DNA from: Sipunculus nudus | Lineage: Eukaryota; Annelida; Sipuncula; Golfingiida; Sipunculidae | DNA: 64,000 nucleotides | NCBI GenBank assembly: GCA_026874595.1 | Contig: CM049307.1 | Coordinates: 75,616,643-75,680,642 of the forward strand | Direction of reading: 5' to 3' | Shown: in pieces, positions 1 to 64,000 of the stretch | Layout: the number at the start of each line of letters is the position of its first letter | How positions within the stretch are numbered: the first letter of the stretch is position 1 | Made by a program: the position numbers and the translations under genes | The notes under the pieces: model-generated | What the model was told of the DNA's origin: nothing | The model's database searches: none | Seen by the model: only the letters and a program-made list of their open reading frames with translations

Positions 1-515
1 GGCCCTATATTGGATATATAAATCCATTTTTATATTTTAAGATTAAATAATTATGTTAATTAATAAATGAATAACCGGGGAATATTAAATTCACTTTAAT
101 ATGGTATTTGTTAAATATGCTAGAAAATCTCGAATTAATTTCAAAATAATAATGCATATTATTTGCACAATGAAGTTAAAGTTAAATATGCGTGAATGAT
201 TAAATAATTGAAGGGACCACGGAAAAAGGCGTGAATAATTAAGTTTTGAACAAAAAGTAAATTAATTCTTGTAAATTTAAAATGCTTGTAACAGGGTGAG
301 TATGTCTCACTAATTTTCCTTTGAGTCCCTCTTTCTTTATTTTTACCAGTCATATATCATATATAAAAAATTATCTCCTGATAAACCATTGTGTTATTTG
401 TATTATTATTTCCAAGGACGCAGGGTAAATTTAAGGAGGCCTGGCTAGTGCTGCCATCTCTCTTCAGCTGCATCACCTTCTTCTGTAAAAGAGATAAGAA
501 ACAACGACAACAAGT
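1..515. other. AT-rich sequence upstream of UBFD1
   Basis: No coding region is supported here. The first 400 bases are very AT-rich. The last ~100 bases before the UBFD1 start are more balanced and probably hold its promoter and 5' untranslated region. No TATA box or initiator could be assigned with confidence. Confidence 0.4.
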
Positions 516-534
516 ATGGCGTCCAACGAAACAG
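516..534 (+). CDS. UBFD1: UBFD1 coding exon 1
   Basis: Starts ATGGCGTCC and encodes MASNET plus one base. Donor is ACAG followed by GTGAGA. The 1-nt overhang (G) joins AG of exon 2 to give Glu. Chosen because the phase fits exon 2 and a short N-terminal exon is expected; no other upstream ATG gives a compatible phase-1 donor as clearly. Confidence 0.7.
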
Positions 535-3500
535 GTGAGATGACTTGTTGATTTCGCAACTGGGAAGTTCCGCGCTTGCTGGCGTCATCAGAAACTGCAT
601 GGGCTGCATGCAAAGCAGCAGCAGATCAGAATGAAAGCCCCAGTACATACAGACTGTGTTTTAGGTTGTTCTTGAATAAACAACACCCGCTCGCGTTGGC
701 CACGTTACGTGATCATGGCCCCCGAGTCCCGGTTTGTCAAAACACCTGCCACAGATATGCTGTGACAGTGTGTTAGTGTGTATGCGTGTACAGCTGCCAA
801 CAGATTGCATTCAAGGCAGATGTGATCTGTTGCTTGTGGATTACAGATTCTTACGTAACTAATTCCTTAAGTGTCGTGTAGTGTAGGATACTTTCACAAA
901 TTTACAAGCAGCAGATTATAGCACATGCTGTAATTGTAACATCAATATATCAGTATCACTACATCAGCTAGCTGGGGGTCAGATTAATCACCCAGTCGGA
1001 CCCTATCAGACCCAATCGTACCAAATTGGACCTTGTTAAATACAAATAACCCTTTATGAATCATATTTTCTCCAGACATGGGGTCTATTACAATTGTTCT
1101 ATTACTATAACTATTACTTTCCATTTCTAATATTACTATTTTTAGCTCAGCTGACTGTAAGTCATCTGAGGTATAGGTATGGTGCTTTGTCCGTTGGCCG
1201 TCTGGGCATCTGGCTGTACGGTCATCCCTTAGCAGGGCACAAATCTAAACTGCTGAACCTAGAAGCCTGTAACTAAAAACCTACGAAGGTCCATAAAAAA
1301 TCTCTTTGGATACCTGAAATTAGGTCACTGGGTCCTATATCCTCCGAGGTATGGAGCTTGTAAGTACCCCCCAGAATAATAAAAAAATTGATACAAAACA
1401 TCCAATATTTGCATCCAATATCTTGATAATTAATGCATGGATTGCCATGAATTTTGCCTGGAATATTGACCATGACTAGTTTTGTCAGTTCATGAAAAGT
1501 GGTGGCGCCACCTATATTTTTTCTTATTTTACAAATATTTTTCTTTTTTTTAACTATAAAATAACAACAATCATTTCAGTTTTTCAGCTGTGATTCCGTC
1601 TAGTGTCCCAAAACCTGGTGGGTTTAACGATCACAAGTGGATGCCCTACAGTAATCATCCTGTCTGTCTGTTTGTCTGTCTGTCTGTCCATCCCTTTATC
1701 CACACAAATTTGTTTCCAGATGATAACTCCAGGTTTGATTGACATATGGATTTCAAACAGGACTTTCAAATGACCCACCACTAAAGAAAGAACCTGTATG
1801 ATTTTTTGGTCATGAGGTCAAATGTCAAGGTAACAAGACTCACTAATTTAAAGAAAGATTATGGCTGCATTTTATGCCAAGCTTTTCATCCCAAACTTTC
1901 CATCTTGCACATTTAGTTCACTTGCCATTATGGGGAGAGCATAAATGAATTTGGGGTCACAAGGTTGTAGGTCAGGGTCACAGGACCCACTCGTTCACAA
2001 ATAAGTTTATGATGATAATTCTGCTTTGGCTAGACGGATTGGCTTCAAACTTGATCTGTTAATGACCCACCACTTAGGTAATGAATATTTTGATTTTCAG
2101 GGTCCACAGGTCAAAGGTGAAGGTCACAGGACCGTTATTCTGAAAAAAATCTTCAAAATATCCTTATAGACAAATACAGCTGAGCGTCTAGACCCCTGGG
2201 TCCCTAGTTATTACTATTACAACATTTTCCATCTATTACTATTACTTGTGTATCTATTACTATTACTATTACTTGTGTATCTATTACTATTACTATTACT
2301 TGTGTATCTATTACTATTACTATTACTTGTGTGTCTGTTACTATTACTATTACTTGTGTATCTATTACTATTACTATTACTTGTGTATCTATTACTATTA
2401 CTATTACTTGTGTATCTATTACTATTACTATTACTTATGCTGATTGGAGGATTCCAGACTTTGCACAGTCAACAGTGCCATAATCTGATACTACAATACC
2501 AAGTATGATTTAATATTACAAGCACCAATATCACCGAGTTGTATATTCAGTTTTCTTATATTCTTAAAGTTAAAAATGTCTTTAACAGAAGGCCTTATGA
2601 TACTGGGGATCATAATTAATTCAGCATCTTTAATTCTGTTCATTTATATACTGAAACCTAAATGATCAATGTTGGACTAATAAAGTACTATATCTTATCT
2701 GATCATTCAGGGTTAGCATGCATTATATGGAAGCATTTATTATACCATAATATCAGTACTATACATAAAATATAGCACTTAAAGGTCATTCCTTGCATAT
2801 TCTTAAGTGTAACATATTAAATAATGAAGTTCAGGTTTTATTTCTAACTTCTCATCTTCACAGTATTTCTCATGGGTTTTCCTCTTGTGATGAAGTTATA
2901 TAGGGCTATGCCCTGTTTCCCAATTCTCAATGATATGTTCAGTAAAAAAAAAACTGTTTACATCAACATTCAGGACAGAACCAAACTGGAGACAGGAATT
3001 CCCTAACTTTGGAGTGTATATCTTCATTTGGATATGATGCCATATTTAATTCCATTGCAATGGACATCTTGTGTGTAGACAAAGAGGTGGTAAACTTTAA
3101 AATATTGGTAGCATGCATGGCCTGTTTTCCTCAGGCATGTCATTTTTCACTGCAGTAATCTCTTTTATCATTTGCCATTCTTCAGATGTGAGAAATGTTC
3201 TCAGTGTGTTAATATTCAAGTTTCCTGTGTCAAAACCAGCATAATAATATTGTAAAAAAAGTTCATTAAGTTTTCAAAATATAAATTAACATAATTAAAG
3301 ATGCTGAAAGGAGGTCTGCAAAATTATTACTGTGAAATAACAAAAAGTATTAAGAATAAAAGAATAATTTTAGAGAATATATATACAAAGTAACTAGATA
3401 ATACATGTGCTAGTAATTTATGAGTTCATTCAAGTGTTGTTGTACTTTTATGAGTTTATAGCATTATAGGCTGCACAAGTTCTAGAATGTCAAGTCTAGG

Positions 3501-6500
3501 CAGCTGACAATGTCGGGTGCAGATTATCTGTGTCTACGCAGCCGGCTGCCCAGACGCTTCCTTTTGGAAATGGAAAGATTGAAATTTTTAACTTGTTTAT
3601 TTAATATAAATTGTATAACTTTTTATATACTTTCATGTAGTGAAAAAACCATTAGCTTATGAACATTATTGGTCTGCTCTGAATCCGGTTCAATATTATA
3701 ATTTTGTGTGTTTGTGTGTCATTGCAATCTGCATCATTAATTGCTAACAAGCTGGTGAAAAGAAGTCTAGGTGCATTTCAGAATATGCATATGGATTAAT
3801 TGTTTTGAGATAAGATGTACTTGTCACAATAATAATCAACAATTTATCTGTCTCAAAACAGCAAACATTCCTGTTTATCCATGTTTAAGTAATCACAAGT
3901 GAGATGGTGCCAGGGAGCTTATTTGGCTGAGACCTGCTCTGTCCAGTACTCTTATGTAATTGTATCCGCCAAAACAGAGTTTTGTGGAAACTATGTTTTC
4001 ATTTGCATGCCGCTGCAGCATAGGTTTCCAGAGAACTATTCCGTAACCACTGGGCAGAATATTTAAAAATTCGGAATTATGATCAGATCACATGTGAACT
4101 GCTGCGCCCTCATTTTGGTTGACCTCTGACCATCCCTCTCTGCCCAGCGTCCATTTGTGCATCTGTTTTCACACATAAACCCACATATCTAGGGAACTGT
4201 TTGACGGATCAGGGAAAAAAAAAATTGCACAAATGTAGCCCTTGGATAGCTATATAACATACACAAAAATAGTGGCGCCACCTGCAACCATTTTTGCACA
4301 GCATCCATCTGTTCATCTGCCTTGGGTTAAAATCACTCATATCTCTGCAGTGGTTTTACTAATTCACCTGAAATTCAGCATGCGTATATATCCTGAATAG
4401 CTTTCTTGATTTTTAGCTCAGCTGACTATAAGTCATCTGAGCTATAGTCGTGGTCCATTGTCCGTTGTCCGTCTGTCTGTCCGTCCGTCTGTCCGTCCGT
4501 CTGGATGTCCGTCTGTAAGACTGGCACGTTTCGACACCGTTGGACCTACGAATCTGAAATTCGGCATACAGTTAGATGTCCCCAAAATCTCCTACCATGC
4601 CAAAAATTTGGTCAATATGACTTCGTTCCTTCGAGATATTAAGGAAAAACCTCAATTTTTTAATAGAAATCTATTTTCACACTTCAGGACTGCCTAATAT
4701 CAAAACCACTCATCTGGTTTTCTTCATTTTTACCATAAATATTCCTCTATATGGTTCCTATGTACATGCCAGAAATTAAGTCAGTATTATTTAATTTAAA
4801 AAAGTTATGGGCCCAAACATAATGGACTTTGTAAAAAAATGAGGAAAGATATTTTGTCACTTAAGACCAAAAGTGTTAAAGGTAGGAATTTTTTTCAGTA
4901 ATACTACTTTAAATAATCAAAATTTAATTGTATACCAAAAATTAGATCAAAATCTGTTAAATTTTTTTTTAAATATTGGCAAAAATATAAAATTGGTACC
5001 TTAAATTTTGCCCAAGTTTGACCATGGCACGTTTTTTTCCTGTAACTGGTGTGGATGTAACTGGTGTGGATTTAATTTTCAAAGCATGTTTTTGTTACCA
5101 TTTCAACTGTTAAAACAAAAAAATTGAATCCAGTTGATCAAAAACTGTAGCTTTTATTCAAGTTTTCAGGCACCATGTCACATATTGTTTACATCAAGCT
5201 AGTGTTATGCAGTTCACTAGAGCTCAGCTCCCCAGCTTCAGCTCTAAGTTCCTTAAATTTTGCATACAGTGAGATGTCCCCCAAATCCTCTACCATACTA
5301 AAAGTATGGTCACTAGGACTGCATTCCTTCGAGATATTAAGAAAAAACTTCATTTTTCCATTGGAACCCCATTGTTACACTTTAAGATTGCCTAATATCA
5401 AAACCACTGATCTGACTTTGATCATATATAATATACATATTTTTCTATACATTCGCTATGCATATGCCAGAAATGATGTCAGTATTGTGTAATTGTTTTA
5501 AGTTCTAGGCCCAAACATAATGCACTTTGTAAAAAATCAAGAAATATATTTACTCTCTTAACATGAAAATTGCTGAAGGTAGACATTTTTTGCCAGGGAT
5601 ATAACATTATTTAATCAAGATTCAATTGTATTCCCAAAATTAGTTCTAAATTTTTTCAAATTTTATAAGTTATTAGCATAAATATAAAATCAGTACCTTA
5701 AATTTTGCCCAACTTTGGCCATGGCATGTTTTTTCCCTGTAAGCACTGTTGATTTAATTTTCATATCTTGCACACGTAAGGATTTTAGCTTCTAAATTCT
5801 GAAGTTATAAAAGGAAATGGTCAAAAACTAGCTTTTATGAAAGTTTTTATGAGACCATATCACACCTTGGCTGTACTGAAGCCCCTCTTTTATGTCCCCA
5901 CATTGACCTTTCAGGCCAATTATGCATGCTTGAAGGGAGGCACTCTGCAGCCAGCCAGCTCTTGGGTGGCTTCAACTGGATCTAACTGTCCAACCCCCTC
6001 CACTAGTATTTGTTTAGGCCATAAACAAAACAATAAACTTTTTTTTTAATTCTTGGTTTATGATAAGAACCTAAAAAAAATAATGGAAAAGGAATTTATA
6101 GTTAATGAGTTACAGGGAATTACCTTGCAATTACTGATCATTTATGGATCTTCCATGGATGGCCAAAATTGTATTTCAAATGACACCATGCAGTCACCAT
6201 TGGGTATTTTTCATTTCAACCATAAAAATGAAAAATAAATAATTAAAATATATTGTTGTTTACTATTAGGGATTATATGAAGCAAGATAATGATAGACAA
6301 GGATGCAGTTGATTATATTAAATTAATCTAAATTTCCAGGTCTTTTCCAGGTGTTTAACTTGTTGGTTTATATTTATTACAAAATTAAAATAATAAATAA
6401 ATATGTCAAAAATTTAAAATATTACTCAGACAAGTGCTCATTAAAGATTTTAATTTGTTTGACTTATAACTCATGGTTGTATCAGTTGTTACATGATACT

Positions 6501-7036
6501 GGCTAAATAATCAAAATTTATATTACTGGTCCTTTATTTCAGTTCATAAAATTAAACATTCCCAACTCCAGTTTGCTCCTGGTATGATATATTGGGTGTT
6601 TTGATCCTTGGATTAATTTTAACACATGTATTAGTTTTATAGCTGAGAATACTTTTCTTTTTTTCCTGATACCATTTAAAAAAATATAAATATTCAAATT
6701 TTTCCTGTTAGTGCTGTGGATTTAATTTTCACAGCATGTACACATTAACATTTCATCTGTTAAAATCTGAAATTTGAAACCAATTGATCAAAAACTGTAG
6801 ATTTTATTCAAGTTTCCAGGTACCATGTCTTCATCAGATAAGTATAAATGCAGTGTACTGGGCAGTTACATTACACCTTCAGGTCTGACCTACTGCCACT
6901 GTGAGTGTCTGGGTCAGGCTGGGTCAGGCAGTAATTACCAGAGAGCCTCTCTTTCTCTCTCTCTCTCTGGCAGTCTAGGTCTCTCTTTCACTCTCTCTCT
7001 CTCCTCTTTTTTTTTCTCTTTCTTTCTCTATCTTTC

Positions 7037-7083
<47 letters not shown>

Positions 7084-10000
7084 CTAATTGCCTCCCTTCC
7101 TCCCTCCATCCCATTCTGTTGACAGGTACTATAAACTAGATACATTAGCTATAAATGTTGATGCAATTTAGAAATGTGAATCAACTGAAATATTCACAAT
7201 CACATGTATGTTATACTGTAAATTTATAGTAACATTCAGAAACTTGGATTAAAATTATGTAATGAAAAAAAGGAATAAATGCAAATATTGTTAATTTTTT
7301 CTTGACTCAGTAGAGTGGGGAAAAAATTATTTGCTTTGTTTCTCCATCTTTCTGTCTGTTTTAAATATTTAATGTTCATGAATAAACTTTTTTTTTATAA
7401 GCACTGTTGAATTAAATTTCATATCCTGTATGTATATGCAAGGGTGTTGTAACTCTCACCATCCCCTTCTTCATCCCACTGAGGCTTTGCTCCTTGGCAC
7501 TGTGAACAATAGTTCTATGGCTATAGCATAAAATTTAATAATTAAAGAAAATATCTACAGAGAGACAGAGGCATTGTAACTCTGATCATAACACAACCCC
7601 CCCCCCCCCCCCCCCCCCAATCAAGTCATTGCACCTGTGGAATGGGGACGTTATGGCAACTGTATACATATCATAAAATTGATAAAAAAGGTTTACCAAA
7701 TAAATTGGATCTCATCAGACAAATGTGTAAACTGTTGAACTGTCAACAGCTTATCAAAAAGGTAACCAGTGGAAAGGCATGGTCAGGTCTCAAATATTAT
7801 TTGCAACATTTTCTTCAATCATATAAACCAACCATGGCCCAGATTACCTTTTCCTCTCAAACATTATCTACATTTCATCATATTTTTAAGATTTTAACGT
7901 TCCAGGTGGTTCAGTACTGTTGACCATTTGTCCATAGGTACCTATGTACATGCCAGAAATTATGTCAATATTGTGTAAAATGTAGAGGTGAGGGGCATCA
8001 AAATAATGCACCTTGTCAAGACCGATCTTGTCTAGATATTATGTCATACAGTCACAAATTCATAAATCCCCTTATCAGCATAGTTAATCATAACCTTGTA
8101 TATGTCAAATTGAACTCTTGCAGTTTTCCATACACTATAGATCCTTCAACAAATAGCCTTATCATCATTATACCACTGCTAAGCATACTGTCATGGCATT
8201 CATATTTGCTCAAATAAATTGCTTTTTTCGACCCCTCCCAAATAAATAAAAAATAAACCACTATATTTTACTCCATATTAATCCATCAGTCAGGTTATTT
8301 CATATATCATTTACTCACATATTACATTATATTCCTTTATAAAAGCCCAACATGACCATGATATTCTAAGCTGTATCTACTCAATATAGTATCACAACGG
8401 TTATACATTTATAGTCCAATCATGATCAGCTGAGCGCCGTGACCCATGGGTCCCTTGTTTGACAGATGGCGCCAACTACTTTCACGTTCACACTGCACAC
8501 AGCCATGCTTATATCTCCGGACTGGTTTGACATATCTTCCTGAATATTTGCATGTGTTTAGATCTCGCATAGCTCTTTATCATACAAGAAACTTGTGGCG
8601 CCACCTGCAATCACTTTTGCACAGCGTCCATCTGTTTGTCTGCTGTGGGAAAAAGTCACTCAGATCTTCGCAGTGGTTTGACTAGTTCACCTGAAATTTG
8701 GCATGCGTATTCATCTTGGATAGCCTTCTTGATCTTATGACAGGTGGCGCCACCTACATTCACTTTCATGCTGCAAACATCCATGCTTATATATCCGGAC
8801 TGGTTTGACGGATCTTCCTGAAAACTTGCATGTGTTGCGATCTCTTATAGCTCTTTATCATATACAAAACTGGTGGCGCCACCTACAACCATTTTTGCAC
8901 AGCGTCCATCTGTTTGTCTGCTGTGGGAAAAAATCACTCAGATATTCGCAGTGGTAAGACTTTTCCACCTGAAATTTGGCATGCGTATACATCCTGGATA
9001 GTTTCTCTTTAAAAAACAGGTGGCACCACCTACAATCATGTTTATGCGGCAGACATCCATGCTTATATGTAACACATCTAACCCTATGTCCCCTCGCCAC
9101 TCAATCCATGCCTCACTTCACCCATCCTACTCTATTCTTGTTACCACCAGTGGTCACCATGCACCTGTATAACAGCTGGCCCCTGCTTGCCTTAACAATA
9201 GGCACATCTTGGGCAGTCACTGGACTGAACAGAGTCTGTTCAGTATTATTTGCTGATATGCTTCTGACCAAGTAGGTCAGAGTAAGTAATAGAAAGTAAT
9301 ATGTATTACTCTATTACTATTACTATTACAGCTCAAATTCCTGAGTCTATTACTATTACTATTACATGAAAAAAGCTGTAATAGTCTATTTCCATTACTA
9401 TTACTTATTACTATTACCCCATGTCTGAATTTATCTTAAGATAATTACAAAAAGGTCTAATTTAATCTTTCAGTTATGTCTTGTACAACAAAAAAATACA
9501 ATCTGTAACTTGTTATATTTAGTTTGGATAGGTATCCCCCAGTATTTCTATAAATGTGAAATTTGAAAAGAAAATAAATTCTTATCCAATTCCATACATG
9601 CACAAATACCCATCAAAAAAAGAATGAAAATTGAACCAAGAAGACCCAATTGGACCTTTTAATATAAAGATATTCCTTTATAATATATATTTCACAAGAG
9701 GAAATTTAAACTTAAATTTATTTTTCTTAATAAATGAGATGTATTTAGATGTTACATCCTTTCTTACAAATTTTGGAGGGGGAGGGGGGGGGGGGGGGGG
9801 GGCAAATTACGAATTAATTAGGAATTTCATATAAAATGAGGGTCTGTCTGATGGAGACTATCAGCTGGGTACCATGGCTCTTGGGTCACTTGTTATTATC
9901 CTCTCTCTTCTACTACAGAGTACTACAGGTTATATAATCTAAACATGATCCGTCTGTTAGGTAGCTTTCTACATGTTTTGTATGCAGTGTGTCATTTGTG

Positions 10001-10472
10001 TAAACTGAAGTTGAACTAAGCTGATCATAGTGTTTTGCAGTCTGATCAAATGGTTTTTGAGAATAAGCTTGCTAAATTTACCAGGGTTGTTAAGTTTTTC
10101 CCAGTGCGGTATTTACCAGCTGGTTAATACCAATATTTACCGCCTTTGGAAAAACCTCTCAAAGTTGGAAAATGGGAAAACGGGGAAAAACCTCTAATAA
10201 TCTTATAAAAGGTGAGACCAGCAAATATCTGACTGAATTAAAAGGAAATATCATCTCACACACACACACACATATACTAAATATATACTAAATTTACCAG
10301 GGTTGTTAAGTTTTTCCCAGTGCGGTATTTACCAGCTGGTTAATACCAATATTTACCGCCTTTGGAAAAACCTCTCAAAGTGGGAAAATGGGAAAACGGG
10401 GAAAAACCTCTAATAATCTTATAAAAGGTGAGACCAGCAAATATCTGACTGAATTCAAAGGAAATATCATCT

Positions 10473-10507
<35 letters not shown>

Positions 10508-12253
10508 TCAAACAAACAAACATACTGAAATCACAAAACCAAGATATGAAAATTTATATTGTTTTCCTTAAAAACAGCTTGTTTGTATGTATATACATAG
10601 TCAGGGTTGGGTTTTAGGCTGCCCAAAACCTGTTTTCGGCAGGGCAGAGCCTAAAACATGCCTTTAACTGCCTAAAATAGGTTATAACCTGCCTAAAACT
10701 GCCTTTAACTGCCTAAAACCTTATTTACCCTTACCTATGACTTTTAGTTTAACTATGTTTTATTGTTAAACATCTAAATGCATTAAAGAAATATGCTCAA
10801 CAAATTATAATTGAGGATCATTTTGTTCAAACTAAACAAATTAAAACCATGACACAAAAAAAGCAACAAATGAATTCAACACTACTTCAGGGATTTCCTT
10901 ATGAACACAGTTCTCCGACTCTCCAACCTCCATTACTGCCAATTTATAAAAAAATGCTCTTACTTTAAGCTTATAACCAGATACTTTTATTGGCTTTTTG
11001 ATCACAAGGGATTAAATTTTGTGATAAATGGAAAAGAAGTTTTCCTGGATTTAAAATGTTGTTCCATTTACACTGATGAATAGTTCTTTATACTGTAGCT
11101 TCACTAACATAACATGTTTATTTTGTATGCCTGTAGCTTCAATGGCAAAAAACATTGGATTGGATTTATAAATTATTACATATCTTTTATGCTAGCCATA
11201 AAACTAAAAATATGATAATATCTGATAATGAACAAGAATTTCCACTATTTGTTTATTCCCTTAGCTAGGTCATCCCTTGTCAAATTTTAAGATTTTGTGC
11301 ACATACTTATCTTCTATAAAATGATGGATATACTCTGTTAATTGTATGATGAAATTGTAAAAATGGAACCCTCATTAAACACTATAATTAGTATAAAACT
11401 GAAAATGTGAAAATATTTTGCAATGAATATGTTGCAAACCACAGAATATTCATAATTACTCAGGGGCTGTGTTAAACCTGAAGGCCTGAGGGGCACTGAC
11501 TGCATCACTCAGTAAAATGTTTGCTCAAGAACAGTCTTCAGGGCAAGGGCTTTGATTGCATCCTCCTAGTCATGTATGAAAGTTGACATGAACATCTACT
11601 AGGACACAGTAGTAGGACTTATGACCATTGGGTCTTATGACCCCATCACCCTGATAAATTGTAATTAACTTGTCTAATCAAGTAGTCCTCCCCTCTGATA
11701 GTGATACCCTGTCTTACAAGGGCAAACTGGAGGCTGTATTACATCATTCAAGGTAGCTGGGCACTCATCAGGAAACCCAAAAGGTCCTGATAATGTCATT
11801 ACCTTGGCCAATAAAACTATGTGCCACACAAACATGGTCTCATGTTCAGACACCTATACAGGCTCTTTGAAGACTGCATGGTACCAGCCAACAGGAAATC
11901 ATGCATTTCTAATACTTGATAGCTTCCAGAAGCCCAGCAAAGCCTTGTGACTGCTTCACCCCAGCCAGTATGGTAGTTTTACAGATCTTTAAGTAAAAAA
12001 TGTAAACAAATATAGGTTTTGGGCACTTTTGGTGCCTAAAACCTGTTTTAGGCGGGGCGGTTTTAACCAGGTTATAACCTATGGTTAAAACCATCATGCC
12101 TAAAACTTGCCAACCCTGTACATAGTAATGCACTAGTATGAGTTGTGGAAATATTGCACACATACACATATATATATATATATATTCATCACATGTGGAT
12201 ATATATATATATATATGCATATATGTATATATGTATATATGTATGTATGTATG

Positions 12254-12297
<44 letters not shown>

Positions 12298-15200
12298 ATT
12301 TCAACATGCAACAATAAACAGAATTAATTAACTATACATCATTATACTCTCTCAAAAATTTTGATCAGACATTTTCTCCTGTAATTCCCGGTACTAACCA
12401 GATTTCCCCAGTTATTCCCAATTAATCCCGCGTTTTCCCCACTGTCGGGGAAAAACTAGTTTTTCCCGGGAAAAATAACAACCCTGAAATTTACTCTAAT
12501 TTTGAACCACTTTTATTGTCTATTTAATTATTTGGTTTTCGTTAACAGAGGCTGCTCCCACAAACCTGGAGGAGAAAGAAGTCACAGCAACAACAGAGCC
12601 TGTCACAGATGGACAAACAGGTACCAGTTTACACGCATAGACAGATGGACCTAAGATCCTGTGTTAAAACTACTAGGGTTAATAATATTGAAAAAAAACA
12701 CACCCTTGAGTTATTTGTACATGGATTTACACCTAAATTTAATCACTTGTTGAAAGATGTATACATTTTCAGCCTTTACATTATCTCATAGAAAGCCAAA
12801 AAACTGTTCTGCAGATATCTTGTTGAAACAATCATAATCTAAAGTGAACAATAAACCTCTGCTTTGAATAGGGTTAATAATGTATTCAGATGTCATCGCT
12901 ATATGTTGCAATGCTGGATCTTATGTTGAATACATGTCATGAAGTTGCAGTGTTGCATGTCATATGTTGTCATAAATGTCATGTATGCAGACTTGATTGT
13001 CTGAACTTGTAATTAAGATAAGGTAAGATAGTTAATTGCTTAATACATGTAATAAACTATTACACACAATAGTAAATAACTTACTTTTTTAAAATAATAC
13101 ACTGATCAGGATTGTAAGTCATATTGTGTGTACTAGTAATCCAAGTGGCAGGTTTTATATTGTGCTTGGAGTAACTAAAGTGGACTCTCTTTGACTCTAC
13201 ATGAATTTACTTGTTATTTACAGCAGATGCACAACCCCCTGGAGATTCAGAAGGAGACAAAGAGACCATCAGTTTTAAAGTTATTTATAAAAAACAGAAG
13301 TATGATGTCAACTTCACATTGGATCATACCATATCCAAGTTGAAGGCTCATTTAGAAACTCTAACAGGTAGGTTAAATCAGTTTACTGGCAGGCTTAATC
13401 TTCTTTTTGTGTCCAATTTAATGTTTTATCGGAAAACATAAAAAAAGATATCCAATTTTTTATCCATGGAAAATTGAAAAAGAATATTGGTTTATTTGTA
13501 TAAAATTAATGTATGATTGATTATAATACTAATTATTTGAAAATTAGATTAAGTTTGAAGTGAATGCTTAGAACTTGCCACAGGCTGGATGGAAATAATT
13601 TCTTTGATAAAAAAATCTGTTAGCCTTTCTTTTTTTTCTTGAGATGTATAGAAAACAAAGTGCATAAAAAATTTATATAAGGCCAAAATAAAAAAAAGGT
13701 ATGGTTCTCAGGCACTTTTTTTCAGAAATCGGTGCGGGCGGGCGCTTTTTTTATTTTAAATTTTTTGGTATGGTTCGATAAAAATGTCAAATGATAAAGG
13801 AAAAACATGAAAATAACAGTTTTATTTTGCGGAATAAGTAAAAGCACTACAAAACAAAGGAAATTGTATGGTTTTATCTTCTTGAAAGAAATGTCGGAGC
13901 GGCAGCAGCTCAAAATTGGAAAGTTTTTATTGAAAATCAAAATAAAAATTTTTGATGCGGGGGTTTAAAATTGATGCGGGCGGTGCCTGAGAACCATACC
14001 TTTAATTTTTTTTGGCCTAATTATACATAAATACTTAAAATAGTCTGATAGTTAAATCTGCTATTGACTTTTTTAGTGAACCTGTGAGCTTATGCGATGG
14101 TGTGGCGTCGTCCGTTGTCTGTACGTTAACCCATACTATCTTGAAAATGGCAAGAATTAGCATCACAAAATTTTATGCATAAAATTAGTCATTGAAAAAA
14201 CTATATCAGATTTTGCTTATTTTTTGGCTAACTGCATTTTCTTGGATTTTATAGGGAAAAAGCTAAAAAAGCTTAAAAAATCTTCATCGACGAATCTGTT
14301 AAGCCAAATTGTCCAATATTTTACAGAAATGATTCCTGGAACAATCTCTCTCAAGTTTGTTCGAATGGTTTAAGTTCGGTGAATTTTGGCCAAGTTACAG
14401 GAAGCTGAACTTAGTCATCTGTCCAAAAAAGCATACTAAAATTACAATCTCAGAAATGGCTTGAGCTATCATCACCTAATTTTATGCCAATGTTGGTCAC
14501 ATGAGTCATATCTGAAATTGAGGTATTGGTGGCGCCACCTGCATCAGCCTTTTTGTACGGGGGTCATCAGTGCCCGTATCATACTGACAGCTACAAAAAT
14601 CTTCTTCTCAAAAACCACTGGGCCAAATTCTTAAATCTCACACATTAATTATCCTTAGATTTAGATAATTCAAGTTTGTACAAATGGTCTCAGTTCAGTG
14701 AATTTTGGCTGAGTTATGGGTTAGCTGAATTTAGTCATATGCCATAACAGCCCATGTTAGCTAAGTGGCTACAAAAATCTTCTTCTAAAAAAAACCACTG
14801 GGCTAAATTCCTAAATCTCACACATTAATTATCCTTAGATGTAGATAATTCAAGTTTGTTCAAATGGTCTCAGTTCAGTGACTTTTGGCTGAGTTAAGGG
14901 AAGCTGAATTTAGTCATATGCCATAACAGCCCATGTTAGCTAAGTGGCTACAAAAATCTTCTTCTCAAAAACCACTGGGTCAAATTCCTAAATCTCACAC
15001 ATTAATTATCCTTAGATGTAGATAATTCAAGTTTGTTCAAATGGTTTTAGTTCAGTGATTTTTGGCTGAGTTATGGGAAGCTGAACTTTGCCATTTTGCT
15101 GTAATTTCCCATATGAGTTATAAACCTACAAAACGTTTTTCGACTGATGATACAGAGGCCAGTTTGTTTAATATTTTGCAAGAATAATTCCCTGAATCAT

Positions 15201-18200
15201 TCATATAATAATTGTCTTTTATGGTTCCAAAAATGAATTTGGCTGAATTATAAAGATTGAATTGAATCATTTTACCATATATGTTAGCTGTGTGAAGCAG
15301 ATACATCTAGCCTAGCACCAGTTTATCAGCATCCATTACATCATGCCTCTAGACATTTAGATTACAGGTAATCTATGGAAAATATTGACAAGAATGTTTT
15401 TTAAAAGCTTTTAAAAAATGTAGATTTATGATTTTACATATCATCTGTACACTAACTCATAATTTCTCAGGAATAGCAGGAGCTACCATCCCCAAATTTT
15501 ATGCAATTATCTGTCACATATCAAATGTTGATGGATTCAGCTAATATTTGCTATCTGCATTTACTTAGATCTTACAAGGAAAAAAACTAAAAAAAAACTT
15601 TTAAAAGTCTTCTTCTTGTAAACAGTCCAGCCAAATTGTTCAATGTTTTACAGAAATGATCCCAGAGGCGAGCCCTCTCAAGTTTGTTCAAATGGTTTGT
15701 GTTGGATAAATTTTAGCAGAGTTACATAACAGGCCAAGATTGTGTATGTTTCTTGAATAGGTTGAGAAACTGCCAACAGTTTCAGATTTGGCAACAGATC
15801 AAGAGTTCATTCAGTGCAGCCAAATATGGGTCAACAGTTCAATCAGTGCAGCCAAACACAAGGCATGTGATCACCTCATGGGCAGCATGTGATCATCTCA
15901 TGGGTAGCATGTGATCACCTCATGAGTATCATGTGATCACCTCATGGGTGTCATGCCCCTCAGGGCAGCATATGGAGCCAATCTGTGAGCTTATCCAATT
16001 GTGTGGCTACTATTTCTGATTTGGCAATAGGCAAAAGGTCAGCCTGGATTTATTTATAGCTTTGGCAGACTGCCAACTGTGTCAGATTATGCAACAGGTC
16101 AAGAGTTCACTCAGTGCAGCCAGGTACAGGTCAAAAGTTCACTCAGTCTGGCCAGGTGCAGGTCAAGAGTTCACTCAGTGCAGTAGCCTGAGCCAGTAAT
16201 TTGTCACAGTACACTAGGGGCAACAGCCTTTCTAACCTAAGCCTGGTCAGCCCTGTGCAACAGACTCAAGGTAAGTTTGATGTATTGGCCTGATATTCTG
16301 ACCTGTTTATGTGTCTTTAATGGCTTTCTCGTTCACAAGACAGGTGTTGCCATCTACAATGACTTTTGCAAAGTGTATGTGCCTGCTTAATTCTACAGAA
16401 GAATTTGATATTTCAGCCTGAAATTCGGCATATTTGTACATGTCAAATAGCTTTGTCGTATACAAGACTGGTGGTGCCACCTGCAATAATTTTTGTGTTG
16501 TGTGCACCCATGCCAGAATTTCAGCAGTGATGTTTGTGTATTGTTTCTTGTTCAAAATGTCTAGTACTTGCATTGTTCATATATATGAAAAGTAGTGGTT
16601 CAGCATTGAAGCGTTATACCTGGTGCATATCCATATGCACAGGTTCGCATTAGGCCTGTAGGCCTTGTTTATATATTTGAGGATTTCATAATCCATGGAT
16701 CTTTACATGTGTTGTAGCATTTATAAAAATGATAACACTTCACCATAGCCAAAAAATATAATGATTGGGATTCATTTTTGCACAGGTGTTCCCGCTTCCA
16801 TGCAAAAATTGATGTATAAAGGTAAGTGAGCCTTAATATTTTACAGGAACCAACTTTTTAGCCAAACCAGATATGCAGGCTACCTATCAGAATATAGCAG
16901 AACTACCAGATTTAGTTCTATGGTTGTCCCATCTTTGCTGGATGTTTTTTTCTTAACAAATTGGATAATTAAAAAAAATCCACCTTAACAAATATTTCAT
17001 GAATGATTACAGGTGTAAATTTTAATAGGATTAGCACAGCCAACTTTAAATATACATGTATATATTTTCATTCATTTTGATTACCCTGTAGCTGAATTTG
17101 ACATACATGTATATTGATTGCCTAATAATTTCAGGTACAACTAAAGATGATTCCACTTTACGAGACCTTAAGGTCACTAAAGGTGCCAAAATGATGATGG
17201 TAGGTTCTACAGTGACGGACGTGATGTCAGTAACGCCACCAGATCCCAAAGCCATAAAGGAGGCAGAGCAGTCCAGTCCAGCGTCAAAGGAACCTCTTTG
17301 TAAACAAAAGGCAATTTTGTTTATTTATTTACTCTTCTTTGTCCTCAGATGGAGCAGAAACATGAATGTTGAGATTAGAAAACATGAGTAAAGAAGTATT
17401 GGTGAAAAAGGACTTGCAGATTCTGCAAACAGTTTGTCCAATATTCAATGTACAATCTTCTAATTTAACATTCAGGCATTGTTTTGTCTCCTGTTTGGTT
17501 AATTTACTCTTGACTTCCAAGGAGTAAATTTGCCATTAATTACAGGGGATGAATTTTTATGAGTTGATTTACTCTTATTTTTCATATAAGCAAGTACCGG
17601 TAGTCAAGCACTGACATAATTGTATCTGCCAAAACAAAGGATACTATGTTTTTGACCGGGTTCTGCCGCCGCTGCCTCCGCATTCGTTTTCGGAGAACTC
17701 TGAGACTACTGGACGGATTTTACCGAAACTTACACCAATTATGGGGTCACATGTGAACCGGTGCCTAAGCAATTTGGGTTGACCTCTGACCTTTCCCCTT
17801 TGCCCAGCGTCCATTTGTGCTGTTTCCACACATAAACCCACATATCTCGGGAACCGTTTGACCGATCAGGAAAAAAAATTGCACAAATGTAGCCCTTGGA
17901 TAGCTTTATAATATACACAAAAATGGTGGTGCCACCTGCAACCATTTTTGCACAGCGTCCATCTGTTTGTTTGACTTGGGTTAAAATCACTCATATCTCT
18001 GCAGTGGTTTGACTAGATCACCTGAAATTCGGCATGCTTATTCATCTTGGATAGCTTTCTTGATTTTATGACAGGTGGCGCCACCTACATTCACATTCAC
18101 GCTGCATACATCCATGCTTATATCTCCCGACTGGTTTGACTTATCTTCCTGAAAATTAGCATATGTATAGATCTCACTTAGCTTTTTACCATACGCAAAA

Positions 18201-21200
18201 CTCGTGGCGCCACCTGCAACCATTTTTGCACAGCTCCTGTCTGTTTGTCTGTCATGGGATAAAATCACTCATATCTCGGCAGTGGATTCACATATCTGTC
18301 TCAAATTTTGCAGGTTCATACATCCTGAACAGCTTTCTTGATTTTATGACAGGTGGCGCCACCTACATTCTAGTTTACAATGAAGACTTCCATGCTCAAA
18401 TATCAGGAACTGTTTGACTGATTGGGCCAAAATTTTGCATGTGTATAGATCTCACATAGCTCTTTATCATATGCAAAACTGGTGGCACCACCTGCAACCA
18501 CTTTTGCACAGCGTCTGTCTGTTTGTCTGCTGTGGGATAAAATCACTCATAACTCGGCAATGGTTTGACATATCTGCCTAAAATTTTGCAGGTTTATACA
18601 TTCGTTACAGCTTTCTTGATTTTATGATAAGTGGCGCCACCTACATACACACTTCGGCTGCAGACATCCATGCTTATATGCAACACACCTCACTCTATTT
18701 CCCTTACCACTCAATCCTTGCCTCACTTCCCCCGTTCCACTATGATTTTGGCGGATACACGTAGTGGCTTGTTGACTACCCGTATTCTAGTTTATACAAT
18801 ATTTGGGTGTGAAGAAGTATCAGTCAGTACCTTTCAGAGCCTTATAAAGGTTGCAGAATATTCCTGTTTTTAGTGCAGAAAATTGCCAGAAACCTACCAC
18901 AATGCAAAAGCAATTATACCCTCATTTAATAATTGCCGGTTAAGGTAGGAAGAATACCAGTATCTCAGAATGTCTTGCTGGCTATGATCATGGTGGCTAT
19001 ACTTAACTAGGTAAACATATATTGTATTACAGCCACATAAGACAGTACTTGACAAGCATGGGAAACCAGATGATGCCATGGTAGGCATTAAAGGCACAAA
19101 ACAGGCTCTACCCCAGGTCCCAATCTCAGGCATGTACAACAAGTCAGGCAGCAAAGTACGGCTGACATTCAAGCTCGAGTCAGATCAACTGTGGATCGGC
19201 ACAAAAGGTAAGAGGGAGGGACCATATCAGCCAACAGGTCTAGGGAGATCTAGGGAACAGAAGAATGTCCATTCATTTTTGTGTCTGATCTGCTGTGGCT
19301 CACATAATTTACACTGAGGTTGTCTGATCTGCTGTGATAAAAAGGGCTCACATAATTTACACTGAGGTTGTCTGATCTGCTGTGATAAAAAGGGCTCACA
19401 TAATTTACACTGAGGTTGTCTGATCTGCTGTGATAAAAAGGGCTCACATAATTTACACTGAGGTTGTCTGATCTGCTGTGATAAAAAGGGCTCACATAAT
19501 TTACACTGAGGTTGTCTGATCTGCTGTGATAAAAAGGGCTCACATAATTAACACTGAGGTTGTCTGATCTGCTGTGATAAAAAGGGCTCACATAATTTAC
19601 ACTGGGGTTGTCTGATCTGCTGTGATAAAAAGGGCTCACATAATTTACACTGAGGTTGGGGAATGACTCCCTACCTAGGTATGGAAAAAATTCAAAATTT
19701 TAGCTTAAAATAAATCCAAAATGAAATAACTTAAAATTTAATACAGTTATTAATAATGCAAAAAGATGCGTATGATTAAAATACAGTGAAACCTCGTTGT
19801 GTTGAACTCGGTTAAGTCTAATTCCCGCATGTGTCAAAGTCGAATGTGGGGTCCCTGCAAAAAACAGTTAAAACCTTACTAATTTAACTCCACTTGTGTC
19901 GAAGTCGGATGTGTCGAAAACCCTGATGTGTGGAGGTGTTTTATTACGTAAACATAATTGTGAGCTGTTTCTGTATTAATGAGAATTTTCTCTGTTAAAG
20001 TTTATACGCCAGAGTAAGCCAACCGAAAATTTTCCCTTATTGGGCCTATCATCGCCCATCCCGCCTCGTTCCTGTGTATCTAGGTCACACTTCCGCTTCC
20101 TGTTATCACATTTTTCTTCTGGCGTCAGCCATGATGGACGTGTGATCTCGCTCTGCGCTATTCGTCCACTGTTGGGTTTGTACTGTAGAGTTTGCCAACT
20201 GAACTGTAAGTTGTGTTTCTTTCCCTTCCCGCCATGGAGACCCCCACTTATTGTGTTTCTTGTGGTTCTTTAATCCCGGTTTGGGATTCCCACCCCACTT
20301 GTTTCCATTGCCGTGCGAACAATGACTCCTGCCATGGTCCGGCGGATCCCTGTTTCTACTGTCAAACATGGTCTTCAGAAAAGTGGGCATTGTTTAACGA
20401 TTGGTCACATTCCCCATTAGTTTGGGGTTCCCCTTCCACAATTCCTTTGTCTGGTCCCGTGGTTGCCTCCCGGGGGGGGGAGGGGGGGAGCCTACCCTGG
20501 GTGACCGCAACACGGCCATGTTGCGTTCCCCGTCTGTTACCACCGGTACTGTTTCCTCCCCGGTAGTTTCGACAGTCAAGTCCTTACTTTCCCATACCCG
20601 TAAACGGAAGTCTTCCCCAGTTCCCGGGGCTTCCCGTGCCGACGGCCCGTCAGCTTATTCCATCTTACATAAATTATCTCGATTTTGCTCGTCACTTATG
20701 TCGGATCTAGACGATCCGTCTAGACCCGAGTCTGTCCGCCCGACGCCCTCACCTGTTCCCCCGGTGCTTTCTCCCTGGGCCGTTATCTTCACCCCTGGCT
20801 CCTCGCCGGCTTCCTTCCTTATCCCCTGGGCCGGCTGAGGCCATCCCGCTGGTTCGCCCGGGCCTTCCTGGTGTGCAGGTAAGTGCGTCCGTCCCTCCGG
20901 CATCCATTTCCTTGCAGCAGGCCTCACCTCCGGTTACTCCTTCTGCTCCGGTGGTCCGTTCGGCCGTTCCTGACTGGCCGGCCGGTTCATTCTTTCAGCT
21001 CCCGTCTGCTGTGCTGACTGCGGCTCCGGTTCCTGTGACTTCCCAGGTGGTCCCTGCTGCTGACCGGTCCTCGGCTTCCTTTTTTCAGCCTCAGGTCGTT
21101 CCGGCTTCGCGGGTCTCTCTGGATCCCCCTTCCCGGGGTTCTCCAGCGTCCCCTTCTTCTCATTCTGCCGATCCCGCCCTGGCACAAGATCAGTGGTCGG

Positions 21201-24200
21201 AGATTGGTCCGGTTCTTATTTGAATCCTGCCGCCCTTCAATCGCCTTCCTCCGCCCCCGCCGTGTGTATGGTGTATGTGTATGTGTATGTGTACCGATCA
21301 CACGGTGGATCTCTTACGTGAGCACCACGCTGTGGTCTCGATCTACTAATACTGGGGCCTCGCTTCCGCCGGGTTCTGATAAACCCTGGTCCCCCGGTAC
21401 CCTGTGGAATTCCAGTGGGTACTGCCCTACCTGCTTTGATCGTCTGATACCCTTTCCTGATCACCCGGATATTCCGTCTGCTCTGATGCGTCTTGAGTCT
21501 GGCCTTGAACAGCCGTTCGCGGACCGTAAATCCTTGTTTCCTTCGTCTGTTCAATTTTCCGATTGTCACCTGTTGGATCTGGAGGGGCTCGGCCGGCAGG
21601 CGACTGGTATGGTCAACGACTTGCAGGCCGTTACTAGCCTGCTCGCCATCTCCCCTGATTGCCCACACTTAATGACATCTGGCTGGCTTCTGCCCATACC
21701 TGCGCTGAGTTGCAACAGGTTGTCTGGCGACTTGTTGAAAATTGTATCTTGTTATGCCGCACGGCTTGCCTTCAGTCCTTAAAGCACTTGAAGCCGGAAC
21801 TTACCAAAGCAGAGTTGACTTAGCTTTATTCTCAACCTTTCACCGGCTCCCTTCTGTTTGGCGGCCATTTACGGCCTCTTTTTGACCGCGCCTTGGAGTG
21901 CTCGGATCGTCAGGCCCTCCTCCGCTCGGCCTCTCTTGCGCCTCGCCCTTCCTCCCGCATCCCGTGACCTCGCCCTTCAGTTGCGGCTCCCGTTCCGGCG
22001 CGTCGCGCTCCGGCTCAGTCTTCTTGTCCTTCCAGCCGTAACAGCTGTTCCCAGCCTTTTCATGGTCGTTCCTCCAAACGTGGTTCGACCAAGAAATGAC
22101 TCATTTGTTCCGGTCGGCGCTCGTCTCAGCGCCCATTTTCCCGCATGGGCGGGTATCACCACACATCGGTTAGTTCTCAGCACCATAAAGTTCGGGTTCC
22201 GTCTTACGTTTTTGCACGCACCTCCCGTCACCCTGCTCCTCTGTTCTACACTCCGCCTCCGTCTGATCCCACCAAGCACCTCGCTTTGGAAGAGGCGATT
22301 CACTCTATGATCGACAAAAGGGCGATTTTCGAGGTTTCCCCGTCCACCATGGGGTTTTACTCCCGCCTTTTTCTTGTTCCCAAGCCGCACTGGCGCTGGC
22401 ACCCCATCATAGACCTGAAACGCCTCAATTCGTTCATCCGACCGCCCCCCTTTCGGATGTTCTATATCCATGCTGTTCTCCGCATTATTCGTCGGATGGA
22501 TTGGCCGTTCAAAATAGACCTTACAGATGCTTATTTTCACGTTCCAATCCATCCGTCGTCTCAACCGTTTCTTCGCTTCGCATATCAGAACCGCATTTTT
22601 CAATTCCGGGTCCTCCCGTTCGGGATCAATGTGGCCCCCTGGATTTTTACCATGCTTGTTCACACGGTCACGAGTTATCTCCGTTCCCAGGGCATTTCTG
22701 TGCTCCCTTATCTGGACGATTTGCTTGTCCATGCGGTTGATCCCTCCTTGTTACTGTCTCATCGCTCCCAGGTTCTCACATTACTTCAGAACCTTGGCTT
22801 TCTCGTCAATGCGGAGAAATCCCTTCTCACTCCCACCCAGTCCCTGCAATTTCTGGGTGTCACGCTCGATTTTGCGTCCGGCACGGCGTCTCTCCCGCGC
22901 GATTTTGCTCTCAACCTCCGCCGGCAGATTCGTTCCTTTCTCACGCTGCGCCGTGTCGACTCTCAACTGGGTCGCGTCTTTAATTCCGTTCGGCCGACTG
23001 TACCTACGTCCAATTCAGTCTCTCCTGCCCCGTCACGGCCTTCTCCGTTTAACATCAGTTCGTCCTCCAGTCCTCCCGTTTCGGCTCACGTGGAGGTCTC
23101 TTCGTCTCTGGCTGGACCTTCCCTATCTCCCCCGGTGCTCCTTCCGCTCCTGGTTGTTCGGAGTGTTTTGCTCGCCTGGGGCGGCCGGAATTCGATCTGT
23201 TTGATTTTCCGTCCCTCCCCCTTCTCGACCCTACCGCGACGCTTCTACGTCACCCTCACGACCATCTCCCCGACACCCCGCCGTCAATGTGGTCTCACCT
23301 GTTTCTCTTTGCGTTTCCGGCGCTTCATCTCATCTGCCGTGTCCTTCTCCGCTTGTTCCCCCGCGGACCAGACGGCTCTCCTCATCCTACCGTTTCAACC
23401 TGCGGCTCCCTGGTTTCCTCTGTGGCGCTCGCTTCTCTCTCGGCCACCGCTCCTTCTCCCGCTACGGATCACTCTCCCGTCGTTCCCACGAGCGCGTCGC
23501 CCATTTCAGTCATGCCCTCTATGCGCATGCGTGCTCTCATCGGACACCTCAAGGATCAGGGCATTTCAAGTCCGGCTGCTCTCCTTGCCTCGGCTCCCTG
23601 TTGCCGTTCTTCGGACCGCAACTATGACTCCCGGTGGCGTCTCTTCACCGAGTGGGCCTCCTCCCGCGGAATCTCCCCCTTAGCTCCGTCACTTGCGGAG
23701 GTTTTGGACTTTTTGTGTTCTTACTGCGGGATAAACATTTATCCTATCCGTCTCTGCGTGGCTATCGTGCCGCCCTGCTGTCCGTGCTCCGTCCGCTGGG
23801 TCACGATCGTGTCCTTCATCATCCGTTGGTGTCGGATTTTCTCAAGGGGGTTCATGCCCGCGCGTCTCGTCCTCGGTATGTTGCACCTTCCTGGCGCCTG
23901 GACGTCGTCCTACGTCACCTACGGGAACCCCCTTATGAGCCCCTGCGTTCAGCCCATCTTCCCCATTTGTCTCGGAAAACGGTTTTTCTCCTCGCTCTTG
24001 CCTCTGCCAGTCGCCGCTCTGAGCTTCATGCCCTTGTGGCTGATTCGAAATTCACGCAAACCGGGCCGACGGTTCGTCAACCACCCTCCATTTTCCTCTG
24101 GACTTTTATAGAAAGAACCAAAATTTCAATGATCCTCCGTCAGCTTAGCACGTTCCGGCCCTCCCTAACGGTCAGTACCGTTATGGGGCTACCAATTGCC

Positions 24201-27200
24201 CGGTTTGTGCGTTACGTTATTATCTTAAAGCTACTCAAGATAGTAGGGGGGGGGGGGGGCGCAAGAAGTTGTTTATTTCTACAAAAGTCACCACTTCCAA
24301 TAAGGAGATTAGCCCTATCACCATTAGTGCGTGGCTCAAAGCTACTATTGTCGCCGCCTATGAATCTGCTTCTCCATCAACCTTAGAGCAACTTCACATC
24401 AAGGCTCATGGCATTCGAGCTCTTTCTACTTCCTTGTGCCATTTCTCTGGGATCTCACTGAATCAACTGGTCAAGAAGGGCTACTGGAAGTCCCCGTCTA
24501 CATTCACCCGCTTTTATCTCAAAGATGTTCAGCTCCAGGCTTCGGGCCTTAACTCCCTGGGCCCTGTGATAGCAGCGGGTGAGGTCCTCCAGTTTTCCAG
24601 GCCATCATCCTCCTCTCCGTCTGTTCCACCGACGACGTCGTCTTCTGCGCCATCCCAGCACTGAGGTTCTCCTCTTTCCATCGTTACAGGTAGGTGTCCC
24701 CTCCCCAAGGTCTGTCTGTTCTATTCTCATTAATACAGAAACAGCTCACAATTATGTTTACGTAATAAAACCCCCCATTCCCTCCCTGTGAATGGTGGTT
24801 TTGTTAGTAAACTGTTGTGAGCTTTTCTGTATTACAAACATCGCTCCCTCCCAGTCCACTTCCTTCCGCCTTCGAAAAATGTGATTACAGGGAGCGGAAG
24901 TGTGACCTAGATACATGGGAACGAGGCGGGATGGGTGATAATAGGCCCAATAAGGGAAAATTTTCGGTTGGCTTACTCTGGCGTAAATACTTTAACAGAG
25001 AAAATTCTCATTAATACAGAAAAGCTCACAACAGTTTACTAACAAAATCACCATTCACAGGGAGGGAATGGGGGGGATTTGTTGGTCCCAAGCTGATATT
25101 TCTATCGCTTAACTCAAAGTCATGTTTGGATAACAGCTGGTGCACGGCCCGTCAATCATGATTGGGCCGTGATGATCAGTCATAATTAATAAATACCGAC
25201 AAGGCTCTCACTCATCAAGCGCCATAGGTCTGTCGCTCGACATGAGGTCATGCCGTTGTAATGTTTTGACAACAGTTGTGCACGGTCCAACAACCATACC
25301 TACTGCCAAAATGACCAGTTGCATAATTAATAGCAGCAATGATCTTACTCAACAAGCGCGATGGCTTACATACCTATTGCGTTGTTTAACTATTTGGCCA
25401 ATTATTCACTCATGATCATGCCTTTCTTCTCTTGCCAACAAAGCATTAACGAGAAGTTATTGATATATAAACCAAACATAATCCAATCCTTCCCTTTGAT
25501 GTGTCTAGGATAAACATACAGGACTCTATATAAAGGGAGGAAGATGGGATTTATATCAGACTGACTCTTATTTACCACAGAGTACGTTATACTGTATAAC
25601 TGCTACACTTTTTTATTGTTTGTGTCCTGTTTGCTTTGGCGTCGCAGCCTGCTAAGCGTAAGCTTGATGTAAAGACCATATAAACCTCATTCAATTTCTC
25701 TCTCTCTCTTTCTCTCTCTCTCCACACACACTATTTTTCTGTTTCAGTTTGAAATTCTATGACGCTAAAAGATATTGTCTCAACAAAATAAAATAAGGAA
25801 AAGAATTAATAATAAGAAATCTAAAGGATTCACACAAACATTTGTGAGAACTATATAACATAGGCCCTATACATGTGCAGTATTTATCGATAAAAATCAA
25901 GGGTGAAGAAGGTTGAATATAATGAACACTGGTTGTCTTGTACTCCGGTTGTGTCGAAGAAAATAACCAGTCCCTTCGACTTCGACACACCGAGGTTTCA
26001 CTGTACTTTAAATGACTATTAACGGTAGTAAGAACTCCCCCTTTTAGTGACAGTGGTTATAATTATGAATTATATATGAATTATATAACATTATATTATG
26101 AGTTATATGAAAATCACTTTGCAGCCTTCTGGAGTTGTATGTGCAGTGCTGGAAATGAACCAGGACAATGATATATTCTATTTATGAGATCTGAATCTGA
26201 CCACTTGTATGTATCTGTTAAACTCTCTTCTTCAGAAAGAACAGACAAGATTCCAATGGGCTCCATCAAAGCTGTGGTCAATGAACCAATAGAAGGAAAA
26301 GAAGAATATCATATAGTGGTGAGTGTATCTGTCTAAGAATATCATATAGTGGTGAGTGTATCTGTCTAAGATTATCATATAGTGGTGAGTGTATCTGTCT
26401 AGGAATAACAGATAGTGGTGAGTGTGTCTGTCTAAGAATATCATATAGTGGTGAGTGTATCTCTCTAAGAATATCATATAGTGGTGAATGTATCTGTCTA
26501 GGAATAACAGATAGTGGTGAGTGTGTCTGTCTAAGAATATCATATAGTGGTGAGTGTATCTGTCTTAGATTATCATATAGTGGTGAGTGTATCTGTCTAG
26601 GAATAACAGATAGTGGTGAGTGTGTCTGTCTAAGAATATCATATAGTGGTGAGTGTATCTGTCTAAGAATATCATATAGTGGTGAGTGTATCTGTCTAAG
26701 ATTATCATATAGTGGTGAGTGTATCTGTCTAGGAATAACAGATAGTGGTGAGTGTGTCTGTCTAAGAATATCATATAGTGGTGAGTGTATCTGTCTAAGA
26801 TTATCATATAGTGGTGAGTGTATCTGTCTAGGAATAACAGATAGTGGTGAGTGTATCTGTCTAAGATTATCATATAGTGGTGAGTGTGTCTGTCTAAGAA
26901 TATCATATAGTGGTGAGTGTATCTGTCTAAGATTATCATATAGTGGTGAGTGTATCTGTCTAGGAATAACAGATAGTCGTGAGTGTATCTGTCTAAGAAT
27001 ATCATATAGTGGTGAGTGTATCTGTCTAAGATTATCATATAGTGGTGAATGTATCTGTCTAGGAATAACAGATAGTGGTGAGTGTGTCTGTCTAAGAATA
27101 TCAGATAGTGGTGAGTGTATCTGACTAAGAATATCATAAAGTGGTGAGTGTGTTTGTCTAAGAATATCATAAAGTGGTGACTGTTTCTGTCTAACATTAT

Positions 27201-29481
27201 CATATAGTGGTGAATGTATCTGTCTAGGAATAACAGATAGTGGTGAGTGTGTCTGTCTATGAATAGCAGATAGTTGTGAGTGTATCTGACTAAGAATATC
27301 ATAAAGTGGTGAGTGTGTCTGTCTAAGAATATCATAAAGTGGTGACTGTTTCTGTCTAAGATTATCATATAGTGGTGAATGTATCTGTCTAGGAATAACA
27401 GATAGTGGTGAGTGTGTCTGTCTAAGAATATCATATAGTGGTGAGTGTATCTGTCTAAGATTATCATATAGTGGTGACTGTATCTGTCTAGGAATAACAG
27501 ATAGTGGTGAGTGTGTCTGTCTATGAATATCATATAGTGGTGAGTGTATCTGTCTAAGATTATCATATAGTGGTGAATGTATCTGTCTAGGAATAACAGA
27601 TAGTGGTGAGTGTGTCTGTCTAAGAATATCATATAGTGGTGAGTGTATCTGTCTAAGATTATCATATAGTGGTGAATGTATCTGTCTAGGAATAACAGAT
27701 AGTGGTGAGTGTGTCTGTCTAAGAATATCATATAGTGGTGAGTGTGTCTGTATAAGAACATCATATAGTGATGAGTGTGTCTGTATAAGAATATCAGATA
27801 GTGGTGAGTGTATCTGACTAAGAATATCATAAAGTGGTAAGTGTGTCTGTCTAAGAATATCATAAAGTGGTGAGTGTGTCTGTCTAAGAATATCAGATAG
27901 TGGTGAGTGTGTCTGTCTAAGAATATCAGATAGTGGTGAGTGTGTCTGTCAAAGAATATCAGATAGTGGTGACTGTTTCTGTCTAAGAATATCAGATAGT
28001 GGTGAGTGTGTCTGTCTAAAAATATCAGATAGTGGTGAGTGTGTCTGTCTAAGAATATCAGATAGTGGTGAGTGTGTCTGTCTAAGAATATCAGATAGTG
28101 GTGAGTGTGTCTGTCTAAGAATATATAGTGGTAAGTGTGTCTGTCTAAGAATATCATATAGTGGTGAGTGTATCTGACTAAGAATATCATATAGTGGTGA
28201 GTGTATCTGACTAAGAATATCATACAGTGGTGAGTGTGTCAGTCTAAGAATATCAGATAGTGGTAAATGTGTCTGTATAAGAATATCATTAAGTGGTGAG
28301 TGCGTCTGACTAAAAAAATCATATAGTGGTGAGTGTGTCTGTCTAAGAATATCAGATAGTTGTGAGTGTATCTGACTAAGAATATCATATAGTGGTGAGT
28401 GTCTGTCTAAGAATATGAGATAATTGTGAGTGTGTCTGTCTAAGAATATCATATAGTGGTGAGTGTATCTGTCTAAGAATATCATACAGTGGTGATGTGT
28501 CTGTCTAAGAATATCATAAAGTGGTGGGTGTGTCTGTCTAAGAATATCAGATAGTGGTGAGTGTGTCAGACTAAGAATATTATAGATTGGTGAGTGTGTC
28601 TGTCTAAGAATATTATAAAGGTGTGAGTGTGTCTGTCTAAGAATATCATACAGTGGTGATGTGTCTGTCTAAGAATATCATAAAGTGGTGTGTCTGTCTA
28701 AGAATATCACACAGTGGTGAGTGTGTCTGACTAAGAATATCATATAGTGGCGAGTGTATCTGACTAAGAATATCCCTGTGGTTGGTGTTCAAGTCATCTG
28801 GAACTGGAGTCCAAGTCAAAGAAAATCTCCTTATTTGAAGAAATTTAAATGGAAATCAAGATTATCATAAGTATTTTATGTTAGTTTGCACATACTTTTT
28901 ACTTGAATGTTTGATTACATTAAGCTCCTCATGCAGAGCTAAAGCTTGGTATACAGTCTTTTCCTTGTAATATTCTGTTAAAAGTTTACACCTGAATGTA
29001 AAATGCCATGTGACAGTACTTCCTTTCTACCGGACGTGACATGGACTCGGCATGATTTGGGGAGTCCTTACCTCCAAAGTCTGAGTACAAGTCTGAGTCA
29101 AGGACCCTTGTGTCCAAGTCCCTAATAAAGTGTACTCAAGTCTGGACTTGGCCTTGGGTCCTCCATCATTGCCTAGTGATATTTTGTATGTTACAGGGTA
29201 TCCAGTCTTATGACTGTGATACATTAAACCCATTTGATGTTTTGTATGTTACAGGTTAACCAGTCTTAAGACTGTGATACATTAAACCCATTTGATGTTT
29301 TCTATGTTACAGGGTATCCAGTCTTATGACTGTGATACATTAAACCCATTTGATGTTTTGTATGTTACAGGGTATCCAGTTAGGTCCTACAGAAGCATCA
29401 CGTTATTGGGTGTATTGGGTTCCAGCACAGTATGTAGAAGCAATCAAGGACGCAATCCTGGGCAAGTGGCAGTTTTTTTGA
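516..29481 (+). CDS. UBFD1: UBFD1 homologue (ubiquitin-like domain and UBFD1 domain protein), whole gene span, 8 coding exons
   Basis: UBFD1 is a conserved eukaryotic protein that binds polyubiquitin and has been linked to NF-kB signalling in mammals (family knowledge). Coding parts are 516-534, 12549-12620, 13224-13367, 16786-16821, 17135-17310, 19033-19207, 26236-26318 and 29371-29481: 816 nt, 271 residues plus stop, close to but a little shorter than the ~300-residue vertebrate protein. Residues ~1-45 are an acidic, low-complexity leader. Residues ~46-115 form the ubiquitin-like fold, with MQKLMYKG and the KGAKMMMVGST strand. Residues ~182-271 are the UBFD1 C-terminal domain, with GMYNKSG, KVRLTFKL, DQLWIGTK and a C-terminal YWVYWVPAQYVEAIKDAILG. 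Every junction keeps phase. Oddities: intron 5 begins with GC, exon 3 has a NAGNAG acceptor, and intron 7 is built from copies of its own splice sites. The match is read by eye from family motifs; the identity is very likely. Confidence 0.93.
1139..2208. repeat. Interspersed repeat with GCTCAGCTGA ends (family A, copy 1)
   Basis: Begins TTTTTAGCTCAGCTGA followed by tandem 'cgt ccg' style runs. It ends near ACAGCTGAGC and 'ctgggtccctagtta', giving short inverted ends (GCTCAGCTGA at 1145-1154, ACAGCTGAGC at 2176-2185). Both flanks are (ATTACT) runs, so it seems to have inserted in a microsatellite. Other copies start at 4411 and 51362. No transposase coding sequence seen. Confidence 0.6.
2231..2440 (+). 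repeat. 27-bp minisatellite of ATTACT units
   Basis: About seven copies of a 27-bp unit made of a TGTGTATCT spacer and repeated ATTACT. 27 is a multiple of three, which keeps all frames open and creates false ORFs rich in Leu or Tyr. Confidence 0.9.
2444..3950. other. UBFD1 intron 1, no recognised feature
   Basis: AT-rich intron sequence. No coding similarity, inverted repeat or clear element boundary was seen on either strand. Confidence 0.4.
6950..7082 (+). repeat. (TC)n microsatellite
   Basis: Imperfect then nearly perfect CT dinucleotide run inside the family A element. Confidence 0.95.
7597..7618 (+). repeat. C homopolymer (22 nt)
   Basis: An uninterrupted run of C. The length is prone to assembly or polymerase error. 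Confidence 0.95.
9295..9420 (+). repeat. ATTACT microsatellite blocks
   Basis: Three short (ATTACT) blocks separated by unique sequence, the same motif as at 2231-2440 and around 1100-1140. Similar blocks on both sides suggest one older repeat split by later insertions. Confidence 0.7.
9779..9802 (+). repeat. G homopolymer-rich tract
   Basis: A run of about 22 G with one A near the start. Confidence 0.95.
10074..10081. repeat. Target-site duplication, outer hAT-like element, left
   Basis: AAATTTAC, identical to 12487-12494. Confidence 0.85.
10074..10495 (+). repeat. 216-bp tandem duplication of the hAT-like left end
   Basis: CAGGGTTGTTAAGTTTTTCC occurs at 10082 and again at 10298. The two copies are almost identical through the (CA)n run that ends each. 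The duplicated block includes the AAATTTAC flank, so the duplication probably arose after insertion. Confidence 0.9.
10602..12118. mobile_element. hAT-like non-autonomous element nested in the outer hAT-like element
   Basis: Starts CAGGGTTGGGTTTTAGGC and ends GCCTAAAACTTGCCAACCCTG-type sequence. It is flanked by a perfect 8-bp duplication TACATAGT at 10594-10601 and 12119-12126. Both subterminal regions are full of short GCCTAAAAC motifs in both orientations. No transposase was recognised in the 1.5-kb body. Confidence 0.87.
12160..12296 (+). repeat. TA/TG/CA microsatellite
   Basis: Compound (TA)n, (TATG)n and (CA)n run within the outer hAT-like element. Confidence 0.95.
12487..12494. repeat. 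Target-site duplication, outer hAT-like element, right
   Basis: AAATTTAC, identical to 10074-10081; it lies 54 bases before UBFD1 exon 2. Confidence 0.85.
12549..12620 (+). CDS. UBFD1: UBFD1 coding exon 2
   Basis: Follows a TTAACAG acceptor and encodes an acidic linker with NLEEKEVTATTEPVTDGQT, ending ACAG before GTACCA. Phase 1 in and phase 1 out. It lies only 54 bases after the 8-bp duplication that ends the hAT-like insertion. Confidence 0.78.
13224..13367 (+). CDS. UBFD1: UBFD1 coding exon 3 (start of the ubiquitin-like domain)
   Basis: Encodes ADAQPPGDSEGDKE and then the first strands of the ubiquitin-like fold (ISFKVIYKKQKYDVNFTLD, then SKLKAHLETLTG). Acceptor is TTTACAG followed by CAG, a tandem NAGNAG acceptor that could add or drop one Ala. 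Donor ACAG before GTAGGT. Phase 1 on both sides. Confidence 0.92.
13678..14020. mobile_element. MITE-like inverted-repeat element in UBFD1 intron 3
   Basis: About 343 bp. The left end TAAGGCCAAAA and GGTATGGTTCTCAGGCAC (13698 on) is mirrored on the right by GTGCCTGAGAACCATACC and TTTTGGCCTAA, giving inverted repeats of ~40 bp. The flanks carry TTATA on both sides (13673-13677, 14021-14025), a possible duplication; TA alone is the alternative. No coding sequence. Superfamily not assigned. Confidence 0.75.
14070..15115 (+). repeat. Interspersed repeat with three internal ~178-bp tandem units
   Basis: Starts around TTTTTTAGTGAACCTGTGAG, then GCTTATGCGATGG and a CGTCCGTTGTC tract, a start type I associate with bivalve repeats. 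Units beginning CTACAAAAATCTTCTTCT lie near 14590, 14768 and 14945 and each end in a 'ggctgagttatggg' type sequence. Confidence 0.75.
15864..15953 (+). repeat. 22-bp minisatellite, four copies
   Basis: Four copies of a GCATGTGATCACCTCATGGG-type unit, each containing the palindrome TGATCA. Confidence 0.85.
16300..16690. repeat. Fragment related to the long-inverted-repeat element of 44-47.6 kb
   Basis: GCACAGGTTCGCATTAGGCC at about 16637 matches the inner end of both arms of that element (44745-44760 reversed, 46921 on). The preceding bases resemble its interior (TTTCAGCCTGAAATTCGGCA, 'ggtggtgccacctgc'). Probably a truncated copy. Confidence 0.55.
16786..16821 (+). CDS. UBFD1: UBFD1 coding exon 4 (36-nt micro-exon)
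   Basis: Encodes VPASMQKLMYK with split Gly codons at both ends. This is the conserved helix-to-strand segment of the ubiquitin-like domain (human has a very similar P-AMQK-MYKG stretch). Acceptor TTTTTGCACAG, donor AAAG before GTAAGT. Confidence 0.92.
17135..17310 (+). CDS. UBFD1: UBFD1 coding exon 5 (end of the ubiquitin-like domain), GC donor
   Basis: Encodes TTKDDSTLRDLKVTKGAK, then MMMVGSTVTDVMSV and a linker ending EPLCKQK. The conserved protein continues from this KQK into exon 6 (PHKTVLDKHGKP), so the exon must end at 17310. The intron then starts GCAATT instead of GT. AAG before GC fits the stronger exon-side consensus typical of GC-AG introns. Phase 0 out. Confidence 0.9.
17621..18759. 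repeat. GGCGCC-palindrome element (family P, copy 2), both ends visible
   Basis: Starts TGTATCTGCCAAAACA and ends TTTTGGCGGATACA, so it has inverted ends of ~14 bp. The body is a series of ~130-150-bp modules, each closing on the near-perfect palindrome GGTGGCGCCACC (near 18073, 18203, 18352, 18480, 18632). Phrases such as 'cacagcgtccatctgtttgtctg' and 'cactcatatctctgcagtgg' recur. No transposase; a non-autonomous DNA element is the likeliest reading. Confidence 0.7.
19033..19207 (+). CDS. UBFD1: UBFD1 coding exon 6 (start of the UBFD1 C-terminal domain)
   Basis: Encodes PHKTVLDKHGKPDDAM, a linker, then PQVPISGMYNKSGSK, VRLTFKLESDQLWIGTK plus one base. Acceptor GTATTACAG, donor AAAG before GTAAGA. 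A 48-bp minisatellite begins about 70 bases into the following intron. Confidence 0.93.
19281..19658 (+). repeat. 48-bp minisatellite, 8 copies, just after UBFD1 exon 6
   Basis: Eight units starting TGTCTGATCTGCTGTGATAA at 48-bp spacing (19321, 19369, 19417, 19465, 19513, 19561, 19609). The first at 19281 lacks about 8 bp. Near-identity of copies points to recent expansion. The minus-strand 129-codon ORF here is a by-product of the 16-codon period. Confidence 0.95.
19960..20104 (+). repeat. DIRS left inverted terminal repeat
   Basis: About 145 bp, from GAGCTGTTTCTGTATTAATG to the CTTCCGCTTCCTGT region, mirrored at 24887-25030 with a few differences. Confidence 0.88.
20234..21782 (+). pseudogene. 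DIRS Gag-like region, broken
   Basis: Opens at GCCATGG with METPTYCVSCG and a Cys/His-rich start (CVSC, CFHC, CFYC) like a zinc ribbon. A Pro/Ser-rich middle and a conserved C-terminal half (DKPWSPGTLWNSSGYC) then lie in other frames. The frame changes at the G-rich run at 20471-20489 and again near 20840 and 21210. Structural protein by position and composition only. Confidence 0.65.
22145..23600 (+). pseudogene. DIRS reverse transcriptase / RNase H region, frameshifted
   Basis: The reverse transcriptase core reads in one frame from about 22260 to 22940: RLFLVPKPHWRWHPIIDLKRLN (fingers, here one conservative stretch), KIDLTDAYFHVPIH (motif A), QFRVLPFGINVAPWIFT (motif B) and LPYLDDLLVHA (motif C, catalytic DD). 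From about 22950 the family's IPFGRLYLRPIQ segment is in the +1 frame. A WSHLFLFAFPALHLI segment, typical after RNase H, reads from 23287 in a third frame. It would copy element RNA to DNA; the frame breaks argue against activity. Confidence 0.82.
23634..24663 (+). pseudogene. DIRS tyrosine recombinase, frameshifted
   Basis: The N-terminal SAM-like part (SLRGYRAALLSVLRPLG, then HPLVSDFLKGV) leads to the catalytic block with the first Arg (ALASASRRSELHAL). After a frame break at the G run 24246-24257 the second block follows: HGIRALS (HxxR at about 24407) and FTRFYLKDV, the nucleophile Tyr at 24515-24517. These residues define a tyrosine recombinase, which inserts DIRS circles without target duplication. 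Stops at 24661-24663. Confidence 0.82.
24722..24840. repeat. DIRS internal complementary region
   Basis: The first half (ATTCTCATTAATACAGAAAC, then GTTTACGTAATAAAAC) is the reverse complement of the element's left end. The second half (GTTTTGTTAGTAAACTGTTG) is the reverse complement of the right end. In DIRS elements this region templates completion and circularisation of the cDNA. Confidence 0.85.
24887..25030 (-). repeat. DIRS right inverted terminal repeat
   Basis: Reverse complement of 19960-20104. For example, GGTGATAATAGGCCCAATAA here matches TTATTGGGCCTATCATCGCC there. Confidence 0.88.
25690..25735 (+). repeat. (TC)n microsatellite
   Basis: CT dinucleotide run in the right arm of the TIR element. 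Confidence 0.85.
26236..26318 (+). CDS. UBFD1: UBFD1 coding exon 7
   Basis: Encodes ERTDKIPMGSIKAVVNEPIE then GKEEYHIV. Acceptor CTTCTTCAG, donor ATAGTG before GTGAGTG, phase 0 out. Its last 17 nt (26302-26318) are the exon half of the 33-bp unit repeated about 75 times in the next intron. Reading through the donor gives VSVSV and then an in-frame TAA, so accurate choice of this donor matters. Confidence 0.92.
26302..28772 (+). repeat. 33-bp minisatellite made of the UBFD1 exon 7 / intron 7 donor junction, ~75 copies
   Basis: Each unit is the last 17 nt of exon 7 (AAGAATATCATATAGTG) followed by the first 16 nt of intron 7 (GTGAGTGTATCTGTCT). The first unit is the real junction itself, 26302-26334. 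Variants (TTATCATATAG, ATAACAGATAG, GTGTCTGTC) recur in order, giving a higher-order period of three to four units between about 26400 and 27700. The 3' part is more diverged, with units of 27-32 bp. Nearly every unit keeps a GTGAGT or GTGAAT donor-like core. Copy number is estimated from length. Confidence 0.95.
28773..29177. other. UBFD1 intron 7, sequence between the two arrays
   Basis: Mostly unique. It contains repeated TCCAAGTC/GGACTTGG-like words around 28790-28815 and 29040-29160. No other feature seen. Confidence 0.4.
29178..29380 (+). repeat. 58-bp tandem repeat of the UBFD1 intron 7 acceptor / exon 8 start, 4 copies
   Basis: TGTATGTTACAGGGTATCCA or close variants occur with the AG ending at 29196, 29254, 29312 and 29370, exactly 58 bp apart. 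The last is the true acceptor. Each unit holds the polypyrimidine/AG acceptor plus about ten exon-like bases and then a 'cttatgactgtgatacattaaaccc' spacer. The second copy reads GGTTAACC and so carries a stop. Confidence 0.94.
29371..29481 (+). CDS. UBFD1: UBFD1 coding exon 8 (last)
   Basis: Encodes GIQLGPTEASRYWVYWVPAQ, then YVEAIKDAILGKWQFF and TGA. This is the conserved UBFD1 C-terminus (LGPTEAS-YWVYWVP-QYV-AIKD--LGKWQ-F). Acceptor TATGTTACAG; the acceptor and first exon bases are repeated three more times upstream at a 58-bp period. Phase 0. Confidence 0.94.
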   Translation, partial: GIQLGPTEASRYWVYWVPAQYVEAIKDAILGKWQFF

Positions 29482-32400
29482 GGGACTGGAAGAGAATTGC
29501 CAAGGGTGCGAGCACATTGATTTACATCCAATTTGTGCACTTGATGTGACCGGTGACATTAGCTCAGGAAAAGCTCATTAAGTTCATAGCTCATTAAGGC
29601 AAAGCTAACCACTCAGTTCATATTGCGAACTTAAGTTGATTATGGTATAAAAAAAAAAGGCTAGCATGTTTATATTTCATCTACAGTGCTTGTCGCCATG
29701 ATATGGATGATAAACTGAGATGCCTCGGATGAACAGCCAATTCAATGAGAATTATAGCTTGCCTTTAAAGAAAAGTGATTGACAGTTGAGGTTTACCTTG
29801 ATTGGCGAAAGAGAAAGTGGTTAATATTGCATTTATCCTGATTGGCCAAAGATAATTTGATTGAGAGGTGGTATCAATTCTGATTGGCTATAAGATTATT
29901 TGATTGACAGGTGATGGTTCATGTTGTTTTATGCTGGGATCTCTGCCTTGCAGGATTCTGTGGCTGTGCTCTGCACAAAAAAGAGACAAGTGATATATCT
30001 GGAACATGTATCATGTTATTTATACATACTCAGTCCAGCTGTGCAAACTTGCTTAGGTTGTAGTTTTTTACTTCTTATTTTAAAGTTCTTTAGTAATTTT
30101 GAATTTGCATATAATTTAATTACTTCCAGTATGTAATAATTCATGTCAGGCTTTGTTTCGCCAGTTCCATAGTTTAATGTTACAGTTGGCTTGTCTTAGG
30201 GACATTGGGATTTAAAGAATAAGGTCATACACACAAAACAAACATGTAATCGGTATGGTGAATTTTGAATGATAAAAACCCATGTAATTCTGTGCCTCAC
30301 ATTCTATTATTGTATTGAAGGCAGATCATCAGATTATTTTAGTCAATAACTTTTGTGAAACTTAGATGTCAGCCCATAAAGAAAGATTATTTATCCAGAC
30401 TAAACTTAGCTCAAGAATTGTTCTACAAAGCAGCTATACCCAACATAATGGAAATTATATAAACACAATTTACTTTCCTTTCTTTTTTTGTAAAGATTAT
30501 TTTAAAATATCTGTTTTTTTTCCTTTTAATGCCTTATTTTTCAGGCTTATGTTATATAAATTATTGTTTGGAAAAAGCAGTAAAATGATTGTCTCATCTT
30601 GATATAGTTGCCAACCATCAACCTGAACAGTAATCTTCTTTTAAATTTACCAAAAATTATACAAATATCTTACCCCAAAATGTTTCTTTTTATTCTTCAA
30701 AAGTCAGGTTCAAAATTTATTGACTTTAGCATAAAGTAGAAACAAGAAAAGCCCTAAGTACAAGATGTCCTGCAAAGGGGAATTCCAATTTTAACATGCA
30801 TTTACAGGAACATGGAAAATTGATTCATTCCACATGTTCTCTGTGTGCTCTATCAGTAAAGGGGCCTAAGGCTGCTGTATCACCAGCTTTGTCCATTCTG
30901 ATGGTGGAAAAGTCTGGACCTGAATACACAAAAGAATTATTCACCAACCAATCAGGTTGTTTTCATCCATTATCAAATCGAAACGCCTCCTTTCTTTTAA
31001 CAAGTTCATGGTAGGTTAATATGGGTGTTTTGAGTAAACAACTATACTTGGATTCATGCTCTATAATTGTCTTTATAATACACACACATTTGAAATGTGC
31101 CTATCTAATAAATATGATCAGAGCATGTTAATTTTCTGTTGTTTTTTTTTCTGAAAATTCTAGATAGTCCATGAATCTAAATATGGGTAGTTTTTGTATT
31201 TTGTTTCTGATTTAATTTTACTAGGAAATGATTTGCTTCAGTACAAGATTAATTACATAAAGAAAAGTTTATATATATATATGCAATGGTTATTCAGCCG
31301 TGTCCTAGATGAAAAATATATAAATATGTAGTGCAAAAATATCAGAAGCCAGCCATGATACTCAAAGTGTTTAATATGGTCAAACCTAGGTGCTTGCATG
31401 CCATGTCCATATATAAATAAAGGAACCATAATCGTTTAATTTTTTATGACCATCTATATTACTTTGAAATCTGCTGTATAGAATTATACCTAAAATATTG
31501 ATCATGTAAATTCAGTCTCACTTGTGCATCGCCCTGAAAGATCAAGGTAATAGCAGGGTTGTTGACTCTTCATTGCAAAATGTTAAGAATTTAATTCTGA
31601 CAGAATAAGAATATTATAGCTGGATATGACTTCTTTGGATGTGCATACATAATAATTAGTGATCGATTATGCAAAAATGCAATTGATTATGGTAGAAAAT
31701 TACCACTCATCGATATAATCGATGAATTTGCACACCACTAATATACATATATATATATATATATATAAACCATGCTGTAATTAATTTTTTACATGATTAC
31801 CATATTCTGTATTGAAGTTTTCATTTTTGTACCATTAGAGCTCTTCGTTCTGGCTTGTGTGTAGCTGCAGTTGGCCAGGCCTTTTTAACTTCGTTTATGT
31901 GGGAGTTGCGATTATGAGCTCAAAAGCTTCATCGAGTTGATCACCGTGGATTTGTATAGAGAAAATAAAATTATTTTGTTATTGTTGTTCTCAATATCAT
32001 CTTTTTTGTGGATGCAAAATAAACCATGTGTCAGGGTGATGGTAGCTGTGCCACAATACCCCATGCAGTGGCAGGGACAAAATCACTACTGTTAACTGAT
32101 ATTCTATGTAAAATCATTCACTAGATATTTGAAGATACTTTATCTGCACATAATAAATTCAAATGGGAATACAGAAAAGAATATTTCCAAATAAGTTTAA
32201 CTGGTAGACACAAACCACATTGGAAACACAGTCTTCAAAATTTACAAGTATGTTTGAGAAATTGGTTCTGGGAATCTTTTGGCAAAAATGAGAAAAAAAG
32301 ACAACAAGAATGAAATATCTTAAATTGATGTTGTCTAAAGTAGTTGTGAAATTGCACACAAGATGTCACCACTGCATAATTGCCTCGGGTTAACATCCTG

Positions 32401-33017
32401 GGTGTCCTGGACCAGCTATTTGATGTCCAGAGCCTGAACAGAGGATGCCCATGTATGTATAAATTATAAACAGGAACAACAAGATAAAATCAAGGACATT
32501 TTTATTAAATCAATCATCAACAAGTATAAAGATAACATTATTCTTATGGTTCAGTACTTGAACCAGTATACAGAAGTAAGTTCACGCCATTCAACATTGA
32601 CTTAACAGTATATTTCTAGAGGCAGGTGGGAGAGATTGGTAACTTTTTATCCACTCGGTATAAAATGATATACTCCTTACATTCCTGTTAATTAAAATTT
32701 TTTTAGCCTTTTTTACTGTCCCAGGAAGTCTGTAACAAGTTCTTCAAATATTATATTAAATATATTATTAAATATAATATTAAAACTAAATAGTGGCAAC
32801 ACTACCTGGTGAACAAATAACTGCACAATGTCTGGTATTACACTGAAAGTACTTTGAAGTATTAGTTGCAGTATTTGTGTCAACTCAAAATACACAAACT
32901 TTGGTTTGTATTTAGTCTGATATCTCTGCTCATTTTAGAACCATCAAAGATTGGAGTCCAGGTTTCCAAAATGAAATATATTTAGCTGCATTAAATCTGT
33001 TATTAACTTAATTGGTT
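29482..33017. other. Region between the convergent UBFD1 and NRDE2 stop codons
   Basis: About 3.5 kb holding both 3' untranslated regions. Short repeats of 'attgg..aaag' with TTGATTGA around 29760-29910 and a (TA)n run at 31740-31770 are visible. An AATAAA followed by a T/GT-rich stretch at about 31964 could be a UBFD1 poly(A) signal, but this is weak. No ORF here resembles a protein. Confidence 0.4.
32501..32506 (-). terminator. Candidate NRDE2 poly(A) signal
   Basis: TTTATT on the plus strand is AATAAA on the minus strand, about 510 bases after the NRDE2 stop. It is followed on the minus strand by a T/GT-rich ATTTTATCTTGTTGTTCC stretch, as expected for a cleavage site. Not proven. Confidence 0.4.
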
Positions 33018-33278
33018 TTAATTCTCAAGTTCCACACCAGGTGTCTCTCCATCATCTAGTGTCGTGTCCCCCTCCTCTTTGATGCTTTCCATCAGGAGCT
33101 CGAGCTCCTCTATCGGTGTTCTCAGTCTGACCTCTTTCTCTGTCATGAGATCCATCATGGCTGACAGCTGGTCCGGGAAGTGTTTAACAGCGTCTACATA
33201 CAGAGCTTTGGCCCAAGGACAGCAGTGCAATGCACGAAATAACACACTTCTGGCCCTGTTGGGGTTTCCTTGATCAAC
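33018..33278 (-). CDS. NRDE2: NRDE2 coding exon 9 (last)
   Basis: Encodes VDQGNPNRARSVLFRALHCC, PWAKALYVDAVKHFPDQLSA, MMDLMTEKEVRLRTPIEELE and an acidic tail ending VELEN and TAA. This is the conserved NRDE2 C-terminus plus a ~20-residue acidic extension. Acceptor TATTGCAG. Confidence 0.95.
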   Translation of the reverse strand, partial: VDQGNPNRARSVLFRALHCCPWAKALYVDAVKHFPDQLSAMMDLMTEKEVRLRTPIEELELLMESIKEEGDTTLDDGETPGVELEN

Positions 33279-36200
33279 CTGCAATAACAGACACAGTGTA
33301 AGGTACACAGTCACTTACCACAATGGGTATTGTCTTCCACTTTCAGCTCATTTTGACCAAACATAAAGAGCTTTGTTCGGAAACCACCCAAGTTCACAGG
33401 CTCAATGCATCTTTTCACTTAATTTAAATTTCCTGTTTTGGTTCTGTATATTGATAAATAGGTCTAAGTGTGTCTATTTACAATAACAAGACCTCGTGGC
33501 TGAAGGTATAATACTGCACAAACATGAACACATGCAATCAAGGAAGCAAGATGTACTGGTCATGAATCACAAATAGACTTTTCACTTTTGGTCATTATAT
33601 TTATGTATGAGACTGGTGCAGGACATTTTGGTTGTTTTTTTTCTGCCACTGACCAAGCCCAGTGCAAGTTTATTTCTACAGTTTATAGACATATGGAAAT
33701 GGTTTCAGATTTAAACCTTGGCAGATACTATTATATTTCCCTGAGAGAACACACTGTAACTCATGTATACCTTATATGCCTAGTAAAAGAATGAGCACAT
33801 TAAATAGACTGAAACACTGAAAAACTTTTCATTTCTGTACCTTTCTTGTAACTTCTTTTGACTGCATGAGTACTAATTAAATTCATTGTTAATTAACTGG
33901 ATAATATTTGAACATATCTTTTTTATAAATAACTGTTTGAGTTCATCTAGTTATAAAGTATTTTTTATTTTACATGGATTTTACAAATAGTTACTATAAC
34001 TAAGGCTGCCAGCCTCTCCATGAGTGGATTTTTTCTGCAGTGCAATGGCGTAGCATTGGCATTGCTTGGCGCTGTAAATAACCCGTGTGGAAACCCATGT
34101 ACATGAAGCCTTCAAGAATAAAACACTAAAGTGATTCTAACTGCCAACACAACGCCATCACAACACAGAAAAATCGCCGCGGCACTCTCCATGGCTCTGG
34201 TGGTAGGGTCCCAAGTGTCCAGAGGTGGAGGTAACTGAAGAACCCAGAGAAAACCAATGACCTCGGACAGACCACTACCACTGGTTTTGTTGGGCCACTA
34301 CAACCCACACCGTGGATTGAACCCAGGAAACTGTACCTGGTCGAAAGGGACCAAGGCTCATAACAGGACAAGTAACAGTCATGTGGCTAGGTCGAAGCAC
34401 CCAGACTCCCAGAGGCATCAGGCAAGGTGGACAGGCTCAGGCTCCCAGGTTTTGGGGATGCCCTGAAAGGCTGAACAGGAGGGCTGGGCTGTGCCAAACT
34501 CCTGCTGTGCTGGAGATTACCAACAATAGTATCATCAGCTGAAGAGGCAAGACTATGGCATAAAAACCTTAGTCTTCATCTGAGCGGTCTAATGGTCTAA
34601 CCTGGGTCACCGGCACAGAGAGTGGAGCCTTTTACCCCTTACAATAACTGCCAAGGCCCCAACACTTGAAATTCAACACTTGCCTAGAAAAGCACTCAAT
34701 CAGGTGACTGAAAAAAAAAATATAACTTTTAAAAGACAGCTATCAATAGACAACAGAGGAAAAAGGTCATCATGACTTACATGCAGCTTTACTTTAAATA
34801 TTGAAAGAAAAACTTTTTTTATTGCTTTTCAAATTCAAAGAAATTGTCTTTTGTATGTCTGGTATTATCATACATCTGTTTGTGGATGTTTGGTGGTTCA
34901 TCAACATTTATGCCAAACCAGTACATTTACACCTAAAGGATACTCTTATTGAATAATATGTCATACTGCGCTCTCACTTTAAAAGGTCTTATTGCACTCT
35001 CTTATTGCACTCCCACCCCAGTGAGCATGGGCCATTGTGCCATCAGTGTTAAAACAAAATGTAACATTGGCTCTCAGATACTCTATACTGGGTTCATCAG
35101 TGATTTATTTCCAGCCTGGCTGCAGTCAGGGACATTGCTATGATAAAATAGCTTTAATGTCATAATAAGTGGATGGAGCGGGAACAAAATGGGGAGCTGA
35201 ATATGACCAAATATTTGATAACAGGAAGGAGCACAAAAAGCACTTTGTGGCACAATTCTTCAAGTGAAAACTGTTTGTTTTAAAATGTTCTTTGTTATAA
35301 GTCATATACACAGAACAACAGAGCTGCAAACCTCAAACTGTATGTATATTCTCCAGAGGAGTACACAGTGTGAAGCCTGGCCATGCTGACTCCCCCTCTC
35401 TAACCACGATCTCACATAATGGCTGATCCTTGTCTCTGTCCCTGGTCTGCTGCCTGAATGGTCAAAATGATATACAACTCATTAATTAACATAAACCTAT
35501 GATACATCCTGTTTGTTGAGAACATCTTAAAATTTGTAAATGCAACATGACAAAACCCAGAAAATTACAATTTTTAAGATCACATATAAAACTGAAAATC
35601 AATAACATAAAATTTTTGCTAGCAATGGTTGAAAACAGTAATTATTTAGCTATTTATTTTTTAAGGTACATTACACTTTTTATACATCTCAAAATACAGG
35701 CTCAATATCTGCATTCATTATTTCTATTGAATTATATGAATAATCAAAGTTGCAGACTTAATCTTTTTTTAAGTTATACAAAAAATGTCAATGAAAGAAC
35801 ATACATGACCTGAAAGAACTAATCTTTTTTGCTTTGATACCTACCACTGAAGCTGCTGTACTTGGTTTCACCTTGACTGTAGAAATTCTTGAGACTGGCC
35901 ATCCTGCGGAGTTCTGAATAAACTGCCAACAAGTAGACTAAGGGAGAACTATCAGGTTTTGTGTTCTTCCTGAAGTAGGCTCGAAGTCTGCCTGCTATAT
36001 TAGCTTGGCTTTCCATGTTGATGAAGGCATGCAGAAAGAATGCACTTTCTGGGTATTCCACCAACGCCTGCTGTAAAGGTACCCGTAGTAAACTTAATGA
36101 TGCTACAGCACTGTTCAGGTGGTGCTGCAGCAGCACTATATGGCATTCCGTCAAGATTTCACACAAGTCTCTCTTTGCACTAAAAGTCCAAGGCAAATTA

Positions 36201-39200
36201 AAAGAAGAGTCTGGTTGTTTTGTATGAGTCCCTTTTCGACTAGACAACAATTGCTGAAAAATGGCACCTGCTGCACTGACACCTACTGTCAGATACTGGA
36301 ACCATGCGAAGCATACTGTCAAATGCAGCAGCTGAGATCCTTGGTATTGGAGAAGCAGCTCATCCTCATCTTCTCTGTCATCTGCAGCTTTCTGTATCAA
36401 CTCATCCAGTCTTTCTTGAAACACTTTCCTCACCCTGAGCTCAGAGGCTGGGCTGATGGCTTTCTGATCAGGACTATATTTTTCTTTTAAAGCTAAGCTT
36501 TTGAGTACATACAATACTCGGACAACATCTTGATTTGCAGGGTGACAACTTGGTCCAACAATTTTTCTGTCTGCTATGATGAGTTCTGTGTAAGTCCTGT
36601 ACAGGCTGTAAGCTTCAGTCACTGTATTATGTTCAGTGCTGTTCAGTGCGTCCTGCCCAAACATAGCCATGGCTGTATCTAACACCCTGTAGGCTTCTTC
36701 AGTATTCCCAGCACTGTGCTCGATTTTAGCGAACGTCTCCCACAACAACAAACAGTTCCTATTCTGCTCCTCTTTCAACAGATTCTTTGCGTACTTTCTC
36801 AGCTCTTTCCACTGACCTTTGACCTTTCCACCTTCCTTGGCATTAGCCTGAACTTTATGCAACCGATACTTGAGGCATATCACATCCAAGATTTTCCTGT
36901 GTTTAAATTTTAGTCTTGGTTTGAGAACATCCAACATATTGTCAAGAAAGTTAGACTGCATTTCAGCATCCATACTGAATGCTTCGCAACCATTAACGTA
37001 CTGTTCACCTATCCCACAATCCCTCAGTGATTCGTAAGAAGTCCTGTATGATGATCCTGCTGGGATTATACTAAGCATTTCAAGGAAGTTATGCAGCAAC
37101 CTAAACTGGTCTGTAGGAGAAGAGACCACAAACAGACAGGAAGTGATGTCATCAAACAGAACCAGTCTCTCAGGATCCTCACAGTCCTCTTCTGTTTGCC
37201 CTTCTTCCTCATCTGGTTTCCATGGAAACCAATGCCAGTGCGTTCTTGATGTTTCCAGAGCATGCCAGCACTTGCCTAGGTCTTTACCTAGAGTACTGAG
37301 GAGGTCTTCCTCAATTTTCTCCTCTTTTTCTGTAAAATTGTTCAAATGAGAACAGTATGGTAATTTTTATGTTAGAGTTATTGTCTACTTGTGATTGTAT
37401 CTATAGAGCAAGGGATGATATAATCATGGTTGATTAGTTACTTTTCAATTATTTGAATTTCTGGAATGTATGTATGTCTGGACCTAGGACCAATTTAATA
37501 TTCATCAGAAACTTAACACAAGTATAATATATATGAGCAGAGTCTTGCAGCATTCAGTGTCCAGTTGTGTGCTAAATAGTAGGCTGCAATCAGGACTGTA
37601 TGTTCAATGGTAGATTTTGTACCACCCAAACACCATATATGTTAGAGTGGAAGTGACTGATGTATTAATTAATTAAGTAATTATGATGAACAGGACTCCT
37701 CATACCACTATTGGTATTGGTGCTAGGTATGTGATGGGCACTGTAGTTGGCTTTTCATCTGTTATGGATCCTCATAAAAGGGAGATTATCATGCAAATTA
37801 AATCCTCCAGGTATGATAAAATCTCCATCAAGTCATTTATACTTTAGTTTATAGCCTCATCTGCTTCTTTCTTTTGCACGTTATCCAAGTCAAGATATTG
37901 GATGTACATCTTAAATAATTCATACAATAATGGATTTACTTAGTGTACATTAAATGTATGGTAAGATAACAACAATGGAATTCTCACTTTATGGTAAAAA
38001 GTGAATTTAACCCTGTAAATATGAAGCTGACCAATATAACAGTTTTGTACTTAACCCAATGAAATGATGGAAGCATAATGCTGAATTTGGCAGCAGGCAG
38101 TACAGTTAGTTCCCTGGTTCAGTTAATCAGTCTGACTCACCTTTAGAACTGAATGGTTTGCTGGGCTTGGCTTGCTGACTCAGCACCCATTGGTCAAATC
38201 CCTGACACATTGGTTCACCAACACGAGGTGCAGAGCTATCCCAGAATGCCTCTAGAGCCTGCAGCTTCTGTTTCCATGGCGATGCTTTCAGGGAGCTTGG
38301 ACAGCAGATGTTAACCTCCAGCATGGCCTGATACAGGGATACAGCCTTCTCTGTGTGGCCGGCTTGACATAAACACTGACACAGCTGGGAAAATAATGCT
38401 GAAAGACAGATCTATAAGTCATAAATAACACCAAAAAATTGTACCATGGGAATTTTGCAATATACCTGTTAGGCCTTTTTTTTAAAATAAGCAACAAATA
38501 AGGAATCATGCAGAGGCCTACAACAATCGAATTATAACCTAATCAAAAACAAAAATCCTGTAACTCCTTTATAAATTATGCAATAAAATCAATATCTGAC
38601 AAAATAGTCTATTTTTCATGACAGGGATGAAGGTCATGGTCAATGAACACTCAAACACCACAAACAAAGATATGCATTTTAGAACTGGTGATTGGTTGTT
38701 TGCTGTCACAAATATTCCAACAAAACGTTACTGTCAAATGAGGTGGGGAACCCAAGGGAGATGCAATGTCACATAACCACAAGAACCATCCTTGTTGTGA
38801 AGTGTTTCACCTCATGTAAGGCTATTTGACCATCATTCACTCTAGTTAACTGCCTGATAATATTTTCTTTCTATGTTCCACAGGTTAACAATTATACTGA
38901 TCTTGTGTTTTTTGAACAGTTCTGCTTAATGTAATGAAAATCTCAAATGGTAAACTTAAAAAAAAAACACAATAACTTAAAACAACACCCTACTGCTGGA
39001 ATTATGCATGTCTTCTATCAAGTTTTATATTATCTGATATTTCATATTAAAAGCCATCTTTAAAAAATTGCATCATTGAACAAATATGATCTGCATGTAG
39101 TGTATCAAACATACAAATAGAAAGTGCTATGGTATAAAGCCTTGGTACTCACTTATCATTTCAGTTTTGGTTCCAGGCAGGCACGGATGTGACTTCATGG

Positions 39201-42200
39201 TCCCATCAGCTAATGCTTGTAATGTTGAGAAGCACTTACTGTAACTCTTGATTAAGCTGGATACTGTGAACTTTTTGAACTGATTCTGCATGAATAATAA
39301 ATACTGCTGCCAGAGATTCACATCATTTGCATGAACAAAAACCATCTGGGACCACTCTTTGGTCAGCTGATCACTATCCAATAATCCTTGGCAGACCTGC
39401 AACTGAAAAAGCTTCAGCGGTATACTGCTGGGATTGTTTTCCATGGCACGTTTCAAAATGGCCGATTTGATCTCTGCAGCAGCCTTCTCTGACTGTTTTT
39501 GCGTGCTGCCCAGAGTGATGTCATCTTGTAGCTTCACTAACGCAATCCAGCTCTCCACATCCTGTGGATTTTGTCGTAACAATTTATTCAGCTGCTCTGC
39601 TTTCACCTGAACAGGACTGCACGTTACTGTGACAGAGTCTGTAGATACATCACATGTTAATGCTTGCTTTCCCTGTAGATACTGCTCTGTAGCAGAATCG
39701 TAGATACCAAGAGGATTTGTCTCTGTCAAAGTGACAGAGCACCCAGATGGATCCTTAACAGAAATAAAGCTTGATAAATGCTCCTTTTCTGAAACATGAC
39801 TGTTTTCTGTTGTCTTTTTGGGCCTTGCTGCTTCAGACTCTAACATGTGCTGTTTTAGGTTCTTTTTTGAGAAATACCTTTTAGTCCTCAATTCTTCTTT
39901 TCTATGCTTATTGGTTCTGTCAAAGTACAGAGGTTCATGTTTTGCCAGTAAGCCAAGGCAAGAATGGCCAACACTATAATGTCTGGCAATGTGCTGTTTG
40001 TATAAACCATCATACAAACGGTTGTTTGGGTCAGATTTTCTGTCCAATCGGAAAGCATCTGCTGCCTCCAGTCCAGGTATTTCCTCAATGAAAACCTTTC
40101 CAATGGATTCTTTCACCAGAGCTGCTTGTGCTGGTTCCTTCAAACTACAATCAGTTGAGCTACATGTAATGTAGGTCAGAACACAAAACAGTGACTAGCA
40201 TATATATTTCATGAGGTTATGAGTTACCCATGATAAACTAAGAAACATTTTAATTTAAATAGGAATATAAACACATTTCAAATATATTTAAATTGTGAAC
40301 AAAATGTGGGTTTGTGTGAGATACTGGATTGAAAATTTGTTCCTACCACAGGACGTGTGCCACCAAATTTCAGAACCGACAGAAATCAAATACTGAAAGC
40401 AGGCAGCTTTTGTGGTATTCCTTACATAGCAGAACCTTTACAGTCCAAATATTTCTAGTTTATGGCTTTGATTACGGCAGGTTAAATTATTGTCAGCAAA
40501 TCATAACAAACATGAGAATCATTAATATTATAATATTGGTGTAATTTATCATCTTATAAATCATGATTACTAACACCTTACACAATTAATTTAAAAATGT
40601 TCAAAAGTGGAGAGCACTAGCTTCAATTTTAAACATTTTCATCTAACCTTGTGGATGTATCAGATGCTGGGTCAGGAGAATGATGTCTGTGTTTATCCTT
40701 TTTATGTTTATTTTTCTTCTTTTTTCTCTTTTTCCTGGACCTATCAGGATCACTTTCATCATCTACAGAGAAGTATAATCAAAAGTGTTATACAGATATT
40801 ACAAAATCTTCAGTAACATTCAGGGAACTTTAAATGATTTTTAAGTATTAAGTAATTATCTAGACTTCAAAACATAAAACTCTCCGAGCAGGGAATACAG
40901 AATACCTAATGCACCCTTAACAGCAAAGAAAAGAAAAATTATTCAAATATTTTTCTGCTGATAAACCATCTCAAAATAAAGTATTAGTATTGTGTAGCTG
41001 GAACCAAACCTAGAAAATAGTAATACATGGTATCTGAGGAAAAATTTAATATCACTGGTCATGAACAGGCTGAAAAGTTATTGTCTCACAATCATGATCT
41101 GAAAAATGCATATAACACTGCAAAGCTGAACTTACTTTTTTCAGATATTTTGAATTAAATAGTGAAGGGCCACCTCATATAAGTAATAAATCTTAGATAT
41201 GCATGTTATATAACAAAGAAAAAACATTCACAGCATAGTGGGGAGAATGAGATATAATATCTCAAACTTCCTCTGCTGAGCTGAAAATAGATCTTGACAG
41301 ATTTACTCATCCAGAACATGACTGACACAATACAATTTTAATTTACATTACCAGAAACTGCTTCATCATTCCTGTGCTTTGTATCTTTTGATCTTTTATG
41401 CCGCTTTGTTTGAGGATAATCTTTCCTGTAAAGAAATCAATGTGAAAGTATCATAAAAAGTATGGTTTGAGACCAAAGAATAAGAATTTAATTTAGTTTT
41501 CCAAATTATTTGATGATTAATATGGCCAAAGGTTGTATGATATATAAGCCTTCTTAGGGAGCTGAATGGTGAAAATAATCAGGAAAGAATTTCTTTATGA
41601 ATATCTTATTTTCTGTAATCTGATCACATGGTCAGTGGAATTTGTAATTAGATCCTAACCATTTGAATATTTAAAAAAAAATGCTGCATAAATCAATACT
41701 AATCTACTGGCTGCTTATTTCTGATACTTAATTATAATAACAACACCTTAATCCTTATCTTAAATTTATATGAAGAAATGGATGTCAACATAAAATTGAA
41801 TGAAATTAAGTTATGTATATAAACTTTGCCTGTGTTCTTATAAAGAACTCACAGGTTTTCCTTCATGATAACTAGAAACAATATCAAACCTATTTGATTG
41901 TGGCAATAATCCAAAGTCACTTTGTACTTTTAAATAATATCAAATAGGGTCTAGGCTTAAAGGCAAAAAAGAGGAAGAGAAAGGAAAAAAGCAGGAAAGA
42001 CAGAATAAATTCAGAAAGGCAGAAGAAATCATGAAAAAAAAAAGGAAGACAGAAAGGAAGGAAAAATTATTTTTTTGTGAGTGTTTGTGTGTAATTGCAT
42101 TAATACATGTGAGCTCTATGAGTTTTTTGTGAGTGCATACCTAGTTGTTTCTGCCTCTACTTGTACCACCAGATCTGGTTTAAAACTCTGGTTGCTCAGC

Positions 42201-43763
42201 CAGGAAAGGTCCGTCTTTTTAGGAGCTTCAACCTTTTCTTCTCTGGCCAGCCCCTGCTCTGTAGACACACCAGTCACAACACCACCTGGAAGAAATGAAC
42301 TAAATACTGATTGGACATGTAACAATATTATAACTGGGTCTGCCTTATTTTATGACCCTTTATATAATTTATTATATTACCCGGTTTTATTTTAGTAGTA
42401 ATTCACTTTTTCTATTTCATGTAACATATATTCATATATTCTGTAGAATGCAAGCCTGTGATCTGGAGGTTTTTAAGTCTTATGCCATAAACACCACCAT
42501 AACAAATGATTATAAAATCATGGAAATTTTTGCAAGAGTTATGGTCATGTTAAGGAATGAACCAATAGATACTGTGTGTGGTTTCATATTTGTGAGGCTA
42601 ATTTTTCCCCAGATTTTAATATTTTCATTGTTTTGTGTGGGTTCACTTTTTGCAATCTTGCCTGCAGTAACCTACCCATAGTGTTTCCATTATCACATTC
42701 ATTATTTAATTTGAGCACACTCAATTGGACCCATAAAATTGTCAAGAATGTCTTGTTCCCTATAGACAGTCTTTTTGACTTTTAAACCGAAATACCTGGG
42801 GCATAGTTAGCATATATTAATACCAATTAGACACTTTATTTATGACCGTTTCGTTTTCGCGATAATTTCCCTAATGTGAATTTGAAACCCTTGCAAACCG
42901 TAAGCCAACCACACTAAATATATTGTAAGACAAACGAAAGAATATACTAAATTTGTGCATGATATCCTGGGTAATGCATTGCCTTATTAAAGCTTGTGTT
43001 TTCAATAAAGGCCTTTAATGATAATTAAATCAATTCTTTTACTCCCATGATTACTATTATTGCTGATGAAATGTAGGTAATAAATGTAATTTTTGCCAAA
43101 GTCCTGATAAATCATCATTACGCTGTTTAACGTACATTATAATATAACAGTTACGTTATATTTTTTCCGGTTACACTTACAGTTACACTGCAGTGTAACC
43201 TGGTAACACTAACGGCCGAGGCTATCGGCACGACCGTCGTGCCGATAAGAAGTACAATCCGCACGACAGCCACTCATATTATAATATAAAACCTAACCAC
43301 TGCTAATAATATGGCTGGTAACAGACACCTCAGCACAACAGAACTATTTAAAAGTTATAGATGCTGGGTTATTTATGTAAACTTAATACTTACATAAAGT
43401 TACAAATTAGACACAATCGGTGCACTGGAAAAGCCTGGGCCGGGCCTATTACACGAATATTCCTTGGCCAGCTGTCATATGGCAAGTACTTGGTGTAGTT
43501 TGTGGTATGTTTATTTCTGTTAATGAGTTTTGTTTTGTATCAATTTCCCAAAAATTATAATTCCTCTGATATTTAAGTAATTATTTTATGAAAATTTAAT
43601 ATATATTTAGTGTACGATACATGGGAACACGTGGCTGTCGTGCGGATAAGAAAGCTAATCCGCACGACCGTCGTGCGGATAGACACTACCAACACTAACA
43701 GTAGTACACTCCGCATCTACCTGTCTGATCGCTGCCTGACGTACTGTACACTGGGAATAACAT
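33018..43763 (-). CDS. NRDE2: NRDE2 homologue (nuclear RNAi-defective 2 / MTR4 regulator), whole gene span, 9 coding exons
   Basis: NRDE2 is a nuclear protein. In worms it acts in nuclear RNAi; in mammals it binds the exosome helicase MTR4 and restrains RNA decay (family knowledge). Coding parts on the minus strand are 43763-43721, 42285-42141, 41425-41352, 40762-40648, 40144-39153, 38398-38141, 37329-35845, 35453-35332 and 33278-33018: 3495 nt, 1164 residues plus stop, the length I recall for human NRDE2. Order: MLFPVYSTS start; a WLSNQSF motif at ~42-48; a Lys/Arg/His-rich tract at ~88-125; the NRDE-2 region with DRKSDPNNRLYDGLY, IARHY and NPLGIYD; then half-a-TPR-like helical repeats (LWQQYLLF, EDCEDPERLVLFDDI, KNLLKEEQNRNCLLWE-type segment, LLWRIYIQFE) and the C-terminal CCPWAKALY, LMTEKEVRLR, PIEELELLME. 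All junction phases agree. Confidence 0.94.
34126..34500 (-). repeat. GC-richer block with a tRNA-like B box, possible SINE
   Basis: Within NRDE2 intron 8. On the minus strand GGTTCAATCCACGG (34310-34323) fits the pol III B-box consensus GGTTCRANNCC. The block is less AT-rich than its surroundings. No convincing A box or poly(A) tail was found, so a SINE is only one possibility. Confidence 0.3.
35332..35453 (-). CDS. NRDE2: NRDE2 coding exon 8
   Basis: Encodes SRPGTETRISHYVRSWLERG, then SQHGQASHCVLLWRIYIQFE. The LLWRxYxxF motif is conserved at this spot in NRDE2, and the frame is fixed by phase 1 from exon 7 and phase 0 into exon 9. Acceptor CATTCAG, donor TTTGAG before GTTTGC, a weak donor. 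Too short to show as a large ORF. Confidence 0.88.
35845..37329 (-). CDS. NRDE2: NRDE2 coding exon 7 (1485 nt)
   Basis: Contains HWFPWKPDEEE, the highly conserved TEEDCEDPERLVLFDDI, KYAKNLLKEEQNRNCLLWE-type repeat and further half-a-TPR repeats (FAWFQYLTVGVSAAGAIFQQ). The donor used is AGTG before GTAGGT. The alternative AG before GTATCA four bases on gives the wrong frame for exon 8. Acceptor TTTTACAG. Confidence 0.95.
38141..38398 (-). CDS. NRDE2: NRDE2 coding exon 6
   Basis: Encodes LFSQLCQCLCQAGHTEKAVS, LYQAMLEVNICCPSSLK and EAFWDSSAPRVGEPMCQGFD. Matches the conserved C--L-QAGH-EKA--L-QAM and FWDS--PR-GE segments of NRDE2. Acceptor GTCTTTCAG, donor AAAG before GTGAGT; phase 1 both sides. 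Confidence 0.94.
39153..40144 (-). CDS. NRDE2: NRDE2 coding exon 5 (NRDE-2 region)
   Basis: 992 nt. Holds the FRLDRKSDPNNRLYDGLYKQ and IARHYSVGHSCLG segment, RYFSKKN, the NPLGIYD block and the first helical repeats (NPQDVESWIALVKLQDD, ENNPSSIPLKLFQLQVC, LWQQYLLFMQNQF), ending PCLPGTKTEMI. This region in mammals contacts MTR4. Acceptor GATTGTAG; donor ATAA before GTGAGT; the A overhang plus CA gives Thr. Confidence 0.95.
40648..40762 (-). CDS. NRDE2: NRDE2 coding exon 4 (Lys-rich tract)
   Basis: Encodes DDESDPDRSRKKRKKKKNK then HKKDKHRHHSPDPASDTST. A KKRKKKKNKHKK tract is a likely nuclear localisation signal and matches the KKKKEKKKKRKH-type region of vertebrate NRDE2. Acceptor TCTGTAG, donor CACAAG before GTTAGA. 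Confidence 0.88.
41352..41425 (-). CDS. NRDE2: NRDE2 coding exon 3
   Basis: Encodes KDYPQTKRHKRSKDTKHRN and DEAVS, basic and low in complexity, as in this part of the vertebrate protein. Acceptor TTTACAG, donor TCTG before GTAATG. Supported mainly by splice sites and phase (2 in, 1 out). Confidence 0.85.
41945..42066 (+). repeat. Purine-rich (A/G) tract in NRDE2 intron 2
   Basis: Long stretch of GAAAGG/GGAAGA-type words on the plus strand, so polypyrimidine on the gene's strand, ending about 75 bases past the exon 2 donor. Confidence 0.8.
42141..42285 (-). CDS. NRDE2: NRDE2 coding exon 2
   Basis: Encodes VVTGVSTEQGLAREEKVEA, then PKKTDLSWLSNQSFKPDL and a short tail. WLSNxSF is the conserved N-terminal motif of NRDE2. 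Acceptor CTTCCAG, donor ACTAG before GTATGC; phase 1 in, phase 2 out. Confidence 0.92.
43182..43199. repeat. 18-bp perfect palindrome
   Basis: GTTACACTG followed directly by its reverse complement CAGTGTAAC, in NRDE2 intron 1. Confidence 0.9.
43223..43680. repeat. Inverted-repeat element with terminal hairpins in NRDE2 intron 1
   Basis: A 12-bp inverted repeat with 1-nt spacer at 43223-43247 (TATCGGCACGAC / GTCGTGCCGATA) is followed after 9 nt by the arm ATCCGCACGACAGCCAC (43257-43273). The mirror is arm GTGGCTGTCGTGCGGAT (43631-43647), then hairpin ATCCGCACGAC / GTCGTGCGGAT (43658-43680). The whole forms a symmetric MITE-like unit ending 40 nt from the exon 1 donor. No coding sequence. Confidence 0.8.
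43721..43763 (-). CDS. NRDE2: NRDE2 coding exon 1
   Basis: Encodes MLFPVYSTSGSDQT plus one base, like the vertebrate MALFPAF-type start. Donor ACAG before GTAGAT. The G overhang joins GT of exon 2 to give Gly. Start chosen by this similarity and by phase. Confidence 0.87.
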
Positions 43764-44939
43764 GCTGGGATTACTGGGAGAACTGTCAGTCGATATAATG
43801 GGGAACAGTCTCCCTGGCTGACACGCTAACTTGGCGTCTGTGTTTTTGTTTTCCATTTGTTCGAATGTTCGGTGTTCTGAACGTTCCACTGGCGCTGTCA
43901 TCTGGGAAACAACAAAATATTCTACCGTTAGCAAAAAGGATAAAATAGAACGCCTGTTGTGTGTAATGGATAATTGTAAACCCTTCCGCCAGAGGTCGTT
44001 TCTTCTCAAAACGAATCTCTTTCAGTCAGGCAATGTGGGATGGGCCGGTTATAGTCCATGAGCCAGACCCCCCAAAAATGGGTTTGACTACCAAATAGGG
44101 GGACTAAATGCTTTTATGTTTTTTCAGTTACTACAGTATCTGAACTGTATGAAAACATGTGATGGACATGCAGCATGCCCAGCTAAATGTCTTTTTGGCG
44201 CACATCTTTAAAATATAAAAATTTGTGTGTACAATTTAATTTTTGGTAATAATTTGGTTTTTGATCGGTCTTGGCCACATAATATTTACCTAGTGCTAAG
44301 AAATGGCGAAATATAACTTTCTACAGTTACCCAAACAAATTTTGATCAATTATTTGAGATAATATTGAAATATTGATTCATTTTGTATTAAAAATTAAAA
44401 TAAAAAATTTTTTTTAGAATATGTTTATATATATTGCAAAATAATTATTATATTCAAATAATTTGAATGCCTTACATATATGTATAAAAAATAATCAAAA
44501 TATGGCATATTTTCAACAAAGTTTTTAGGCTTTTGAAGTGATGCTGTGTGATAACAAGGGTAAAATCACCTAATATCGCCCGTCAGCAATCAAGTTATTG
44601 TAGTTTATATAAATCATTAAAGAGGTCAATAGGTCACCTTTTATCATCCTATATTGTCAAAATGTTGAAAAATCTAGCAAAGTATATCTTCTGATTAGAC
44701 GAGAATCAGGATTTCATAAAAAACAAGGCCTACGTACAGGCCTAATGCGAACCTGTGCAGTTGGGTATACATCAGTTAGAATAATGCTTCCATGATAACA
44801 TGCTTGATCATTATACGAAAAGTGCTTGATTGCTTCTTTTCAATACATGTGTGACACGTACATGTACATAAAAAGTACCAAACATTTTGAACCCAAGTGC
44901 AAGCACCAATTACACAGCGTCACTCCTGGTAAAAGGGCT

Positions 44940-45175
44940 TATATACAACACAAAACTGATTGAAAATGGCACCACCAGTTTTGTGTATAAGAAAGCCATT
45001 CAGCATGTATGGACATAAAAATTCCAGGAAGATAATTCAAACCACTCTTAGGCTGTATGCATAGATACATAAAACAATTGAAGATGGCGCCACAGGTATT
45101 GTACACGACGGAGCTGTCCAAAATGTACACTGCAGATATGCCTAATTTCAGGCTGAAATAAAAAAAATCCCAACT
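44940..45175 (-). repeat. GGCGCC-family fragment inside the long-arm element
   Basis: Contains 'tggcaccaccagttttgtgtata', ATGGCGCCACAGG and TTTCAGGCTGAAAT, reverse complements of phrases in the GGCGCC elements. Confidence 0.55.
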
Positions 45176-46425
45176 GTTTTAAACAGGAACATACACTGTG
45201 CAAAAAAATCATTTAAGTTTAAACTGTAATAGATTTATAGGTATAAGAGATTATATTTATCAGTGACATAATTAAGTCTTTGTTGAATCAAACATAAAAC
45301 ACTGTATGCGGCGCTGGTATTTAGTAATCAGACAAATGCTGGGTCAGAAAGCCCACAGACGTTCAGGATTGCTGACCAATACGTTAAGAATTTCTTCTGT
45401 CAAAGGACTTCAAAATTGAGATGTAAAAATCATTTAGAAATTACGGGATTGATTTGCCTCCGATATTTCAAGAGGACATAATTAATTGTTTGAGAACATT
45501 TCTCTTTGATTTTAGTCGAAACCATACGTTTAACCTTTTTGTGTGCTTGTTCTAGAATTTGAGTAAATATACTTAGAAAATGTCTAAAAATTCTAGGCAT
45601 AACCACTCTTGCAAAAAATAATTAAATAAATAAATAGATACGCCTACATAACATAGTCTTTGCGGTTAAAAGTCCATGCATGTTTCCATTCATTCATCAA
45701 TAAGAGTGCTTCATTATGTACGTTTTGTAAAAACCATCTAGTCTTTGTGACAATTTGTCTTACATATTAATTCATTCACTCAGTGAGTCCGTCATTCAGT
45801 AATCTTTTCATTCTTTTATTGTCCAGGCTTTAAAATAAATAAAAATTAACATTCAAATATATTTTTGCACGTTACATTTTTTCTGTTAGATATAGTAATG
45901 AAATGTATATTCCAATTATTTTTGTTCATTTTTCCATAAAGAGGTTCACCATTGTACTGTTGTAAATGGCGAAAAGGCCTAATTGTAAATGAATATAATA
46001 TAAAAAAACTGGGTTTAAAAAGTCGAAATCTTTTTATATATCTAAATGTTAAGCAGTAAAGTGTTCACATCCCTTGCCTTTTCAAGTGAATGAACTATGC
46101 TTTTAATTATAATACACATTGTTCAAAGGTATGAAGCATTCTTTATTATAATACGTGTGTCCATGAAAATTTAAATGTGGCTTTTTTTATGGCATTATGG
46201 CAAATGAAATTATCTATATTTTCCTTTCCTAGAATTCCTTTTGACTTTTTTTTATATCAGCCTGGTAGCAAAATAATTTGTCAAAATTTGCTCCAAAATG
46301 AAACCCTGTTTTACTGGACTATGAGGGGAGTTTCTATTTATTACAACAGGAGGGGGCGTTTCAAAGAGACCCAAAAGGGGCAGTATAAAAAAAGTAGTAA
46401 AATAAAATAAATATAAATATAATAT

Positions 46426-46430
<5 letters not shown>

Positions 46431-46490
<60 letters not shown>
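46431..46490 (+). repeat. (GA)n microsatellite, ~60 bp
   Basis: Perfect GA dinucleotide run. Confidence 0.97.
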
Positions 46491-46495
<5 letters not shown>

Positions 46496-47640
46496 CATAT
46501 AGTAACAATGTTCTTATATTTCAAAATATCTATTGCTTTTTCTTATATCCAATAACATTATCATATTAAAGCTTAAATGGTAACCAGGATATGGGCTGAA
46601 CAAAAGTGTAACAATATACTAAACATTTACTATATCAGTTCATTTTTATTTCAGACAAAATCGTTTCTAAATCCAAATATCTATTATGTTAAAGAACGGG
46701 AAAAACAAAGCTGCCATAGTGTATAACAGGCAGTCAGGCACAAAAACAAATTTAGCTTTGAATTTGAAACATCCATCAAGTGATTTTATACTATTTATAC
46801 ATCAAACTAACTGAAAACTATATTATAATAACTATAAATATACTGAAAATGAATCAATCCCTTCCCTATAATGGTCAAGCATGTTATCATGAAAGCATTT
46901 TGGCTGAGGTATATACCATTGCACAGGTTCGCATTATGACTGAAGGCCTTGGGATTATTTAATTAAATCCGGATTCTCGTATAATTGGAGGGTATACTTT
47001 GCAAGATTTTTTAATATTTTAATAATAGAAGGTGATAAAAGCTCACATCTTGACAACTGTAATGATTAATTCAAACTACAATAACGTTATTGCTGATGGG
47101 CGATATTAGGTGATTTTAAACTTGTTACCACCTAGTATCACTCCAAAAGCCTGAAAACTAGTAATTTCGCTGAAAATATATCATAACAGTGTTATTTTGC
47201 ATACAGATTTGTTAGGCATTCAAAACATTTGAAGTAAATGTTATTTTGCAATATACATTCGTACTCAAAAGAAAAATTGCGGTTTTTTTTATTTTGAACA
47301 CAAAAATGATCAATATTTTAATGTTTACCTCATATTATTCATAAAAATTTAGTTTGGGTATATGTAGAAAGTTATGTTTCGTCATTTTAACAGCTCTTGG
47401 TAAACATAATGTAGACCAGACCGATCACGAACCAAATAATTAACAAAAATTAAATTGTATTTAAAAAATGCACATAATTTAAAGATGGCCGCCAAAAAGA
47501 CATTTAGCTGGGCATGCTGCACGTCCATCACATGTTTTCATACAGTTCAGATACCGTAGTAACTGAAAAACATAATGGCATTTAGTCCCCCAATTTGGTA
47601 GTCAAAACTGTTCTGGCTCATGCACTATTACGGCCGGGAC

Positions 47641-49379
47641 TACTTTTCACAACTGTCAAATTTAAAATCAAAGTTTGTTCAAACAGATCTTGTCCAACAT
47701 GCATATAGGCCTAGGCCTATTTCAGCAGGCTACCCTCCCCTCTTCACTACATTTGTACCTATGCCGCTGGTGTATTAAGAAGCCCTGGTACATTGTGGGT
47801 GCACAAACCCATACCAGCAGAGCCGTATAGAGGCTCTGTAGAGCTGCATGATACAAAATGCTACACTCATGCTTAACCGTATGGATAAACTGGCTCTTTA
47901 TTATTATTCATCGTTTTTATAGAGAAAATAAGACAAGATCATGTAAAAATACTTCGAATGATTCAAATATGTTAAACGTAGAAGGCTTTCAGAAACGCGG
48001 GGTTAAATAAGCGTATGTGACGCTCGAAATCTCACTAACATGCTCAAAGACTAGCGACCATCCTCCTAAAAGAGGCTTAGAAATAGGTGTAGGGGCTTGG
48101 GTGTAACCCCAACCGAAGGTAAAACAGAACACGACCTATACATTTTACAAGAGGGTACTAATCTCCTCTTTCTAAAAAAATAGACTGTAGTTTAATTTTT
48201 TTTTATTTTGCATGTTTACTGGCCTGTTTCAATGGAAACTTATGACCTTTTTGGTAAAGTACTTATTTTCACTTAAATGCTTATTTCTCGCTTAAAATTA
48301 ATGATAGAAACTTATATAGTTTTCACTCAGATATGGCATATCATTTATATGTTTGGAAAATATTTTAACAAACATTAAATATGCAATTTTAATTACATTT
48401 ATGTTAATTGTATTCAATTTTTTAAATGCTAAAATGGCAATATATGTGATTACATTTTCTGTACTTTTGCGAATATTTATAAAACAGCCAAATGAGTGAT
48501 AAGATGAAAAGTCCATATATATATACGCAGGAGTACATAAATACCAAATATGCTAGAATTTATTTGGTATATTGTTGAATAACAGACCGAAATGGATATA
48601 TGCAAATTAGGAAAATCTGACGAGTAGATGAAACAGTTACCCCTGCGCAGAGGGAGCAAAATTCGACCTATTATTTAATAAGAGTAGTTGAAGTCTATTT
48701 AACCGAACTGTTTACCAAAAGAAGACACTAGATAATGCCTGATATTTACATTTCAGCTTTATACGGTCAAATTAAATATTAGCGACTGTGAATTATATTA
48801 ATATGTTATATGGCTGTCTACACTATTGCCTTTTACCTGCTGATAAAGGATTGTAATAAAACGGTGAAACCCTGTACAGCAAGCCTATATTGTATGATAC
48901 GAAATGGGTAACGGGGTACCCATGCATTGTATGTTTTGGTACTGAAGCTCAGATTTTACAGTTGTGATACTGATATTCCAGTTGAATGGCCAGACGTCTC
49001 ACAGATTTCGTTGTGACGGTATGTATGAACTATAAGATAAACCAGCGCTCATCTAGGTGTATAAAATATGCTTAACCATTTGACAGAATACCGTACTTTT
49101 ATTTGTTCCGTCTTGTAATTATTCATAATCATCATCTGTAAAAACTAGAGTATGTACCGGCGACAAGCGGCCATCTCTCATAATGTAAAAAGCCCTTCAA
49201 AGTTTATGCTCAAGTATCCCAGGACGCACCGATAGACAAAACTAAAAGAAAATATTGTATGCGGCACCGACATTCATGTGTACAAGATAATGCCATCCTA
49301 TAGATCTATGTACATGCGAAAACTCAGGCTGATACATCAACCACATCGGAGATAAATGCATCAATGTATTTTACGAATA
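47641..49379. other. Intergenic, no recognised feature
   Basis: AT-rich on the whole. No coding similarity or clear repeat boundary on either strand. Confidence 0.35.
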
Positions 49380-50605
49380 CAGTGGAACCCCGCCTTGCGA
49401 CCACCCCACAATTGCGACCACCCCACAATTACGACCATTTTGCTTGGTCCCGAATTTTTTTTAGTTTATTTATGTTTAAAAATGACTCAAAATTACGACC
49501 ACCCCTGAATTCAGAATTACGACCAGATTTCCTGGCCCCAGCGCTAATACGACCCCGCTAATGCGACCACCGCCGAGAAGTACTGAAACAACATTTGTCA
49601 CGAGTCAATGGCTGCGTCTTGTCACAGGCGCCTTAACGAAATATCAAAGCGGGTAACAAGGTTTCTTAACCCGAGTGTTAATCTGGTCCCGCATATCTTC
49701 CCGACTCGGTGTCTTCGCTAAGACTCGTTGAGGTGTAGGTTATAGATCAAAGAGGGTAACCACCGGCCTGATTACTTAACGAGCCGGTCTGACCTGGGGT
49801 CAGATGCTTATTGCCCCTCAGTGATCACCTTTATTACAGCTACCCTAAGTGTGGGGTTGCAGGCTTAATATTTCAACTCATCACATATTGTTCGATCCTA
49901 ATTGGTAAAATTAACGACCTAGTTAATCCTAAATGTGTTCATACCTTACTGACACTGAGTATTGAGCAGTCAGTAAAATTTATAAATAAAGCTTGCATCG
50001 GGGGAAAATCCCTCACATTAATTTGCCTTTTCTGATAGATCGTTGTCAGTTTATTTCTCTACTGGTTAAGTTTGCATTTAAATTGTTTGCTGTTAGGCAA
50101 CCATGCCTCTGAAAGAGCTCTCCTTGAAGGATAAAGTAGCGTTAATCAAGGCGGCAACACCACGCGCAGTCAGCACCAAATGGCTCAGCAGTTTAGCGTC
50201 GGGAAAGCTCAAGTGCACGCAATATATACTTAAGCGGAAGGCTAAATATATGACAGCCACGTATTATGTTCAATATGCATTTAGTAGGTTGTAATCGTAT
50301 TGCCTTAGTGTTATTATTTGTTCATCATTAGTCACTACGTATGTGTACATGTGTATTAATTTTCATCATGAATAAATATGTTCAGCTACACACACACACA
50401 CACAAAAATCATAATAAGGGTCCCCCGCTAGGTAAAATATTTTGTTAAAGTTCACATTAAAGATATGCAATAGATAAACTCTGATACCCATTAAATATCA
50501 GCGTGTTATATGCGACCACGGTAAGAGTTTCGAAAATACGACCACCCCCAAATTACGACCACTTTGCTCAGTCCCCAGGGTGGTCGTAATTGTGGGGTTC
50601 CACTG
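49380..50605 (+). mobile_element. Tigger/pogo-like DNA transposon, decayed
   Basis: CAGTGGAACCCC at the left and GGGGTTCCACTG at the right are perfect inverted ends flanked by TA (49378-49379, 50606-50607). Subterminal AATTACGACCACC-type motifs repeat in both orientations near both ends. A remnant of a CENP-B/psq helix-turn-helix lies inside. At 1.2 kb it is an internally deleted copy. Confidence 0.85.
50103..50294 (+). pseudogene. Remnant of Tigger/CENP-B-like transposase N-terminus
   Basis: MPLKELSLKDKVALIKAAT resembles helix 1 of the CENP-B/psq DNA-binding domain. The next helix is in another frame from about 50183 (AQQFSVGKAQVHAI), and the first frame resumes with ILKRKAKYM. So at least two frame changes break the domain, and no catalytic DDE part remains. 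Confidence 0.65.
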
Positions 50606-50616
50606 TATATGAATTT

Positions 50617-50950
50617 AGGTGTCGCCACCTGTCTTGTGTATGAGAAAGCATATCCGAGATGGAAGGACATGCAAAATTTAAGGCCGCAACATTGAGTGAC
50701 TCCTAGGATAAATGTGATTTTTACCAAAAACAGACCTGTAGATGGAAGCTTGATAAAATTGATTGTAGGTGGCGCCACCAGTTTTGTATACAAGATAAAC
50801 CCTTCCAAGATCTATTAACATTCAAATTTTCAGGCAGATACATCAAACCACTCATGAGATAAAAACTTGGATGTATTCTGCAAATACGCGATTGTAGGTG
50901 GCGTCTCCAGTCCTGGTGCAAGAAATCTACCCAAGATGGCATCTATACAT
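50617..50950 (-). repeat. GGCGCC-family fragment next to the Tigger-like element
   Basis: 'taggtggcgccaccagttttg' at about 50766, plus 'tgtcgccacctgtcttg' and 'tttcaggcagatacatcaaacc' phrases, match the minus strand of the family. Confidence 0.55.
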
Positions 50951-51361
50951 TTAAAATTTCAGGCCAAAACGCCAAACAACTCCCGAGAATGTCTGATTTT
51001 TGCCAAAAATCACGCGAAGATGGACATCAGACAAAAATACAATTACAAGTTAATTACCGTTAAGTGCTATGCTTGCATTGTGCTGTTTGTCTGCTGTTTT
51101 CCTAAGTTTTTCTACGAGGCAGCTTATTATGCCATTTATTTTTAAGTGTGGAAGAGTCACTGATAGGGCTATTTAGGTCAAGATTGTAATGTTACCTTTA
51201 AATGAGCCAACCTTAGGCTTAATATCCAGAATTTTGTTTAGAACTACTTTATCGTTTACCCTTCTCATTTAATGTCAATGTCATTGCATGTATAACACAA
51301 ACTTTCTTTAGTAGCCCCAAGCAGCGTTAAGGAGACAGACATCTACATGACAAGTAGATTT

Positions 51362-51830
51362 TTTAGCTCAGCTGACTGTAAGTAAGCTCTAAGCTATAGC
51401 AATAAGTCTGCGTCCGTCGTCCATCCGTCTGTTAGACTGGCACGTTTTAAAACTATGAATCTTGAATTTGGCATACCACCAGATATCCCTAAGTTCTCCT
51501 ACCGAACTCAAAATTGGGACCTAGTTCCTGGGAGAAATTAAACAAAAACCTCCATTTTCTTCATTACTGCCCAATATCAAAACCACTTATTTTATTTTGT
51601 TCATATTTGCCATATATGGGCCTCAATATATTTTTACGTAAATTCTCGAAATAAGGACAATATATCGTGTATTTTGAAGGAGTTATTGACCAGAACATAA
51701 ATTACCTTGTCTAAAAAGCATTATAGATATTTATTACGTAACATGGAAACTCCTGAAGGTAGATTTTCTTTTCGAGCATATAAATATATTTAATTTTCCC
51801 CCGCCGTCGGCGCTGAAAGAAAATCCTTTA
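51362..51830 (+). repeat. Family A repeat, truncated copy 3
   Basis: Starts TTTTTAGCTCAGCTGACTG, has the 'cgtccgtcgtccatccgtctg' tract and 'agactggcacgtttt', then matches the 4.5-5.1 kb region ('ggcataccaccagatatccc', 'aaaaccact'). No TCAGCTGAGC end was found downstream. Confidence 0.65.
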
Positions 51831-53308
51831 TCAGAACAGGTATGAAGACGTGGACATTATATATATATGGCCCGCGAGAATGTATGTAATAATTGTATGT
51901 GAAGTTTAAATGTCTTGCACTATAGCGAACATAATATCCGGGAAATGCAAATATTGTGATTTTACATAAAACGTATGAAATATGTATATGTGTGACCTTT
52001 GTAATTAAAAGAGCTTAAATTAAAAATAAAAAATATCTTAAAGGGACATAATCAGGAGCGATATTAGGCCTACTATTTCGCAATTTCAGTTCAGTTTTGC
52101 TTTATACAAAAGTTCCCTAGCAGAACCCTCCCAGCACGCAGTCTCATTTCCTTGCTGTTATATGGCTCTGCTTGTTGGTAAACACATACACGTGTGTCTG
52201 TTTACCATAACAAAGCCGCGTGACCGGAGGTCCGATTAAGAGGGGCAACACACGGTGTTTCAGCCAGCGGGATCATGTATTAAATGTATATTTTTTTACC
52301 TAGTCAGTCAGGGCATCTCCTGATTGACATGTGTTGTGGCTCCGCGCTGCACACGCCCCCACGCACTGTGTCTATGTTGACACCTGCGATCGCGCCCGGT
52401 TCACTGTTTTTAACACTTTACTGGAGTAATAAAACGGCTTCAAGGCAATATTTTGGCAGGTACAGATTTATTTTAAAGGGGAGAAGCTATTTTTCGTGTT
52501 AACTCAACATGCTTTATAGGTGATTGGGCCCCTTTAATGAAAGCTTCGACCAATTGTTTCTCTTGTTGGAAATCACTAAGGAATACAGAGCTAGAGACTG
52601 TTTTAAAACGCCTAATTTGTTAAAACAGGTACACATTTTGATCATAAATTCATCATATAACGTAGAAAAAAACGGTATCAAAAGTATTGAATCAGAATAA
52701 TATACTTGAGAGGACTGGAATATTGGTATCACATTTACAACACTAAGCAGTACAAAAACATACAGAGACTGGCATATGCAGTACTTATTAAATGAATAAA
52801 TCTTTTTTAAGCGATTGACCTTTTAATATTATATACAAGTGCTTTTGATGTCTATTATCATCCATATGAATTACTTTTTGTCCAGTGTTTTATACAACGG
52901 TCTGCATATGTAGCAGAAATTTGCTAAATGTTGAAATTTGCCACAATCACCTCAAACCGCTGCATTTAGAGTAATACTATTTACATTCCGAAACATACAA
53001 ACTTGTACTGAACTTCCTCTTAATTTCAGTTAAAGAATGGGCCCACATCTCACATCCGTACATTAAAATGTATACAATCAAATAGATTGATAATATCAAA
53101 TACTATCATACATTACAATGAATATTATCAAATAGATTAAAAAGACATTTTACTGATACATTCCTATAACTTTTATTAAATATCATGTAATACTTATATT
53201 TAGGCCTATATATGTCTTTTGTATGCCTGCATAGTTTGTTGTTAATATGGCCTATATATAGTTCATATGAGAGGCCTAGCCTGGAAGTGAAAATTATCCC
53301 AAGGAAGT
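51831..53308. other. Intergenic, no recognised feature
   Basis: No gene or element boundary identified. 52060-52510 is somewhat richer in GC with no supported reading frame. Confidence 0.35.
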
Positions 53309-53509
53309 CAGGGGCGGATCCAGGAATTAGGAAAAGGAAGGCCTCAACCCAGGAGGATGCATTACAAACCCCCCCCCCCCCCAAATATACCCCAGGTCCG
53401 GAAGAGGGGGGTTCAGGCCGTAAAAATTGGTCTGATGCCCTGAAAAAAGGTTGCGGCGGTTCGAAATGCGGGGGCCGGACCCCCTGGACCCCTCTCTGGA
53501 TGCGCTTCT
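53309..53509. mobile_element. MITE with CAGGGGCGGATCCAG ends (copy 1)
   Basis: Begins CAGGGGCGGATCCAGG and ends CTGGATGCGCTTCT, imperfect inverted ends, with G- and C-runs inside. CAGGGGCGGATCC termini are common in hAT-derived MITEs of animals. Confidence 0.65.
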
Positions 53510-54670
53510 AGCATTTTTAATTTACAGTGAGAAACTTCATTCAATTTTTGATTGAATAATCATTATTCATTATTCTTTAGTTTACCACCTCATCCGAACA
53601 ATTACTGGTTTGTCCGTATTTTATTTTTGGTCGCTATTTCACACAAAAGTCCTGAAGATGATCTCCCTAACGAATCTCGAAAATTAATAATTTTTCAGCA
53701 AACATCAAGGTGACAATATTAGGTAAATCCTCATTAATAAAAACTCTCTTGAAAACAAGACGTATTCAAACTATTAAAATATTCATCAATAAATACAGTA
53801 AAAAAGAAGGTAACTTTCACTTACCATATATATAGTGCTTTGTCTTGTATCAACTGAACAGGAGAAATGACTTTGTAATTTCCTTTGAAATGACACATGC
53901 TTGCACTTTGGAGTACAAAGATCCAATAACTTTAAAGGTGCCTATTCACCTACCTTTTGAAAAAAAAATTATGTAATTTTCTGTGACTTCCTCTGTGTAT
54001 ATATATAAATAATCTAAGCTTATAAGGGTAATTCTGGTTATGAAAAGTTCTTATAACGCGAAGGATGTATGGATTTGTTTATCAACAACGCGTTTGTAAA
54101 CACAGCTTTGATGACAAACGGGAAAAACATGTAACCTAAGGTGGTAGGTTGCATATATGCGGAGGTAGAAAGGTCACATGTTGCAAAACGCATTTTGCAC
54201 AGCTCTGACTTATCTGACTTGAAGCCAAATGCCCTTGTTGAATTTGGTTAAATTATTTTGCTGGGCCCCCACATATAAGCACCTTGATATAAATAAAACA
54301 AGCAGCCTGTGTCCGGTGATATCCACGTTTTCAGACCCATTTTTATAAAAGCTACAAGGGATTACCTTTAGTTTATAAATGATCGGGCCCCTTTAAGTAT
54401 CTTACCATTTATGTTTTGTTTGTACAGTGTATTCCATTATAACTCGCGTTATACCGAGTCAAAAGCTTAGATAGCAGACAACAGAAATTAGAAAGACCAC
54501 AGGGTGATAGAATGTAGGCCGACGTATTGTAGGCCTTTATCTGCAGTAGTTGCAAAATTGCACGCGAGATGTCGCCACTGCATAATAATTATGTTGACAA
54601 CCTGGTTTACCTTTGACCAGATACCGCTATGTGACCGAGCCAGGGCAGGGTGCAGCTGGACGTGGCCAAC
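53510..54670. other. 5' flank of the dehydrogenase gene
   Basis: AT-rich. The stretch TGCAAAATTGCACGCGAGAT, GTCGCCACTGCATAAT (54551-54586) resembles 32346-32382, so a small repeat is shared with the UBFD1-NRDE2 gap. No promoter element assigned. Confidence 0.35.
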
Positions 54671-54761
54671 ATGGGTGTTTTTACGAAGTTACTCTTAATT
54701 GCAATTGTACTTTTTGCAGTTTGGGTTGGATTTCAGATAAGAGAACCGCATTTCGATCCAA
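54671..54761 (+). CDS. Dehydrogenase coding exon 1 (membrane anchor)
   Basis: CCAACATGG start; encodes a ~17-residue hydrophobic segment and QIREPHFDP plus one base. Donor CCAA before GTAAGT. The A overhang plus GT gives Ser. Confidence 0.83.
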
Positions 54762-57700
54762 GTAAGTTGATGTATATCGCCTCTTGTGACAAACGGATTA
54801 GCAAGTGATTTAACTGATCAAGTATTCTTTTTAATTAGATTTGAAGTTAGAATTCAAGATCCCAAGAAAATCAGTTTTTATTGCTTGCCGGAAATCTTCG
54901 ATTTCCGCAAGCATATTGGTCAGTTGCGTATGTCTGTTTGTCTGTCTGTCTGTTTGTTTGTTTGTTTGTTTGTTTGTTTGTCACCACTCTCCTGGCCACA
55001 ATTTTGCCACAATAACCTTGAAACTTACAGGGATGTTCGAAAACGTAATTTCTAGGTGCCCTATTGTTTTTGGTCAACATTGCTCCAAGGTCAAGGGTCA
55101 AGGTCACGACAGGTATGGTTAACGGTTTTTGCACTATAACTTGGCCATAAATAGGCTTATCCACTTCTGCAATAGCTCATTTTTTTCGTCATCACCTGGC
55201 CTTTCTTTTGACATGTAGCTTACTTAAATTTGCCGTTACCATGGTTACATTTTTTGGGCAAAAATCATGGAAATTGGAAATAACACGACCATTTTTTGTA
55301 ACTTTGTCAATTTTTAAGCTACAGACGTCTGGTTTTGGTCATTATGTACCTTATGGGCAGCTTGACATGATAAAACTGAAAGTCTCGCCAAATCTCGCAC
55401 CATTTCTCGTCAAACGAGGGTCTTCGAGATTTCATTAAATATGACCTACAGGTTGCATTTTTTTAACAATGGCTTTGAAATTGATATATTTTGTGTTATT
55501 TATAAATATCTCGAAATCAGTTTTCCATTTTTTGGAAATAGCCACCAGGGGGCGTGGTACATGAAACACTGTAACATGTCATTTTTCTGCAATATCTCAA
55601 AAAATATTAAACGTGACACCATTTTTTTTGGTCGTATCTGAAACTAGGAACATTGGCTTATCTCTTCGCTCATGTTGCTTTGTGCTGCCGTTACCATGCT
55701 TACCAAATTTTGGGGTAAAACTTGACAATCTGAAAATTCGGAGTTTTCCAGATTCTATCTCTGTTGATATTTGCGATAGAAAGGTCTGGTTTTTGGCGTT
55801 AGACAGCATCCCTCTAGTTCTAAGCCGTTCAATCGCAAGTCTCGTCATATCTCGCACCGTTTCTCGTGAAACGAGAACACGTGACCATTCAAAGAAATGC
55901 CTATAATTCTGTCATTTTTCACGCTACAGACACATGGTTTGCAGCGCTGGATAGCGGCTGACACTCGCAGTCACATTCAGGGGTCACATTGTTAGTCTCG
56001 TCAAATCTCGCGCCCTTTTTCGCCATACCACGAAGACACTCGCCGTCGCCGCAAGTGGCGGCAGGGTCCTTACGGTGGGCGGCCGGCGTGTGCAGCGGTC
56101 CGTGACGGCCTCTCCGGGCCCCATCTATGATCATACATGTTGGAGGCACAGTCCATACTTTATTGCTTGCCGGAAATCTTCGATTTCCGCAAGCATATTG
56201 GTCAGTTGCGTATGTCTGTTTGTCTGTCTGTCTGTTTGTTTGTTGCTTGCCGGAATCAAAGATTTCGGCAAGCATATTGGTCAGTTGCGTATGTCTGTTT
56301 GTCTGTCTGTTTGTTTGTTTGTTTGTCACCACTCTCCTGGCCACAATTTTGCCACAATAACCTTGAAACTTACAGGGATGTTGGAAAACATAATTTCTAG
56401 GTGCCCTATTGTTTTTGGTTAAAATAGGTCAAAGGTCAAGGTCAAGGTCGTCAAAACTTCTCAAAACGTTTTTTTCTTCATATCTTTGTGACTATTTGTC
56501 GTATCTACTTCAACAATAGCTCATTTTAATCGTCATTCCAAGGCCTGTCATCTGGTGTGTAGCTGACCCAAATTTGCCGTAACCATGGTTACAATTTTTT
56601 TGGGAAAAGTCATGATATTCGAAAATAAGGGATCTTATTTTTCTAACTTTGTCAGTTTTAAAGCTAGAGTGATCTAGTTTTTTGCATCAGGTAGCATTCA
56701 ACGAGTACTACAAGATTTTATTACAAGTCTTGCAGTATCTCGTAAAATATCTCATGAATAGAGATATTTCGAGATTTCATTCATCTTGCGCCAAAGGCCA
56801 CATTATTGCAGGAATCTTTTTGAAACTGACATATCATAAGTCCTACACTAGTATCTCGAAATTGTTTTTTCATTTTTCGAATATGGCTGCTAGGGGGCGC
56901 TGCACACAACCCTCACACAGATATCATTACATTGGCCATATCTCTAAAACCCAAAGCCTCAATTACATAAACTATAGCTTATTTTTTCCCTATGAGTCTT
57001 CTCCATAAACTGATACTGTAATCTGGTCTCAATGTTGTGTCACTTTGTCATTGTGTCCGTCTGTTTGTCAGTTGTCCTCAAATTCGCCTGCTTGCTCTTG
57101 CGTCTCACATATAGCATTCTACAGGCCACAGTTTTGAAAGAATCCTTTTGAAACTATTACATCTTAAGTCTTACACTAATATCTCGAAACCAATTTTTCA
57201 TTTTCCGGATATGGCCGCTAGGGGGCGCTGAACTCGAACCTCTCCCAACATATCATGCTTTGGCAATATCTCCAAAACTATAAGCCTCAGTTACATAGAC
57301 TGTAGCTTTTTTCTTCCTTTGAGTCGTCTCCATAATCTGGAGTAGTCATCTGGACTCAATCTTGAGTCACTTTGTCAGTGTGTCCGTCTGTTTGTCAGTT
57401 GTCCTCCAATTCGCCTTCTTGCTGGTTCTTGTTTGTTTGTCACCACTCCCTTGGCCACAATTTTGCCACAATCACCTTGAAACTTACAGGGATGATGAAA
57501 AACATAATTTCTAGGTGCCCTATTGTTTTTGGTTAATATAGGTGAAAGGTCAAGGTCAAGGTCGTCAAAACTTCCCAAAACGTTTTTTTTTTCCATATCT
57601 GTGTGACTTTCAGTCGTATCTACTTCAACAATAGCTCATTTTAATCGTCATTCCAAGGCCTGTCATCTTGTGGGTAGCTGACTCAAATTTGCCGTAACCA

Positions 57701-60242
57701 TGGTTACAAATTTTGGGGTAAAAATCAGGATATTCGAAAATAAGGGGTCTTATTTTTCTAACTTTGTCAGTTTTAAAGCTAGAGTGATCTAGTTTCTTGC
57801 ATCAGGTAGCATTTAACTAGTACTATAAGATTTTATTACAAGTCTTGCAGTATCTCGTAAAATATCTCGTGAATAGAGATATTTCGAGATTTCATTCATC
57901 TTGCGCCAAAGGCCACATTATTGCAGGAATCTTTTTGAAACTAACATATCATAAGTCCTACACTAGTATCTCGAAATTGTTTTTTCATGTTTTGACTATG
58001 GCTGCTAGGGGGCGCTGCAAACGACCCTCACACACATATCATTACATTGGCCATATGTCTAAAACCCAAAGCCTCATATACATAAACTATAGCTTATTTT
58101 TTTTCTCTGAGTCTTCTCCATAAACTGATAATGTCATCTGGTCTCAATCCTGTGTCACTTTGTCAGTGTGTCCGTCTGTTTGTGAGTTGTCCTCAAATTC
58201 GCCTGCTTGCTCTTGCGTCTCACATATAGCATTCTACAGACCACAGTTTTGAAAGAATCCTTTTGAAACTATTACATCTTAAGTCTTACACTAATATCTC
58301 AAAACAGATTTTTCATTTCCCGGATATAGCCACTAGGGGGCGCTGCACTTTCACCTCCCCAACATATCATGTTTTGGCTATCTCTCCAAAATTATAAACC
58401 TTACCTACATGAACTATCGCTAATTTTGCTCTTCTTCACCTTCGGCGCTTTTGTCTGTAATCTGTTATCACAGATGTGTCAGTATGTCTGTCTGTTCGTC
58501 TTTTGTTGTCAGCTTTGTCTGCTTCCTCGTTGCTTTGTCTGATATGTCATTTTACAGGCCAAAACTTCTCAGCAAACGCTGAGGGTCATTCAATAATAGA
58601 AAACCCACAATATGTTCTGTCTGTCCGTCTGTCTGTCATTTCAACTTCCGGCAAGCGCTCGACCTCTGGTTGTCTAGTTTTACTTGTTTCTTTAACCTAT
58701 ATTACTTAATATATTTGCATCATTTAAGGGTCTACCCAAAGAAACGGTTATGTGTTGTGAAAATGTAATAACAAATCCAGAGTAGTACGACCAATGGCAC
58801 AGATGCAGTGCCGGGGAGGGGGGGGGGCATGAGGGGCTGCGAGCGGCATATGATGTATATGACGCGAAAACATTCTCTAATGGACTGTATGCTTCGGAGA
58901 TGTTTACAATGAGATCTAAAATCTGCAAACAGGCAGAGATCGGCGCACCCCTTTCGCGATCGAATGTCCGTGCAGGAAGGCTGGGTACGCATGTACTCGG
59001 CATCGTGCACTCGCTTGTGATAGTTCACTGATCACCTCGCGTAGCGAGCTAGACACTTCCATTTGCATCTTGTAACCACGAGATAAGATTACACTGCAGT
59101 ACATGTACTTGGTGATTGTTTGTCATTGCTGCATTTTTTGCTGATCATGTAAGCATTTCTGGCATAATGGTCGTGCGGGGGAAATTATAAAATGCATCTC
59201 GCATGCAGGGGCGGATCCAGGATTTAGGAAAAAAAAAAGGGGGGGGGGGGTCCAACCCAGGAGGACAAATGAAAACCCTAAAAAAAGGTCCTCAGGCCTG
59301 AAAAGGGGGGGGGGGGGGGTCCAGGCGGCAAAATTTTGTCTGAAGCCCTTAAAAGAACGTTTCTGATGAAAAAGGGTGGGGGGGGGGGGTCCGAACCCCC
59401 TGGACCCCCCCCTGGATCCGCTTCTGCGCATGTGTGTGTCTGTGTGCGTTTACATGAAACTGATTCCGTAGATACGATATAAATTAATTACAGCTATACT
59501 TTGATAAATGTATGAATGATAAAATCTTTGTTTCATTATTTTATCAATATGTTTCATGCTTTGGGTTTTAGGTGAACCAGGTATCCAAACCGTGGCAACA
59601 GCTGCTTAATTGTTAACTGTAATACATTTTTATAACTTGCTAATATTGATTATTTTTTATTATTAATTATTCTTAATGATTGACTATTAAATATTATCAT
59701 CGGTATTGTCATTACCATCGATATAGTCAGTTTTAATTTAGCATCACTGCTCCAACAGCTATACTATCAGTTAATAATAATCCTACTCTAGTTGCGAACG
59801 AGGACATGGTCATGTCCAGCGTTTCTCCAGCTTCTATACTAACATGTATCTTCTACACTATCATGTACCAATCATGCACCACAGATTGATTCCCTCCTCG
59901 AGTTTTGTGTTTGGAGACCTCTCCTATCGTATTTTCCTGCCCTTGTCAAAACTTGACCTTGCAAAATGTGAAACCGCTGATGGAGCTGTCATTTTGCCCA
60001 CACACTAAAACCCGGATATCAGAATTAATGGTATACCGCTAGTAATAACAATAATTCTACTATAACTCCCCGGTTCGAGCGTCGCCCAAGAAACGTATTC
60101 ATTCATGCATTTCTTATGAAGTCACAGCCCGTGCCCTTATGGAACCCCGACTGAATTTTCCCTTCCCATTATATCCAGGGCTTTAAATAATAATATATAA
60201 AAAAATTTATGATAATACCAATTAATTATTGTCACTGTATTA

Positions 60243-60280
<38 letters not shown>

Positions 60281-62224
60281 TTATTTTTATTTTTATTATT
60301 TTTATTATTATTGTTATAAGATGCATAATAGTTATTTTATAATCGGTTCTTAAACAGTTAATCCCGTTGACAGGTACGTTAGCTGGTAAACGTGTGTTGG
60401 TGACCGGGGCTTCCAGCGGGATCGGTGAACAGGCGGCGTATCACTACGCCCAACATGGCGCCAGTGTCGTCATCACAGCCCGGAGGGAGGATCTACTGAA
60501 ACAGGTAACCGGTCCGCGTGTGTCCTGCCACACGAACTCTATGTTTTGGAGTACAAATAAATTATATTTCTGATGATACTTTTGACTGAGGACAAATAAC
60601 CCTTTAAAAACAATGCTATACCGGAGCTCAAGTAAATTGAAAGGATGGTTTTGTGTTTAAGCTGTCGGAAAATCTGTCCAGTGAATGATGCGATATCTCA
60701 TATATCTTTTTAATCTATTCAACCTTCACTCTCTGCATTTCTTTAATAATTATGAATTATCATTAACTATAGCCTATTTTACTTTGTGTGGTCTCATGCA
60801 ATCCTGTGCCGGCGACTATGGCCACATTAACCAGTATGCACGGTTTCAGCTTTATTCGGGCGAAAATAGCAAATTTTACTTGGCGTGGATTCAGTTTTGT
60901 GTTCGGACAACCATAGCTACTTTTACTTGGTGTGTCCTTACTTTTTTGCCGTTTTTATAACCATTTAACTTGCCTTACTTCAAACAACTGTGCACTTGGT
61001 GTACGAGGCTCCATTTTGTGTTCGGACGACTATGTTAATTTTAACTTGGAGAGGCACCCTGCCGCCAGAGGTCGTTTCTATTGAAAGCTCTTGTTAGTCC
61101 GTACTGTTCGATTCTGCGTAGTTTTTTTTTGTGCGGGCAACAATGGCAACTTTTTTGGTGTGGCCTCAGTCTTTTATTTCCGACAATTGACGTGTCCTGT
61201 TGTCATGACCAGGACGTGACATTATTTTTCATACAAAATAAGTCATGTCACAATACACTACAACCGAAGCCACATCTGCGGCATAATTACAAGAGAAGGC
61301 ATAAGATATGTATTTATAATCTCCGTGTTTTGCTGACTCTGTTTTCATTAAAAATATCGACTTCAATACTACCATTGATTATCACAGGACGAAGAAGAAA
61401 ATTAGATAACGCTTTTCTGCTGACATTTTATCCATGGTGTGAATCTGACGTAATTCTCCTGACCGAACCTGATCGACTATACTCCGTTCCACCAACCTGT
61501 GTCCACCTGATTTTTTTGGAGATGATTTTCTTAAAAGTTTATATTTTTTCAATAATTTTCTAGAAAACTACATATGGAAGTGACAACCTAAAATGGCAAT
61601 AAAGAATTTTATAATAAATTTCGAGTTTATGTTTCACAGCTTTTTATTATCTTCACAATAATCTGGCAGATATGATGTGTCCATTCATGAGTAGCCATCT
61701 TTGTTTTAGCTGGTTATATATTTTAGAGTGTTTACTGTACATGACATCATCCGATCAGCAGCTGTAAATTGAGGCTGTTTTGCATATGACCAATGACCCT
61801 GACCGCAATAAGCGAGTCTAATATGTTGTAAAATGTTGACGGATTTCTCATATTTCAAATTATTTTGTTTCTTAAATAAACTGTAAGGTAGGTATATATA
61901 ATTAGTTTCCTGGGTGAAAATTACGTCCTTTATTCCTTTACACTATAATTGTTTACCTTGAAATGTAACTTATAAAATTTTTCATAGCAGAAAACAGGTG
62001 GACATGAGGGGAAGAAACGAACAAAAGCAGTGCGGGAACCAGCTGAATGGTTTTGAATAATTGAATACTCATTTTTATTTATTTTTAACACTCCAAGATT
62101 TAAGTTTTATGTTTGAATTTAGGTGGTTGAGAAATGTAAGAAAATTGCTTCCTCAAAGACAACGACGTTCCACTACATTCCTGCTGACTTCAGCAAACCC
62201 GAGACGTCAGATAAGGTTATACAG
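54671..62224 (+). CDS. Membrane-anchored short-chain dehydrogenase/reductase, HSD11B1/HSD11B1L-like, first three coding exons (3' part beyond the window)
   Basis: SDR enzymes oxidise or reduce steroid or other carbonyls with NAD(P)(H). HSD11B1-type members sit in the ER membrane by an N-terminal anchor. Coding parts 54671-54761, 60374-60504 and 62123-62224 give 108 residues: an anchor (MGVFTKLLLIAIVLFAVWVG), the IREPHFDP linker, the Rossmann start LAGKRVLVTGASSGIGEQAA with the TGxxxGxG cofactor motif at ~41-48, AYHYAQHGA and VVITARRE, then FHYIPADFS. Residue R in TARR after strand 2 suits NADP(H). The NNAG/HIG-type motif and catalytic Ser, Tyr and Lys are not in the window. HFDP and AYHYA favour HSD11B1L over DHRS7-type proteins, but the exact member is open. 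Confidence 0.85.
54881..58665. repeat. Composite repeat with CTTGCCGGAAATC hairpin ends in dehydrogenase intron 1
   Basis: Begins with a hairpin (GCTTGCCGGAAATC / GATTTCCGCAAGC, 54883-54912) and a GTCTGTTTGTCTGTCTGT tract. It ends near CTTCCGGCAAGCGCTCGACC. The body is ~1.1-kb modules repeated in tandem: 'ccacaattttgccacaa' at about 54998, 56341 and 57452, then 'aatttctaggtgccctattg', 'agggggcgct' and 'tttgtcagtgtgtccgtctg'. New hairpin starts lie at 56164 and 56244. No transposase seen. Confidence 0.75.
59206..59426. mobile_element. MITE with CAGGGGCGGATCCAG ends (copy 2)
   Basis: CAGGGGCGGATCCAG at the left and CTGGATCCGCTTCTG at the right, flanked by CGCATG on both sides (59200-59205, 59427-59432), a partial target duplication. 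The inside is G- and C-runs. hAT-derived MITE likely. Confidence 0.75.
60238..60312 (+). repeat. (TTA)n microsatellite, ~60 bases before exon 2
   Basis: ATT trinucleotide run with T-rich variants. Confidence 0.93.
60374..60504 (+). CDS. Dehydrogenase coding exon 2 (cofactor-binding motif)
   Basis: Encodes TLAGKRVLVTGASSGIGEQA, AYHYAQHGASVVITARREDL and LKQ. Acceptor GTTGACAG, donor ACAG before GTAACC; phase 1 in, phase 0 out. GC-richer than the flanking intron. Confidence 0.95.
61480..61810 (+). repeat. Direct repeat flanking dehydrogenase exon 3, left copy
   Basis: CCACCAACCTGTGTCCACCTG, 'acatatggaagtgacaacc', 'gatatga..tgtcc', 'agtgtttactgtacatgacatcatcc' recur in order at 62450-62770. Confidence 0.7.
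62123..62224 (+). CDS. Dehydrogenase coding exon 3
   Basis: Encodes VVEKCKKIASSKTTTFHYIP and ADFSKPETSDKVIQ. Matches the E-C--LG----HYI--D segment of HSD11B1-like proteins, where D follows strand 3. Acceptor TGAATTTAG, donor ACAG before GTACGT; phase 0 both sides. No further exon was found up to 64000. Confidence 0.92.
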
Positions 62225-62236
62225 GTACGTATAAGA

Positions 62237-62424
62237 CAGGGGCGGATTAAAAGGGAAAAATCAAGGAAACTAAAGAAATCCAGCGCAGGATTTTGCATCT
62301 CACACCGTGTTTTTATTTACTTCTGCATGTAAGAGTTATGTAAGTACCCCAGGCACACTAATTGTTTATCTGTGCCCCCCCCCCGCATCCCCACCTTTTT
62401 TCTGAGACTTTATATCCGCCCCTG
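62237..62424. mobile_element. MITE-like insertion with CAGGGGCGGAT ends (copy 3), 12 nt after the exon 3 donor
   Basis: CAGGGGCGGATTA and TATATCCGCCCCTG form imperfect inverted ends ~188 bp apart, with a C-run inside. It begins 12 bases into the intron after exon 3. Confidence 0.65.
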
Positions 62425-62449
62425 CAGGAGATGTCCATCATACTATAAA

Positions 62450-62770
62450 GTCCTTTCTACCAACCTGTGTCCAATTGATTTTATGGATCTTTTTTTTAAA
62501 AAAAAAAAAAACATAGATTTCTGGATAACGTCATAGAAAACCACATGTGGAAGTGACAACCAAGTCTAGCACAAAGGATTATAAAATGAAGACTTAGTTT
62601 AACTAATTTGTGAACACTTTCCTGTGATATGACAAGTCAGACGTGTCCCTGCGGGAGTAACTATCTTCATTTCAACGGGGCCTGTATCCTGGAGTGTTTA
62701 TATTTGACATTATCCAACCAGCAGCTTTCAACTAAAACTGTTTTGGCGTGTTACTAGTCACCTTTTTTGA
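62450..62770 (+). repeat. Direct repeat flanking dehydrogenase exon 3, right copy
   Basis: Diverged copy of 61480-61810: CTACCAACCTGTGTCCAATTG, 'acatgtggaagtgacaacc', 'gagtgtttatatttgacattatcc'. Confidence 0.7.
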
Positions 62771-62835
62771 ATGTTATAAAGCAATGACTGATATCTCTAT
62801 TTTTTTTTAGAAATAAATACAATCCTTAAATATTT

Positions 62836-64000
62836 GTATCCGCCAAAACAAAGTTTTGTGGATACTATGTTTTTGACCGGGTTCCGCCGCCGCCGCCGCG
62901 TTCGTTTCCGGAGAACTCCTCTAAGACTACTGGACAGATTTTTCCGAAACTTACACAAATTATCGGGTAACATGTGAACTGGTGCCTAACCAAGTGACCT
63001 TGACCTCTGACCTTTCCTCTCTGCCCAGCGTCCGTTTGTGCGTCTGTTTCAACACATAAACCCACATATCTCGGGAACCTTTTGACCGATCAGGAAATTT
63101 TTTTTACACAAATGTAGCCCTGGGATAGCTTTATAATATACACAAAAAGGTGGCGCCACCTGCAACCATGTTTGCACAGTGTCCATCTGTTTGACTGCCT
63201 TGGGTTAAATCACTCATATCTCTGCAGTGGTTTGACTAATTCACCTAAAATTCGGCATGCGTATACATCCTGGATAGCTTTCTTGATTTTATGACAGGTG
63301 GCGCCACCTACATTCACGTTCATGCTGCAGACATCCAAGCTCATATCTCGGGAACCGTTTGACCAATCAGGAAAAAAAAAATTACACAAATGTAGCCCTT
63401 GGATAGCTTTATAACATATACAAAAATGGTGATTCCACCTGCAGCCATTTTTGCACAGCGTCCATCTGTTTGTCTGCCTTAGGTTAAAATCACTCATATC
63501 TCTGCAGTGGTTTGACCAAATTACCTGAAATTCGGCATGCGTATACATCCCGCATAGCTTTCTTAATTTTATGACAGATGGCGCCACCTTCATTCACGTT
63601 CACGCTGAAGACATCCATGCTTATATCTCCAGACTCGTACGACCAATCAGGAATTTTTTTTAAACAAATGTAGCCCTTGGATAGCTTTATAACATACACA
63701 AAAATGGTGGCGCCACCTGCAGCCATTTTTGCACAGTGTCCATCTGTTTGTCTGCCTTGGGTTAAAATCAATCATATCTCTGCAGTGGTTTGACCATATT
63801 ACCTGTAATTCGGCATGCGTATACATCCTGGATAGCTTTCTTAATTTTATGAAAGGTGGCGCCACCTACATTCACGTTCACGCTGTAGACATCCATGCTT
63901 ATATTTTCGGACTTGTTCAACCAATCAGGAAAAATATTTTTTACACAAATGTAGCCCTTGGATAGCTTTATAACATACACAAAAATGGTGGCGCCACCTG
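62836..64000. repeat. GGCGCC-palindrome element (family P, copy 3), cut by the window edge
   Basis: Starts TGTATCCGCCAAAACAAAG like copies 1 and 2. It has modules with GGTGGCGCCACC at about 63148, 63297, 63705, 63855 and 63987 and a GATGGCGCCACC variant at 63577. More modules than copy 2, so the internal tandem array varies in length. Confidence 0.72.

Follow-up and report, generated by a model that had tools for sequence, protein, structure and literature searches.

The intron between the last two coding exons of UBFD1 carries tandem copies of its own splice junctions at both ends, about 75 of the donor junction and four of the acceptor junction, and only the outermost pair of sites makes the protein. 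The spliceosome's choice between identical sites that lie side by side is usually examined through artificial duplications. This intron is a natural case in a genome with further junction-array introns of differing copy number, against which exon definition, leak rates and the decay of faulty messages could be measured. With a probability of about three in four, we take it to be a mirage-type minisatellite built from splice junctions, present at each end of the intron, consisting mostly of passive, neutral duplications of the borders and spliced at its outermost sites. What makes it worth following is how many copies it has, that it is double-ended and, most of all, that arrays like it recur in this genome; it also offers a way to examine how border duplication may seed new introns.

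Donor and acceptor arrays of the UBFD1 intron

The window, meaning the whole 64-kb stretch of DNA that was analysed, was used for modelling of the UBFD1 gene. Seven coding exons were placed on the plus strand, at 12549..12620, 13224..13367, 16786..16821, 17135..17310, 19033..19207, 26236..26318 and 29371..29481, the last one containing the stop codon; the exon with the start codon was not located by gene modelling within the window. The exon ending at 17310 has a GC donor in the model (AAG/GCAATT, 17310-17312). The placed exons read as a single frame of 264 residues with a ubiquitin-like domain and the C-terminal domain PF25343 (1.1e-54), and a PH-like domain was placed by Pfam at residues 147-259 of 264. 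Upon comparison with 11 other animal UBFD1 proteins the penultimate and last exons were found to join without a gap (YHIV/GIQLGP). The original prediction had called the penultimate exon exon 7 of UBFD1; it is a coding exon of that gene, while its number is unproven, as it is the sixth placed and the start-codon exon was not found.

The donor array occupies 26302..28774 on the plus strand and consists of 75 head-to-tail units, mostly 33 bp and in a few cases 29-32 bp long, as determined with TRF (period 33, 75.3 copies, 88% matches, score 3665) and by splitting the array unit by unit. The predicted start at 26302 was correct, while the predicted end at 28772 falls short of the end of the array. 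Each unit corresponds to the last 17 coding nucleotides of the penultimate exon followed by the first 16 nucleotides of the intron, and unit 1 is the true junction, with its exonic part at 26302-26318 and its donor GT at 26319..26320. A total of 42 distinct sequences were found among the units. GT was present at the aligned donor position in 72 of the 75, as GTGAGT in 56 and as GTAAGT in 2. The predicted copy number, unit composition and retention of GTGAGT-like donors in most later units were thereby all borne out. Pairing with U1 was at least as strong as in unit 1 (-11.1 kcal/mol) in 50 of the 75 units, unit 1 counted, as compared to 0.2% of the 3,442 GT sites scored outside the array. In fact, 58 of the 77 GT[AG]AGT words on the plus strand of the 64 kb lie inside these 2.5 kb. 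Ten further units are identical to unit 1 letter for letter, and the 33 bases alone therefore cannot mark the true donor. A minus-strand open frame of 556 codons across the array was put down to the 33-bp unit being devoid of minus-strand stops.

A second array is found in the same intron at 29177..29380 on the plus strand (TRF, 58 bp x 3.5). It contains TTACAG four times, ending at 29196, 29254, 29312 and 29370, and it is with the last of these that the conserved protein agrees. The first 10 nucleotides of the last exon lie inside this final unit and are present in each of the four copies, altered in one. The word ATTAAA was observed in three of the copies (29223, 29281 and 29339), and AATAAA occurs at 29124, between the two arrays.

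The consequences of site choice were followed through all 292 combinations of donor and acceptor, pairing the four acceptors with each of the 73 GT donors obtained at a fixed offset (alignment gives 72). Only one combination, the outermost pair, gives the conserved C-terminus. As had been predicted, later donors lead into VSVSV and a stop: 288 of the 292 pairs end in ...HIVVSVSV-stop through the in-frame TAA at 26334..26336 on the plus strand, which is reached from any later donor, and the first donor joined to the three inner acceptors gives other protein ends. The VSVSV-stop product is without the last 36 residues, including the end of the PH-like domain. The prediction that the gene depends on its first donor thus holds in that the conserved protein is obtained with this donor and a truncated one with every other copy. 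For donor units 2, 3 and 4 the stop lies 15, 48 and 81 nt upstream of the resulting junction. Nonsense-mediated decay usually follows a 50-nt rule, and from these distances decay would begin at approximately unit 4.

Turnover within the donor array was evaluated by comparing its units. A higher order of three units was detected in units 1-43 (lag-3 distance 2.48 vs 3.17 when shuffled, P 0.006), and divergence was observed to grow with distance from the exon (rho 0.47, P 2e-5). The six columns of the donor core had 4.2 variants per column, while the remaining 27 columns averaged 5.9 (158 over 27). Since 43% of random six-column sets were equally conserved, the donor core within the array bears no mark of selection, which would be looked for in a regulated poison junction whose inner donors are kept by selection. 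A search of the 1.43-Gb genome with a 399-bp piece of the array matched the array itself and one weak place only (70% over 214 query bases), on account of which the array probably grew in place; the same query returned no second haplotype copy in the one assembly searched.

Whether birth of new units at the exon edge is general was considered and rejected; it is clear for UBFD1 and unsupported by the other junction arrays. The nearest-unit measure was significant in none of seven other junction arrays, two of which showed a fall. A rise in distance to the exon unit was seen in 8 of 8 junction arrays, with P below 0.05 in 2, and distance to the edge unit rose in 5 of 6 control arrays, also with P below 0.05 in 2.

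Junction arrays at other genes

The weak match of the array query proved to lie in a PDE1-like gene, two exons of which have 73-bp duplications on the acceptor side (L009, 1445-1588 and 2628-2766). This locus was reached via the array query and was hence not chosen without regard to arrays. A search for WD40 exons listed 149 matches, of which 97 were read at the DNA level, giving 70 exon-centred loci; some of the matches share one exon and some of the loci overlap. Judged by the look of their translations, the sampled loci presumably include WDR5, striatin, CIAO1, PLRG1, POC1, WDR12, WDR3/PWP2 and PDE1.

An array at the exon edge, with the border within the edge unit of the array, was observed for 6 of the 97 matches. 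Three are donor arrays, of 40 bp x 34.7 (L058), 63 bp x 2.9 (L063) and 136 bp x 2.3 (L052), and three are acceptor arrays, of 61 bp x at least 24 (L014, running to the end of the locus), 73 bp x 14 (L075) and 39 bp x 15.5 (L073), the last being a weaker case with 5 exon nucleotides. Four more were found at other exons of sampled loci, namely donor arrays of 53 bp x 9.8 (L039) and 40 bp x 23.7 (L068) and acceptor arrays of 56 bp x at least 13.9 (L023, also running to the locus end) and 60 bp x 3.5 (L040), the latter weaker with about 7 exon nucleotides and a changed true acceptor. At least 10 of the 31 tandem arrays in the 70 loci thus have a splice junction in their edge unit. This is a lower bound, as 12 of the 25 arrays away from the matches (period at least 20, score at least 100) were inspected for coding edges, of which 4 were confirmed. 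Of the 13 matches that had an array no more than 40 bp away, inspection of 7 by eye led to 6 being classed as junction arrays; the remaining six arrays have units of 10-18 bp. Recurrence of junction arrays at many genes is thereby shown for this sample. Within the 64-kb window, 2 of 12 arrays (period at least 20, score at least 100) were recognised as junction arrays, both of them in UBFD1, the exons of the other genes being modelled in part.

When arrays were shifted within their loci (30 arrays, 67 loci), 2.2 edge cases were expected against the 6 observed (P 0.018), and 4.8 covered matches were expected against none observed (P 0.0025). A Poisson estimate on edge units gave 1.4 to 1.8 expected cases for 150 to 194 junctions at a score of at least 100 (P 0.003 to 0.010). 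Plain coverage by the other arrays, in turn, would predict 5.4 to 7.1 cases, so that the junction excess depends on how chance is defined. Spaced GTAAGT triples numbered 8,988 genome-wide compared to 17,927 for the reversed control word, counted raw as overlapping hits, many per array, and not scaled for the frequency of the single word; arrays overall in this genome are not rich in the GTAAGT donor word. Preferential seeding of arrays at splice junctions is accordingly treated as a lead, not a result. A wider proposal is tentative and rather doubtful at present: in this probable annelid, minisatellites may arise preferentially at splice junctions, with donor or acceptor arrays of their own at a few per cent of exons, up to 75 units and both intron ends affected in UBFD1, so that the splicing of many genes would rest on the outermost site and array length might quietly alter output.

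Relation to known junction repeats

In a protein search the closest UBFD1 was that of Paralvinella (75%), followed by molluscs, Lingula and Capitella (73%), and that of Branchiostoma was at 69%. The query was placed with Paralvinella and Helobdella in the tree at 85/89, short of the 95/80 mark for firm support and with a bootstrap that had not settled. The host appears from these proteins to be a lophotrochozoan and probably an annelid; a cephalochordate host was dropped in view of the search and the tree. The neighbouring NRDE2 homologue gave no finer placement.

Repeats of this kind were named mirages in amphioxus, where they are described for Adh3, troponin C, the globins BflGb6 and BflGb9 and PGBD5 (PMC3087553, PMC3902484). 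These run across 5' or 3' exon/intron borders, many of their units carry splice signals, PGBD5 has them at both the 5' and the 3' splice sites of one gene, and they are said to leave regular splicing undisturbed (PMC3087553, PMC3902484). The UBFD1 repeats likewise run in tandem across exon/intron borders and have splice signals in their units (GT in 72 of 75 donor units, TTACAG in 4 of 4 acceptor units). The copy numbers described for amphioxus are small, 6 and 3 in two globin haplotypes and three in PGBD5, unlike the 75 and 4 units in one intron of UBFD1. The mirage hosts are cephalochordates, which the present host is not, a difference in range rather than in kind.

Human counterparts are also described. 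The VNTR in intron 18 of ABCA7 has a 25-bp unit in 12 to about 427 copies that carries a donor, as the UBFD1 unit does, and begins at the donor GT (PMC5954066). The donor one unit further in is used there at a low level, with a one-unit retention of about 2 +/- 1% irrespective of array length, and skipping of the next exon rises with array length (PMC5954066). As described, this unit is without exon letters, whereas that of UBFD1 has 17 exon nucleotides, and the passages of PMC5954066 mention no acceptor array, which UBFD1 has. In UBFD1 the exon after the array, the position skipped with longer arrays in ABCA7 (PMC5954066), is the last coding exon. In human CBS a 31-bp VNTR, c.1444_1467+7, has a unit that spans exon 13 and intron 13 in 16 to 21 copies (PMC2630376, PMC1395315). 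It is thus mammalian, of fewer units than UBFD1 and, in these accounts, at one end only (PMC2630376, PMC1395315). Going by the notation, its unit holds 24 coding and 7 intron nucleotides and so spans the border as the UBFD1 unit does. Lievers 2001 is cited in the literature on this VNTR.

For human duplicated genes it is proposed that variable tandem repeats at borders may create novel introns (PMC2812944). Those arrays are short, with units of 30 bp x 4 on average over all repeat classes as against 75 units in UBFD1, and in 66% of the intron cases some transcript keeps the repeat in the exon (PMC2812944). A paper on earthworm metallothionein reports intron minisatellites and duplications of the fourth exon, and its passages contain no splice-junction array. 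No junction minisatellite outside lancelets and mammals surfaced among the open-licence papers listed, represented mostly by titles and the beginnings of abstracts. Judged by its sequence, the UBFD1 array is of the known mirage kind of amphioxus, with ABCA7 and CBS as human counterparts, and the range of junction minisatellites seems to be widened beyond lancelets and mammals.

Probable passive growth and its alternatives

Exons are recognised by the splicing machinery as units. A short tandem duplication spanning the exon/intron border would be tolerated when the original exon edge remains outermost in the array and the extra copies fall within the intron, and unequal exchange or slippage may then have enlarged the arrays to 75 donor and 4 acceptor units. 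Splicing would join the first donor to the last acceptor because these sites adjoin the exons that are recognised; that they are the ones used is predicted from protein conservation. The extra donors would be mostly passive and the inner sites would leak little. If a neighbouring donor were used at a low rate, the resulting message would carry the VSVSV-stop and should be removed by nonsense-mediated decay from about unit 4 onwards. The passivity of inner donors may not be assured, as longer ABCA7 arrays change splicing (PMC5954066).

The original prediction had further proposed that the array could act as a decoy, an enhancer or a regulator of UBFD1. This is unsupported, as the donor core is no better conserved than its surroundings beyond chance and like arrays are found at acceptors and in other genes, which points to a general mutational process. 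One regulatory form would be a dial, in which transcripts from inner donors are decayed and the number of units sets the level of UBFD1 protein. The VSVSV-stop ending of 288 of the 292 pairs and the 49 further units that match the U1 pairing of the true donor speak for it, as does the altered splicing of the next exon with array length in human ABCA7 (PMC5954066) and a review table that appears to give the 31-bp CBS array lower activity and higher homocysteine (PMC1395315). The dial is nevertheless improbable: the core is no better preserved than other parts of the unit, one-unit retention in ABCA7 is independent of array length (PMC5954066), and similar arrays occur at acceptors and in unrelated genes.

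A role of the array in binding U1 snRNP, either as a platform shielding the transcript from premature polyadenylation or as a decoy for U1, is very unlikely. Introns are described as guarded by U1 in this way, 72 GT donors are packed into 2.5 kb and the AATAAA at 29124 lies downstream of them in the same intron, yet four AATAAA occur in the preceding 7.0-kb intron without any cluster of donor words, as against one AATAAA in the 3.1-kb array intron, and the donor core is without conservation. Very little credence is likewise given to an assembly error, be it a real array of wrong copy number or a spurious one. One amphioxus mirage was apparently wrongly assembled in a draft genome (PMC3087553), but 42 unit types, a three-unit higher order and divergence rising from the exon are unlike a simple mis-join, the present genome is in 153 contigs, the longest seen being 110.9 Mb, and ten other loci have the same anatomy. 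Mostly passive border duplication at both ends of the intron is the reading that we retain.

Other features were noted around the arrays. A DIRS-like retroelement was recognised by eye in the intron before the donor array (20000-25000), with frames resembling a reverse transcriptase at 22100-23680 and a tyrosine recombinase at 24149-24661 and with flanks of similar sequence in opposite orientation at about 19999-20142 and 24761-24991. An array of 48 bp x 7.5 (98% matches) at 19297-19658 starts 90 bp past the exon end at 19207 and does not include the junction. Arrays at 8460-9068, 17900-18679 and 63066-64000 share a 278-bp period and are apparently of one satellite family. A homologue of NRDE2 adjoins UBFD1 on the minus strand (33021-40194), and a frame at 60343-60570 resembles the start of a short-chain dehydrogenase.
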